NCBI GenBank assembly: GCA_963678705.1
Contig: OY783206.1
Span: 15,821,807-15,885,806 of the forward strand
DNA: 64,000 nt
Source of the DNA: Panorpa germanica
Lineage: Eukaryota > Arthropoda > Insecta > Mecoptera > Panorpidae
Direction: 5' to 3'
Below are positions 1 through 64,000 of this stretch, piece by piece (position 1 is the first letter of the stretch; the number at the start of each line of letters is the position of its first letter). Position numbers and translations under genes: made by a program. The notes below the pieces were generated by a model that worked only from the letters and a program-made list of their open reading frames with translations, made no database searches and was not told where the DNA came from.

Positions 1-319
1 GTGATATATAAGTCATTCAATACATACATTTGTTTTAAAGTCTATTAATTATTATCCAAATTACTGTCTCATATTGACAGTTTACACAAATAAATTACGA
101 TACGGACATCGACGACTCGGGTCACTTCGTCTTTGCCTGGGGAGATCTTTTTTTTTTCTTTTTTTTTTTTTTATTACAAGGTAATTACAACTAAGCAAAT
201 TTGCTTATCTAGCAATTTTTATATATAATAAGTACAATAAGTATTCCAGATCCAATCCACTGACTAGTTCCGAAAGATTTATATTACACACTTCTTATTG
301 TGTGGTACAGTGGTAGATA

Positions 320-2473
320 TCACAGGGTCAGGTCTTGAGGCTTGGTCCTCTTCAATCTACGCAGATCTGTTCTCGTATCGAGTAACTGCAATATTTCATT
401 GTTGTGGTGGTCTTGTAGACGTAGCAAATGTCTACTCGCTGCCTTCTTGATTTCATCGTCTACGGTGGGCATCTTTAAGTCACGATGTAGATTTTCATTT
501 CTGATGTACCATGGCGCATCTGTAATACTACGCAATACTTTATTTTGAATCGTTTGTATTTTCTTCAAATTGGTTTTCTTGGTACAACCCCACAGTTGTA
601 TACCATAGGTCCAAATGGGTTTCAGTATTTGGTTGTATAATACCAGCTTGTTATGCACGGTCAGCTGTGAGTGCCTTCCCATTAACCAATTCATTTTTCT
701 GAGTTTAATATTTAGCTGCTCACTTTTCATTTTGACATGCTCCTTCCACTTGAGCTTCGCATCTAGTGGCATACCTAGGTATTTCGCTGTGTTGGAGTAA
801 GGTATTGTTTGAGAGTTGAGGGTAACTGCAAAAGGAATAGTTTTCCTGTTTGTAAAATTTATGTGCGTTGATTTGGCTTCGTTCAGCTTAATTCGCCATT
901 TCTTTGTCCACTTATAAACCTCATTAAGCGATTGCTGCAGTTTACTATTCACTTCTTCTTCTTTCTTCCCAGTAACCATTATTGCAGTGTCATCTGCGAA
1001 GGTAGCTATTGTGGCATTCTCAGGTTGTGGAATATCCCTTGTATATAATAAATACAAAACTGGTCCAAGGACGCTACCCTGGGGCACTCCTGCTTTTATT
1101 TGCTTCATCTCAGAGTACTCATCTTCTATTTTAACTCTAAAATGTCTACCTTTTAGATAGGATTTGAGAATGAGGTACCATTCAACAGGTAAATCCTTTT
1201 GCAATTTGTGTTCTAGTCCTTGGTGCCATACTTTATCAAACGCCTGTGCCACATCCAGAAAGACGCTGGAACATATTTGTTGCGTTTCAAGTGCTTTTTC
1301 GATGATATTAGTTATTCGATGAACCTGTTCTATTGTCGTGTGTTTATTTCTAAATCCGAATTGATGATCAGGAATTAGCCTTCTTTCATATATTATTGGC
1401 TTCAACCTTTTCAGGAGTAGTTTTTCAAATATTTTAGAAATAACTGGCAGTAGTGAAATTGGCCGGTAGCTTGTGACTTCATTTGGTGGTTTACCTGGTT
1501 TAAGTAACATTATCACTTCAGCTACTTTCCATTGGCTAGGGACGTAAAGTAGTCTGATAGCTGCATTAAAATGATGTAGGAGTTTTCTCAGTGCTATATC
1601 CGGTAATTCTTTAATTACCTTACCCGTTATAAGGTCAAATCCCGGGGCTTTTTTGGCATTCAAATCGGTCTTAATTATGTGTTTTAGTTCTTTGAGAGTT
1701 ACGTGAAGAATTTTGAAGTTGTCTTTTTTTGCAGTGCAAGCGATGTCTTCTTCGGTAGTCTGTCGAGGATATGGCTTAAATGTTTTCTCTAAATATTCAG
1801 CGAATAGGTCTGCTTTTTGCTTGTTGTTGACCATCCATGATCCGTCTTCTGTTTTGATGGGTGGGTTCTGGTTTTTCGGCCTCTTCAATGCTTTCGCTGC
1901 TTTCCATAATAAGTAGTCCGTTTCCTTGTCTGCAGAGAGCTTTCTCAGGTACCAAGCAAAGTTATCATTCTTGATTTCTTTCAGCAGTTCTTTTAAACTA
2001 TTAGCTAATGTATTTAGAATGGTTTTGTCCTGGGGTGCTCTAGTAATTTGCCATTTCTTTCTAGCTTTTCTTTTTTTGTTGACAAGTTCTCTAACCTCTT
2101 TTGGAAAATTGATATTAAAATTTTCTTTTACTTTTATTTTTGGAGAATTTCGCCATGCCGCATTTTGAATTGCTTTTACTAAAATGTCAACATCGTCTTC
2201 CAGTTCTTTAGGTGTTTTCAGCGGTATTTGTAAATGTATATCTTGTTCGAGATCTTTACGGTATCCTTCCCAGTCTGTTTTATGGTTAATGAGACTTGGT
2301 GGAGTACTTCTGATTATTATTGAACTACTAATGGTGAATATGATCGGTGTGTGATTTGATGATATTGTTTCATCACTAACTATGTGCATGTAGTTTGTTG
2401 AGAGCCTTTTTGTTATATAGAAATCAATGAGATTTGAAATTTTTTCATTATCTGTTGGCCAGTACGTTGGCAT
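320..2473 (-). CDS. LINE ORF2, reverse transcriptase (jockey-like)
   Basis: A 717-residue open frame. It begins in the end of the endonuclease (DFYITKRL, SSNHTPIIF), then a linker with KKRKARKKWQ, then the RT palm with YRPISLLPVISKIFEKLL, DHQFGFRNKHTT, SSVFLDVAQAFDKVWH, GVPQGSVLGP and TFADDTAIM (FADD catalytic box). The thumb contains KYLGMPLDAKLKWKEH and WTYGIQLWG. No RNase H domain follows, consistent with the jockey clade. The frame is uninterrupted for over 2 kb, so the insertion is not very old. Confidence 0.9.
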   Translation of the reverse strand: MPTYWPTDNEKISNLIDFYITKRLSTNYMHIVSDETISSNHTPIIFTISSSIIIRSTPPSLINHKTDWEGYRKDLEQDIHLQIPLKTPKELEDDVDILVKAIQNAAWRNSPKIKVKENFNINFPKEVRELVNKKRKARKKWQITRAPQDKTILNTLANSLKELLKEIKNDNFAWYLRKLSADKETDYLLWKAAKALKRPKNQNPPIKTEDGSWMVNNKQKADLFAEYLEKTFKPYPRQTTEEDIACTAKKDNFKILHVTLKELKHIIKTDLNAKKAPGFDLITGKVIKELPDIALRKLLHHFNAAIRLLYVPSQWKVAEVIMLLKPGKPPNEVTSYRPISLLPVISKIFEKLLLKRLKPIIYERRLIPDHQFGFRNKHTTIEQVHRITNIIEKALETQQICSSVFLDVAQAFDKVWHQGLEHKLQKDLPVEWYLILKSYLKGRHFRVKIEDEYSEMKQIKAGVPQGSVLGPVLYLLYTRDIPQPENATIATFADDTAIMVTGKKEEEVNSKLQQSLNEVYKWTKKWRIKLNEAKSTHINFTNRKTIPFAVTLNSQTIPYSNTAKYLGMPLDAKLKWKEHVKMKSEQLNIKLRKMNWLMGRHSQLTVHNKLVLYNQILKPIWTYGIQLWGCTKKTNLKKIQTIQNKVLRSITDAPWYIRNENLHRDLKMPTVDDEIKKAASRHLLRLQDHHNNEILQLLDTRTDLRRLKRTKPQDLTL

Positions 2474-2568
2474 TCCCGTGGATAGGAACTCACACTTATA
2501 ATCGCAACCTGCCTGCTAGAGCTCCTTTCCTTTGGCCGTGGTTAAGCGAGAGCCCCAGAAAGTGTTTT

Positions 2569-2988
2569 TTAGTTGAGATCTCCTCCAATGATAAATTTGT
2601 TGCCTAGAGTTTTAAAGAGATTTAAATAGTCTTGTTTTTTAAGATTATATCGTGGTGGACAATATATGGCTGCAATTTTGAATGCTTGGTTTTGTATTTT
2701 CATTGAAATTGTTGTAACTTGCATTTCTTCTATTTCAATGTTTACTTCTGCATTGTGTTTTACTCTTTCGTGAATAATTATAGCTGTTCCTCCCCTCGCT
2801 TTATTTGCTGGATGATTTGATTTGTAAATGCGATAATTATTGAGCTTGATATACGACTCCCGTGTGAAATGTGTTTCGGACACAAGGCATATATCAACTT
2901 TTTTAAGATGCATAAATAGTTCTAATTCGTGAATGCGTCCTTGCAATCCGTTGGCATTCCAGGCAGCTATTGTAATTACGTTATTCAT
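2569..2988 (-). CDS. LINE ORF2, apurinic-like endonuclease domain (N-terminal part)
   Basis: 139 residues opening with TIAAWNANGLQGRIHELE, then LVSETHF and IAAIYCPPR, ending GGDLN: the EEP (exonuclease-endonuclease-phosphatase) fold that nicks the target DNA for target-primed reverse transcription. The start ATG at 2988 overlaps the ORF1 stop. A frameshift after GGDLN ends this frame. In the next frame the sequence goes on with FWGSRLTTAKGKEL, the expected continuation, and runs into the RT frame at 2473. In an active element these would be one protein. Confidence 0.8.
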   Translation of the reverse strand: MNNVITIAAWNANGLQGRIHELELFMHLKKVDICLVSETHFTRESYIKLNNYRIYKSNHPANKARGGTAIIIHERVKHNAEVNIEIEEMQVTTISMKIQNQAFKIAAIYCPPRYNLKKQDYLNLFKTLGNKFIIGGDLN

Positions 2989-3730
2989 TTCTGTTTCTTT
3001 GTCGCATTGTTATCAAACCAGTTTCTAGTTTTTGTATTTTCTCAAAGATTTGTTTGTTTACATTTTGCTGCTCGTTCATATTGTTAAGAATTTGATTTAG
3101 CATTCCTTCTATTGTTCTTTTTTCTTCTCTACCGCTGGCAATCTGGCTGTATGTTTTAGGCGCTTCGCTGCTTCCGCTACTTGCTTGTATATTTGCAGGT
3201 TGAATCTCCTTTTCCTGTGTATACCTTCGTTGTACTTGTACTTGCTTCTTCTGCTTTGTAATATTGTCCCTTCTGTTTTGAAGTTCCATGGCTACTACAC
3301 ACCCTCTGTAGCTAGCTGGATGATCTCCTTTACAGTTGATGCATATGGGAGTCGTCTTTCTACTTACTGTACAAGATATGGTATTGTGTTTTCCAGCACA
3401 TCTCACACATCGTGAATCTTTATTGCAGTAGCTTTGAGTGTGATTAAACTCCTGACACCTCTTGCATTGTGGTATTAAACGTGTGTTTTTCCGAAGCGGT
3501 TCTATTTTTACTACTATATTTAGTATGTTTCTTATTTCATATATTTTGTCTATACTCTCCTTATTGTCAAAAGTTAGCATAAATAGCGGTAGTAACCGCT
3601 TCGTAGTCTCTCGTTTCTCGTTTATTTCTTTTTTGATTATGTTGATTACATCCAGCACTTTTAATCCTTTCCCTTTAAGATCTTCAATGATATCATTTTT
3701 GTCGCATGATGGATGCAGCCCTTTAGCCAT
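2981..3730 (-). CDS. LINE ORF1, gag-like nucleic-acid chaperone with zinc knuckles
   Basis: At least 249 residues. It begins within a PRE_C2HC-type region (IKVMAKGLHPSCDKNDI, counting the in-frame upstream codons), then has a run of CCHC zinc knuckles: CKRCQEFNHTQSYC, CVRCAGKHNTISC and CINCKGDHPASYRGC, at about residues 108-150. A polar C-terminal region with a possible coiled coil follows. In jockey elements this protein binds element RNA and forms the ribonucleoprotein particle. The frame extends upstream of Met 3730 to about 3870, so the true N-terminus is lost. Its last codons overlap the ORF2 start by 8 bases. Confidence 0.8.
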   Translation of the reverse strand: MAKGLHPSCDKNDIIEDLKGKGLKVLDVINIIKKEINEKRETTKRLLPLFMLTFDNKESIDKIYEIRNILNIVVKIEPLRKNTRLIPQCKRCQEFNHTQSYCNKDSRCVRCAGKHNTISCTVSRKTTPICINCKGDHPASYRGCVVAMELQNRRDNITKQKKQVQVQRRYTQEKEIQPANIQASSGSSEAPKTYSQIASGREEKRTIEGMLNQILNNMNEQQNVNKQIFEKIQKLETGLITMRQRNRNE

Positions 3731-4068
3731 GACTTTAATTGTTCTTTCGTTTTTATCCTCATAAGTATGCCATTGAAGTTTCTTATCATTTAGTTGGGCG
3801 GCTAATGCTCTGTACGCATTATGGTCAGGGGTATTTATCTTCCAGGCATTGTTGCTTAAAGAAGTGACTTTGCTTGAATTATTGGATCAAAAATTTTGGC
3901 AATATTCGACAAAATGGTTCTTTTCGTGACATTTTGTGATACGTTCGGTTTACTTATATTATATTCAATGACGTCGTTAGATGCGTCCCATTGTAATCCC
4001 AACGTCTTTATGGTATTGTCATCGATGGATTATTTTTGTTTCACATCTTTAGGTGGAATGCCTTCTAA

Positions 4069-4500
4069 CTATTTTAGTTCATTTGATGCCCATTGTCGCA
4101 TTCTTAATCCCCCAAGAGGAAGCAGTTTATGTAGTTGTTTGCGAATTTCAAGAGTTCTTTCAATGATATCAGATCCTTCTAAGCAATCGTCGACGTACAT
4201 TCTTTGAAGAGGGGCTGTCGCGGCTAATGGGAATTTATGATGTTCGTCTCGGGCTAGTTGATGGAAGCCTCGTATGGCCAGGAAGGAAGCTGGAGTCAGT
4301 CCGAATATAAGCACTTTGAATTCGTAAACTTTAATTACTCCATCAGGGTCAATCCAGGGTATACGTAGATATTTTCGATCTTCTGGACGAATAACAAATT
4401 GCTGATACATTTTTCCAATATCGCCAGTGAGGACATATTTATGTGTGCGGAAGCGAATGAGAGTTGTAAATAAACTATCCTGCAACATGGGACCGGTCAT
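4069..4500 (-). CDS. BEL/Pao reverse transcriptase fragment (fossil)
   Basis: A 143-residue frame with BEL/Pao reverse transcriptase features: LTGDIGKMYQQFVI (first catalytic aspartate region), FGLTPASFLA, and YVDDCLEGSD (the YVDD catalytic box). The sequence on its left continues with pol-like residues to about 3877, reading KRTILSNIAKIFDP, a conserved BEL motif after the RT palm. It belongs to the broken BEL element whose gag lies at 5036-5329. Confidence 0.8.
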   Translation of the reverse strand: MTGPMLQDSLFTTLIRFRTHKYVLTGDIGKMYQQFVIRPEDRKYLRIPWIDPDGVIKVYEFKVLIFGLTPASFLAIRGFHQLARDEHHKFPLAATAPLQRMYVDDCLEGSDIIERTLEIRKQLHKLLPLGGLRMRQWASNELK

Positions 4501-5035
4501 TAACTGCTCGTTCAGAGATATGCCAGAGTTACTCTTGGCCGAGCCGTCGAATACAATTCGTCTTTTAGTAGTGATGCTGGTTTCTTTAATTACTGCATGA
4601 TGGGGTAAAAAAGACCGTCATTGGAGTCAATTGGCTCCTTAACTTTGTTCATATATCCACGATCGATGTATTATTGAATAGAGACAGCATATTATTTCTT
4701 AAACTCAGGATCTCGTTGCATTTTGCAGAGAATACCTCGAAGTCGGTTCTCGGCCATCACTGGTGAGTCGCCTGGTGGGAGAGCAATTTCTTTAAAAGGT
4801 AACGCTAATATTGAGCGACCATCTTTGTCTCGAGTAAAGGTGCGGGAAAAGTGTTTCTCACATGCAATATCTTCAGCAGATGCGGGTACGCTTGAAGACG
4901 CGTACTCCTCTATTTTTGAGATTTTTTTTGGTTCAAATCTAATGTTTGTAGCCTTACAGAACAGTGTGGCATTTTCTTGAGTATTACCTGCAACGCTTCC
5001 TCCAATATTCCGACCTAATAACGTGTTTTGTAGAC

Positions 5036-5329
5036 TTACATTATGAATTCGCGGAAATAATCGCTTGTAAATAGTTTTTGCAATTTATAAATAATTTCTT
5101 CATCGGCGTCATCATGCTCCACGGCTGCATCGATATTCCGTAATTCATCCTGAATATTTTTGAGTCCGGCTATAACTGCTTCAACCTTTTCTGCGCACTC
5201 TTTCGCGAAATCTGCATCGACGTACTCGCCACCATCGTCTAGTAACTTTGAAAATCGTGTGATTTTCGATTGTATTTGTTTGCGTTGAGCGACAAGTACT
5301 ATTACACGTTTCTTGATTTCTTCAGCCAT
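5036..5329 (-). CDS. BEL/Pao gag, N-terminal part (fossil)
   Basis: A 97-residue frame starting MAEEIKKRVIVLVAQRKQ. It is highly charged and predicted helical, the usual look of the N-terminal region of BEL/Pao gag, which forms the particle inside the cell. It sits about 330 bases inside the LTR and just upstream of the recognisable pol sequence, the expected place for gag. It is part of a broken element and not a host gene. The family call rests mainly on position. Confidence 0.55.
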   Translation of the reverse strand: MAEEIKKRVIVLVAQRKQIQSKITRFSKLLDDGGEYVDADFAKECAEKVEAVIAGLKNIQDELRNIDAAVEHDDADEEIIYKLQKLFTSDYFREFIM

Positions 5330-5660
5330 GATGGATGGCTAATGGATTGAGCTAATTGTTGCTTTTATATGCTACTAGGCTCTCTCAGACTGTTACTGTG
5401 AGCCACACGACTTCACACTCCAAGCTTTCTTGAATGTTAGAAAATTCGAAGATTTGTGTTCTTCATGCACAATGAACGAATGTCATTTATGCACTACACA
5501 ATCTGTTGCACAATAATACGTTCGATTAGAGTACGATGGCTTGTGATCTGGATGCACTATGAAACTAATGGCATTCATGCACTACACAAGCTCTGGCACA
5601 ATCAAACGTTTTATTTTAGTTGCAAATAGTTCTCTTACTCACATCTGGCTCGAAGGACCA

Positions 5661-6140
5661 TGTTAAGTTTTATGAAAAACCTTTGGTTTTCTATAAGGGA
5701 CGTCGCGTAAGAACTTAATCGTGCGCGAATTTATTATGTATTTTTTATGTAATTTAATTAAATATATTTTATTCTATAAATCGCTATCGGGGTGTAGGGA
5801 TAACGTGACAACACGTTAGAATCCCTATATTAATATCAGGATTGCAAAACCTAACAAAAACGCACAGTGGAAATGCACACAGAAAATAAAGCCATTTTTG
5901 ATCACTCACTGGACATAATAGAACAAGTCCTGCATGTATAGTTCAAATTGCAAGAGTGCGTAAGTGATCTTCTCATGCTTTATGAGAGTTTATAAGAGCC
6001 GTTTAAATCTACGATATAATGGTGAAGTTTTACAATATATATTACAAACAATTTAGTGAGACAGTAATTTATCATTGCAGTGTAGGTTTATACGCCATAA
6101 CTTGTTTTAAGCATGTGTCGTCGCCGAACTCTCAATATAT
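5661..6140 (-). repeat. BEL/Pao long terminal repeat
   Basis: On the minus strand the repeat starts near TGAGAGTTCGGCG (about 6140) and ends AAACTTAACA at 5661, directly followed by the TGGTCCTTCGAGCC primer-site-like motif of the adjacent BEL internal region. About 330 bp of it recurs at 25750-26081 in the opposite orientation with high similarity. The outer boundary is uncertain: a second TGTTAGG near 5856 could be an alternative 5' end. Confidence 0.55.
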
Positions 6141-6639
6141 GTCTGCCATTGTACTTGGTTCTAGTAAGAGAGAAACATTCATTTGTATCGAATTTATTAT
6201 CTGGTAATTGAAAAGTTTTTGTCAAATCTTGCATGGATATAGGTAGCTAATAGATATGCATTTTTTTAATATTTAAGCATTTAAAACATGGAAATCAAAC
6301 TTTTTTTCAAATATATTTGTAACATAATATAATAAGAATATATGATTTTGTTTCCGACTGAATTTATAATCATATATTATAATAATATATTTTGCTAAAC
6401 TATTGTTAAAAATAAATGTAACTAAAATAATTTGTATTTTATGTGAGTTATGCTTATAATATATTGATAGAGTTGGCTATCAAGACCTCAAATATCCATT
6501 ATTTCTTGATACGAGTCAATATAAGCGGAGATATTAACAATTAACATCAGTTGTGTCCCTTTAAACGAGTTATTTGAAGGAGTGTAAAAGGGATTAATAA
6601 AAAAAGATTTCAGTTAGTTGTAAATTATACACTTTAATT
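6141..6639. other. AT-rich spacer with no recognised feature
   Basis: About 500 bases of low-complexity AT-rich sequence between the BEL LTR and a Gypsy remnant. No coding frame of interest, RNA gene or clear repeat end was seen. Confidence 0.5.
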
Positions 6640-8160
6640 TCTTCATTAACGTGGATGTTTCTCGTCTTTTACTTGTTATTACCATCTTGTATTTTAATTA
6701 TGTTATGTTCTTTTACATGTGTAGTGGCCATCGTATCTATTTCTTACTTTTGAAGCAAATCCTTCTCTAACGTAGACGATGTCATTCACTTTAATCTAAT
6801 GATTTTTTAGTTTATTAATAATTCGTTCTGTTGTTCTTTCTTTTTTATTTAAATGTTCTGTTTTGATGTTGACATTATACACACAATCATTAGATTCCTC
6901 ACACATTCATTATTCAACAATCATTAGGTTATTAAAATTCTGTTTCGAATATCGATTGTTGCATTTAATTTTTTTTAATAAATCAAGACCTATTAGTCCG
7001 TGTTATTTTTTCCTGAATCGGAATAAATATATTTTAAATTTGTTCTTTTCTTGAAATATTGGGAATAAAGGTATGCCTGCTAGTTGATTGTGTGTAGATG
7101 TTTGATGTGCTGTTTTTATAATAAATTAATTAAGGGAAATTTTTATAAATTAAATTTTGGATTTATTAGTGTTCTTGAAGAGCCTGTATCTATTTATAAT
7201 TTGGTATTGGAAACTGTTTCAATTATATTTAGTAATAATGGCAGTGCGTGGGTTTTATATTTTTTGTATTTCTGCGAAAATTTTATTCTTGGCTCTCTTG
7301 TTCAACATGAAGGTTTGCTCTTGGTTTTCTTCTTCAACGTAAAAGGTTTTATCGAAGTTTCTATCGATTTGAAAAGGTTTTTGGGGATATGTGTATTGGG
7401 GTACATATAGCTTTTGCATGCTGTTTTGGAGTACATACTGTCCCCACATGCTGTTCATACTGAACATGTGGTTTATTTTATTGACGATAGCTGTCGGTTG
7501 ATTTGTTAATAACAAATTTCAAATTATCACATTTATTGGTTCTAGATTCGTACATATTTTTGCTTTGGTTTTTCTTATATGTGAGAGTGTCTTCCATATT
7601 TGTGGATCTTGATGTTCTGGTAAATTGCCCCATTGGTTCATTTAGTCTCACTAAAAATCAAATCAAATCAAAATCATTCCAAAATCAATTTATCCTATTG
7701 TTTACTTTAAATATTAAAATTTTCTATTGATTCGTACGTTCTGCACCGTAAATATAAAGTTGTCTTTAGGCGTTGGCATCTATTATGAAATTGTTTGTAA
7801 AACAATCTTTTAACAGTGTATTTTCGGATCGTTGGTCTCCGAAGCTATCAGACAAAATTGTTCGCAATTCTCCCCAGGAGTTAATATCGCGTCCGCTTGT
7901 TACTATATTTGCATTTCCTGTTAATTTCGATTTGCATAGTGCCAACAAAAATATATTAGTTTCACTATGTGCATTTGTGGTGTCGCCACACCTTTGCATA
8001 AGCAATTCGCAATATTCCAAATAGCTAGACAAATCTGCAGGATCACCATTGAAATTCTGGATTAGATCTTTATAGTCGGTATGTGAGAATTGGCGTTTAA
8101 GTTCAAGTAATTAGGTTTATCAGGTAAAATATCAATATTGAACCAACTGCCTAAAGAAAT
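6640..8160 (-). mobile_element. Ty3/Gypsy remnant (fossil), gag plus an integrase-tail-like piece
   Basis: The minus strand at 7766-8110 reads as Gypsy gag: DYKDLIQNFNGDP, LEYCELLMQRCG, CKSKLTGNANIV, SWGELRTILSDSFGDQRS. A further gag-like frame (Gln- and Asn-rich) lies at 7255-7515. Around 6700-6800 the translation VNDIVYVREGFASKVRNRYDG resembles the tail of a Gypsy integrase. The element is old and broken in several places. No LTR pair was identified. Confidence 0.6.
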
Positions 8161-8690
8161 ACAATATTGCAGTGTGAATGTGCACAAGGCGTTTACTCGT
8201 TAACAATATATATTCGTAGTTGTCAAACTTTTCAACCGTTTATATGCAAAACCCTTTCAAAAAATACTTACTTTTAAATTTATATAGAACGTGTACCCTC
8301 TTCTGTTATCACTAAATGTCGTAGCTTCACCCGATTCTTTCTCTCTTTAGTGCACAAATAAGTCCGTTCAGTGGAAATAAGACATGTCCACCTGTGTTTA
8401 AATTTAGTTGCATTTTTGCTCTTGGTCGTGTAGCACCTCTATAGTTCATTTGAATAAGTCTTCTTAAAATATTTCATTCAATTTCAATTTTATTAAGTTT
8501 TACCATTTCTTTTTGTAAATGTATGTGCGTTTTTATGTGTGTGTTCAAATTCGTTACAATTTCACTTTTACTTTATTTTACGAATTTTTTGCTTATCTGA
8601 AATATTCTGTCTATCTGAAAGAACAAGTTAATTATTATAAATAATTTTTATTTGACATTTTCCATTAAGAAATAAATTGATTTTATATTT
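8161..8690. other. AT-rich spacer, nothing recognised
   Basis: About 530 bases between the Gypsy remnant and the first Helitron-like terminus. It may include decayed LTR or 5' UTR sequence of the Gypsy remnant, but no ends could be defined. Confidence 0.4.
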
Positions 8691-10407
8691 TCATTATAGT
8701 TTACCCCTGTCGCAAGTGACGTCTGTCTTTTATGTGTGAATTGAATTTCTTTCAAATTTTAATTCCATTTTTAAATTGAAATATTTAACTCGTTCTATAT
8801 AAATTTCACATATAAAATGAAATAATTTTTCATATAAACTGAATAAAAAAATATTTTTTTTTAACAAAATATAAAAAATACTAGCTTTTACCCCCGTCGC
8901 AAGCGACGTCTGTTTTTTGTGAGTGGCTTGAATTTCATGTCAAAATTTAATTCCATTTTTAAATTGAAATAATAAATAAACTCGTCCTATATTGATTTTA
9001 CATTTAATAACAATTAATTTTTCATCCAAACTGACTAAGAAAATACATTTTTTATATCAAAATAAAAAATATTTTGAATTTATGCGTTATTTGAACAACT
9101 TTTTTTCAAAATTTGGGATTTTTTTTTCGATTCGTAAATAAGTTACCAAGGTTAGCCTATATACAAAATTTCAACTTTCTAGCACAATTTTTACTCTCGG
9201 CAAATACTGCCCTCGTGCCCCCCAATAAAATTTTGAATTTTTTTTTATTAATAATATACTTAATTATTCTAGAATCCAGAATATGAACTTTCTCCAAAGT
9301 TCCCTACCGGGCCCCCGAATTTCTTTAACCCCCCCTTTTTCACTTTTTGAATTTCTAATTTTTGAGAATTGTCAGCATTGAATACCTTAATACACATGCA
9401 AAATTTCAACTTTCTATCTTTTACAAATTAAAAGTATTATTTTTTTTCAAGTTTTTCCAAAATTACGGGTTTCCAGGAAATTCAGGGAAAAATCCGGGGA
9501 CGCCAAAAGTCTTAAAATTTTTTTCTCTACGAAATAGGAAATTTTTAAAAACTTCCCTGGAGCTGTTTTCGAGATGCCATACAAAATTCGAACCAAACAT
9601 ATAAACACATAACATATAAGAATATAAATATACACTTGGGACATTATAATATACTTGAGTTTACCCCCGTCGCAATGCGACGTCTTTTTGGCGTGTATCA
9701 TTTGAATCCAATAAAATAATTCGTAATTAAATTTCATATTTAACTGTTCTATTTTTAAATTGAAATAATAAATAAACTCGCGCACATATACATACATATA
9801 AATTGACTAAAAAAATATTATTTTTTTTTTCAAAATAAAAAATATTTTCAATTTATGCGTTATTTGACCAACTTTTTTTCAAAATTTGGGATTTTTTTTT
9901 TTGATTCGTAAATAAGTTACCAAGGTTAGCCTATATACAAAATTTCAACTTTCTAGCACAGTTTTTACTCTCGGCAAATACTGCCCCCCGTGCCCCCAAA
10001 CAAAATTTTGAAATTTTGAACTTTTTTTTATTAATAATATACTTAATTATTCTAAAATCCAGAATATGAACTTTCTCCAAAGTTCCCTACCGGGCCCCCG
10101 AATTTCTTCAACCCCCCCTTTTTCACTTTTTGAATTTCTAATTTTTGAGAAATGTCAGCATTGAATACCTTAATACACATGCAAAATTTCAACTTTCTAT
10201 CTTTTACGAATTAAAAGTAATACAGCAAAAAAGGGTTCACTTTTTTTCCAGTTTTTCCAAAATTACGGGTTTCCAGGAAATTCAGGGAAAAATCCGAGGA
10301 CGCCAAAAGTCTTAGAATTTTTTTCTCTACGAAATAGGAAATTTTTAAAAACTTCCCTGCAGCCGTTTTCGAGATGCCATACAAAATTCGAACCAAACAT
10401 ATAAACA

Positions 10408-10508
10408 TATAAGAATATAAGAATATAAGAATATAAGAATATAAGAATATAAGAATATAAGAATATAAGAATATAAGAATATAAGAATATAAGACTATAA
10501 GAATATAA
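10408..10508. repeat. Microsatellite (AGAATATA)n
   Basis: About a dozen near-perfect tandem copies of an 8-base unit AGAATATA inside the second Helitron-like unit. The neighbouring unit at about 9610-9630 has only one or two copies, so the tract expanded in one unit. The long minus-strand open frames over it, rich in YSYILIFL, are artefacts of the repeat. Confidence 0.9.
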
Positions 10509-10608
10509 ATATACACCTGGGACATTATAATATATGATTTTCAATTTTTTCGTTATTTGACCAACTTTTCTAAGTTTTTAATATCTTTGTTTTGAAATAT
10601 GTTCGTAT

Positions 10609-12003
10609 TGTGACGTAGTTCTAGAACCCGTCCCGTTTTTGCGTCATCTTTTGTTGTTCTATATTACTTTTTCAATAATTTTTGTAATGTTACAATTCAT
10701 GATAATAACGCAACGTCCCACGTTTTGACAGGGCTGCTCCCTGGTAGCTTGAGTTAGCGGTATGAAGGGCCGGGGGACTCGAGAGTAATGGCAAGTCATG
10801 CAGTGAGCAAGAAGAAGTCGAGTAGTGTACGCCATGTGAGTGACTCAGGGCAAATAAACATAAAGAATGGTTTTATTAAGATAATTAAGAAAATATAATT
10901 AGAGCTATCTATGCGTTAACAATTGATTAAATTATTTTGTGTTTTACGGGTGAGATGAAAATTCTTCCGTAATATAATTTGTTTTTTGATAGTTGTTGTA
11001 TTTGATTAAACACCTTGGGCGTCATTTATATTAGAACTATAGAATTCATTGTTTAAAAAGGCGAGATCGTTATGCAGGTTAGTGACGGCCGCCATATTGT
11101 AATATAAATCTTGTTAATCCAGTAGATGATATTTAATATAAAGATTCTGTGTTAAGTGAATCTATATTTTAAGTTTAAGTTAGTTAGTAAGTTAGTAAGT
11201 TTACGGATATACATATGTCTCGTGTTATTTGGTTAAATTTCTAGGGATACAGATTTAAGAGTAAGTTGAAAATCAATGGATTTATTATACCTCAACTTAA
11301 TATAATATATGTCCGCTTAAGGTAATCTGTGGAATTCCCGACTAACGTAACCCGTGGATGACAATCGAGAGTCAAGAAAAATCATCCGATTCTGATTTAG
11401 TTACATCATTTTATTTTTTTCATATTGAAGGATTATTATTAATTGAATCTAAATGTTTTATTACTGGTCCATGATCGATCTTTAAGTAATTTTCGGTAAT
11501 CATTTGGTTTCACGGTCACCGCGTTGTATTACGCAGTTATTATATTTGCTTAAATATTTTTATGGATCTATATTTTTTTAAGCATCGATCAGACAAATTC
11601 TAATTCTTGGATTTAATCCATAATCAATTTTATTGTGATATGCTATAAGGTTACATAGATGTATTTGTGAATTGTTACGAATCAACTAATTGTTGCCATT
11701 GCTATAGCTATTGATATTTATATAATTTATTAGTTCTTTATTGTTATTTTACCAATCAAGCAATTTAATATAAATCTGAAAAGAAATTTTCTTCGAGTTT
11801 TTATTTTATGTTAACCAATTATTCTGATTTGTTTTACATTGATAAAATAATCATATGGGTCGATTTGATGGAGTCATAACTATTATTCATAATTTAGTCT
11901 ATGCTACAGCCCCCGATATATTTATACCTTATTTTGTTATTTTTAATCATTAGTAACGTCCCTCTCAACCCTGTATTTTGATACAGGGTTAAAGTACGTT
12001 ACA
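10609..12003. repeat. Solo LTR, probably Ty3/Gypsy (fossil)
   Basis: A 1,395-bp block starts TGTGACGTAG and ends TACGTTACA, an imperfect inverted pair, and is flanked by the 4-bp direct repeat GTAT (10605-10608 and 12004-12007). It interrupts a Helitron-like unit whose sequence resumes at 12004. No coding sequence lies inside, which fits a solo LTR left by recombination. A 10-bp-stem hairpin (AACCCTGTAT ... ATACAGGGTT, 11969-11992) lies near its right end. Four-base target duplications are usual for Gypsy elements. The family assignment is inference. Confidence 0.6.
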
Positions 12004-12929
12004 GTATTTAATAGCGTAATACACATGCAAAATTTCACCTTTCTTTCTTTTTCGAATACAAAGTTATACAGCAAAAAGGAGCCCACTTTTTTCCATTTTT
12101 TTCAAAATTACGGGTTTCCAGGACATTCAGGGAAAAATCCAAGGATGCAAAAGTCACAGAATTTTTTTCTCTACGAAATAGTAAATTATCTAAATCTTCT
12201 CTGGATCTATTTTCTAACCACCATACAAAATTCAGTACCAACCATATAGGAATACTAGCGCTTCGCCCCGTCGCAATGCGACGTGTATATAATAGTTGTG
12301 TTTAAGAATAAGTTATTTTCTAAATTACCTTATTAACTTATTGCAAAATATTATTTTTAAGTAATTTTTCTTAAATATATATTTTTTAAACTTATTTCGT
12401 TTTAATTCCATAATTTACCCAAATTAAGCACATTATTGAACAATGTCTAGTGCCCCGCCTCTAAACCCCTATCATCACCTCTTGGGTTTATAGCTATCTC
12501 TCACTCCCGCTCTTTTAATTTATTTCCTTCGTACCTCCGCCAGAGAGCACCCACTTACAGCACCTTGACACATGCTCAGCAGACCTGTATCACTCCTTCC
12601 CTGAGCATCGTCGGTCCTTATAGCACTTTCCCAGCGCTCCTTCCGCCCCCTGCGTACCGCTTTCTTACCAATTAATTTTCAAAATTAATACTTTACATAA
12701 TACATACTAAATTTTATACTTAGAAGTACGTTATTTTTAAATAATTGTTCGATGAGATAAATGCTTCTTATAATTTATTTTTACTCATTTCCCTGCACAC
12801 CTCTTTCCTAATCATCTCTAACCCCAGCGCCTTCTTTCCTTACCGTTCTAGCCCTTATTAATTACAAAGCTGTTCCTGCTCCCACTTCCCCAAATTTGCT
12901 CCGCTACTAAGGTTATTTTTTCCGCAATT

Positions 12930-15166
12930 ATGGAATTCATATATATATATCGCAATAATAGATTTTGTCTGCAAATAAATGAAGTTTGCATAAAGGGTAC
13001 TGTTATTGTTATTCCAATTGATCCAAAATATTTATTCTATTCCCCAAAAGATTTGAATGGTAGTTTCAATATTGTAGAATCAGCATATAAGACAATCGTC
13101 AAAAATCAACATAAAGAACTTTTAGTCGATTTCGATGAATCTGCTAGTGGTTCAATTGAAATAATGGAACTAAATTATCAATATAAAATAAATAAATTTA
13201 ACGTTTTTCATTATGTTGCAGTCTATCCAAAAACTTCAACACTCAAGAAAAATGAAAAGTCCGTTTCATTACCAGAAACTCCCAGACCACATGAAAATAT
13301 GATGGCTTCCTCCAGAAGCTGTAATAACCTTAGTGCTTTATTTGACTTAGAAGATATGGAGTTAAAACCTCTTAAAAGTGCAAAAAAATTAAATTTGAAT
13401 TTTTCTATTAGCGACAAAAAGCGAGAAAATTTCATTACACGATCCAAGATTACAAGAAGAAACTAGTAAACCCAAAAATATAAATAGTCTTCAAAATTGT
13501 GATATTAGTGAAATAAGCAGTAAAATATACAATAAAAAAATAGATAGTAAAATAAACGAGGAAATTCAATTTCCTCCTAGAAGTTCCTGCTGGTGATGCT
13601 GGTAAATTTAAAGTATCTAGTGATAAGAAAATTGAAAGTAAAAAAAAACAAAATATTATTAGAGAAGATAAGTTACTAAACAAGGTTTCTAAATTACATG
13701 AGAGTGAAGGCGCATGAGAGTGAAGTGACACAAGTGATAAAGAAAGAAAAGAAATTACATCCGAAGCTGCATTAGAAGGTCACAACTACAGGAAGGAGAA
13801 AAATGTAGAAAAAAGCGGACGAAATCAATTACTAATTATACGAAAACCGACAAAAAATTGACTGAGGTAAAAGTCAAAATTACGTCAATGCAAATGGATA
13901 ATAAAATACATAATAATGATTTGACAGCAAAATGTACAAATTTATCCAACAATATTTTCAGCAAAAGAAAATGAGGTTCTTAAATCTTTAGCTTTGAAAA
14001 CTGATCGATCGTTACAATACGGAACTGTTTTAATTGATAATAAAACAAAAAATAATAACTCACAGGACGGAAATATATCGTCGAAAGATAGACACATCAA
14101 ATTAGGAGAAAATGAAACAAAACAAAATTCGTTATTAAATAGAAATAATTTAAAAAAAATAATTATACAACATACAGATAATTATAGAAACCTTGTTCAT
14201 ACCATTAAAGTTAATACCATTGAAACCAAAAAGCCTTACACGATTGTTGAAGAGTCAATTCAAACTGTGCAACACTTGCAAATGCCAAAGACTACAAGCG
14301 GACGCATAAAAACAGTCGGTGTAAACATAAAACAGTTATTGACACCGTATAATGATCTACCAAAAGTAAAACCACAGCCTCCAAATTTCGCGCAAAAGAA
14401 AATTACTTCTAAGACAGCACAGTACTTGATCAATAAAAAAAACAATAAGAAAGTTTTTCAAGATAAAGTGGTAATATCTGTCACTTCAACACGCGAAATT
14501 CAATCTCTGATTGAAAACTCCAGTAAACAAACTGATACTGAAAAACTTTGCAGTCAATCATCAATACGAAAATATTCTCAATATCTTAGAAGATCACCAG
14601 AAGAAAAACGTAGAAATTATTCGCGAGGTCACACTCGAGAGTCTTCTAAATATGATCATCTGGCTACATATCGTGAAAGGAGTGCAAGTCGTTTAGTATC
14701 TACTAATAATAAAAGTCTAAAGAGATCATCGTCAACATCAAGATATGATGGAAGCTATAGAAGATCACCATCGTAATCACGAAACAAGTAATAAATAGAT
14801 CTATTAATTTAATTAAATTTTCTAAACTAACGAAAAGTAAAATAATTTTTTTTTTTTAGTTCAACCGGATCGGATTCTCATGCAGAAGAAGCTGAGGGCC
14901 AACGTTTCCGTGATTCAGTTTACAAACCAATGAAACGACCTGAAAACGAAACGCTGTGTTGTAATACTGCTTTCCCCAAGCCCTGTACCATATAGATGTA
15001 TTTATGATAATGAAAGGAAGCGGAAGGGGGTCTATGACGATTCATTCCCTCGACCATTTGTCAAAAGATATAAATATGACGATGAAGAGGAACGGAAGAC
15101 AATCTGTATTGGTAATATAAAGAGAGAATTCACGAAAGAAGAATATCAAAAGTTCTTTAAAATGTG
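12930..15166 (+). pseudogene. Decayed host-type gene with RS-rich region and RRM-like start, parent unknown
   Basis: I do not recognise the parent gene. Open stretches: 12930-13466 (178 residues, folded-looking start MEFIYIYRNNRFCLQINEV, then a polar region), shifted frames over 13466-13990, and 13994-14776 (260 residues, Lys/Asn/Ser-rich, ending in an arginine-serine tract around RRSPEEKRRNYSRG). A 73-bp GT-AG intron with a long pyrimidine tract fits at 14787-14859. The sequence after it encodes a charged segment and RKTICIGNIKREFTKEEYQKFF, which looks like the first strand and helix of an RRM. Several frameshifts and stops (near 13450, 13600, 13710, 13970, 14774, 14990) say it is not functional. 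The retained intron argues for a duplicated genomic fragment and not a retrocopy. RS plus RRM suggests an RNA-processing role for the parent. Confidence 0.5.
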
Positions 15167-15369
15167 AAGAGTAGTTTAGTCAGCAAAGCACTGTAGACAA
15201 AACGGGTAATTTCTTAATTATATTGTAGATTTCCTTAATTATATTTAGGTACGATTATCTGAAAGATCAACAGATATCTACAATATTTTTTTTATATTTA
15301 TTTACTTATTTGCCTTGACTTTCTTTCGTCATAGCCACCTTCAAACATTTTTTATACATCTTTTATAAT

Positions 15370-15906
15370 TTACAATTCAATTTTACAAATTTCTAAATAT
15401 TTTAATAAATCACTAATTAATTTCGAATCACTTAACAATAATTTAGTATTAACAGAAAAAGTTTTAATCACATCTAATATATCACTATTCAATTTTGATG
15501 TTTCTAAACTGTAATTTATGCATTCAAATATAATATGATCCAAAGTTCCTTCTTCACTACATTGACATCTATCGTCAGATTTAATATTAATTTTGTACAA
15601 GTGAGCTGGAGTTTTGCAATGATTACCTTTGATTCTGATTATAGTTGATATAATTTTGCGGGACTCATTCCTAAACCATCTCTTCTTACTTAAATTTGGA
15701 TGTAACATATAATAATCTCTTTCTTTTAACTGACTTTTGTTAATGAAATCTGTGTTTCTTAAATTGAAGTTTAATTTTTTGATTATATTAAAAATTTCAT
15801 ACGAAGGTAATTTCACTTTCTTCTTAATTTCTAAATTTATTGATTCCTTTGCCAATTTCTCCGCAATTTCGTTTCCTCTTATTCCACAATGTCCTGGTAT
15901 CCACAT
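15370..15906 (-). CDS. LINE C-terminal RNase H and zinc-knuckle segment
   Basis: A 178-residue frame with WIPGHCGIRGNEIAEKLAKE at the N-terminus, the C-terminal motif of RNase H domains in R1/I-type LINEs. A basic region and a Cys/His cluster (CQCSEEGTLDHIIFEC) follow, which in this group binds nucleic acid. It is the 3' end of the same LINE whose RT lies beyond the Gypsy insertion at 16999-23968. The frame upstream of 15906 is interrupted. Confidence 0.8.
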   Translation of the reverse strand: MWIPGHCGIRGNEIAEKLAKESINLEIKKKVKLPSYEIFNIIKKLNFNLRNTDFINKSQLKERDYYMLHPNLSKKRWFRNESRKIISTIIRIKGNHCKTPAHLYKINIKSDDRCQCSEEGTLDHIIFECINYSLETSKLNSDILDVIKTFSVNTKLLLSDSKLISDLLKYLEICKIEL

Positions 15907-18900
15907 ACATTTTATGGTATTATTTTAATTATTATATTGAAATACATCTCCTTAATTTTGCATGTCAAAATATCATTATTTGATTTGTTATCATTAAAAT
16001 TTAATTTTTTTAAAATACCTAAAGAAACCCGTTATTATTCTAATTTTATTATTGTTGATATTTTCATTAATTTCCAATGCTTTTATTAATGCTAATTTTT
16101 CACCAGTATAAGAGCAAACTTTGTTATTTAATTTAAATTTATAATATCTTAAATTTATGTGTTCATATATACCAAATCATGCTTAATTTCTTTCTAAATC
16201 AATGGATGCATCTGTATATATTATTTTTGTCAAATTTGTATTAAATTGATGCATTAGATTTAAAAAAATTTCATTATTTATCGCATTATTAAATGATGTT
16301 GATAATAATTTTGTGTATATATATATATATATCCATTGGTTTAAATAATGATTCAAAAGGAATATAGAATATATGAGATTTGGAATTTCTTTGTATATTT
16401 AGATCCTTTATTTTTATGTAACTATTTATTAAAATAGGTTTATTTTTTTAGGTCCAGTAAGAAGAGTTTTGAATATATGTAGATAATAATTTAATTTTAT
16501 CAATAATTTGGAATTTCGATAATGTTTCACATTTAACATAAAATTTATCACTAAGTAGTTAGTTTTTAAATTGTAATGGAAGTATATTAGATTCAGCCTA
16601 AAGTATATGAGTTGGAGTTAAAGTCATGCAACCTAATGCGATTCTTAAGCTTCTGTATTGTATTCTATCCAATTTTAATAATCTTGATTTAAAAGCTGTG
16701 AACTTCTAATTGCTTAATAAATTTGTAGTAAAAAAATAGAATGAGCTCCCCATTTACTTCCTGCTAGACTTCTTAATACATTTATTCCTCTGTTGTATTT
16801 ATGTATAATTTTATCAATTTCAAAGCTCCAAGTAGATTTGCAGTCAAACCAAATACCTAAAAATTTTGCTCTATTTGATATAATAATATTTTTGTTACTA
16901 TATATTATCCTCGGACTTGATATAATTTTGTGTCTAGTAAAAATGACAGCTTGAGATTTTTCTACTGAGATTTCTAATTCAATTTTGCCTAATATGTTTG
17001 TTAGGTTTTGCCGAACAGACTTATTGAATTTTCTTAAAGTTTGGTATTTCGTTTAGAGCTTGTAAGTTAGTTTAGTTTTCTATTGCAGGATAATAAAACA
17101 AATATTATTAATATACTTTAACTTTATTGATATATAAAAGTTCTACTAGAATTAGTGATTCACATTAAGTTATTAAAAGTAATTTAACCAACAATTAGTC
17201 TATCGATTATTCAGTGTTAATAGTTTGAAGGATAGACTGTGAATGATTTTCAGTACAAGATTCTCTTATTAGGAAACTTTAGTGCGTGAGACAAAACATA
17301 TCCTGATTTGTCACATCTAGGGTTTGTTATCTAAAGTTCCAAGGGTTGATTTAAAAGATACAGGCTCACACAACTAGCTGGGAATGTTTACATAAATCAG
17401 CTCTCACATATGAAATCAATAGACTAACTTGAACACTTGACTTATCAGTAGATAAGTGCTTTGGGAACTTAAACCTACACGTAATACTTTGCAGATTTAT
17501 TAGGGTACTCATAATATTGCAGATCTATTAGTATACTCATGTAAAAATCATACTCTTCTAGCTTTAAATATATCCAGGATATAACATTCCTCCCTTCAAG
17601 CTTGAAGAATATACTTTCACATGTTTTCTAATATAACATGTTACATGATAGTATGTTTAATGTGGCCTAGCCACATGGTTTCTGTAAAGAGTACAAGTGT
17701 TCATGAAAGTGGATGAAATAAACATATTCGTACATAAGGGTTTGTGCAAGTCTCTTAAGATTAAAAATAATTACATTATTTATTATATGAGATAGCTTAA
17801 AGATATATCAAAGTAACGTCACTATAATGATCTGTAAATAGACATTAAAGTAAAATAGTTATGATAATGTAAAATAGTAAGCATAACATTCATTGTTATA
17901 ACAGAAATAATATATAAAAATAATTAAACATAATAAAGTAGAATACAAAGTTTTAGGTCAATTGGAAATCAGTAAAATATTAATAGTGATTTACTAAATA
18001 AAGTTGATATAGTAATATAAAGATAGTAAGTATAAAGATGCATTATTACAATTATGATAATGTTTAACATATGAATAACATATTAAGATAAAATTCTAAA
18101 TCTTAATTAGTTAGGATTCTGCAAAATAATAATATTACTTAGAAACAAAATTACTATTTAATATTTATTAAAATTAAAGTTATTATTCGTTGAGTGAGAA
18201 TGAACATATTAAAAGTCCAAAGTTGAGTCTATTATACTCAACAATATCATCGTCCTCAGGTGTCTCACTATTCGAATGTCTTATTGTCCTGACAATACTT
18301 GATTGTCTTTTAACACAATAGGGTGAAAATATATTACTTATAGAAACACAATTTTTATTATTAGGTTCACCCAAATTATCGTTTAATTGCCCTTTTCAAA
18401 TTTTAGAGAACTTGCATTTTTCTTTATATAACAAAACACTATAATTATTATGACACAAATCACTGAGTTTCCTTTTTGATGTCATCTAGATTTCTAGTGG
18501 CGTCACTCAGGTCGTTTAGATTTGCGTGATGTAAATCCAGTGGGTCGATGCCTTCGACTTCCTTCTTGGTTAAATCTTCACAACAATCTATGTTTATTAT
18601 TGGAAGATTGTTTTGTTTTGTTATGTTTCTGGTTCAGGTGAAACAAAATAAGTATTTCTCTCCTCACTTATGTAAATGTATTGATAAGTAGGGATAATAA
18701 AGGATCAAACGTGGGGATGTTTAGTGGATATCGGAAAAGGATATTCCTGATATTGATTATATTCAAATACTTCGACTAAAGGTATTTCTAATACAAATAT
18801 AGCTCTCTTGCAAAGTATGAACTTTTATTATTTGTTGATGATTATGTAATTCCTCAACATTATGGGGCAACTTAACCTTGTCTAGTTGCATTGGAATTTT

Positions 18901-20203
18901 ATTTTAACTGTTTTTGCAAATCGGTTGAATTGATAGTACTACTGTGTAATATTTCGAGTATTGTGAATTCGTAAGAATAATTGTATAAAATAAGTAATAA
19001 TACTGTAGTCGAGAGTAGTAAAACAACAAAATTTTCAATTACCCAACTATAGAATATTCTTAGTTGAATATTTGAGTAAAACAGCAATAAATGAGAAACA
19101 TGTAATAATCCAGTCTATAGTAAATCAATCTATATAGAATATGGTAACACCGTGTCAGCATAATAACGATAATATCGTATTTATTTCAACTTATAATCTA
19201 TGAAATGTTTATGTGCAGGTGTAAATACAGAATTAGATATATACCCTGTATTTAATTTGGACTTTATTTAGTAAAGTATACATTTATTTATATAGCATTA
19301 TTTTAATATAAAGGTCATTCATGTTTGACATACTAAGATTAAATAGTGTTTTAGAATACTAGATTATATTTCTATTGCTTGTTAACGTAACACAAGATTA
19401 GGGATGAATGCTGCACATCTGTTTACTATTCTTATAGTAAGTTAGGGTCGAATGACATATGAAGATATATATGTCTATACGCATCTATGTATTAAGGGCT
19501 TACTAGGTCAACGTTCATTATGTGCGTTATTGTGGTTATTTTGGTCTTTTCTGATGCAATAATTTTAAATAATAACTTGAAACAAATAACACAATTGGAG
19601 CAAGTGACAAGATATAATTTATTTAATTTAAAATTTGTAAAGGAACAAATAGACAGAACGATAGAGTTCGATTAATTAAAAACACAAACAAAACTAATAA
19701 CTACTTTTTCTTATTCAATTTCTTGGTTTCCTATAAACCATTCATACCGATTTCCATTTTGGGCGATAACTCAATAATTTCATATACTTCATTTTTCAAT
19801 ACTTCATAGTATTAGCATAGTATTCAAATATCTGATAGTCAATAAATAACTCATAGCAAATCAAGAATACAATCGATACTCTTTAATTTCTAGCTAGCAC
19901 TCATATCAAATCTTTTTAAAATCATACAACTATATAGTCTATAACAACAATGCTACAATACTTTATGTTCAGAAAAAAAAATCATTTTAATAGCTCAACT
20001 ATGTTGCTCTTAAACAAAACTATCTTGACACCCTAGAATACGTTTACTGTTAAAATTATCCTTCCTATTTCCAAAATTTATTATTGTTACTTTATAAAAT
20101 GATACTTATGATCTATTCTAACATTTACATATTCTTATTCTATGCAACTTTAGTTCAATTAACAATCATCTTTATCCGATTTTTCTAGTTAAAATACTAT
20201 CTA

Positions 20204-21628
20204 TTATTCTCTAATGTCTAACGGCAAATTAATCTGATTGACGCTTACTACTAATGTTTCCTTGAACATCGTCTTAATTAGAATCATGAAATAAATGCTT
20301 AACTTAACAAGTGCGAAAATGCCTAAAATTAATCTTTTAAAATCACTTATCATTAATAAATCAATCAATTTACTCTGCAAATTATACTCTCCTTTTCTTA
20401 GAACAATAGCAATATTTTCTCTCTCAACATGTGTATTTTCTTCTAGGCTTAAGCTAATAGTCTTCGCAACTATTCTATCTGTTACAGATTCCTTTACACC
20501 TTTTACATTTTCTGCAATTCTCTTTTCATCAATAATTATTTCGCTTATAGTGCCCTCACTTAATAAAACTTTATCGTCGCGGCTAGAATCTATTTTTTCT
20601 AACTCTTTATCAATTATACTTTTGTGTATATTCTCACATAGTTTATCTAGAATATTAGAAATTAAAGGTAGCGAATATTCGTCTCCAACGGTAACCTCAT
20701 TTAATTTCCTATAATCAATAACCGGTGGCCATTTGGCTTTGCCTGATTTTTCTAATTTTTTTGGAACGACCCATACAGGTGAAGACCAAGGGCTATCTGA
20801 ATGTTGTATTATTTCTTGGGCTAGGAGTTTGTCAATTTGTGATTTTAATTCAGCACGATGGATTTGTGGATATCTATACGACTTTGTACATATGGGATTA
20901 TTATTAGTGACTGTTATTTTGTGCTTTATTTTATGTGTAAAGCTTGAATTATCACCTTCTAAGAAGAATATATCACTGTATTCGTGAATTAAACTTTGTG
21001 TTACTAAAAATTCTTTTTTATTTAAATGGTCTAACTGAACATTCAGTTTATCCATTCTTGAATTAAAATTATTTTCATAATTTCTAAAATTAAAGATTTC
21101 AAACATATTATCTAGTGACGGACTACTCAAATTTTCAATAGACGGACACGAATTTATATTGTTTAAATTATCTTGGTTTAAATAAGAATCAGGTTTTCCC
21201 TTTAAGTTAAAATTTTCAAACACTCCCTTATCCAATGTACTCAAATTATCAGTACCTGAACATGTGGTAGTATTGTTTGAATTAGTTATGTTAGGATTAA
21301 TGTCCTTATCATTAAAAATTTCAAACGAATCACTCAGCAATACCGATAACCTCAAATTATCAGGTTCCAGGTATACAGGTGTATCGTTTGTATTTATTAC
21401 TTTAGTTTTGAATTGATTATTTTCAATCTTTACTAAAGCATTAGGTATTATTATACCCTTATTATTATAGCGTTCCATATGATAATCGCCATTTATTTTA
21501 TTGATGTGAAATGTAACAATTTGTTCACATCTGGGAATTAATGTAATATTTGCTGATTCTTTAGTAATTAACCCTACTGGGTTATCCAAATTAAAAGACA
21601 AATTAAATTTTTTGTCCAATATTACCAT
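20204..21628 (-). CDS. Ty3/Gypsy pol start joined to a non-pol C-terminal region (fossil)
   Basis: 474 residues. An N-terminal linker is followed by the opening of Gypsy RT: HKITVTNNNPICTKSYRYP, SDSPWSSPVWVVPKK, VIDYRKLNEVTVGDEY. After about residue 335 the sequence no longer matches RT. It becomes helical and ends with a hydrophobic stretch (LILGIFALVKLSIYFMILI), more like an envelope-type protein of errantivirus-like elements. Only family and parts are stated, since this is a broken element. Confidence 0.7.
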   Translation of the reverse strand: MVILDKKFNLSFNLDNPVGLITKESANITLIPRCEQIVTFHINKINGDYHMERYNNKGIIIPNALVKIENNQFKTKVINTNDTPVYLEPDNLRLSVLLSDSFEIFNDKDINPNITNSNNTTTCSGTDNLSTLDKGVFENFNLKGKPDSYLNQDNLNNINSCPSIENLSSPSLDNMFEIFNFRNYENNFNSRMDKLNVQLDHLNKKEFLVTQSLIHEYSDIFFLEGDNSSFTHKIKHKITVTNNNPICTKSYRYPQIHRAELKSQIDKLLAQEIIQHSDSPWSSPVWVVPKKLEKSGKAKWPPVIDYRKLNEVTVGDEYSLPLISNILDKLCENIHKSIIDKELEKIDSSRDDKVLLSEGTISEIIIDEKRIAENVKGVKESVTDRIVAKTISLSLEENTHVERENIAIVLRKGEYNLQSKLIDLLMISDFKRLILGIFALVKLSIYFMILIKTMFKETLVVSVNQINLPLDIRE

Positions 21629-21981
21629 ACCAATATTTTCATTGGTAAGTCCACTTTAGCATGGATCTTATTTAAAAAGTCCATACCTAATAATACATCG
21701 TATTTTGAACTAAAATCACATATATAAAAGGTTATAGGTTCTTTAAATTCTGGTAGAGAAAGGTCGATTGACCTATTGACAACCCGAGTTGAATTCAATG
21801 CTATTAGGGTTACTTTTACTGTTCGTATGCTATTTAAATTCACACGTAAGGCAGTTAATAAACCATTATTGACTAGGGAGCATTTGCTGACTGTATCAAT
21901 TAAAAATTTAGCATTCCATTCTTTAATGTACAAATAAGGCAACTCATTATCGTTGTTTAGATTAACGTTGGAACTTAGCAT
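21622..21981 (-). CDS. Ty3/Gypsy protease region (fossil)
   Basis: 119 residues resembling a retroviral-type aspartic protease, with a FLIDT-type active-site region near residues 24-35 and YDVLLGMDFLNKIHAKVD near the C-terminus, typical of Gypsy protease ends. It lies between gag (22092-23129) and RT (from about 21600), the normal order. Confidence 0.7.
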   Translation of the reverse strand: MLSSNVNLNNDNELPYLYIKEWNAKFLIDTVSKCSLVNNGLLTALRVNLNSIRTVKVTLIALNSTRVVNRSIDLSLPEFKEPITFYICDFSSKYDVLLGMDFLNKIHAKVDLPMKILVW

Positions 21982-22091
21982 TTCAAATGTTATTTTCTTA
22001 TTGTTAGATTTTAAATTTCTACCCTTCTTAGATACTCTATTTGATTTTAGTTTGGTGGGATTATTAGTATATATATTTTTATTTAATGTTT

Positions 22092-23129
22092 CTAATTCAT
22101 TTGGGGAGGCTCCTGAGACAAGGAGTCTTCCTCCAGACAGTTTAAATGATGGCTGTCTTGAGACTTGTTACCTTTATTTATTTTTGCAAAACAGCTGTCT
22201 TCCAAGTGTCCTAATTTTCGACAAAAGGTACATATTTTGCTATTTCTGCTCTGACCAGAGGTGCTAGTATTATTGTTTACTAAATGAACACTATTTTGTG
22301 TGCCGTAACTATTACTATTGCCAATTCTCTGCCCAGTACTACCACCAATCCTACAATTATTTGTATGATGATTTGTTATTTTACAACGTTTGCAAAACAG
22401 TTTTGATTTTTTAATATTATCTTTAGACAAAGGGAAATTATCCTGAGATGCTGGGAAATTACTATTAATATGTTGGTGCAAAACGCTACGCGTATATATG
22501 ATATTTTCTTCGTCCAAAATATAATTCAACGCGTCCGGGATGGATAATGGATTTTTAATCCGGACATAGGTTCCTAGAGGTTCATTAAGACCGGCTAAGA
22601 ATGTTTTAAGTGCCGTGCTTTTTACGATACCGCGTTGTACTTGCTTAATAGCGTCGCAATTCTTAGTAGCTAAAATACTTTCGCAAACGGAAGATTGTTG
22701 AATTGAGTTGATTGTTGAGAGTGGAATTGCAAATTCACGAGGTGTTTCGTTTCTCTTTTGTGTAGAAATTACCAGATCTCTGTAATTCAAAGTCTTCAAA
22801 TTCTCAAAGTCTCTTTGATCTGAATAATTAATACTCAAATGATCGCGAATCTCTTGCCACGTATTTAAATATAGTGAATTTATATCGCTTTTAGCGTTTC
22901 CTTTTATTTTATTATTTATACTTTGCAAGATCAACTTGTTTTGGAAACAATCTATGTTATTTTCATCGTAAAATTCATCATATATCAAATCACATGCATT
23001 TAAAAATTGATTTAACTCGCTCTGCTTACCGTCATATTCAGGTATTGAGCTCAGGTATATAGGATTTAGGGTAGCGGTTTTTTGTTGGACTAATTCCGTA
23101 GAGGTAGTTGATGTTGTAGGAAGTGACAT
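22092..23129 (-). CDS. Ty3/Gypsy gag (fossil)
   Basis: 345 residues. The capsid-like region includes IPEYDGKQSELNQFLNACD, ILQSINNKIKGNAKSDI and INYSDQRDFENLKTLNYRD. The C-terminal part carries two zinc knuckles, CKRCKITNHHTNNCR and CTFCRKLGHLEDSCF. It belongs to the element at 16999-23968 and starts about 365 bases inside its 5' LTR. In the family it builds the intracellular particle and binds genomic RNA. Confidence 0.85.
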   Translation of the reverse strand: MSLPTTSTTSTELVQQKTATLNPIYLSSIPEYDGKQSELNQFLNACDLIYDEFYDENNIDCFQNKLILQSINNKIKGNAKSDINSLYLNTWQEIRDHLSINYSDQRDFENLKTLNYRDLVISTQKRNETPREFAIPLSTINSIQQSSVCESILATKNCDAIKQVQRGIVKSTALKTFLAGLNEPLGTYVRIKNPLSIPDALNYILDEENIIYTRSVLHQHINSNFPASQDNFPLSKDNIKKSKLFCKRCKITNHHTNNCRIGGSTGQRIGNSNSYGTQNSVHLVNNNTSTSGQSRNSKICTFCRKLGHLEDSCFAKINKGNKSQDSHHLNCLEEDSLSQEPPQMN

Positions 23130-24218
23130 TTTGGATTACACAAGTGAGAAAAAGAAATAAACTTATTATTTGTTTTCGACTTACAGCGAGAGTATTATCT
23201 TCATCTGCGTACTGATCCTTGTTGCTCGTATGCCGCAATTACACGTGCAAATACTTTTACTTTATGCACAAAGCCCCCACTTTTATAGGTGCTGTTTAAA
23301 TTGTTCACAATGTTTTTAACACCGTAAATACTTTTCAGGAACACACACAGTACACTTAGTTTAAGTTTGTGAAATATCTTTGTTATATTATAACCTAATT
23401 TTGACTTTATTAAGTTAGTGTTGGCTCGGAAAATGGTTTTCCCGAATTTCACACACCTTACAATAGTTTTATATATCCTACCGACTGCGCCACTGTTAGG
23501 TTTTGCCGAACAGACTTATTGAATTTTCTTAAAGTTTGGTATTTCGTTTAGAGCTTGTAAGTTAGTTTAGTTTTCTATTGCAGGATAATAAAACAAATAT
23601 TATTAATATAATTTAACTTTATTGATATATAAAAGTTCTACTAGAATTAGTTATTCACATTAAGTTATAAAAAGTAATTTAACCAATAATTAGTCTATCG
23701 ATTATTCAGTGTTAATAGTTTGAAGGATAGACTGTGAATGATCTTCAGTACAAGATTCTCTTATTAGGTAACTTCAGTGCGTGAGACAAAACATATCCTG
23801 ACTTGTCACATCTAGGGTTTGTTATCTAAAGTTCCAAGGGTTGATTTAAAAGATACAGGCCCACACAACTAGCTGGGGATGTTTACATAAGTCAGCTCTC
23901 ACATATGAAATCAATAGACTGACTTGAACACTTGACTTATCAGCTTTAAATATATCCAGGATATAACATGTCGCTTAATTTGCATAATTTCTTGTTAATT
24001 CTCTTCCTTAAACATTCTATGGATGGGCCAATACTATATAAAACAATATCATCTGCAAGTTGTAAAATAAATGAGTGATCGTCTTTTAATTTAAAAACGT
24101 CTTTAGAATATATTGTGTATAAAAGTGGACTAAGAATAGATCCTTAAAGTAGGCCTTTATTGCAGGTAAATGCAATTTCTTGCATAAGGTAATTTCTTAC
24201 ATAAATGGGTCTCAATTC

Positions 24219-24812
24219 TTAATATGACATTAACCAATTTGTAATTTTGCTGGTTATTCCAATTTCGCTTAATTTCAGGTGTAGGTTAGGATATGTAACT
24301 GCATCATAAGCTTCCTTATTATCTAAGAACACAGCTAGCATGTATTTATTAGAGCTATACGTTTTTTGAATGTCCAGATTAAATATATTTAAGCTGTCAT
24401 GCACACTTCGATTTTTTCTAAATTCAAATTTCGAATCTGGTAATTTATTGTTGTGTTCTAAATACCATTCTAATCCTTTTTTCATAACATTTTCCATTGT
24501 TTTGGCTACGCATGATATTAAAGTAATTGGTCGATATGATGATGCTACTTCAGGGTTCTTTCCAGATTTTAGAATAGGAACAATAATATGATTTTTCCAA
24601 CCGCTAGGAATTATTCTGGTATTGAATATTTTATTAAAATTGTTAATTAGGGCAATTTTGGCGCTTTTAGGTAAATTTTGGATCATTTCATATGAGATTC
24701 TGTCAATACCTGTAATTGTTTTTTTAATATGATTTAAACTGTAATTTAATTTTTCTAATTGTATAGATTTATCTAAAAATTCTACTACTTTAAAATTTTG
24801 AATACACGGCAT
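24219..24812 (-). CDS. LINE reverse transcriptase, N-terminal half of the palm
   Basis: 197 residues containing GIDRISYEMIQNLP, GWKNHIIVPILKSGK, SSYRPITLISCVAK, KNRSVHDSLNIFN and AVFLDNKEAYDAV, i.e. RT blocks 0 to 3. Just downstream, in other frames at about 24200-23990, the GSILSPLLYTIYS and LADDIVLYS blocks follow, with the catalytic ADD. The downstream part is cut by the Gypsy insertion. The in-frame break at 24219 and a second near 24145 mean the LINE is dead. Confidence 0.8.
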   Translation of the reverse strand: MPCIQNFKVVEFLDKSIQLEKLNYSLNHIKKTITGIDRISYEMIQNLPKSAKIALINNFNKIFNTRIIPSGWKNHIIVPILKSGKNPEVASSYRPITLISCVAKTMENVMKKGLEWYLEHNNKLPDSKFEFRKNRSVHDSLNIFNLDIQKTYSSNKYMLAVFLDNKEAYDAVTYPNLHLKLSEIGITSKITNWLMSY

Positions 24813-25749
24813 TGGAACGATATTGTAATTACCACAATAATTTCTAGCAAACTCTTCAATCCAATATCATACTTCTGGTGCACTGATTTATTTTCGGTCT
24901 TGATAATTTATGAACTACTCCCCATATTAATTTAGCTGGAGTTTTTAGATTAATATTTTTACAAAATTTCTTGTATTCCTCCTTCCTTCTTATCCTAAAA
25001 TATTTTTGTGTGTTTGCTTGTTCCTTTTTAAAATTTAGATAATTTTCCATATTAGAATTTCTATTAAATTTAGTTAAAGCTAATCTTCTTTTAGAAACCA
25101 TTTTATTACAATTGCTGTCCCACCATAGGGGTTTTTCATGTTTTGGGTCCTTATTATAAATTTTAGTGCATGGAATACTTTCCTCCGCTGACACATTCAT
25201 GGTATTAATTAAATGCTCATAGCTGATATATAATTTTGAACCAATATCAAATTTATTGGATATAATATTTTAATATTCGTTCCAGTCAGCTTTTTTAAAA
25301 TTTCTTCTAGTGATATAACTCCTTGTTCGACCTATGTCAACATTGTTTAAATTTGTTAATTTAAAAAGTATGGGATAATGATCACTTCCCATGCTGTCAT
25401 TTAATACCTTCCAGTCTATTAACATGTGCATTATCCTAGGAGTAATAAGGGTTAAATCCAAGATACTATCTCTTTTATAAGGATGGTGGACTCTTGTAGG
25501 ACAATCATAAGAAGTTTGTAGAAGAATCATGAAGAAGTTCTTCATCAATAAATTTATTCAATTCTTGTCCTTCGTAATTTATTAAGTTGTTTATATTCCA
25601 TGATGGATGAAGTGAATTAAAATCTCCTGCTAGTATCACTGGTAATTTAATTTGTCTGTACATTTGTTTCCATTTTAAACTATCAATTTTCTCTCTTACT
25701 AGAGCCAAGTACAATGGCATACATTTTTATAGTTAGAGATAATAACTAT

Positions 25750-26081
25750 ATTGAGAGTTCGGCGGCGACACATGCTTAAAACAAGTTATGGCGTATTAAC
25801 CTACGCTGCAATGATAACTTACTGTCTCACTAAAGTGTTTATAATATATATTGTGAAACTTCACTATTATATCGTAGATTTAAACGGCTCTTATAAACTC
25901 TCATAAAGCATGAGAGCCTTACCTACGCACTCTTGCAATTTGAACTATACATGCAGGACTTGTTCTATCATGTCCAGTGAGTGATCAAAATTGGTTTTAT
26001 TTTCTGTATGCATTTCCACTGTGCGTTTTTGTTAGGTTTTGCAATCCTAATAATAATATAGGGATTCTAACGTGTTGTCAC
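25750..26081 (+). repeat. Partial BEL/Pao LTR-like repeat
   Basis: About 330 bp nearly identical to 5811-6143 in opposite orientation (starts TTGAGAGTTCGGCGGCGAC, ends near AACGTGTTGTCACG). It abuts the 5' edge of the RNase H LINE at about 25730. No BEL coding sequence lies next to it, so it is a detached fragment. Confidence 0.6.
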
Positions 26082-26724
26082 GTTTTTTAAATTTTGTAAT
26101 TACGTATTAGCGAACTAAGGATGCTCTCACACAGTGACTGTAGCATTGATTCGCCTTAGCACACTTTAGCATGAGATCAAGTTTCTACTATAATTTTTAG
26201 GAATATATTACAGTATTAACTATCTGCTGTTCATGAAATCGTACAAACAAAGTAGACCGCAGTCGTTCTGTACGAAGTAGCATCTACCCCAGAGAGTTCA
26301 TAAATATAAGAGTCCGTGTAGAACGTAGAGACGTATGAACTACATACTACTTTGATACAAAACAGCGTCTTGATAACCATTAAACTACTCATGATAAAGT
26401 GTGTTTATTCTAATCAACTGGAGACAATGTGAAAGTACCCTAAAACACTCTTAGAGCTTAGAGCATACAGCCAAACAAAGATTTAGAACTATATAAACTA
26501 AGAAAAATACACGAGAGATAACGTTACTATGATAGTCGGGCTTACAAAAAAATATTGAAAATCGGGCAGTAAAGAATAATAAGTGTTAACATATATTATG
26601 ATTTAATTATCATAACCCTATATTATCGGTTTCGTCGCGTTTAAGAAAAACTGATAGTTTGTGTTGCAGATAAGCAGAGTCTACAGAACGACAAAAGTAA
26701 GTAAATACTTCAATTAAGTAACAC
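26082..26724. other. Non-coding spacer, nothing recognised
   Basis: About 640 bases of unique-looking sequence between the LTR-like fragment and the mariner end. No long frame, RNA gene or repeat partner was found in the window. Confidence 0.4.
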
Positions 26725-27011
26725 ATGGGCTGAAAAGTCCCGGGCCTAACATATAGATGGCGCTAGTTTTATTGCATTCACCTTTTTTTTCAGTTAATGC
26801 TTACCTTCAAAAGACAGCTGGTAAAATTTTATGATATTCTATTCAGTAGTTTGTGAGTTATTGTGCTAAGAGTGACGCTACTTTTGTTATTTTCAAAACA
26901 ATGGATCAAAAACAATTTCGTGTTTTAATTTTACACTGCTTCTTGATGGGAAAAAATACCGTTCAAGCAAAGCAATGGCTTAAAAAGTGTTATGGGGACT
27001 CCGCTCCATAA
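26725..27011 (+). mobile_element. Mariner transposon, 5' fragment
   Basis: A mariner-type terminal sequence (GGGCTGAAAAGTCCCGGG) at about 26729 is followed by an untranslated leader and an ATG at 26901 opening MDQKQFRVLILHCFLMGKNT, then AKQWLKKCYGDSAP. This is the N-terminus of a mariner transposase (first helix-turn-helix). The match ends at a TAA at 27010 and the sequence beyond is unrelated, so about 37 codons of a ~345-codon gene remain. No catalytic domain or second inverted repeat was seen. Confidence 0.8.
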
Positions 27012-28382
27012 GAAACAACAACAATGAAACGAACAGAAACAACGCCCGCAAATTCGTAACAATATATATATAACTATTTTTAAAGAGTCTTTGAAGTTAT
27101 GTTTTATTTATATATGTAGGATATAATTTAGGATTAGATATAATTAGTTTGTAAGAAATAATAATTATAAAGAACTCTATAAAATAGGGTAGGAACATTG
27201 CTAATATTAAGTTATATTCAAATGTTACTAGCTCTGTTTTTGAAACGATTTGTGGACCCCGTTCACTTGACAAGTCGCTTGCTACGACATGCAGCAGATG
27301 CATGGTTAGCGCGGCAGAAGATTGTTAAAATGGCGATAGTAGTAACATACACAGTTTCTATGGCAGTCATTGGTAAATTCGGGAAATGTAGTATTAACTA
27401 GTTGTTAATAACACTAAGAATTAGAATCCGTTTTACAATATTACTAGTTGTAATATTTGTTGTTTGATAATATTGTTTTGAACTATTTTTATATATGTGA
27501 GTTATTTTTGTAATATAATTTCTTTGAGAAATAATTAATTGAACTATTATTAAATTCAGTTATGTGTTAACTTTATTTTTAATAAGCTAAATTGTAAATG
27601 GGGGCTCAACTAAGGATTGAAATAACATCAAAACAGCTAAAACCATATCTGGTAATCAAGCTAACACCCACTAAGGTGTAAGGTAGACCCACAATTGGAA
27701 ACGTCAACCAGGATAGGTATATTGTCACCCTACATATATATACGGGTAAATGCGACTATTAAACACCTCGAAAAAAACATATTTTACACAACAGCTTAAT
27801 GACACAATTTGGCATGTGTATGGAGTATAGTATGTAGATTAATAATTTGCTGTCAAATATTAATGTCCACCCATTGGAGCTACGAGTCTTTGAAGGTAAT
27901 GTTTTATTTATATACATACAGGTAAATGCGACTATCAAACACCTCTAAAAAACATGTATTACACTACAGCTGAATGACACAATTTTTCGAAGCTACGAGT
28001 CTTTGAAATTAGTGTTTTATTTTTATATAAAATCCTTGAAACTCTATCATATTTTGATTTATATATACAATTATATTTATCAATTTAGCTATAATTACAA
28101 TAACTAATTAGGATGATTTCTTACAAAAAAAAAAATTAAAAAGAGTTTATCTTCTCTGGAATTGAACCCGGTTCTGTAAGTTTGAAAGATATAAGCGTTC
28201 CCACTACACTAGCAGTGCTTATTAGTAATCTATGTTAAAGCGTATATTCACAGTAATGTATATATATAATGTTTAAGCCACTAAATATTCCTTTGTGAAG
28301 GGATACGCAAATTCCTGACTTTTTATATTTTTAAGTGTTAAGTGTTTTCTAGGGTTGTTTTTTATATTAATTTTGTTATTTA
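27012..28382. repeat. AT-rich spacer with short repeated blocks
   Basis: The block GAGTCTTTGAA followed by TGTTTTATTT occurs near 27085, 27887 and 28007. The block GGTAAATGCGACTAT occurs at about 27745 and 27922, each followed by AACACCTC and a TGACACAATTT motif. This is a degraded tandem repeat of about 120-180 bp units. No gene was recognised. Confidence 0.5.
28151..28222 (-). tRNA. tRNA-like sequence, probably a tRNA-Glu-type relic
   Basis: The minus strand has an A-box-like CTAGTGTAGTGGGAACGC, a loop containing TTTCAAA (anticodon TTC would be Glu) and a good B box (GGGTTCAATTCC) at tRNA spacing. The T-stem and acceptor pairing are poor, so this is unlikely to be a working tRNA. It could be a pseudogene or a SINE head. 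Confidence 0.3.
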
Positions 28383-28681
28383 TTGGTGGTTCTTGCCAAG
28401 GCTAAAAATTGTGCTACAAAGTTGAATTTTGTATGTGTGCTAAATTTGGTACCTAATTTACAAATCGAAAAGATATCTCAAATTGTGAATAAGGAAGTTA
28501 CTCAAATTACGAATAAATTGAAAATATTTTATATTTTGTTGAAAATTTTGTTTATATTGTTGTTATATGTAAAATTAATATAGAACGAGTTAAATATTCC
28601 AATTTACAAATGGAATTCAAATTTGAAATAAATTTCATTTTATAAGCAAAAAGCGGACGTACCTTGCGACGGATAAACGCT
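28383..28681 (+). mobile_element. Helitron-like 3' end (plus orientation)
   Basis: The reverse complement of this stretch is similar to the units at 8740-8880. It ends CCTTGCGACGGATAAACGCTAA followed by T, fitting the Helitron CTRR|T end, with a weak hairpin upstream. No 5' end or Rep gene was seen. Confidence 0.45.
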
Positions 28682-28689
28682 AATATTTC

Positions 28690-29055
28690 TAAATATTTCT
28701 TAAATATTTCAAAATTTAACGCAAACTGGACTTTATTTATTACACTAATAAAATAATAAATTGAAAGGAGCACTAGCTCTATCCTTCTTTAACACTAGCG
28801 CTATTGTTTTGAGTCATGCCCAGCTGCTTCTACATCGGCTCAACTACAATTGTTTTGTGTGTGTTGCAAAATTACTGAGATGTGGTGATGTAACAAATGT
28901 ATTAAAGTATAATAACTAGGTAATCAAGAAGAAATATATATTTATTAACAAAATTAATATAAGATGCTAACTTACAAAAAGTAACACAAATAAAACATAT
29001 AATAGAAATACTAAGAAAACAGCAATGACAATTTATTACCTCTATTTTTAATTTA
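28690..29055. other. AT-rich spacer, nothing recognised
   Basis: About 370 bases between the Helitron-like end and the inverted dispersed repeat. No coding or RNA feature was seen. Confidence 0.4.
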
Positions 29056-29059
29056 ACAC

Positions 29060-29620
29060 ATAAAAATAAAATTTATTACTAGATTTTTTAATTAATTTAA
29101 GTATATATTTTTTATTTTATAAATCGTTATCTGGGGGTAGTGATTTATTTGGAAGAAAATAACGGATGTAAGCTTAATACAATATATTTTAACTTTTACC
29201 GTATGAACGTATAATTACAACTCTTATTTTAGAACTAACTTAAAAGTAACAAAATCTAATTTTAAAACAATGTATAATGTACAATGAAAGAGGATAACAA
29301 TATCAATAGCTAAGATTTTTTTTCTCTGTTAAAACAGTATCAATTCAATACAACATGATCAATTATATAAAAATGATGAACATTTAAATTAAAAACTATA
29401 TCAAACTAAATAAAATCATGTTTGCTTCGATCCACGCAATACTGAACAATCTCGATAAAATTGTGTGCTCCAATGTTCTATTGATGATGGTCTATTATTT
29501 TAGGTTATCAATTGATATATTTTATTTTATTATTTTGAAATTATACATTTCTTGTAAGTAACAAAAATTAAATTTATGAGTACCTGTTAATGTTATTATT
29601 ATTATTTTTTAGTTTATTAT
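29060..29620 (-). repeat. Dispersed repeat, inverted relative to 46335-46890
   Basis: About 560 bp matches 46335-46890 in opposite orientation (shared strings: GATCCACGCAATACTGAACA, AGAACTAACTTAAAAGTAAC, ATCGTTATCTGGGGGTAGTG). At the right end it also shares AGGTACTCATAAAT with copies A (about 34040) and B (about 46360). It is therefore a third, inverted partial copy of the A/B family. It has no coding content. Confidence 0.7.
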
Positions 29621-29634
29621 TATATGGTCAGAAA

Positions 29635-30720
29635 AATGAACAACGAATGGAGACTCTGTAGTGATTATCGTCAATTGCATGCAAACACTATCGCAGACAA
29701 CTACACACCACCGTTGATTCAAGGCTGTTTTCTTCGTCTATGTGACACCTGCATATAGTTGAAGCTGGATCTGGGTAAAGCCTACAACCAAGTGCCAATG
29801 CTCCCAGATCACATACAAAAGACGGCTATCATCACTCCCTGGGGCCTCTACGAATATCTGGTAATGCCATTTGGACTAAAGAACGCAACTCAGACTTTCC
29901 AACGCTTCATGGACGCCATCTTCAAAGACCTGGATTTTGTCTTCATCTACATTGATGACATTCTGGTCATGTCGAAGAGTCAACAGAGACACAAAAGGCA
30001 TCTACACATTATTTTCGAACGCCTGAAGTCCCACTCACTGAGTGCAAACATCAACAAATGTTCTTTCGGTCAAACTGAGGTGCAATTTCTCGGTTATGTG
30101 TTAAATTCTTAGAGCTACTTTCCCATGAGCAAACGGGTTGATGCCATTACAAACTACAAGAAACCTGAAACTGTAGAAGAATTAAGACGTTTTCTCGGCA
30201 TTGTAAACTACTACAGACGCTGCATCCCACAGGCAGCACACACCCAGACAGCACTAAACAACTATCTGAAACACTCAAAGAAGAAGGACAGAACTAAAAT
30301 ACAATGCAGAACGATTACAGAACTTTCAAAATTTAAACCGATCATAAGCCACTCATTTACGCGTTTAAGCAGAAACTGGAAAAAGCTTCGGAAGGACAGC
30401 TCAGAGACCTGGACTTCATTTCGCAATTTTCAACTGACTTTTGTTATGTAAAAGGTGAAGACAACATTATCCCTGACGCTGTGTCACGAATTCCAGAAAA
30501 AAGTCCAGAAACAATACAACAAGCTCAACTTCGACATCGTACACAACACAGCTCATCCCAGCGGTCGAACCACCTCTAAACAACTAAGAGAAAAATTTAT
30601 TTGGCCAGGAATCCGAAAAGATCCAATTATGTTGATTAACGCAACCAACTCGATAGTTCCAGATCGTCGAAGACCTATCCTTAATTTCCTGAATAGTTTG
30701 AACTGTAACTGAACTAGAAT
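29635..30720 (+). mobile_element. Ty3/Gypsy pol remnant (fossil)
   Basis: Plus-strand RT motifs: WRLCSDYRQLHANTI, KLDLGKAYNQVP, FGLKNATQTFQRFMDAIF, FVFIYIDDILVMSKS (YIDD catalytic box), KCSFGQTEVQFLGYVL, then LRRFLGIVNYYRR. Beyond about 30440 it resembles the RNase H to integrase linker (DNIIPDAVSRI). No gag or LTR pair was found. It is broken in several places and old. Confidence 0.8.
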
Positions 30721-31923
30721 CTTCTAACTAATATAAACGGTCTTGTGAACTAACTGATTATTTAGGGGTCCTTTTTAATATTTGAATGAAATAAATGTTA
30801 TTATATGTATATTGACGTTTTTATTTGTTTAAATATCCAAAAAGTTGACGAAGATATAGCTATAGTAAATAAGAATTTTAGTTTTGCCGCTTGTTTTACC
30901 CTACGTGTGACGTCACAGAAGATATAAGTAATCTTGAGTATTTTTCCTTTTGCACAACCATCATAACATAAAACTTGATGGGATACATAAACTAGCTATC
31001 CATAGTAAATGACGTATCACATACACAGGTGTATGTTTGTGCCATGTATAAAAGAGATGACAAATATTTAGTTTTTATAACTTAAGATTCATTTAAAGAT
31101 TAAATCGTCAAAATTTATTGCTTTTGTTATTGATTTTAAGTATATAAACAAATTTAAATTAATTTTGTATGTCAACAGAGTTAGTAGATTCTAGATATAA
31201 CCGCAATATGCTAATTCGCAACCCACCATATCAAGGATGCAATACCTAAAATAAAATTAACATAAATAATATGTTATCATCTATACTCGTATATTAAAAT
31301 TTTGCTCCGTCTGTTTATTGTGTTTGATTTAAATTTAATAAATTTATCTAAATGTAAATGGTGCATTCTTGTAAACCATACTTTGCCATGCATATAAACT
31401 AACCTAACTATAGTCAAAGTTACGAAATATCGGCATGACGTTGGCTAAGAAATGCCTGGACTAAGATTTGATGAACGTATTTTCTTATTATACAGCAAAA
31501 TATTGTTTATAACAGCGTCATCTATGAGAGCTATTGTGAAATAATTTAAAAAAACTATATGTACGAATATGTTTAGAAATTACTTATATTGAAATTAACT
31601 ATTTTTAACTAAATTAACTTATTAATGATTTATATAATATATATTATTGATATTAATAAATATTTATACTTATTGAAGTAATAATAATGCATACTATTTT
31701 TGTAAATAACAAATAACTGAGTAAAAGTTAATTCTTTATTTATGTTTCTTTGTATAATTATTTATAATATAATATGCACAATTATTAATGATGGCACAAT
31801 AGCTCAAAGCAATTATGCTTGACGTAAGACTGCTGTGTCTTCGTATTTAGTTTCTTGTTAGATTGTTATCACAATTAAATTGATTATGCACTTATAATAA
31901 TAAAATTTAGGAAGCAGCGGTGT
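30721..31923. other. Long non-coding spacer
   Basis: 1.2 kb of AT-rich sequence with no convincing frame. A perfect palindrome containing a CRE-like core (CTGTGACGTCACAG, about 30906-30919) is the only notable element, and its role is unknown. Confidence 0.4.
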
Positions 31924-31955
31924 AGTTCACACGTGTGAGGAGTTCACACGTGTGA
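31924..31955. repeat. Twin palindromes AGTTCACACGTGTGA
   Basis: Two direct copies of a 15-base unit with the perfect core TTCACACGTGTGA at 31924-31938 and 31941-31955, separated by two bases. Each holds an E-box (CACGTG). This could be a protein-binding site or a relic of a transposon end. The DDE transposase remnant begins just to the right. Confidence 0.6.
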
Positions 31956-31959
31956 AATA

Positions 31960-32290
31960 TTTTCATTTTTCAGTTTATCTGTGTCAATGATTTTGATATA
32001 AAGCTCTTCATGTTTCTTTGTGATGCGATGAATTTCAAATACTTTTGATAGATGGTTTTCTTTAGCAAGAAACGAAAGTTCGGTTTTTAGTATTTCTAGT
32101 GTGGTTGAGATATATATTTTGAAGATAAATAAGCAAATCGTTTCTTTCCATGTTGTGTTAGGTAGAGGTTCAGGTTTAGGTAGATATTGTTTGGAATGTA
32201 TGTTACGTTATCCATGATCATTAAGAATGGCTCTTGTAAATTGGGAATAAGTTGTTCTTTAAACCATTTCTTTAAACAATTTTGCATTCA
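31960..32290 (-). pseudogene. DDE (IS630/Tc1-like) transposase remnant
   Basis: The minus strand encodes a 63-residue frame with NCLKKWFKEQLIPNLQEPFL followed by MIMDNVTY, matching the W-x-x-x-L-x-P-N-L ... V-I-M-D-N-A-x-Y-H stretch around the second catalytic Asp of a Tc1-like transposase family. Just downstream (31960-32095) the sequence continues in degraded form (LVEILKTELSFLAKENHL). The N-terminal and C-terminal parts are missing, and no inverted repeats were identified. Confidence 0.5.
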
Positions 32291-32299
32291 TATCATGGT

Positions 32300-33984
32300 A
32301 ATCCAATATCTGACATTTTGTTGAAAATATTAGTGACGCATTCTCCACTGAAATTAGTTTGCAAATAATTAATATTTCAGAATATTTTTATATTTTATTC
32401 ATAATATTTTAATATTGCTTTTTGACACTCACACTGATTTTTCTCTTATACTACATACTTCTGCTGTCCTTTACACGTACAAAAAAATGTTTGTACTGTA
32501 GGACTCCAATTATCCAGACTAATTGGGGTTCAAGCCAATTTGGAATTATAGTTCTATTGCGGCTTTAAGTAATATTTGAATAATAATCCAATATTTATGT
32601 TAAACTTTACCAATATTAGAAATGTCAACGGCAATAATGTCGGTCTATCATTTTCAAAATATCGCAATGCATCGACAAAATACGATCGGCAGGTTTGCGT
32701 TAGGTTTAAAACCTCTGTCTTAACAGCGCTGGAAGAATCTTCGTTTAAATTCATTATATTCAGGGATATAGTGAGACAGCGTCTGTTTATTACCATTAAA
32801 GAAATATTTGTTGAAAAAGGATAGCATATACTTTAAACATACTGTACTGAACGAAATACTATACAAGTATACAAGTGTAACGGTGAAAAATATATTTTAC
32901 TTGTCTAACTGCATCTCGTTTCTCTCTCACTTTGAAATAAATTAAATGAAAATGAACTTAAAAAAAATATATCCAAGTGTGAAAGAAACAGGAATACTTA
33001 ATGAATGATGTTGGAAAAAGAAAGAATATTATTATGAAAAAATTCTAACAACTAACACAAAATCTGTGACAGGTAGGGAATGAATTTGAACTAAAAGCGA
33101 CTTTTGCGTACCACTTTCGAACTATTAACGAACTTGCTAAGACTACATATATCAGATTTTGTTTCACAAAATCTTAACAGGTAGGGAATAAATTTGAACT
33201 AAAATTGGTTTCTGTGTTGTTGCTTCGAACTTGTAAAGCGTTAGAATTGAATTGTACGAGTGACTCGAACTTCACCAAGCCAATCTACTTCACTAAATGT
33301 TTATTGGGAAGGTGTGGCAAGAACAGAGGAGGGATTCAAAAAGTATTAAAAATTGTTTTACTTTATTTATGAATGGTCCGTATATATTAAGAACGAAGGC
33401 CAGTCAGACCTACATCATTTTATAAAGACTGAATTTCTTTTAGCGCAAGTACGAACTACAGCAGGTAAGAATAGGTGGCTACTAGGAATCTTGAGTCGCA
33501 CTGGATTTGCCAGGTACCAGGTAGCAATGGAGTATCAATTGGTGAAAAATTACGTCGTAGTGTAAAGGTTGATTTTTTGTTTGTTTATACTATGACATTA
33601 TAAATACACCTGTTTGCCAAGTTCTGCCTTAGTAGAACTTCTCTTTTCGTTTGGTGGAATGATAATGGGACCTTGTCGACGAAAAATGAAAGATACAATA
33701 CTTGAATAAATAGTAATATTAAAATCCGTGACATAAATAACATATGTTTTATGTAAATTCTCATAATTATTAAAAAAAATAACATTTATATTACTCACAT
33801 AAAGAGAATTCTATTTTCTCAAAAGTGTTTTTAAAATACGTATTTTGCATTTTGTGTTTAAATACTAACATAAAATTAATTTTTTATTTTGTATTTGAAA
33901 TAGGAAAATAACGAGGTATTTGTATTTTGTGCTTAAATGCTTTGTGCACAACTCTGATAATAAATATTCTCATTTAAAGATGTC
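32300..33984. other. Long non-coding spacer with one short direct repeat
   Basis: 1.7 kb without a recognised gene. A direct repeat (ACAGGTAGGGAAT followed by TTTGAACTAAAA) lies at about 33070 and 33178. Frames of 60-80 codons at 32554-32824 (both strands) and 33353-33565 show no family likeness. Confidence 0.4.
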
Positions 33985-34841
33985 CACATAAATAATATTA
34001 ATTAAAATATAAAAAATAATTAAATTAACATTAACAGGTACTCATAAATGTAATTTTTGTTACTAAGAAATATACAATTACATATTAATGAAATAAAATA
34101 AATAAATTTATATATATATTTTTTACTTATATTCACTAATTCAAATAATTCCTAGATTATATAGTTAGATAAAACACATAACAATTGTAATTTAATAAAT
34201 GCTTAAAACTGTAATGCATCTTACTTGTAGTAAAATTTTTTTGTTTTATTATTTTAATATGGGAAAACAAATCTAACAAAGCCAGTACTACAATGCCCGC
34301 AAACGAATGAAGAAGACTAATCTATATTTCTCTGTCTCAGTGTATTGCTTTAATAGTAAATACTCTTTTAATAACACTAATTTAGTTTAATTAAATTGTT
34401 TTATTATTTATCTCAACAATATATTATATTTTAGTATTAAAATTTATAGTGTGTCAAGTCAAGAATAAATCGTTTGTCATCTTTTAGAGCAGATTTTTAA
34501 GCTATTTTATTGATAGGTATGTAATATGTTTTGTTATATTTAGCAGAGATAAACTATTAATTTATATTAATCAGGTTTATTATATTTAATTAGATGTACA
34601 CATGAGTTATGATGTCACAGAGTATAGAATTACATAGTAGGACGGTATTACAGAGTATAGTATTAACTACAGTATTACCGAGTGTAGAAAGAAAGATACA
34701 ATAGTGTCAATACCGAAAGGGCGCTAAATTTAAATCCAACACTCCCTCTAAATTTAGACATTCTAACAACAAATTATGATTAATTGAGTGCAAAAAACAT
34801 GAAAATATTAATCAAGTTATAGTACAAGATATTCTAACATA

Positions 34842-36644
34842 TCACTTAACAAAAGAGTTGTAGTTAAGCATACCAAGTTTAGATCTTAAGAATTGGAATT
34901 TATCTTTTGACAATGCTTTAGTTAATATATCTGCATATTGATCAGCAGTGCTTACAGATTTAAGATCTATAATCTTTTGAGAATATTTTTCTTTTATGAA
35001 GTGATACTTAATATCAATATGTTTACATCTTTTATGAAAATTTATATTCTTAATTACACTGATGGCACTTTGTTTGTCCAAATGTAAACACATAGTGTCT
35101 TGTTTATATTCACCAATATCACATAACACTTGCTTTATCCACATAGCTTCTTTTGTTGCAGCACAGGCGGCCATAAATTCAGCTTCTGTTGTTGACAGAG
35201 CAACCGTCTGTTGGCGTTGGCTTGACCATGTTACAGCAGCACCATTCTTTATGAAAACGTAGCCAGTAACTGAGCGTCTTGTATCAATATCGTTTGCATA
35301 ATCAGCATCACTATAACCAGTAACAGCTGGTGGCTCTGATGTTGATGAGTAGTTCAGGCCATAATCTTTAGTATCCTTTAGGTACTTGAAGATCTTCGTG
35401 ACAGCATTCCAGTGTGATTTGTTATAGCAACTTAAAAATCGACTTACCAGGCTTACGGCAAACATAATTTCTGGTCGACTGACTGTAGCTAGATGCATAA
35501 GAGAACCTACAGCTTCTCTATAAGGATAGTTTTTCTCTGGTTCTCCATCTTCCTTTTGTAGCTTGACATGGGGGTCCACTGGAACAGTGTTCGGGTTAGC
35601 GTCAGTCATGTTAAACTTCTCTAACAGTTGTTCCACATACTTGGTCTGATATATAAAAATACCGTTGCTAAATATCTCAATTTGCATGCTGTTTTCACAG
35701 GATAGACCTTCAGGCGGAGTCATAAATATGGTCTCTTCAAGTTCACCATATAAAAATGCAGTTTTTACATCAAGTTGTAAGATTTTAAGTTTATTTTGAA
35801 CAGCCATGGAAAGTAATAAACGTATTGAATCATACCTTACCGTCGGAGCGAAGGTTACTGTGTAGTCAATACCTGCGGTTTGTGCATATCCCTTAGCACA
35901 AAGTCTTGATTTGAACCGTGGACCCGTTGACTCTTCTTTTATTCGGAACACCCATTTACTACCGATCACTTTGGCATTTGGAGGTTTTTCTATCAATGTC
36001 CAGGTTTCATTTTTCTTATGAGCATCAAGTTCTTCATTGATTGACTTTTTCCATTCATTTTTATTTGTTGAATGTACTGCTTCTTCATATGTTACAGGAA
36101 CACAGGATGAGAATAAACACAGATGAGTATGTTCTTCAGTACATGGACAGTTGAAATTCTTCTTTTTTGTTTTATTTCTTGGTCTCAATGTCACATTACT
36201 GACGGGAGGAGAATCAATTCTGGTGTTAGGTAAGTATTCACTGTCGGATGTTGACCTGTTTCCTTTCTCTGTTTCATATGCACTTTCTGAATTTGTGTCG
36301 TTGTCAATCAAGCTGTCCTCTTCTGTTGTTGCATTTTCTCTTACATCTTCTTTTCTTGTATTTGTTTTGTCATTTTCAGTTTCTGTCTCATTCAATTCTA
36401 CCGAAACAAAATCTCTTTTCACTGAGGATTCAAGAAATGTAGCATCTCTGCTCTTTATTACCTTTCTAGTATTTGGTAATGTGAATCTGTATCCTTTTGT
36501 ATTGTCGCAGTATCCGATGAAGATCATTTTGTGAGCCTTTGGATCCCATTTTCTGCGTTTTTCTTTAGGTAGATGAACCATTGCTTCGCAGCCAAATATA
36601 CGCATATGATTAACATTTGGTTTGCGTCCAGACCAGATTTCCAT
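34842..36644 (-). CDS. Copia integrase C-terminus, RT and RNase H region (fossil)
   Basis: 600 residues. It starts with the integrase tail (MEIWSGRKPNVNHMRIFGCE, FIGYCDNTKGYR), an acidic linker, then RT (WVFRIKEESTGPRFKSRL, CAKGYAQTAGIDYTVTFAPT, LQLDVKTAFLYGELEE) and RNase H (YSDADYANDIDTRRSVTGY, LSTTEAEFMAACAATKEAMW, DIKYHFIKE). It ends shortly before the left LTR. Confidence 0.9.
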   Translation of the reverse strand: MEIWSGRKPNVNHMRIFGCEAMVHLPKEKRRKWDPKAHKMIFIGYCDNTKGYRFTLPNTRKVIKSRDATFLESSVKRDFVSVELNETETENDKTNTRKEDVRENATTEEDSLIDNDTNSESAYETEKGNRSTSDSEYLPNTRIDSPPVSNVTLRPRNKTKKKNFNCPCTEEHTHLCLFSSCVPVTYEEAVHSTNKNEWKKSINEELDAHKKNETWTLIEKPPNAKVIGSKWVFRIKEESTGPRFKSRLCAKGYAQTAGIDYTVTFAPTVRYDSIRLLLSMAVQNKLKILQLDVKTAFLYGELEETIFMTPPEGLSCENSMQIEIFSNGIFIYQTKYVEQLLEKFNMTDANPNTVPVDPHVKLQKEDGEPEKNYPYREAVGSLMHLATVSRPEIMFAVSLVSRFLSCYNKSHWNAVTKIFKYLKDTKDYGLNYSSTSEPPAVTGYSDADYANDIDTRRSVTGYVFIKNGAAVTWSSQRQQTVALSTTEAEFMAACAATKEAMWIKQVLCDIGEYKQDTMCLHLDKQSAISVIKNINFHKRCKHIDIKYHFIKEKYSQKIIDLKSVSTADQYADILTKALSKDKFQFLRSKLGMLNYNSFVK

Positions 36645-36689
36645 AGGAGTCTTGAAAGCTAAGGATTTGTTTGTGGAACGATTGATGAT

Positions 36690-37313
36690 CTAAGCAGCAG
36701 TGTGTATTGCATCTGCCCAATACAACTTCGGCAGACCAGCGTTGAGTAGCATGCACTTCGCTTTTTCAACCAGTGTCCGATTCATGCGTTCCGCAGTCCC
36801 ATTCTGTTCAGGCGTGTATGGTGTGGTGGTCTGATGAATGATTCCGGCACCTTTCAGGTAATCAGAGAAGGCTTTGTTATCGTATTCAAGTCCGTTGTCT
36901 GTACGAAGAACCTTTATACGAGCATCCAATTGATTTTCAACTTCTTGCTTGAATTCTTTAAATTTACTGAGCACTTCAGACTTGTTGTGAAGAAAGTATA
37001 CTGAAATCTTCTTGGAATATTCATCTAGGAAGGTTAAAAAATATCTGCTCCCACCGAGAGACTGGGTTTCCATTGGTCCACATACGTCAGAATGAACCAA
37101 TTCTAGGGGTTTGGTGACTCTTAATCCATCACTTTTAAAAGGTAACCGTGTCTGCTTTCCTTCTTTACAAGTTATGCATTTCAGATTTTCTGTATTTCCT
37201 GAGAAAGTTAAATGCTCTGTGTTATCAGACAATTTTTTCAAAGTTTGGAAATTAAGATGTCCCATCCTCTGGTGCCAGCAAAAAGCATCTTTTTCATGTT
37301 CAACACTAGACAT
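36690..37313 (-). CDS. Copia integrase (fossil)
   Basis: 207 residues. It has the zinc-binding start (HQRMGHLNFQTLKKL, CITCKEGKQTRLPF), then the DDE core with LVHSDVCGPM (first Asp), LRTDNGLEYDN (second Asp) and TTPYTPEQNGTAERMNRTLVE (Glu). It follows protease and precedes RT in the usual Copia order. Confidence 0.9.
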   Translation of the reverse strand: MSSVEHEKDAFCWHQRMGHLNFQTLKKLSDNTEHLTFSGNTENLKCITCKEGKQTRLPFKSDGLRVTKPLELVHSDVCGPMETQSLGGSRYFLTFLDEYSKKISVYFLHNKSEVLSKFKEFKQEVENQLDARIKVLRTDNGLEYDNKAFSDYLKGAGIIHQTTTPYTPEQNGTAERMNRTLVEKAKCMLLNAGLPKLYWADAIHTAA

Positions 37314-37357
37314 GTGCGCAAGGCTTTCAGTTCGTGTCCGAACTAGCGTATAATCAA

Positions 37358-38407
37358 CTACGCTCTGCTACCATTTTTAATAATTTGGCTTACAGATATC
37401 AGATTAGTTGCCAATTCAGGAACATATAAGACATTTGTGAACAGAATCTTATTCTCTTGTCCGTTTTGGTCATAAATGTTTAAGCTGACATCTCCTGAGC
37501 TTTGCACAGATAACACTTTGTTATCAGCAACACGAATGTTCAGTGTTATAGGGGTAGTTTCCTTTACAATTATATTCTTGGTCTTAGTCATATGTGCCGA
37601 AGCACCGGAGTCTATGTACCAAGCATCACCATAGTGGGATGATGTAACAAACACAGCAGCATGAGAAGAGCTAGGTTTCTGAGTCTTGTTCATGGGTTTG
37701 TATTTGTTGCATTCAGAGCGTTTATGTCCATATTGATTGCAGGAATAACATCTCGCCCCCTTGAAGAACTTCTTCTTTACAGAGTTGTTATGAAACTTCT
37801 TGTTGACAGCAAAAGCCGTTGTTTTGTTGTCTGAATTTCTAACATCTTGCAATAATTTTGCTTTAACACCGTCTGCAGTTATTTTTGTGCCTGAGCTTTC
37901 GATCGCAATAATCATTGGTTGATATGATTCGGGCAGACCGGAGAGCAGCAATGTCCCGAGCCACTCGTCGTCCACTTTAAAGCCAATGTTGCGCAGCTTG
38001 TGAGCAGTTGACATAATTTTGCTCACATACTCTTCTATACTTTGACATCCACTTAACGATGTGTTACATAAATCACGTAGCAGACCAACTCGGCGTGTAA
38101 GTCCTGAGTCGTCGAACACTGCAGCCAATTTGTCCCAAACTCCTTTGGCCGTGTTTTCCTCTTGGATATGAACGTAATGGATCGGATCAACCAGAAGAAT
38201 TAACTTTGTTTTCGCTTTTGTATCACGTTTTGAATCTGTGGGTGACGCCGGGTTAACCTCAATACAATCCCATAATTCTTCGTGTTGTAGGTATGTTTTC
38301 ACTGCGAATTGCCAAGTCGAATAGTTTTCACGGCCGGTTAACTTCTCGATTAATGCCAGTGAATTATTCGATGCCATTTTTATTCGTTGAGAACACTTTA
38401 AACACAA
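37358..38407 (-). CDS. Copia gag and protease region (fossil)
   Basis: 349 residues. The gag start reads MASNNSLALIEKLTGRENYS with WQFAVKTYLQHEELWDCIE, then the UBN2-type region (VWDKLAAVF, LRDLCNTSLSGCQSIEEYV), a zinc knuckle CYSCNQYGHKRSEC, and the protease motif WYIDSGASAHMT (active-site DSGA). In the family this makes the particle and processes the polyprotein. Residues before MASNNS come from the leader. Confidence 0.9.
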   Translation of the reverse strand: MCLKCSQRIKMASNNSLALIEKLTGRENYSTWQFAVKTYLQHEELWDCIEVNPASPTDSKRDTKAKTKLILLVDPIHYVHIQEENTAKGVWDKLAAVFDDSGLTRRVGLLRDLCNTSLSGCQSIEEYVSKIMSTAHKLRNIGFKVDDEWLGTLLLSGLPESYQPMIIAIESSGTKITADGVKAKLLQDVRNSDNKTTAFAVNKKFHNNSVKKKFFKGARCYSCNQYGHKRSECNKYKPMNKTQKPSSSHAAVFVTSSHYGDAWYIDSGASAHMTKTKNIIVKETTPITLNIRVADNKVLSVQSSGDVSLNIYDQNGQENKILFTNVLYVPELATNLISVSQIIKNGSRA

Positions 38408-39887
38408 AAAAGAACAGAAACAGTTTCAACAGCCACGTTTTTTTTTTAAGGTTATGTTCACCACTAGTCTTTATTCACTTTTTACTTTTCGAAAACACTC
38501 ACTAAACGTCTCTAGGTTTATCTGGGCCGATAACCTGTTATATTTAGCAGAGATAAACTATTAATTTATATTAATCAGGTTTATTATATTTAATTAGATG
38601 TACACATGAGTCATGATGTCACAGAGTATAGAATTACATAGTAGGACGGTATTACAGAGTATAGTATTAACTACAGTATTACCGAGTGTAGAAAGAAAGA
38701 TACAATAGTGTCAATACCGAGAGGGCGCTAAATTTAAATCCAACATGTTTATAAGCAGATTTATTTATATAAATTTACTTACAATTTTGGTTTTCCGATT
38801 CAGTTTTACCTAAGCCATCTTTTTTCAACGTAATATGTATGTCAGTGATTTAAAAATGTTTTGTAAGAGTTGATATTCCTAGGCAAACCTATTTACAACG
38901 GTCATTTTATAAGAAATGTTATTGTTGTTTGAACACCTGTAGATAATATTTGAAACTGAGCCTTAGGATTGGTTAAATTCATGTCAGACATTTCGTTTAA
39001 AATGCTTCCCCTTGTAGACTCTGTTTTAACACACTAATTAGTTGATAACAGAGACACACCCGTGACGTCACGTGTTGATCTAATTTTTATAACTTTTGAT
39101 CTCTGTAACTGTTAAAATAGCAGTATCAAATTACACTATTATTTATTTAAGAAAAAATAAATTAAATCGTTGTTGCAATTTAATTAATTCTGTACCATCT
39201 TATTCTATTCTTCGATATCTAATCATAATTTAAAAATTTAAGGTCGCCCTTGCACTGCAGCATACTACATGCAACGACGACTTTTTGAGTTGGATGTATT
39301 AGAGTGTTTCGCATTAGTATCCTTTATCATAAGATGAACCGACGGTTATCTAATTTTCTTTAATATTTATGAATACACCACTGTACACTGTACTACTACA
39401 ATTTTACCACCAGTACAGTATTAGCAGAATTACAGTGTGGTTGTATTGTATTGGTCTGAGTTGCTATAGCCTGACTTGCATGATAAGTTTTGTATCTGAA
39501 ATCAATTAATACAAGTATAATAATATAAAAGTGCAAATTAGAACAAGAATCCTTCTCGAATATTCCAAAGTAATATCTACCTAATCCTACCCTTAACACC
39601 ACTGACTACAATTTTAAACCATAAATTATTTAATGCTAAAACCAAGCAAGGAAATAAAAATGGAAGAGTGGACGAAACTCTTTATGGGAGTACTAGGAGG
39701 AAAGAAAAGAAACGAGAAAACAAAGAAGGGGATAAAAGAGAAGGAGAAAGTAAACGATATAAAATTAGGTGAAATAAAAACACAGATTTAAAAACTCAAG
39801 GAAAAGAAAGCACCAGGTAGAGATGGACTAAAGAACGAGGCGTGGAAAGCTGGGCAAGAAAGGATAGAGAAAGGATTACTGACAGCG

Positions 39888-40865
39888 ATGAACAAGATAT
39901 GGAAAGGAGGAAACCTGCCAGACAGCTGGAGAGAAGGGGTAATAACGCCGATATATAAAAAGGGAAATAGACATGAAGCCAAAAATTACAGGGGTATCAC
40001 ACTACTGAACACAGGGTACAGGATTTATGCAGGGATTGTGAGAGACAGACTGGAAGAAGAGGTAAAAGTAAAAGAAATACTTCCCGAGACACAAGCAGGC
40101 TTTAGAAAGGGACGAGGGACTTTAGACAATATATACGCACTGAACCATTTAGTTGAAAAAGAGCTAAGTGAAAAGGGAGGACAGATATATGCAATGTTCA
40201 TCGACCTTAAAGCGGCGTTTGACATGGTCGACAGACAGAAATTGTGGAAGTGCATGAGAAAGAAAAAAATAGATGAGGACATAATGGAATGTATTGAAGA
40301 AATTTACGAAGAAACAAGAATGAGAATAAGAGTTTGGGGTGAAGAATCAGAAGAATTCTGGACAGACAAGGGGTTGAGGCAAGGTTGTCCTCTGAGCCCC
40401 ATTTTATTTGCGATATATACAGCAGACTTGGAGGGGGTAATGGAAAGAGGACAAGATGGGGGGGTGCTAATAGGAAGGCACTACAAGATATGGACTTTAG
40501 CATACGCTGACGATATAGTCCTGTTGGCAAAAAGGGAAGGAGAGCTGCAGGAGATGGCACACCGGCTAGGGAGGTATATAGACAGGAAAGGACTAGAGTT
40601 AAACGTGGAAAAGACAAAAATTATGGTATTTAAAAAAGGGGGTGGAAAAAGGAGACATAAAAGGTGGAAATACAAGACAGAGGACATTGAGGAAGTTGAA
40701 GAATTTAAATATCTGGGCTACACTTTTAAAAAGAACAATGGAGAAGAGGCGCATATAAGGGAGGTGGCAAAGAAGGCAGAGCAAGCAATGCGACGGGTAT
40801 GGGGACTAGGGGAAAAGGTATTTGGGGGGAAATACAAAAGAGAATATGGATATATGAGAGACTGA
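39888..40865 (+). CDS. LINE reverse transcriptase fragment
   Basis: 325 residues: GVITPIYKKGNRHEAKNYRG, TQAGFRKGRGTLDNIY, YAMFIDLKAAFDMVDR, GLRQGCPLSPILFAIY and LAYADDIVLLAKREGE (YADD catalytic box), then the thumb with EEFKYLGYTFKKN. The upstream codons to 39643 also read as RT (KKAPGRDGLKNEAWKAG), so the visible frame start at 39888 is only the first Met after a stop. The C-terminal region continues in other frames to 41606. It belongs to an APE-type LINE without RNase H. The clade was not resolved. Confidence 0.85.
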   Translation: MNKIWKGGNLPDSWREGVITPIYKKGNRHEAKNYRGITLLNTGYRIYAGIVRDRLEEEVKVKEILPETQAGFRKGRGTLDNIYALNHLVEKELSEKGGQIYAMFIDLKAAFDMVDRQKLWKCMRKKKIDEDIMECIEEIYEETRMRIRVWGEESEEFWTDKGLRQGCPLSPILFAIYTADLEGVMERGQDGGVLIGRHYKIWTLAYADDIVLLAKREGELQEMAHRLGRYIDRKGLELNVEKTKIMVFKKGGGKRRHKRWKYKTEDIEEVEEFKYLGYTFKKNNGEEAHIREVAKKAEQAMRRVWGLGEKVFGGKYKREYGYMRD

Positions 40866-41117
40866 TAGCCAGTATGATGTCGTATGGAGCAGAGGTTTGG
40901 GGGTGGAAGGAACAAGAAAAGCTGAAAAGAATACAGGTGAGATACATGAAATGGGTACTAGGGCTGGACAGGTGCACGCCAGGATACATGGTAATGGAGG
41001 AGCTAAAGAGGGATAAAATACGAATTAAAACAGGGGAAAGAGCGGTAAAATACGAGGAAAAATTGAACAGAGCGGAAAGCAAAATCTTAAAGAAAATAAG
41101 AGAGAATTACATAAAGA

Positions 41118-41606
41118 ATGGGGGGGGGAGGAGGTCCAAAAAAGAGAAAAGAATACTTTGAAAGGAATGGAATGGCGATCGAGGAGGCAGAGAGGAGAAG
41201 AGAAGGTGGCGCAAGTGTGGCAGAGGAGCTAAGGAGAAGGGATAAGGAGACACAGCAGCAGGAGAGAATGGGAAAAATAGAAAAAAGTAACTACAATAAA
41301 AGATATAAGAGGTTATGGGAAAATAATGTGCCTCAGTACCTTATAGAAAAAGATATAAAACACATAAGAAGAACAGCAAGGTTTAGATTGGGAAATGAGG
41401 AAAAAGGAAACAGATACTGGGAAAAGAGTGAGGAAAGAAAGTGTAGAATGTGTGGAGCGGAGGACGAAACACTGGAGCACATTAAGTTTGAGTGTAAGGA
41501 AAAAGTAGCAAGCGAAAGGAATATTGGCCAGCTATTAAAGGGAGGCAGTGAAGGAAAGAGGTGGATGGCGGAAATAGTAAGAAGGAAAGGAAAAACAGGA
41601 GAATAA
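41118..41606 (+). CDS. LINE ORF2 C-terminal segment with Cys/His cluster
   Basis: 162 residues, strongly charged, with RTARFRLGNEEKGNRYW and CRMCGAEDETLEHIKFEC, the terminal zinc-knuckle-like cluster of many LINE ORF2 proteins. The start lies in a poly-G run, where a frameshift separates it from the preceding frame (40799-41161). The ORF2 end at 41606 is followed by a 3' UTR of about 180 bp and the tail. Confidence 0.7.
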   Translation: MGGGGGPKKRKEYFERNGMAIEEAERRREGGASVAEELRRRDKETQQQERMGKIEKSNYNKRYKRLWENNVPQYLIEKDIKHIRRTARFRLGNEEKGNRYWEKSEERKCRMCGAEDETLEHIKFECKEKVASERNIGQLLKGGSEGKRWMAEIVRRKGKTGE

Positions 41607-42081
41607 ATAAGATGGTGGAGAATAATAGAGAGGGTCAAAAGAAGAAGAAGCAGAAAGCACTTTTGGAAGTAGTAAAAGTCGAGAAGATTTTAAGTTTATT
41701 TTAAGTTTAGTTTTAAGTTTGGAATGTATATAGGAATGAAATGTATTAGAAATATAATACTGTAGATTGTAAAGCCGAAAGGCATACACAATTAATATAT
41801 AAATAAATAAATAAAATTTAATGCTAAAACAATTTATCTACATAAAAGAAAAATACAATAGAAAATAAAATCAATAGAAAAATTAAATATAAATTTAAAA
41901 AACCAGTAACTAAAGGAAACAAGTTGTACTCCAAACGATGTTTCAATAGATGCTTTGTTTTCCTATTAATAATTGTTAAAGAGAGGTAGAACAGTGTAAA
42001 TGGGAGACATTTCTACTAGCATAAATTACATCAAAAACATTTTATGAATCCGCAAAACGTCAAAATAGTAACGAGTCCAAC

Positions 42082-43584
42082 ATGGAATTTATAATTCATA
42101 ATTACAACTACGCCCTGCCGCGTAATCAAGAGTATGGTGCTTCAGTTAATCCTAGTTCAGTTAACATGGAATTTAAAATTGATAATTACAAGTACGCCCT
42201 GCCGTGTAATCAAGAGTATGGTACGGCAGCTAATCCTAGTTCCGTTAACATGGAATTTACAAGTGACAATTACAACTACGGCCTGCCGCGTAATCAAGAG
42301 CATGGTACGGCAGCTAATCCTAGTTCCGTTAACATGGAATTTACAAGTAATAAATACAACTACACTCTGCCTTGTAGACAAGAAAGTGATGCACTATTAT
42401 TACCGACAATCAGTACGACCGAAGCAGGTAAATTCGATTAAGAAGAACACCTCTATAAAAAATAATTAATTCAAATTATTTAATATTTGAAATATTTTTA
42501 CTTTATTTCCGTTACTTATATTCATGTCAAAATGTTGGTATTTTCGCTTTTCCATTTATTGTTTGTCTTCGGAGTCGGATTCTCATTTTTTTTTGGATCA
42601 TAATTTATTAATAAATTAATTACACTTTTATTTATTTGCTGAAGTTTATGTCACTTCCGAATTGGCGATTTTGACAATACGTTCTAACCACAATTTCTGT
42701 TCACAAGTAACAAAGGTATATTGAATTTTGAAAGCAATTCTTCTTTCGTCGCTCGGTAATTGAATTTATTTTTAATTCATTTTGTTTGACCTTCGAATGC
42801 ATCACTTCGTAAATTTTAAAAATATTTTTCATTAATGTTTTATTTGTAACATCTTTTAGATAACTTGGTAAATATGGAAAGAACTCAACCAGATCTTCTG
42901 ACCACAAGTGGATTATTAGAGGAAAAGTTCTTTTATGATACATGTCAAGAGTCCTATATATCAACAAATATTTTGCAAAACCATTTATGTGCAAAGAAGT
43001 CCAAGAAGATGTCGTCTTTCGATGAAATAAATAAGCTGTATTCCAGTAAAGTCAATACAAACTCAGACAAAGTAGGAACACTTTATTCTGCTAACACACG
43101 TAATAATGCATCAAATTGGTCCCCAACTTTATTGGGCGTTACACAGAGATCAGACACTAAGACAAAACGTCACCGTTGCGATTAGTGTGAGAAATCATTT
43201 TCGTCTTTATCACATTTGACTGTTCATAAGCGTATCCATACGGGAGCAAAGCCTTACCGTTGCGATGAGTGTTCAATGTCATTTAAACAGAATATTACCT
43301 TGAATAGACATATGCTTACACATACGGGAGAGAGACCTTACCGTTGTGATGAGTGTTTAATGTCATTTAAACCGAATATTACCTTGAAAAGAAATATGCT
43401 TACACATATGGGAGAGAGACCTTACCGTTGTGGCGAGTGTTCAATGTCATTTAGCCAGAATAGTAACTTGAAAAGTCATATGCGTACACATACGGGAGAA
43501 AAACCCTATAAATGTTGTTATTGCAATTACTCGACTTCTCAGTCTGGCAACTTAACAACACATAAAAGACTTCATACAGTTTAA
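42082..43584 (+). pseudogene. C2H2 zinc-finger gene with 28-residue repeats, two exons, one in-frame stop
   Basis: Exon 1 (42082-42427) encodes four tandem 28-residue units (84-bp minisatellite) of the pattern MEF-x4-NY-x-Y-x-LP-x-NQE. A GT donor at 42428 and an acceptor TTTTAG ending at 42859 define a 432-bp phase-1 intron. Exon 2 (42860-43584) continues in frame with a polar linker, then five C2H2 fingers with TGE(R/K)PY-type linkers (for example HTGERPYRCDEC), a likely DNA-binding factor. A TAG at 43183-43185 falls between the two Cys of finger 1. Finger 3 has Asn at its first His position. A sixth, degenerate finger (YHCVKWERLFIQ) follows the final stop. Apart from the single stop it is well kept, so it could be a recent pseudogene, a polymorphism or a read-through gene. 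Confidence 0.7.
42428..42859 (+). other. Predicted intron of the zinc-finger gene
   Basis: It starts GTAAATTC and ends in a T-rich tract then CATCTTTTAG. Joining codon GAT (phase 1) keeps the frame from the 28-residue repeats into the finger exon. It is AT-rich with no repeat recognised. Confidence 0.6.
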
Positions 43585-43699
43585 CAGTCTTACCATTGTG
43601 TTAAATGGGAAAGGTTATTTATTCAGAATCTCCAACTAAAGAGACATTGTGTACGTAACACATACATTAAGAAACTTTCAATTTTAATAAATCTAAAAA

Positions 43700-44080
43700 C
43701 TATTTCGTTATATGTTATATATTGTATTATTACGTCATTTAGTTTAAGCAAGTTTAGCATTGGTTTAACAGAATGTAGAAAGTAATTTTAATAATTTTTA
43801 GATATTGACAAGTTAATTAATAAATTATTCATTTTTAAAAGCGTTTTTATTTACAAAATATATGCATGAGTAAAACTTTTAAACTAAATTACTAATTTAA
43901 ATGAAGTTAGACGTAGAATTAGGCTCGGCATTGATTTGGCTATACTTAGTGCCGATAGCTAACTAAGACGATGTCAGCAAGTCCATTATCGAGACTCATA
44001 TTTCTTGATGTGTTTTTTACCGAAATGTGCAGGACACATTCTTAATGTACCTGACAGAGAGTTGCTTGTACATCCATTTT
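43700..44080. other. Spacer, nothing recognised
   Basis: About 380 bases between the zinc-finger gene 3' region (AATAAA at about 43687) and the hAT remnant. No feature was seen. Confidence 0.4.
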
Positions 44081-45885
44081 AGCAAATAGTGTTAAAAATA
44101 AGACGGTTGTATCCCAATATCTGTATCATATAAGCATTGGCGTAGGAACCACCGTATCAATGATTATTGGCTCCAAACATGTGTAAGTCAAACTTCGTAA
44201 AATATTATCCACGATCTCACTTAATCTCTTAGGCTGTACTTGCCTAGACAAAATTATATCATAAAACAGTATCCAACGTGCCTAAAAACTTTTTCGATTC
44301 AAAATGATATTGTTAATTTGCTTAGTGCCACAGTTACATAAAATAATGCTTTAGAAATTGAAGAAGTTCTACTTCTGGCGAATATTCTGGATATAAGACC
44401 TGTCAAAAATGGACCAGCTTTCTGTAGTCCTTTAATACATCTTCATACAAAATAATGATAATGTTCCTAAAGAAATAAAAATCTGCAATTCTTTCTTGGG
44501 GTTAATAGTATCCGATTCTAGTGCAGAAGGACTGAAATCTGTATTCTTAAATACCATAAAAGAATATGGAATTGATTTGTTCAAATGCAACAGACAGGGT
44601 TACGATGGAGCAAATGTTATGTCAGTCAGGTGTATATGGAGAATTACAAGCCCTTAAAAATGAGCATGCCCCAAATGATAATCGTCATTTCGTTCATTGT
44701 GTGGCACACGCGTTAAATTTAATTTTAAACGATGCTGCGATACGTGTTCCTGAAGTGTCCATTTTTCTCGATAACTTTGAAAAAATAAATATTATTTTAT
44801 AGTATAGAATGCTGGTCAATGTTGACTAACGATTCATTTGAAAAATATCAAATTACCCTCAAAAAGATGTGTCTTAGTAGATGGTCTTTAAGAAACGACG
44901 CTTTATCAGCTATTAGGAAAAATTATTCATTAATCATGAAAACTTTATACCAACTAAATTTAATTTCCACTAAAAAAGACGAACGTGACGAATGAAAGAA
45001 TATAATTAACATTTCAGAGATCTACGTTTTTGTAGTGCTTGTCGCCTATTTTTCTTCTCTATTTAAAATCATTAATCCTGTTTCTAGAGCTCTACAGCAT
45101 GAAATTAATGACTTACAAGAAGCTAACATTCTTCTAAGTAATCTTTTGAATTGACTGAGCGAAATAAGAAATCCAAATTCATTCCATGGTTTGCAAAACG
45201 AGACCAAAAATCTAGCAAAACAGTTGGGTGTAACAACTGTTTTTAAAAATAAAATAAGGAAATTAAGGAAAAGTTATTTTGATGAATTATCAGAAGATGA
45301 GAGAATTTCAAACACGGAATTGAACTTCAAAATCAATATATATTATTGCTGTTCAGATAGATTAATTTCTCACTGAACAAAGATTTCAGAGTGTCTGTGA
45401 CCTAAGAAATATGTTCGAAGTATTACAACCAGAGAAAATCTTTTTTTTTTCAGACGAAATAATAAAAAAGTTGCAGGAAAACTGTCTGCTAAATACAGTA
45501 AAGACATGTCTGCTGATCTTTATGAACAATTAAATGCTTTAAAAACATGCTTAAAATCTGAAACTCAGAAAATTCAATCCGTAAGGAACTCATGGAATTA
45601 ATACTGATAAAATTCAATTGCCTTGCATCCAGTTTTCCAGAGGTAATAACACCATGCTTTCTATTCTTGATCGTTCCGGTGTCAACTGTAACAGCTTAAA
45701 GAAGTTTTTCGAAAATAAAACTGATAAAAAATTATTTAAACACTTCTATGGGACTGGAAAGGCTATCAGACTTGTCACTTATGTCTATAGAAGCAGAAAA
45801 TTTAGAAAAACTGAAATCGCCTTCAGCTATAAATGATTTAATAAATAAGTTCGCCGAACAAAAGGCAAGAAAAGTGTATATTTAA
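44080..45885 (+). pseudogene. hAT-type (ZMYM1-like) transposase remnant
   Basis: The plus strand shows DUF4371/hAT signatures: GYDGANVMS-type residues around 44600 (seen in two frames), then HFVHCVAHALNLILNDA (44690-44740), the conserved His/Cys block of hAT transposases. The end reads SIEAENLEKLKSPSAINDLI followed by KFAEQKARKVYI and a stop near 45885, as at the C-terminus of this family. Many stops and frameshifts are scattered between, so it is old. Terminal inverted repeats and an 8-bp duplication were not found. In functional members the protein cuts and pastes DNA in the nucleus. Confidence 0.75.
44566..44802 (+). pseudogene. hAT transposase fragment with the conserved His/Cys block
   Basis: 78 codons. 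The residues GVYGELQALKNEHAPND and RHFVHCVAHALNLILNDAAI match the stretch following the first catalytic Asp in ZMYM1-like hAT transposases (GLQALIKEHAP ... YVHCAAHNLNLVLNDA). It is the best-preserved piece of the remnant at 44080-45885. Confidence 0.75.
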
Positions 45886-46274
45886 TTTGAATTGTTTGGC
45901 TAGTTTAGTTCCTAATAGTATTAATTGTAAGTAATAACGTATAATCAATATATAATTAATTTAATTTTAATGTGAGCGTTTTTGTTTTTTTGTAAAAAAT
46001 CTTTACCCAATATTTGGGCAACTATATGGCACGCTACGCCACTGCATATAGGAGAAGCATAAATTATTTTATGCTATTATATGAAGAGAAAACGAAAATT
46101 AAAAGCATATTTTTGATAATGTTTTTGAGGACACAGTTAATATATAATTATTACTATAATAACTACATTATAAAATATTATTTAAAAAATACTTTGTGAA
46201 ATTTTCATAAATAAATATCAAGAAATGAGCCATTGACAGCAAATCTCCGCAGACGTTGCAAAAAAAAGTAACAT
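45886..46274. other. AT-rich spacer, nothing recognised
   Basis: About 390 bases between the hAT remnant and copy B. A 61-codon plus-strand frame at 46014-46199 has no family likeness. Part of it may be the 3' end of the hAT element. Confidence 0.4.
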
Positions 46275-47435
46275 TGACTATAATAAATATTGTCATTTGA
46301 GGGTATCCACATAAATAATGACAATTAAAATATAAAAAGTAATAATAATAACATTACCAGGTACTCATAAATTTCATTTTTGTTACTTACAAGAAAATTA
46401 TAATTACAAAATAATAAAATAAAATATATAAATTGATAACCTAAAATAATAGACCATCATCAATAGAACATTGGAGCACACAATTTTATCGAGATTGTTC
46501 AGTATTGCGTGGATCGAATCAAACATGTTTTTATTTAGTTTGATATAGTTTTTAATTTAAATGTTTATCATTTGTATATAATTGATCATGTTTTATTGAA
46601 TTGATACTGTTTTAACACTGTTGACAGAATATTTATAATTATTATCCTCTTCCATTGTACATTATACATTGTTTTAAAATTAGATTTTGTTACTTTTAAG
46701 TTAGTTCTAAAATGAGAGTTGAAATTATACGTTCATACGGAAAAAGTTAAAATATATTGTATAAAGCTGACATCCGTTATTATCTTCACAAATAAATCAC
46801 TACCCCCAGATAACGATTTATAAAATAAAAAATATATACTTAAATTAAATAAAAAATCAAATAATAAATTCCCGCTCGATTAGGTTCTTACGCGACGCCC
46901 CTTATAGAAAACCACGTGTTTTTGATAAAACCTAATAGAGCTGTCCTAACGTTTTAAACTTACCTTATATTAATTAGTAAACTGAATATTACAAAGACTT
47001 ATATTTTCACTAATTTAAATAATTCATAGATTATATGGTTGGATAAAACACATGACAATTGTAAATTAATAAATACATAAAACTGTAATGCATCTTACTT
47101 GAAGTTGTGATTTTCTGAAATATTTTTGTTTTATTATTTTTTTAATATGGGAAAACAAATCTAACAAAGCCAGTACTACAATGCCCGCAAACGAATGAAG
47201 AAGATTGACCTATATTTCTCTGTTTCAGTGTATTGTTATAATAGTAAATACTCTTTTAGTAACACTAATTTAGTTTAATTAAATTGTTTTATTATTTATC
47301 TCAACAATATATTATATTTTAGTATTAAAATTTATAGTGTCAAGTCAAGAATAAATCGTTTGTCAGTTTTTAGAGCAGATTTTTAAGTATTTTTATTGAT
47401 AGGTATGTAATATGTTTATAAGCAGTTTTACCTAA

Positions 47436-48122
47436 GGCCTGTCTCAGTATGGCACCGTATTTAAGTGAATTTCTGCCGGACGTATACGGGCTTCTACGCT
47501 TTACCTATCCGAACCCTGTAAATGTAATGAGAACTCTCTGGACCTCTCATACTGCAAGCTACAAAGCCGTCCGAATACGGGCGGCACTACCTCGCACATT
47601 AGAAGCGTATAAAGGCGAATTTTAACCAAGCGTTACCACTACTACAACGATATCCTATCCGAACCTTTGTAAATGCAAACAACCGCCTCAGACTGGAGGG
47701 GACACCTAAGATCGCTTGTTCTTTCGCTGCAATACGGATCTTTTCGGATCTATCGGCGACATCGCTTGTGACGAGTATGTTCAGCATGCTTCAGTTTATG
47801 TTTGTATTTCAGTGAATCATGGACAACGAAAAATTAATTCTTTGAATTCAAGAAAGAGAGATTAAATTCACGCGAACCAAAACTCAGATATATAATAAAT
47901 GCTAAAGTCCCTTTAATACCAGTAGTGTATCGATAAAAATTAAAGTTAAAGTTTGCTCTCATGATAAATTATATAAGTGCTAAAGAACTCCCATACACCC
48001 CCTAATACACGACTACAGACATCTGTGACACACATAGGCGGTTTGCTTTGTAGCTAATCCAATCCGCCAATTTACGTCCGAATACGCCGTCGCTTAAATA
48101 CGGTCCCATACTGAGACAGGCC
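47436..48122. mobile_element. PIF/Harbinger-type MITE
   Basis: 687 bp with perfect terminal GGCCTGTCTCAGTATGG and near-perfect ~30-bp inverted repeats, flanked by TAA (47433-47435 and 48123-48125). Copy A shows the unoccupied site TTTTACCTAAGCCATC near 38807. A 3-bp TAA duplication with GGCC-start repeats is the Harbinger pattern. No transposase frame lies inside, so it is non-autonomous. Confidence 0.75.
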
Positions 48123-49288
48123 TAAGCCATCTTTTGTCAACGTAATATGTATGTTAAATACGTCAGTGATTTAAAAATGTTTTGAAAGGGTTGATATTCC
48201 TAGGCAAACCTATTTACAACGGTCATTTTATAAGAAATGTTATTGTTGTTTGAACACCTGTAGATAATATTTGAAACTGAGCCTTAGGATTGGTTAGGTT
48301 CCTGTCAGACATTTAGGAATGCAAAGATTGTTTGAAATGCTTGCTCTTGTAGACTCTGTTGTAACACACTAATTAGTTGATAACAGAGACACACCCGTGA
48401 CGTCACGTGTTGTTCTAATTTTTATAACTTTTAATCTCTGTAACTGTTAAAATAGCAGTATCAAATTACACTATTATTTATTTAAGAAAAAATATATTAA
48501 ATCGTTGTTGCAATTAACTTAATTCTGTACCATCTTATTCTAATCTTTAATATCTAATCATAATTTAAAAATTTAAGGTCGCCCTTGCACTGCAGCGTAC
48601 TACATGCAACGACGACTTTTTGAGTTGGATGTATTAGAGTGTTTCGCATTAGTATCCTCTATCATAAGATGAACCGACGGTTATCTAATTTTCTTTAATA
48701 TTTATGAATACACCACTGTACACTGTACTACTACAATTTTACCACCAGTACAGTATTAGCAGAATTACAGTGTGGGTGTATTGTATTGGTCTGATTTGCT
48801 GTAGCCTAATTTCCATGATTAATTTTTGTTAAAATTAGCAGAGATAAACTATTAATTTATATTAATCAGGTTTATTATATTTAACAAAATGTACACATGC
48901 GTTATGATGTCACGGAGTATATAAAACATAGTAGGACAGTATTACAGAGTATAGTATTAACTACATAGTAGGACGGTATTACAGAGTACAGTATTACCTA
49001 CAGTACTACCGAGTATAAAAACAAAGATAGAATAGTGTCAATACCGAGAGGTAGCGCTAAATTTAAATCCAACACTCCCTCTAAATTTAGACATTCTAAC
49101 AACAAATTATAATTAATTGAGTGTCAAAAAACTATTATTAAAAATATTAATCAAGTTATAGTAGAAGATATTCTTAATTTCACTGATGGCACTTTGATTG
49201 TCCAAATGTAAACACATAGTGTCTTGTTTATATTCACCAATATCACATAAAACTTGCTTTATCCACATAGTACAGTATTGTAGAAGTG

Positions 49289-50434
49289 TCAATTACTAAA
49301 GAGCGCTAAATTTAACTCCAACACTCCCTCTTGTAGCTTGACATGAGCGCAATTGCAGTTGTTATTATTTGATTCAACAAGAGGTCCAGGATAAGGATCA
49401 GATTTTTGGTAAAGTCCTGACAATTTCACGCTCAAAATAATGCATGGTATAAATAACAAAATGCACCATCCCACTCCAGCCCAGAATCCATTAAATGGGT
49501 CTAATATTCTGTTACATCCAGCGACTAATATGGAATCATATACATTAGCCACAGGACCGCAAATTCCCACTTTGAATTTTAATTGACCAACGATATACGA
49601 AAAAAAATCCTTAATATTAGTCTCAATTCCCTCTGCAAATGTTCTTATTAACTTTTTAATTAATAAGGTTCCCTCATTATTTGACTCATTTTCTGCATGC
49701 GTAACTTCTTCGATAACTTTGTCTATAGCTTCATTAAACTTGTTATGACCAAACTTTAATTGAACATCTAGTTCTGCAGCTTTATCTGATAAATATTTGC
49801 TACTTGAGATCATAGGGTCAACTAAATTATCCTGGTAAGACCTCAAATGTAAAGCTTGATTTCGTAAAACTAAACCAACTTCAGGTTTGTAAGAAGGTGG
49901 AAGTTTATTTGCAGCATCAGCCAATTTATCAGCAAGTTCAGCAAGATTGTAGTTAGTAATATTTCCACCCAGATTGTCAACATATTTATAAAATGGAAAA
50001 TCACTGAGAGAGCTAGTTTGCAATTCTCTTATTCTATCCTTAGCTACGTCATTCATTATTTGTACAGTTCCATCTAATTTAAAATCGTCTATTAACTCCG
50101 ATAGTGTTTTATGTATTCCAAACTTGTCAATATATTCTGTAACTGTATCCAAATCCAAAATGTTTTGCATTTTTAACGTCGTATAAATAGTCTTATTTGT
50201 GCGACAATCTTCAATAATATCACTAAGAACAAGCTTGTCTTTATGATCTTTTGAATATAGTTTATCACCTATATTCAGTAATTCATCAACTAAACTAAAA
50301 AGTTGATCATTCGCAGGATTATTTAGTGGTACGCAAACTCCTCGATATGCAACTAGTCCAATTACAAAATAGATTAGGGCAAATGCAGCTAAAATAGTTG
50401 TAGTCAAAAACATCAGTCCGACGCCACACATCAA
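49289..50434 (-). pseudogene. Prominin-like captured gene, C-terminal part with Copia-derived tail
   Basis: 381 residues in a frame that overlaps the preceding one by a few bases. A membrane segment (LMFLTTTILAAFALIYFVIG, about 7-29, like prominin TM4) is followed by a second large loop of about 270 residues with glycosylation sites and Cys, then the last TM (about 318-340: GWCILLFIPCIILSV) and the cytoplasmic tail YQKSDPYPG. The final residues HVKLQEGVLELNLALFSN are encoded by sequence matching Copia pol (VKLQ) and LTR end, so the tail is chimeric. With the N-terminal part it makes a shortened prominin in two frames. It could not give the normal protein. Confidence 0.75.
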
Positions 50435-51249
50435 AAATGTACTTCCAGCTCCTTTATTGCAACAATCATCACCATATCCAGAGACACAGCACCCGTGACG
50501 TTAGCAAGTTCATTTGATATTATAGCACCGCCGGCATCTAAAGATTTTTCAAGCCCTTTTTGAACTTCATCAAAATTGTCGACTAAGATATGTCTAACAT
50601 GCTTTGCTGTACTCTCCAAATATTTCACAGAATCTCTTGAAGCGATTCTGTTAGAGTTAGGAGCTAGTTTAATACCATCTTCCATATAACTGTTTGTAAC
50701 AAAAGCTACAACAACACCAAATAGCATGGCAGTCGCTACCCCTATTAACAGCAACCCCAAAATGACTCGTCGGCAAGTGTTATGTTTTTTATCAAAGGGT
50801 TGCGTTCTCGCACCACAAGAACCAGCACAACGACAGCAACAGAAACAAAATCCAATAATTGGCATCAAAATAGCAATAAGTAAACCTAGAATAACGATCA
50901 CAATCAAGAATGCATAGTGTGATGCTAAAGTGGTCCATTGTGTAGCAAAATCACCAACCACGAAATTGCCGTCCTTCACAGTTAAAAAACCATCTGGAAC
51001 TGCTTTTTCACCGACAACTGCATTGAGAACCACGTGTGTCCCATTATACAACGGTGCCATCCCCTTAGCGCTGAACGCTGTGCTAGCTTCGTATTTTGCA
51101 TGGCTTTGGTATTCTGTGAATTCAACCTTGCCTAAGTCGATGGCCCTTTCCAATAACTCGACCACTTCTTTCCTATTACTATGTTGACTACTTCCACCAC
51201 TCAATAATGTAGTTAATATTATAAAAACAAATAGTTTTAATTTAGCCAT
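50431..51249 (-). pseudogene. Prominin-like captured gene, N-terminal part
   Basis: 272 residues with a signal peptide (MAKLKLFVFIILTTLLSGGS), an extracellular start with an N-glycosylation site (NGT near 69), TM1 at about 112-137 running into the Cys-rich cytoplasmic stretch FCFCCCRCAGSCGA, TM2 at about 161-185, then the start of the large extracellular loop. This layout and the CCCRC cluster are hallmarks of prominins, five-pass membrane glycoproteins of cell protrusions. There is no intron, although host prominin genes are intron-rich, so it looks cDNA-derived. About 350 bases of AT-rich sequence upstream may be its 5' UTR. Compared with whole prominins, most of the first large loop and TM3 are missing before the next frame begins. 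Confidence 0.75.
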
Positions 51250-51639
51250 TTTATATTTTTTTTTTTATTTCAGCACGTATTTTTGATTGTTTGTTTGTTT
51301 TTTTTTTAATTAGTTACATTATATGTACCAGTTGCACCTTGTTATTCTTTGGTTTGTTTTCAGATTTTTCTGATAGTTTTTTTTTTTATGTTACCACATC
51401 GTCAATATTTAAGACCAAGAAAATAAACAAAAAGATTTTCATAAATTTAACACTTATATAAATAAACTACACTAATTATATAAATTTATGAAGCACAATT
51501 AATATTTATATATTACTTTTAATATATATTTCAGTTATATTTGTATATGTTTTTATAACAAAGAAATATATATTCATTGAGCACTACATCTCCCATCTAA
51601 CGTCCGACATTTTTGTTTTCATTATTTTACCAAACAGAT

Positions 51640-51985
51640 CAGAGAATGACCCGAGACCACAGTAGTCAGAGTCAATTGTCAATGCTCTCACCCGGCTGTG
51701 TCTTGCCAAACTCCGGTCTGGTGTATCGAACCCGAGGGCATAGTATCAAATACTCGGTGCCCATTGTTCGAACCTGGGACCACAGTGTATTGACGTTATA
51801 GCTTTAACCGTCTCGGTCACTGTAGAACCTTCCGGTAATAGAGAATAACCCGAGACCACAGTAGTCAGAGTCAATGCTCTCACCAAGCTGTGTCTTGTTA
51901 AACTCCGGTCCGGGGAATCGAACCTGGGACCACAGTGTATTGACGTTATAGCTTTAACCGTCTCGGTCACTGTAGAACCTTCGGT
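51640..51985 (-). repeat. tRNA-derived SINE-like dimer
   Basis: Two related units (about 51640-51825 and 51841-51985) share ACCACAGTAGTCAGAGTCAA and the tRNA-like head. On the minus strand each has an A-box-like GACCGAGACGGTTAAAGC and a B box GGTTCGA, closest to a Ser/Leu tRNA-type promoter. They lie between the Copia gag part and the prominin cargo, so they were inside the element or inserted into it. No poly(A) or simple-repeat tail was clear. Confidence 0.5.
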
Positions 51986-52666
51986 TTGTGCAAATCCCTT
52001 AGCACAAAGTCTCGATTTGAACCGTGAACCCGTTGACTCTTCCTTTATTCGGAACAACCATTTACTGCCGATCACTTTGGCATTCGGAGGTTTTTCTATC
52101 AATGTCCAGGTTTCATTTTTCTTATGAGCATCAAGCAGACCAGAGAGCAGCAATGTCCCGAGCCACTCATCGTCCACTTTAAAGCCAATGTTGCGCAGCT
52201 TGTGAGCAGTTGACATAATTTTGCTCACATACTCTTCTATACTTTGACATCCACTGAGCGATGTGTTACATAAATCACGCAGAAGACCAACTCGGCGTGT
52301 AAGTCCGGAGCCGTCAAACGCTGCGGCCAATTTGTCCCAAACTCCTTTGGCCGTGTTTTCCTCTTGGATATGAACGTAATTGATCGGATCAACCAGAAGA
52401 ATTAACTTTGTTTTCACTTTTGTATCACGTTTTGAATCTGTGGGTGACTCCGGGTTAACCTCAATACAATCCCATAATTCTTCGTGTTGTAGGTATGTGT
52501 TCATTGCGAATTGCCAAGTCGAATAGTTTTCACGGCCGGTTAACTTCTCGATTAATGCCAGTGAATTATTCGATGCCATTTTTATTCGTTGAGAACACTT
52601 TAAACACAAAAAAACAGAAACAGTTTCAACAGCCACGTTTTTTTTTTTTAAGGTTATGTTCACCAC
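51746..52666 (-). CDS. Copia gag fragment fused to an RT piece (fossil)
   Basis: A 306-codon frame. It starts in the leader, then gag (MASNNSLALIEKLTGRENYS, VWDKLAAAFDGSGLTRRVG), very like the gag at 37358-38407, then a short RT-region piece (DAHKKNETWTLIEKPPNAKV, SKWLFRIKEESTGSRF), then SINE-derived codons. It forms the 5' part of the cargo-bearing Copia element. Parts only are listed. Confidence 0.8.
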   Translation of the reverse strand: MVNITLKKKNVAVETVSVFLCLKCSQRIKMASNNSLALIEKLTGRENYSTWQFAMNTYLQHEELWDCIEVNPESPTDSKRDTKVKTKLILLVDPINYVHIQEENTAKGVWDKLAAAFDGSGLTRRVGLLRDLCNTSLSGCQSIEEYVSKIMSTAHKLRNIGFKVDDEWLGTLLLSGLLDAHKKNETWTLIEKPPNAKVIGSKWLFRIKEESTGSRFKSRLCAKGFAQTEGSTVTETVKAITSIHCGPRFDSPDRSLTRHSLVRALTLTTVVSGYSLLPEGSTVTETVKAITSIHCGPRFEQWAPSI

Positions 52667-53199
52667 ACTAAAAGTCTTTATCCACTTTTCCGAAAAACAC
52701 TCACTAAACGTCTCTGGATTTATCTGGGCCTATTAATTTATATTAATCAGATAAACTATTAATTTATATTAATCAGGTTTATTATATTTAACAAAATGTA
52801 CACATGCGTTATGATGTCACGGAGTATATAAAACATAGTAGGACAGTATTACAGAGTATAGTATTAACTACATAGTAGGACGGTATTATTTAGTACAGTA
52901 TTACGTACAGTACTACCGAGTATAAAAACAAAGATAGAATAGTGTCAATACCGAGAGGTAGCGCTAAATTTAAATCCAACAGTTTTGTATCTGAAACCAA
53001 TTATTACGAATATAATAATATAGAAGTGCTAGTTAGAACAAGAATCCTTCTCGAATATTCCAAAGTAATATCTACCTAATCCTACCCTTAGCACCAGTGA
53101 CTACAATTTTAAACCATAATTTGTTTAATGCTAAAACAATTTATCTACAGAAAAGAAAAATACAATAGAAAATAAAATCAATAGAAAAATTAAATATAT

Positions 53200-54770
53200 T
53201 GTTTGGGCAAAAGTGATGCCCGGGTATTTCACCAAAAGTAGTCAGCAAGTCTTTGAAGTTCGTGGACTCAATATGAATTTAAACATATATTTATTTCATA
53301 GAAAATTACACATTGGAGTCGTAAATCCCAGCAGAATTACACAATTAAACACTTATCCTAATAATTAATAATAATGAATGTATATAAATGTATGTGAATG
53401 TCTTAATGTATATATTTTAATATTAAATTGTACTGTTACTTAATACTTGTTGTCTCGTTGAGAGTTGGTTCAAAAAGGGATGATTTTAGTATAATACATT
53501 TAACACTTAAAATTGAAAAGAGTGGGGATGAACCCATAATACAATTTGCGGACATATTGAATGAAAATAGGTAATAAAATTATTGGTAACAAGAAATGTA
53601 AGTCTGGTTTTACACATCACACATCAAAATGTACAGGCGGCACTCACTAAAGTACATCTACACTTTTGCCTTAAAAACATGTAAAATTAAGTTATATTAT
53701 AGTTTTATTTTGATGCATGTTTTTGTCCATACTCCCCCCTTTATAAATTGGGTTTATCAAAACGAGTTCACTGTTAAAAGGGCTAAACGTCCGACAGCAC
53801 GTTTGATCTCTCCTGGTTGAGTTTTCAAGGTGGCGGCTCTCGGAGTGTTGTCGTTGCCTGCAGTGAGATATGTTATGCGTCCCATTATCCATTGAGTAGG
53901 AGGTATATTGTCTTCTTGTACTGTTACAAGTGATCCGATTTCTAGATCCAGGGTGCTTGATGTGTTCCATTTTGCGCGCTGTTGACAGAAGTGGATATAG
54001 TCTGTATACCATCGTTGTATCTGCTGGAATCTTCTCATGTTGTTGAGGTTCACTGGCGCTCCTGGAGTAGGCATAGCACTGCTGATTTGTCGACCTATGA
54101 TTAAGTGTCCGGGAGTACAGGGAATAAGGTCATCTGGATTGGGTGACATGGGGTACATTGCTTGTGAGTTCAATATTGCTTTATTCTGAGTTAATTTATA
54201 GAAAATATTATTAGTTCCGCTGAAATGTATTGATTGAACATTGAACTCTGTAACTAAGTTTCTTTTGTAGCAAAAACAATTAAAAAGGTATATATAACAT
54301 TTAATGATAGAACCATCATATTTACTTTTTATTAGTATGGGCCCTGCGCAGTCAACTCCAGTAGTTCTAAATTGATAGTTGAGTTTTAATATGCGGTAAA
54401 TTGCATTGCATTTATTGGTTATAATAATTTTTTCCTTAGGAATTTCTGGTAAATTGAAATTATATATAGGCCAGTGATTAGACGGTTGCTTTAACCAGGA
54501 TGGACCTGACCATAGTTGGCTGTTTAAAAGAAAGTCTAATATGATACTTTGTGATATAAAATCTGCCTGGTGTAAGTTTATAGGAACACAACGCCATTGA
54601 TAATTGTCTGTCATGTCTGAATGAATGTCTGTAATACGGTTAGCAATAAAGTTTTAAGTTATGAAGAGACAGTTTAATCCATGATAGCATAATTGTGGAA
54701 TCTGCCCATAAGTAGATGAGTAGGGCCGCTTCTAGGACAGTTTAGAAGTTGAGTTGGAAATTATTGGTGG
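53200..54770 (-). mobile_element. BEL/Pao remnant with 3' LTR (fossil)
   Basis: A 3' LTR at about 53200-53733 (plus-strand start TGTTTGGGCAAAAG) is preceded on the minus strand by a purine-rich tract AAAGGGGGGAG. Internal sequence from about 54770 to 53757 encodes the end of RNase H (LWADSTIMLSWIKLSLHNL), an integrase part (TTGVDCAGPILIKSKYDG) and the C-terminal BEL domain (PGHLIIGRQISS, PPTQWIMGRITYL, IKRAVGRLALL). It inserted into copy B at 53199. The right side ends against the Polinton. It is broken and fairly old. Confidence 0.8.
53757..54614 (-). CDS. BEL/Pao pol C-terminal region (fossil)
   Basis: 285 residues: the RNase H/integrase linker (NLHQADFISQ, LWSGPSWLKQP), an integrase part (FRTTGVDCAGPILIKSKY) and the DUF5641-type tail (DLIPCTPGHLIIGR, RWYTDYIHFCQQRAKW, LVTVQEDNIPPTQW). 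It is the best-preserved piece of the BEL remnant at 53200-54770. Confidence 0.85.
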   Translation of the reverse strand: MTDNYQWRCVPINLHQADFISQSIILDFLLNSQLWSGPSWLKQPSNHWPIYNFNLPEIPKEKIIITNKCNAIYRILKLNYQFRTTGVDCAGPILIKSKYDGSIIKCYIYLFNCFCYKRNLVTEFNVQSIHFSGTNNIFYKLTQNKAILNSQAMYPMSPNPDDLIPCTPGHLIIGRQISSAMPTPGAPVNLNNMRRFQQIQRWYTDYIHFCQQRAKWNTSSTLDLEIGSLVTVQEDNIPPTQWIMGRITYLTAGNDNTPRAATLKTQPGEIKRAVGRLALLTVNSF

Positions 54771-54837
54771 TGGGGATGCATTTAGGTCACGATATGCAGA
54801 GGGGGCGTGGCTAGACTTGGAAGAATGTAAAAGGGGG

Positions 54838-55692
54838 GTAAGGGTGGGGTAAGGATTTAGGGGGGCGTGGCTAGACAATGTTGGGGTAATAGTGGGGTAA
54901 TATAAAAGAGTGAGATAGCGATATTAATTATTACGTTGGTAAAGAGTGAGATACCGATATTAATTCTTATGTTTGATTTGTTATTGGTTATAAGATTATG
55001 ACAGTGTTAAATTATTTATAACAGTGTATTTATAGCGCATTCCTTCGAAATTTGAAAACAGCACATGTTCTCATGAGAAACTTTAGACACAAGCGCATTC
55101 CTTCGAATGTAACTTGAAGCACACGTGTTAGCCGGCGTCAGCACATGTTCTCATGAGAAACTTTAGACACAAGCGCATTCCTTCGAATGTAACTTGAAGC
55201 ACACGTGTTAGCCGGCGTCAGCACATGTTCTCATGAAACTTCGTATATAAATTATTCTTATGCAGTAAGGGTGGGGTAAGGAGTGAGGGGGGCGTGGCTA
55301 GACAATGTTGGGGTAATAGTGGGGTAATATGAAAGAGTGAGATAGCGATATTAATTATTACGTTGGTAAAGAGTGAGATACCGATATTAATTCTTATGTT
55401 TGATTTGTTATTGGTTATAAGATTATGACAGTGTTAAATTATTTATAACAGTGTATTTATAGCGCATTCCTTCGAAATTTGCAAACAGCACATGTTCTCA
55501 TGAGAAACTTTAGACACAAGCGCATTCCTTCGAATGTAACTTGAAGCACACGTGTTAGCCGGCGTCAGCACATGTTCTCATGAGAAACTTTAGACACAAG
55601 CGCATTCCTTCGAATGTAACTTGAAGCACACGTGTTAGCCGGCGTCAGCACATGTTCTCATGAGAACTTCGTATATAAATTATTCTTATGCA
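54838..55692. repeat. 427-bp tandem duplication with nested 80-bp repeats, likely Polinton terminal region
   Basis: Two units, 54838-55264 and 55265-55692, about 98% identical. Each holds two full and one partial copy of an 80-bp repeat (55060-55139, 55140-55219; 55488-55567, 55568-55647) that starts AGCACATGTTCTCATGAG. GGGGGCGTGGCTAGAC occurs at about 54800, 54863 and 55288. Each unit ends with a TATA-like GTATATAAATTATTC. Polinton terminal inverted repeats often contain such tandem arrays. The partner end is outside the window, so the TIR call is inference. Confidence 0.7.
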
Positions 55693-55880
55693 ATATGATA
55701 AAACAATATTTTCCAAACGTAGACAAATTTTTTGTTAAAACTGTGTGAGCGTAAGACCTATGTAACGGGATTCTGTTGGTGGAGGTGGTAAATTCATGTA
55801 TAAATGTCACTTAAATAGAGATGATGTTGAGCTGTAATTACAGAGTAATATTTTCTTAGTGCAAGCTAAAGTTTAATAGT

Positions 55881-56270
55881 ATGAACGGATTTAAGAATAT
55901 TCCAGGAGTAACATGGTTATTGGATTCGGGAGATATACGCGTCGGCATTAACAGTGAAGATAGATATTATTTGCAGGATATAACTGACGATTTTGATATA
56001 GATGACTGTGATTCAGAGGATATGACGGATAAAGAAGAAAAGAAGACATACGAGAAAATTATAGAGAGTTATGCTGATGAAATAATAATAGGTCACGAAG
56101 AAATTGAAATACAGGAAGAAGATTCTGATGTGGAAATCATAGAATTATTAGAGAGTGATAGTGAAGTTATTGAAATATTAGACTCTGACGATGAAATTGT
56201 AGAGGTGTTAGACTCTGATGACGAAATTGTAGAGGTGTTAGACTCTGATGACGAAATTGTAAAAGTATAA
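55881..56270 (+). CDS. Polinton-associated acidic protein, function unknown
   Basis: 129 residues. A short mixed start (MNGFKNIPGVTWLLDSGDIR) leads into a very acidic region rich in Asp, Glu and Ser, ending in tandem 10-residue units (EVLDSDDEIV, about three copies, 30-bp repeats). A TATA-like box lies at about 55671-55680. It is the first gene inside the repeat-rich end. I know no function. An acidic protein could mimic nucleic acid or serve in regulation, but this is speculation. The start is the first ATG of an open frame. AATAAA at about 56310 follows. Confidence 0.6.
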   Translation: MNGFKNIPGVTWLLDSGDIRVGINSEDRYYLQDITDDFDIDDCDSEDMTDKEEKKTYEKIIESYADEIIIGHEEIEIQEEDSDVEIIELLESDSEVIEILDSDDEIVEVLDSDDEIVEVLDSDDEIVKV

Positions 56271-56584
56271 CATAATGATTAATGTATATTTTTTTATGTA
56301 AAATTATATAAATAAATGAACTTTTAAAAGCAATTGTTATTTATATTTTGATTTTGAAACTGAAATATATAATTTAAAATGGATAACGGTTGTAAGATTA
56401 TTAAGCATATGAGAACAATTATTGAACTGAAAAGTAATGCATTTAAGGTTGGGTTTTGAAATAAGTTTTAATTTTAATAAATATAGTATAGGGAGGGGAT
56501 TAGAGTATATAATTTGTAGATATTTTATATTTTCTTCAGTTACAAATAAATATTTTAACAAGTTTAACTAAACATTTTATAATA

Positions 56585-57400
56585 ATGGCTTATCGTTACA
56601 AACCATATCCAATGTTTAATAAAAATAAAAAGTTAAGTTTTGATAGTGATGAATCCGATTCTAAAATAATATATGATGATTCTATATATTTATTAAAATC
56701 ATTATATTATTTAAATAACAGTAAATCAAAACAAGCATTAGTTGGAATTAAAGTAAATAATTTATGTGAAGCCATTTTGAAAATAGAAAAGGTTAATGGA
56801 AATGGCGTTATTATATCAGAGCAGGATTGGAATACCCTGTTAAATAATAAAAACAACATTTCCAATTATTTTGAAGGAAGTGAATATTTAGATCAGTCTC
56901 ACATAACCTTATCAAATTGCACAATACATTTTCAAACTTTCTATGAAAAGCCAACTATGGTTCTTGAAGAAAATATACAATGTCAACAGCAAGATTTGAA
57001 TGAACAAAAACTTAAATCATCTTCTGTTTATTTACAGAAAGAATCTTGGGACAACTTGCTTAATATATCTCATTGTATAACAGTGACATTAAAAAATTAT
57101 AATTTGTGTTCTAAATTAGTGGATAAATCTTTATATCAAGTTCAAAATAATTTGTTTAATGTGTTAAAGGATACTCAAAGTATAAATTATAAAAATCACA
57201 ATATTAATTTTTATGAGTGTTTTATTAAAAATAATATAAATAACCATATTGATTTAAATAATAATTTTAGTCATATATCATCAAAAATAAACTTGGAACT
57301 GTTGGAACAAGAAATAAAAATTTTGTGCATAGACTTTTTTAAAATTAAATTATACAATAACGCTCAAGAATATATATATAACTTATCAAAAAATTATTAA
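56585..57400 (+). CDS. Polinton-associated protein of 271 residues, function unknown
   Basis: It starts MAYRYKPYPMFNKNKKLSF then an Asp/Ser-rich SDESDS stretch. The body seems to hold two similar halves, each with a W-x2-LL-N block (SEQDWNTLLNNKNNI near 80 and QKESWDNLLNISHCI near 155), and a helical C-terminal region (LELLEQEIKILCIDFFKIKL). I recall similar accessory proteins in insect Polintons, but no enzymatic motif is visible. A partial second copy follows at 57416-57803. Confidence 0.6.
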   Translation: MAYRYKPYPMFNKNKKLSFDSDESDSKIIYDDSIYLLKSLYYLNNSKSKQALVGIKVNNLCEAILKIEKVNGNGVIISEQDWNTLLNNKNNISNYFEGSEYLDQSHITLSNCTIHFQTFYEKPTMVLEENIQCQQQDLNEQKLKSSSVYLQKESWDNLLNISHCITVTLKNYNLCSKLVDKSLYQVQNNLFNVLKDTQSINYKNHNINFYECFIKNNINNHIDLNNNFSHISSKINLELLEQEIKILCIDFFKIKLYNNAQEYIYNLSKNY

Positions 57401-57415
57401 CAAAATCATTAAATG

Positions 57416-57803
57416 CAGATATTGAGATACAGAATATATCAGAAATGTTAACTTCTTTAAACAATGAGGAGGATTTTAAAAATTTTGAACCTATTAACAC
57501 AAATTTAACTTCTACTAAATTAACAGCAGTTCCATTTTTATTTAATAAAGTACCTATATTATTAAAGGAAGATATGTATTCAATCAAAATAGGATTAAAT
57601 TGTACTAAAATGATATATTAATAAAATACTTTTATGAAAATTTCGTTTTAAATAACATTAATAACATAGAATTAAATTACTATAAATTGTTTACTAATAT
57701 ATCATCAAATATGAATGTAAAGTTACTAAGCTTAGAAATTAAGGCGCTTTGTATAGACTTACTTAAGACTCAAATACAAGAAAAAGCTAATAAATATGTA
57801 TAA
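57416..57803 (+). pseudogene. Partial second copy of the 271-residue Polinton gene (fossil)
   Basis: Plus-strand sequence near 57690-57803 encodes ISSNMNVKLLSLEIKALCID followed by LLKTQIQEKANKYV, clearly related to the C-terminal part of the preceding gene (ISSKINLELLEQEIKILCID). It lies directly downstream, so it looks like a tandem gene duplication within the Polinton. It is incomplete. AATAAA lies near 57830. Confidence 0.55.
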
Positions 57804-57964
57804 TTGTAAATATGTATAGAGTGTATATAAATAAAATTTTATAAATGAAAGAACATGTATTTTATTTATTAATTTATTAGGGTATAACTATTTCCATTAG
57901 GATCATAATATAAATTAAAATTACAATCACAACAGTTTCTTATTTGACATGGTGGTCCATCTCT

Positions 57965-58297
57965 TTAAATTCTACCCTTATTATAATGTTTAAAACATAA
58001 GCGGCGTTTTTGAATTTCAACATTTTCTTTTAAGTATGATGGTAATCGATTCCAATTTTGTTCTATATCGGTAGAAAACATTATATAGTACAAGAAAAAT
58101 TCTGTTGGCAAGTAATGTAAATCTTCTTCAGTAAGATCTTCTAACAAACATTCATTGTCTTTATATTTTCTTAATACAGCTCCAACTTTTAAAAGTGTTT
58201 GAGCAACTTCTTCATATTTATTTAAAAAATTTGAATTCATTCTTGCGTTTGCAGGTGATTCTTTGATGGTTTTACATATACTAGTTCTTATAAACAT
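57965..58297 (-). CDS. Polinton-associated protein of 110 residues, function unknown
   Basis: It starts MFIRTSICKTIKESPANARM, then a helical region and CLLEDLTEEDLHYLPTEFF, ending with a basic stretch (QKRRLCFKHYNKGR). It begins three bases downstream of the capsid gene's last codons, in the same direction, so it is probably co-transcribed with the capsid module. No known domain was recognised. Confidence 0.6.
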   Translation of the reverse strand: MFIRTSICKTIKESPANARMNSNFLNKYEEVAQTLLKVGAVLRKYKDNECLLEDLTEEDLHYLPTEFFLYYIMFSTDIEQNWNRLPSYLKENVEIQKRRLCFKHYNKGRI

Positions 58298-58300
58298 TAT

Positions 58301-58838
58301 TTATGTAATTTTATTAACAATTCCAGATAATGGTTTATACTCAACAATCCGGTCATGAATAATTAGAGCAAAGGCGCGAACCAAACCAACAATCATTTCT
58401 GATGTTTCTAATTCAAGCCTAATATCCACTGGGGCAGATTTTAAAAATTCTTTCTGTTTTGAACAATCTATTACTATTAAGGGCGCTTTTTCTTTAAAAT
58501 CTTTTAAATTCAAAACAGGGTTTGGATTCTTATCATGGTATGATTTTTGAAAATTTGCATACATTTCATAGGCTACCGAATATTTATTATTATTATAATC
58601 TAAGTTTAGATTATCATATGGATACATTTCAGAATTTAAGTATAATTTTACGTTTCTCAAATTACATGTATAAAATTTACTGATGTCCTTCGTCATATCA
58701 TTTTTTGATTCCCTTTGTAGTCCTAATATAACATAACGTGGTTTTTCAAGTGAAGTTGTTGTTTTTATTGACCAAACTTGATTAGTTGAACTTGATAAAG
58801 CAGGATATTCGTATAATTCCCAAGCTCGAAAACCAATA
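58301..58838 (-). CDS. Polinton major capsid protein, C-terminal part
   Basis: The Polinton part of this frame begins at about GFRAWELYEYPALSS and contains EKPRYVILGLQRESKNDMTK, LNSEMYPYDNLNLDYNN, PLIVIDCSKQKE, DIRLELETSE and IHDRIVEYKPLSGIVNK. These match the double jelly-roll major capsid protein of insect Polintons, which forms the pseudo-hexagonal capsid. The first ~17 codons of the open frame (MSRTIFWCRLIVEFW) belong to the inverted repeat of the mariner-like insertion, not to the capsid. The N-terminal part lies beyond the insertion at 60846-61510. Confidence 0.85.
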
Positions 58839-58840
58839 TA

Positions 58841-60843
58841 CAGGGTGTCCCAAAATTCAACGATAAGCCGGCACCAGAAGATGGTCCTGCTCATGACTAC
58901 ACAAGAAAAGAAGAAAAAAAAATTTTATCTCATTTTGTTTAGGAATTAGAAAAAAAATAATTTTTTTTTCGAAAATTGAAACACCTTAAGATATTTTTAA
59001 CTACCATGACCACAATTTTTCAAATATTTCGGATTTTTTTTTTGTATCGGCAACCTAAATAGCACTGCTATCTATCACAATCATTAAAACTCCCAGAATG
59101 CTAGTAGTTTTTACACAAAAATCAATCGAAATTACTTTTTTCCCTAAATTTTTTAAAGATTTTTACTTTCAGTGCACTTTAACTCATCGTGGTGTAAAAA
59201 TAAAGTATAAACACTACTATGGCAAGTTTTTTTAAAAATTGGCGCAACTCTTCAGGATTCCAAAATGGTATAATACTCCAGGAAAACTAGCAATAAAAAA
59301 AAATTATGCATACTATTTCAAGAAAAGAACCATATTTCATAAATTGTTGTTGTTGATAGTTATCATTATTACAATACCCAAAAGAGGTTTTTTATTGTTG
59401 AATGAATTAAAACAAATGATACAAACAATTTTTCATTTATTTTATAAATTTTATAGTTTATTTACATTATAGTAAATGTTCAAAATGTTTGCCATCAGCT
59501 TAAATACAGGCACGACATGGCCTTAAAAAAAATCGTTTTATTCGTCGAGCATATCGTTTACCTTTCATATGATGTGCAGTCTGAGTAATTTTTTGTCGAA
59601 GCTCGTCCAATGTTGCTACGGGTTTTAAATAAACTCTTTCTTTAAGACAACCCCAATAGAAGAAGTCCAGGGGGTTTAGATCGGGTGAATGGGGTGGCCA
59701 TAAAATAGAACCAAGTCGTCCAATCCAACGCCCTGGATACTCTTCGTTTAAGTATTCTCACACAGGGCGAGCATAGTGAGCTGAGCAACCATCATTTTGC
59801 AACCGAATGGGCACGTCTTCTAATAATTCTGACAAATCATTTTGTAAGAAGTTCAAGTAATTATTGCCATCTAATTTCCTTGTACCTCAAAGGGCCCAAG
59901 CACTTTTCCATTTAATATGCCCGTCCATAGGTTAATCTTGAATTGATATTGGGATTTGTCTGGTCTCATTAGGTGCGAATTTGCGAAGGTTATGCAGGTT
60001 TAAATAACCATCTTTCTTGCAGGTTGTTTCATCCGACTATAGAATTTTACCTAAGAAATGGGGATCTTCCCTGAGTTTTTGCAGCATAACACGGCAAAAT
60101 GCGACCCGTTGTGGATATTATCCAATGGTAATAACATCCGAAAAAAAAACAATCTTTTTTAAGGAGGTGTTGTGGCTGTATTAATGCCAGTGGGAAACAA
60201 TTTGAACATTTACTGTAATATAAATAATGTAATAAATTTATAAAATGAATTAAAAATTGTTTGTACCATTTGTTTTAATTAATTCAACTATAAAAACCTC
60301 TTTTGGGTATTGTAAAAATGATAACTATCAACAACAACAATTTATGAAATATGGTTCTTTTTTTGAAATAGTATGCATAATTTTTTCTTATTGCTAGTTT
60401 TCCTGGAGTATTATATCATTTTGGAATCCTGAAGAGTTGCGCCAATTTTTAAAAAAACTTGCCATAGTAGTGTTCATACTTTTTTTTTACACCACGATGA
60501 GTTAAAGTGGACTGAAAGTAAAAATCTCTAAAAATTTTAGGGAAAAAAGTAATTTCGATTGATTTTTGTGTAAAAACTACTAGCATTCTGGGAGTTTTAA
60601 TGGTTGTGATGGATAGCAGTGCTATTTAGGTTGCCGATACAAAAAAAAAATCCGAAATATTAGAAAAATTGTGGTCATGGTAGTTAAAAACATCTTAAGG
60701 TGTTTCAATTTTCGAAAAAAAAATTATTTTTTTTCTAATTCCTAAACAAAATGAGATCAATTTTTTTTTTCTTCTTTTCTTGTGTAGTCATGAGAAGGAC
60801 CATCTTCTGGTGCCGGCTTATCGTTGAATTTTAAGACACCCTG
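58841..60843 (-). mobile_element. Mariner-like (D37D type) transposon with ~670-bp inverted repeats
   Basis: 2,003 bp flanked by TA (58839-58840 and 60844-60845). Ends are CAGGGTGTC and its inverse. The inverted repeats extend about 670 bp each (58841 to about 59512; about 60172 to 60843), with over 90% match. The central ~660 bp encode, on the minus strand, the catalytic part of an IS630/Tc1-mariner transposase: SDETTCKK (first Asp), QNDGCSAHYA (second Asp) and WPPHSPDLNPLDFFYWG (third Asp), 37 residues between the last two. Stops (for example near 60045, 59759 and 59508) and the missing DNA-binding N-terminus mean it cannot encode its own transposase. It sits in the Polinton capsid gene. 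Confidence 0.85.
59510..60130 (-). pseudogene. Mariner-like transposase, catalytic-core remnant
   Basis: Minus-strand translation gives VMLQKLREDPHFLGKIL, SDETTCKK, FAPNETRQIPI, then LQNDGCSAHYARPV, GRWIGRLGSILWPPHSPDL and NPLDFFYWGCLKERVYLKP, ending in a basic helix (KGKRYARRIKRFF). The triad aspartates are present, with D37D spacing as in maT-like mariners. At least three in-frame stops or shifts interrupt it. The N-terminal paired-type DNA-binding domain is absent, apparently replaced by the extended inverted repeat. Confidence 0.75.
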
Positions 60844-60845
60844 TA

Positions 60846-61510
60846 TAATGATCTATCACGTTCTATTGTTTGCAATAATTTCAATTTTTCTTTGTCTGAT
60901 ACATTAATATGAGGCATTCGCCATTGTATTTTGTCAATGACTACTTTTGGTAATACATCTTTAGCTGCTGCTATCCAAAGTGCGTTATTGTCGTTTTTTG
61001 ATCGAATTAATATTAATTTATGCTTTACTGGTAAAATAATTTTTTCGAAATCTTCACAAAAACCAAATATCGTTTTAAGAGGAATACATACACTGAAGTT
61101 TCCATTTTTATCTATTATATTAGTATCTTTATCGCACCATCCAAAATTTTGAATATAAATATCATTATTATTATGTGAAACATAGCCTTTCATAGTAGAT
61201 GTTACACCAGGATTTCTATTTGAATCAATTTCAACAGAATTTATTTCATATCTTATACTTTCAAATAGGTGTAAAACACCATTTAATATGAATACTGGGG
61301 TTGTTTCTGAAGTGTCCTGTATTTTTCCTTCAATGTATAAGTAAGATTCCGAGGGTAATGTATATACATTATGTGATTTATTGGGATTCGTATTTCATCG
61401 TTATTTTCAAAAGTAGTAGTAGAATATGGGTTATATGAATGTATTTCATATTGGCTTACTGATTCGTCAAAAAAAATTTTATCTTCAACATTAAGCATAA
61501 GAGCGGTCAT
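60846..61510 (-). CDS. Polinton major capsid protein, N-terminal part
   Basis: It starts MTALMLNVEDKIFFDESVSQ at 61510 and includes HSYNPYSTTTFENNDEIRIP, then CIPLKTIFGFCEDFEKIILP, LILIRSKNDNNALWIA and KIQWRMPHINVSDKEKL, all typical of the double jelly-roll capsid protein of insect Polintons. It ends at the TA where the mariner-like element inserted. The start codon overlaps the stop of the upstream 48-residue gene (ATGA). The whole gene would span 58301-61510 with the insertion. Confidence 0.85.
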
Positions 61511-61653
61511 TGTAGAGTATTTAATTTAAACCCTAATGACTTGAGAAACTGTTTATTTTTTAATGTTATTCTCTTAAAAGGCTTGGTTGGACTACGCTGA
61601 GTTTGATTAAACGACGAATTATATATTGTTTTTAAATTATGACATATACCCAT
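61507..61653 (-). CDS. Small basic Polinton protein (48 residues)
   Basis: A short frame from ATG 61653 to TGA 61507 reads MGICHNLKTIYNSS and then KRITLKNKQFLKSLGFKLN near its end. It is basic, with a C-terminal (F/L)LKSLG motif that I recall from small proteins between penton and capsid genes of insect Polintons. It is tightly packed: its ATG overlaps the penton stop (TAATG) and its TGA overlaps the capsid start (ATGA), which supports it as a real gene. The role is unknown. A minor virion or DNA-binding protein is possible. Confidence 0.6.
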   Translation of the reverse strand: MGICHNLKTIYNSSFNQTQRSPTKPFKRITLKNKQFLKSLGFKLNTLQ

Positions 61654-62390
61654 TATTGAATCTTTCGTATGTGCAATCTGCAGGAAATTTTTTCTTTTCT
61701 AAAATTGATAAGTTCACCTTCTTCATTAACAATTTTTATAGAAATATTATCTATTTTCTGTACAACGATTGGAAGATAAATGATTTGCTTTGGAATTTCT
61801 ATTATCTTATATCCTGGTGGAACTGCAGGTGAAAACTCATGAATTGTGTGTACTAAACGTCCGTTTAGATAGGAACCGGATGTAATATTACATTCAATAC
61901 GTATGTTATTTACTTTAATAATGTTTACCGGTAAGTTAGATACATGTAATTTATTAGGTTCTAATACTTGCTTATTAAATCCTAGTAATGAACCAATACA
62001 ATTTTCTTTCGAAAAATCTATTTCTTCAGTACATATTATCTCACTTTGAAGGGTATTTGTATTTGCAGTTAAATTTAAAAATACTTCTTTTATTTGCTTA
62101 TCAGCTTCGTCCTTAAATTCGCTGTTGTGTTTTATTACTCTAGAATCACCAATGCCTAACCTTAAATATTCCTGAATATCTTCCAATTCATATGAACCCA
62201 CTGGTATTGAAATAACTTTACCATCTCCATAATAAAATTTATTGTTAGTGTCGTCAATGTTTGGTATTGAATTAAATGTCTGAAAGTCGACTATTCCCAA
62301 TTCAAACTGTTCATCGTACAAATCAATAGGAGGAAAAATTTTGGCGCTTAATACGGATTCATTTCCAATAATTGTAAATGTCATAGACAT
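61653..62390 (-). CDS. Polinton penton (minor capsid) protein
   Basis: 245 residues, whole frame: MSMTFTIIGNESVLSAKIFP, then LGIVDFQTFNSIPNIDDTNN, VGSYELEDIQEYLR, CIGSLLGFNKQVLEPNKLH, NIIKVNNIRIECNITSGSYL and a C-terminal INFRKEKISCRLHIRK. These match the single jelly-roll penton protein of insect Polintons, placed at capsid vertices. It is transcribed with the downstream small protein and capsid genes, with overlapping stop and start codons. Confidence 0.85.
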   Translation of the reverse strand: MSMTFTIIGNESVLSAKIFPPIDLYDEQFELGIVDFQTFNSIPNIDDTNNKFYYGDGKVISIPVGSYELEDIQEYLRLGIGDSRVIKHNSEFKDEADKQIKEVFLNLTANTNTLQSEIICTEEIDFSKENCIGSLLGFNKQVLEPNKLHVSNLPVNIIKVNNIRIECNITSGSYLNGRLVHTIHEFSPAVPPGYKIIEIPKQIIYLPIVVQKIDNISIKIVNEEGELINFRKEKISCRLHIRKIQ

Positions 62391-62548
62391 ATTTTTTTTT
62401 TTAACCTTTCACGATAAGCTTAGTTATAGTAATAACAAATTAAAAATAAAACTCATGCATTTATACGAATATGTTATTTATTATAAATATAAGAATTTGA
62501 ATACAAAAAGTGTAAGCATAAATGTCCACAATTTACAGTATTAAATTT

Positions 62549-62840
62549 TTAAAATCTATCATAGTTATATTGAATAGTATTATTTTTAAAGTATTCAATT
62601 GCTTCTATTGGAGGTTGAAGGTTACCAAAACTATCAAAATATAAAATATTTTTATTTCTTTTTATGTAAGCTACCCAATGTGTTCCCGCTGATGTTTTAT
62701 CATCTAAATTTATTATACCACTTTCATTTATATACATTTTTTTAGGCAAATCATTTCTCATGAATACCCCTCTAAAGTGAGGGATATTAAATTTCTTGGC
62801 ATATTTTCTTAAATCAACATCAGTAAGCTCGTTTAGGTAG
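62549..62840 (-). CDS. Polinton adenain-type cysteine protease
   Basis: The open frame begins at about 62840 (YLNELTDVDLRKYAKKFNIP), with HFRGVFMRNDLPKKMY around the first internal Met at 62761. Downstream it contains GTHWVAYIKR (catalytic His region) and LYFDSFGNLQPP (acidic residue region). This is the adenovirus-like maturation protease of Polintons that trims capsid precursors. The start codon is not settled: the only ATG in the visible frame is internal to the conserved region. It lies between the PLA2 and penton genes. Confidence 0.8.
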
Positions 62841-62842
62841 CT

Positions 62843-63712
62843 TCAACAAAAGTTTTTTGGATACGGATTAATATATAATCCTAACCCTTTTTTATAAGGT
62901 TTTAAATAAATTCCTTTGCCAGATTTTCCAATAGCTATTTCCTCCATAGTTTGGTTATGTTTTTGAGTTTCTGCTAACATTTTTTTTGCATCCTTTGCCT
63001 CATTTATTGCTTTTGCAACACCTGCAACACCACCTGCCAATCCACCTAGTGCTGATAATCCCGCAAATAATGGAATTAGAAATGGTAGAAAACCACCTAC
63101 TTTTGGTATAGGAATTATTCTTAGTTTATTAACTTTAAATTTTGACTTTTTATTAATTGATTGTTTTGCGGCTTGTGATGCAATTTTAATAGCTTTTGAC
63201 ACACTCTTAGGATTATCAGGGTTAATTAAAGTATTTTTTAGCGCACCACGAGCATTAAGAATAGCTTTCTTTAATGCTGCCATACTATGCTTGACCTTTC
63301 CGCTACCCTTTATTTTCTTCTTTTTAATTTTTTTATTTCGTTTCAACCCCATTCCAAGTTTGGTTTTTATATTCATGATATTAGCAACAAGTAATGATGC
63401 TAAACGTTCACTTAACTTTGAATCTTTAGAAAAATATTGCTTCCAAGCTTTCTCAATCAGTATTTTATCAGCTACGTGTCTTTTACTTAAATCTTTATAG
63501 CGGTGATATGCAATGTCATGTTCTTTGCAAGCTGAGTCCAATGCATTAACTGCTTGATCTCCTCGGTTTAAACGTTCTATTAAACGTATTCCAGGACCGC
63601 AATAGTTGTATCCAGGCAAGTGCAACTCAAAAGGTAATTTATTGATTAGTTTATCAATAAGACCATCACCTTTCTTTACTTTTATCATACTGACCAAAGT
63701 ATGTGCTATCAT
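62843..63712 (-). CDS. Polinton PLA2-domain minor virion protein
   Basis: 289 residues, whole frame. Near residues 30-72 it carries the parvovirus VP1-type phospholipase A2 motifs: HLPGYNYCGPG (calcium loop) and ACKEHDIAYHRY (catalytic His-Asp). A basic region (KRNKKIKKKKIKGSGKVK, like a nuclear-localisation or DNA-binding segment) and a glycine/alanine-rich hydrophobic stretch (LIPLFAGLSALGGLAGGVAG, about 213-235) follow, and it ends in GKGIYLKPYKKGLGLYI. In virions such domains breach membranes during entry. The layout fits the PLA2 proteins of insect Polintons. The start ATG at 63712 lies within a 105-bp duplicated promoter region. Confidence 0.85.
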   Translation of the reverse strand: MIAHTLVSMIKVKKGDGLIDKLINKLPFELHLPGYNYCGPGIRLIERLNRGDQAVNALDSACKEHDIAYHRYKDLSKRHVADKILIEKAWKQYFSKDSKLSERLASLLVANIMNIKTKLGMGLKRNKKIKKKKIKGSGKVKHSMAALKKAILNARGALKNTLINPDNPKSVSKAIKIASQAAKQSINKKSKFKVNKLRIIPIPKVGGFLPFLIPLFAGLSALGGLAGGVAGVAKAINEAKDAKKMLAETQKHNQTMEEIAIGKSGKGIYLKPYKKGLGLYINPYPKNFC

Positions 63713-63887
63713 CCAATTTTATACTTTATAATATTTTCATATATAAAGATTAAACATTTAAAATGTATTCTATTAGTTTATTACTTTTATCATACTGACC
63801 AAAGTATGTGCTATCATCCAATTTTATACTTTATAATATTTTCATATATAAAGATTAAACATTTAAAATGTATTCCATTAGTTTATA
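63678..63887. repeat. 105-bp tandem duplication in a divergent promoter
   Basis: Two units, 63678-63782 and 63783-63887, differing at about one base. The duplicated stretch includes the first codons of the PLA2 gene and its upstream TATA-like TATATAAAG. It lies between the minus-strand PLA2 gene and the plus-strand ATPase gene (63907). The near identity means a recent duplication. Confidence 0.85.
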
Positions 63888-63906
63888 ACACATGCCTGGT
63901 TAAACA
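63713..63906. promoter_or_regulatory. Divergent promoter between PLA2 and ATPase genes
   Basis: The 194-bp intergenic region holds two TATATAAAG-type boxes (about 63740 and 63845), one per unit of the 105-bp duplication, and two copies of the AAAGTATGTGCTATC segment. It probably drives the minus-strand virion genes and the plus-strand ATPase. No experimental signal is visible. Confidence 0.45.
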
Positions 63907-64000
63907 ATGAAGTTTGTAAAGCAAAAACAAACTCTTTCTGTAAAGAATGTAGATAATCAAAGTAATAATTACACTAATAATTCAAAACATGGATTACTTT
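63907..64000 (+). CDS. Polinton packaging ATPase, N-terminus only (runs off the window)
   Basis: ATG at 63907 opens MKFVKQKQTLSVKNVDNQSN and continues NYTNNSKHGLL to the window edge with no stop. Insect Polinton packaging ATPases (FtsK/HerA type) start with a short polar region leading into HxLLP just before the Walker A segment. The position, divergent from the PLA2 gene, fits. Only 31 codons are visible, so the call rests on context and the KHGLL motif. Confidence 0.6.
   Translation, partial: MKFVKQKQTLSVKNVDNQSNNYTNNSKHGLL

Follow-up and report, generated by a model that had tools for sequence, protein, structure and literature searches.

How does the coding sequence of a membrane-protein gene, stripped of its introns, come to lie between the long terminal repeats (LTRs) of a retrotransposon in the insect Panorpa germanica? 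We analyzed 64,000 nucleotides of contig OY783206.1 (assembly GCA_963678705.1, positions 15,821,807 to 15,885,806; hereafter the window), in which a first-pass annotation had described a Copia-type element carrying a prominin-like sequence. The reading we favor, with a probability of roughly 0.87, is that this element belongs to a non-autonomous Copia family which would have acquired one spliced, internally deleted copy of prominin mRNA by template switching and spread in trans.

A Single Copia-Type Insertion

The interval 48827-52981 of the window is a single Copia-type insertion on the minus strand, with prominin cDNA inside it (Table 1). The proposed Copia-type element with paired LTRs is borne out by Pfam profiles, which place copia gag (PF14223, E 1.4e-17) and a piece of reverse transcriptase (RT; RVT_2, E 2.1e-9) in the open reading frame at 51746-52666(-), and by the LTR pair, which is identical at 229 of 233 aligned bases (98.3%). 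The borders read atttt/TGTT...AACA/gtttt, so that the 5-bp target duplication thought probable in the first-pass annotation is indeed present with one mismatch, and the empty site that it had placed in a second repeat, copy A, is uninterrupted at about 39487-39491. Some 36 bp of additional sequence, absent from a neighboring Copia copy, occur in both LTRs, which therefore belong together; this private stretch and the single empty site rule out two separate LTR insertions and uphold the earlier view that LTRs and cargo arrived together.

Prominin also stands, as had been claimed, in place of most of pol: the window copy is without the neighbor's protease-integrase stretch and most of its RT, and is thus non-autonomous. 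At the join of gag to RT, the neighbor has about 1.9 kb more between the same points. The primer binding site GGTTATGGGCCCAGA, which presumably pairs with initiator tRNA-Met, directly follows the 5' LTR in 13 of the 14 rows printed and is altered in the window copy. A stretch related to the dispersed-repeat segment of the element sits about 13 kb upstream of host prominin. Scans for tRNAs in the window, for Rfam families in 48000-54000 and for tandem repeats in 51500-52100 gave no useful result.

Table 1. Features of the window insertion, in the orientation of the element, and of the two comparison loci.
Feature	Position	Strand	Remarks
Target-site duplication, right	52982..52986	.	gtttt, one mismatch
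5' LTR	52741..52981	-	52749-52981 aligns to 3' LTR; inner (U5) end altered
Copia gag, N-terminal part	52136..52579	-	Retrotran_gag_2
Start of Copia RT, fragment	51977..52135	-	fused directly to gag
Dispersed-repeat segment	51622..51976	-	tRNA-SINE-like by eye only; internally repeated
Host prominin 5' UTR	51250..51621	-	exon 1 (to 51400) joined to start of exon 2
Cargo, N-terminal half (p1)	50480..51249	-	host exons 2-6, spliced
Internal deletion junction of cargo	50479..50480	-	1-nt overlap, away from splice sites
Cargo, C-terminal half (p2)	49371..50480	-	eight host exons, spliced; frame differs from p1
Stretch between p2 and RT piece	49346..49370	-	about 25 nt, perhaps next host exon
Copia RT at cargo 3' end	49331..49345	-	15 nt
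LTR-like fragment within element	49271..49330	-	
Piece matching neighbor's RNase H end of pol	49168..49270	-	domain named by eye
Region before 3' LTR	49075..49167	-	purine-rich stretch adjoining LTR
3' LTR	48827..49074	-	248 bp, TG...CA
Target-site duplication, left	48822..48826	.	atttt
Copy A flank with empty site	39265..39642	+	
Neighboring Copia copy without prominin	34532..38745	-	comparison element; tgttt on both sides

The Prominin Cargo and Its Parent Gene

The prominin homology reported in the first-pass annotation holds, but the protein is not whole. Profile PF05478 matches both halves of the cargo (E 8.1e-54 for 50431-51249(-) and 1.5e-79 for 49289-50434(-)), with profile positions of about 231-447 missing. 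The loss of this internal block puts p1 and p2 in different frames, and since its ends do not coincide with splice sites, exon skipping is rejected as the cause of the deletion. A protein database search with p1 returned 12 proteins at 36-55% identity, while a PDB search with p1 as the sole query found no match and a search of viral contigs with p2 found no relative. The signal peptide and membrane segments of the cargo were judged by eye only.

The parent gene was found on contig C8 (minus strand, matched at 15861143-15828705, about 32 kb), and the claim of an intronless cargo is confirmed by comparison with it, as 12 GT-AG host introns are precisely missing. Divergence between cargo and host exons is 1.3% for the window copy and, over aligned bases, 1.3-3.3% across all 16 copies described below. 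The cargo is about 2.25 kb long and starts near the 5' end of the mRNA, where an Inr-like motif adjoins it. The switch at its 3' end is blurred over 25 nt, and a search of the DNA retrieved did not reveal the host exon that follows the last one aligned. Overlap amounts to about 1 nt at the gag-RT join and to 1 nt at the internal deletion, so microhomology at the deletion proves nothing.

An intronless cargo could also stem from a processed prominin pseudogene made by a LINE and inserted into a Copia element, the composite then being amplified, and LINE-like sequence is visible by eye near 40000-41600 in the window. However, reading of the cargo ends revealed neither a poly(A) tail nor a target duplication of its own, and the 3' end continues into the short RT stretch, the LTR-like piece and the RNase H piece. 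Moreover, gag and RT are joined by a separate internal deletion, as is typical of a cDNA made with several template jumps, and we consider a LINE-made insert very unlikely.

A Dispersed Family With One Probable Founder

Other LTR copies with prominin at different sites, as envisaged in the first-pass annotation, do occur in this genome. A Pfam search (56 of 64 candidates scored) identified at least 16 copies of the chimera, which comparison of their flanks reduced to at least 12 insertion sites on nine contigs; being derived from the Pfam search, these counts are lower bounds, and they leave out one locus of rearranged pieces (L024, C3:16533000-16542900). Eleven of the 16 copies contain the two LTRs, gag and portions of each cargo half, the others being without some pieces. 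Target duplications of 5 bp are perfect at 8 of the 12 sites, have one mismatch at the window site and are not determinable at the other three, and the LTR pairs within copies are 0-3.3% different (13 of 16 copies compared, two over part of the LTR). The host-Copia 3' junction is retained in 13 of 16 copies. The internal deletion junction is common to 15 of 16, which, on these sequences, makes it most likely that a single prominin capture founded the whole family.

Among the 40 of 676 LTR candidates scored, matches of at least 93% identity belong to the chimera, to L024 or to two loci which read as truncated Copia pieces with no cargo in the stretches examined, and the next LTR class stands at 77-78%. 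Integrase relatives in the genome are 94-100% identical (150 of 2487 candidates scored), and among the 150 listed at least 20 lie in frames that stay open over 1309 or 1322 aa. Such intact Copia relatives could, to judge from these frames, be the source of enzymes for the family.

Coding Constraint on the Cargo

Changes within the family were counted for p1 in 16 copies (omitting the first 60 nt, where some copies have indels) and for p2 in 14 (L022 and L023, without most of p2, being omitted); columns near indels were also left out. The p2 half has 74 replacement changes, 19 synonymous changes and 9 stops, with 21.5 synonymous changes expected, whereas p1 has 20 synonymous changes versus a neutral expectation of 13.5 (z 2.1), an excess arising mostly from changes private to one insertion. 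Before trimming, the replacement, synonymous and stop counts were 76, 26 and 4 for p1 and 77, 20 and 9 for p2. For gag, too, comparison of the family members gives no significant sign of constraint (z 1.05). Fixed differences between host and family comprise 14 synonymous changes and one replacement, which we read as divergence of host alleles, although it could also be that the cargo was under constraint early on.

This ratio, together with the mild synonymous excess in p1, the open p1 and p2 frames of the window copy and the overlap of the p1 stop with the p2 ATG as TGATG, is what might be expected if the prominin piece were a selected working gene for a truncated membrane protein, perhaps with a second product from the overlapping ATG. 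Yet TGATG is present in the host exon as well; the overlap is thus coincidental, and its reading as an evolved reinitiation signal is rejected. In addition, the changes in p2 fit neutrality, stop codons are common to different insertions (3 sites, and 4 sites), and gag lies before p1 on any LTR-driven RNA. Read from the host ATG, p1 stays uninterrupted as far as the deletion junction in just 3 of 16 copies, p2 is open in only 3 of 14, and a working gene seems to us very unlikely. Given that comparison of the copies suggests no clear protein-level constraint and that stops recur across insertions, the prominin cargo is most likely a passenger.

Proposed Origin and Spread

Under the capture reading, a reverse transcriptase in a virus-like particle would first have copied the 3' part of the element and then jumped to a prominin mRNA packaged alongside it, at a point close to the end of the coding region of that mRNA. 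Copying would have continued to the mRNA 5' end, as we infer because the cargo starts beside the Inr-like motif. A return switch via a repeat-containing RNA would have led into Copia RT and then gag, and the internal deletion of the cargo would represent one more template jump. Movement in trans is proposed in view of the loss of integrase and of most of RT; the enzymes of intact Copia relatives would have mobilized the chimera.

Relation to Known Systems

In acutely transforming retroviruses, host cDNA replaces viral genes, and the resulting defective genomes are moved by a helper. The prominin family, known here from its sequence, likewise is defective and has host cDNA in place of element genes. 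The parallel with oncogene capture drawn in the first-pass annotation therefore stands insofar as a host gene was captured by an LTR element, but the cargo, internally deleted and out of frame, resembles a passenger more than an oncogene-like working gene.

Gene capture by LTR elements is a known kind of event, of which the prominin family is a clear new animal member. LTR-mediated retrocopies in metazoans, including the Drosophila CG17604_r family, were reported by Tan et al. (2016), as described in PMC5408686 and PMC8277862; the expectation that a clear animal Copia case with a multi-pass membrane protein would be unusual is to that extent tempered. In those accounts, as here, spliced host mRNA lies between LTRs and is explained by template switching, and CG17604_r was, like prominin, amplified further after capture. 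As far as these accounts describe them, the metazoan retrocopies differ from the prominin family, with its Copia chassis, its own LTR variant, its internal deletion and the 12 sites found. Host gene pieces within LTR elements are likewise described in maize, for Bs1 (PMC13317346), which holds pieces of three genes and whose chimeric gene is reported to be transcribed and translated, and for a set of 425 elements with at least 189 captures (PMC2774510). Unlike the plant element Bs1 as there described, the animal family involves one gene and mostly broken frames.

A further insect case, Pxyfem of the diamondback moth Plutella, is described in PMC9674220 as retrocopies of PxyMasc that form tandem clusters on the W chromosome, retain LTR remnants and give rise to small RNAs. 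Both are partial cDNAs in multiple copies, attributed to template switching that involved an LTR element, but, by that description, the prominin copies differ in being LTR elements scattered over separate sites and flanked by target duplications. Pxyfem offers a precedent for a host-regulatory family, in which transcripts of the element, or small RNAs derived from the cargo, would act in trans on host prominin mRNA, and the dispersal of a cargo 97-99% identical to the host exons would suit such a role. Relative to its own LTRs, however, the cargo is in sense orientation, and we find this role improbable. A more specific proposal makes the family a heritable regulator, its dozen near-identical prominin copies supplying RNA for small-RNA silencing of the native gene; this we regard as very improbable.

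In the prominin chimeras, an animal genome offers a clear natural series, with a parent gene, one probable founding capture whose switch points are mostly readable and a dozen sites. They open to study how an LTR element acquires a host mRNA, whether capture alone suffices to start a lineage of elements that lack pol, and the fate of a membrane-protein gene as freight. For gene annotation they call for caution, as such copies may appear as false prominin paralogues.

A prominin cDNA within a Copia element

Two minus-strand open frames matching Pfam Prominin and a pair of 98% identical direct repeats bear out the first-pass annotation, which had placed a prominin sequence between Copia LTRs. 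The empty site that it reported in copy A, the sister repeat near 39494, is likewise confirmed, as the sequence there is uninterrupted; the probable 5-bp target duplication stands with one mismatch between the flanking motifs. Along the minus strand, the element consists of a 5' LTR, leader, N-terminal part of gag, 159-nt reverse transcriptase (RT) piece, SINE-like repeat segment, prominin 5' UTR and coding sequence, ~25 unassigned nt, 15 nt that match Copia RT, an LTR-like fragment, a pol-end piece, and finally the 3' LTR with the region that precedes it. Here gag is joined directly to the RT piece, whereas the neighbour, a Copia copy without prominin, has ~1.9 kb more between the same points and lacks a ~36 bp extra stretch common to both LTRs of the prominin element. 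By eye, the neighbour's own reverse transcriptase is apparently without an internal piece.

The repeat segment resembles a tRNA-type SINE by eye, a likeness that gained no support from a tRNA scan of the window and an Rfam scan of 48000-54000. Its length varies between family subgroups, and similar matches occur at 2833-2877 of L009, another family copy, and at C8:15874296-15874350.

Coordinates of features in the window
Feature	Position (strand)	Remarks
Left LTR	48827-49074	TG...CA; atttt outside
Right LTR	ends 52981	gtttt outside
Direct repeats	48842-49074; 52749-52981	98% identical
Prominin, C-terminal half (p2)	49289-50434 (-)	E 1.5e-79, profile 465-799
Prominin, N-terminal half (p1)	50431-51249 (-)	E 8.1e-54, profile 10-230
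Repeat segment	51622-51976	between RT and prominin
Gag ORF	51746-52666 (-)	copia gag and RVT_2 start
Neighbour Copia copy	34532-38745	tgttt on either side
Diverged repeat pair	38809-39642; 48121-53137	copy A and element flanks
Repeat arrays	42079-42383; 43226-43508	
DUF5641 ORF	53757-54614 (-)	E 2.7e-21

The parent gene

When the genome to which the window belongs (464 Mb in 249 contigs) was searched with the Prominin profile, 54 matches emerged; one group of them, a run of exons on contig C8, includes profile positions 290-431, which are absent from the cargo. Local alignment assigns the cargo to successive C8 exons between 15861143 and 15828705, in descending coordinates, and identity per piece is 94-100%. 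Comparison with the intron-bearing host gene, a check proposed in the first-pass annotation, found 12 introns, all GT-AG, precisely missing from the cargo: the one between exons 1 and 2 (5' UTR), the next four as far as exon 6, and another seven that fall within the second half. The match begins with TGAAAAC, immediately after host TCAGT, which we take to be an arthropod start-site (Inr) motif; on this reading the cargo would extend to the mRNA 5' end. Internally, host exon 6 breaks off partway and the cargo resumes within a later exon, with a 1-nt overlap, at ends that are not splice sites and with a changed reading frame downstream. The host exon expected after the last aligned exon was not found in the host DNA fetched.

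A dispersed family

Sixteen fetched stretches were compared piecewise with the window copy, and 15 contain cargo; with L024 (rearranged pieces only) excluded and the window included, 16 copies were counted, a lower bound. Eleven of these retain the two LTRs, gag and some of each cargo half. Leader and gag are missing from L010, the 5' part from L011, the 3' LTR from L012, and most of the second half from L022 and L023. At the internal deletion junction, ≥37 of 40 positions are kept in 15/16 copies; at the 3' junction, where host sequence meets Copia, ≥38 of 40 are kept in 13/16. Since one set of flanks is common to L013, L016, L022 and L023 and another to L017 and L018, the copies represent 12 sites (window, L009, L010, L011, L012, L013 group, L014, L015, L017 group, L019, L020 and L021). 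The proposed check for prominin in LTR copies elsewhere in the genome was positive. The sites are spread over contigs C2, C3, C5, C6, C7, C8, C10, C121 and C189. L012, the L017 group and L019 are flanked by repeats related to one another (81-85% alike where they match best), into which the element inserted on separate occasions. A perfect 5-bp duplication is present at 8/12 sites, the window site having its one mismatch and L011, L012 and L021 not being readable. LTR pairs diverge by 0 to 3.3% (13 copies compared), and cargo and host differ by 1.3-3.3%. In a tree of the copies the inner branches are short, and most have moderate support.

On the small contigs C121 and C189, four family copies have one flank in common and constitute a segmental duplication or repeat-rich array. 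L024 (G000:C3:16533000-16542900) holds, at 3400-5500, units recurring every ~889 bp in which pieces of the element (the end of p2, the tail, LTR and part of p1) stand in opposite orientations; this is perhaps a recent satellite derived from the element.

Selection on the cargo

The host differs from at least 80% of copies at 15 positions (unpolarised), 14 synonymous and one replacement, against 4.9 synonymous expected. In our reading they separate the captured allele from the host allele that was sequenced, and accrued under the host's own constraint, because a passenger would gather replacements at the neutral rate. Within the family, p2 (n = 14, without L022 and L023) has 74 replacements, 19 synonymous changes and nine stops (21.5 synonymous expected), and p1 (n = 16) has 42, 20 and two (13.5 expected, z 2.1). 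Most of the p1 excess comes from changes each confined to a single insertion (18 vs. 12.0); selection acting on a mobile element would hardly produce these, and we therefore consider the excess weak. One p2 stop recurs at L015, the L017 group and L020 (three sites), and another at L011, the L013 group, L014 and L021 (four sites), indicating that stop-bearing copies kept transposing or exchanged sequence. The p1 frame runs open from the host ATG as far as the junction in 3/16 copies (window, L012, L020), and p2 is open in 3/14 (window, L009, L010). In gag, with L009 excluded, the family shows 26 replacements, 16 synonymous changes and one stop (z 1.05, with 12.9 synonymous expected); relative to the neighbour, four replacements and six synonymous changes are fixed (2.8 synonymous expected).

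Capture and mobilization

Judging from sequence, the most likely route of capture is template switching, a model described previously (PMC5408686). Copia RNA and prominin mRNA would have been packaged together, the enzyme switching from the 3' part of the element onto the prominin mRNA, copying it to its end and returning to Copia RNA via a repeat-bearing RNA, with the product inserted by integrase. The founder would have retained LTRs, part of gag and a leader that includes the primer site, and could thus be recopied by outside enzymes. Such enzymes are likely at hand: the neighbour's integrase region has at least 150 matches at 94-100% identity (150 of 2487 candidates scored), and at least 20 of those listed belong to open frames 1309 or 1322 aa long. 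Their actual use by the family is presumed.

In an LTR search (43 matches listed, 40 of 676 candidates scored), those at ≥93% among the matches listed were the chimera loci, L024, C10:463943 and C98:264374, and the next LTR class was 77-78% identical. The C10 and C98 loci have LTR, leader and gag start (90 and 353 nt), with no cargo within the 2.5 and 3.5 kb fetched, and are perhaps family members that have been truncated, or else relics of the ancestor.

LTR-mediated retrocopies in animals are already published: LTR-flanked duplicates with further amplification are described for the CG17604_r family (PMC8277862), and template switching that involved an LTR element is the explanation given for Pxyfem of Plutella, a multicopy Masc cDNA with piRNA-size RNAs (PMC9674220). 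In maize, hundreds of LTR elements carry gene fragments (PMC2774510). Given these reports the kind is known, and the prominin family adds an unusually complete new case; the titles and abstract openings of the papers retrieved on this subject make no mention of a prominin-bearing Copia, which does not prove it unpublished.

Other features of the window

Two arrays comprise three copies each of direct repeats spaced 84 bp. The ORF adjoining the prominin element matches DUF5641, as in BEL/Pao-type elements. The flanks of copy A and those of the element form a diverged repeat pair, identical at 795 of 862 aligned positions.
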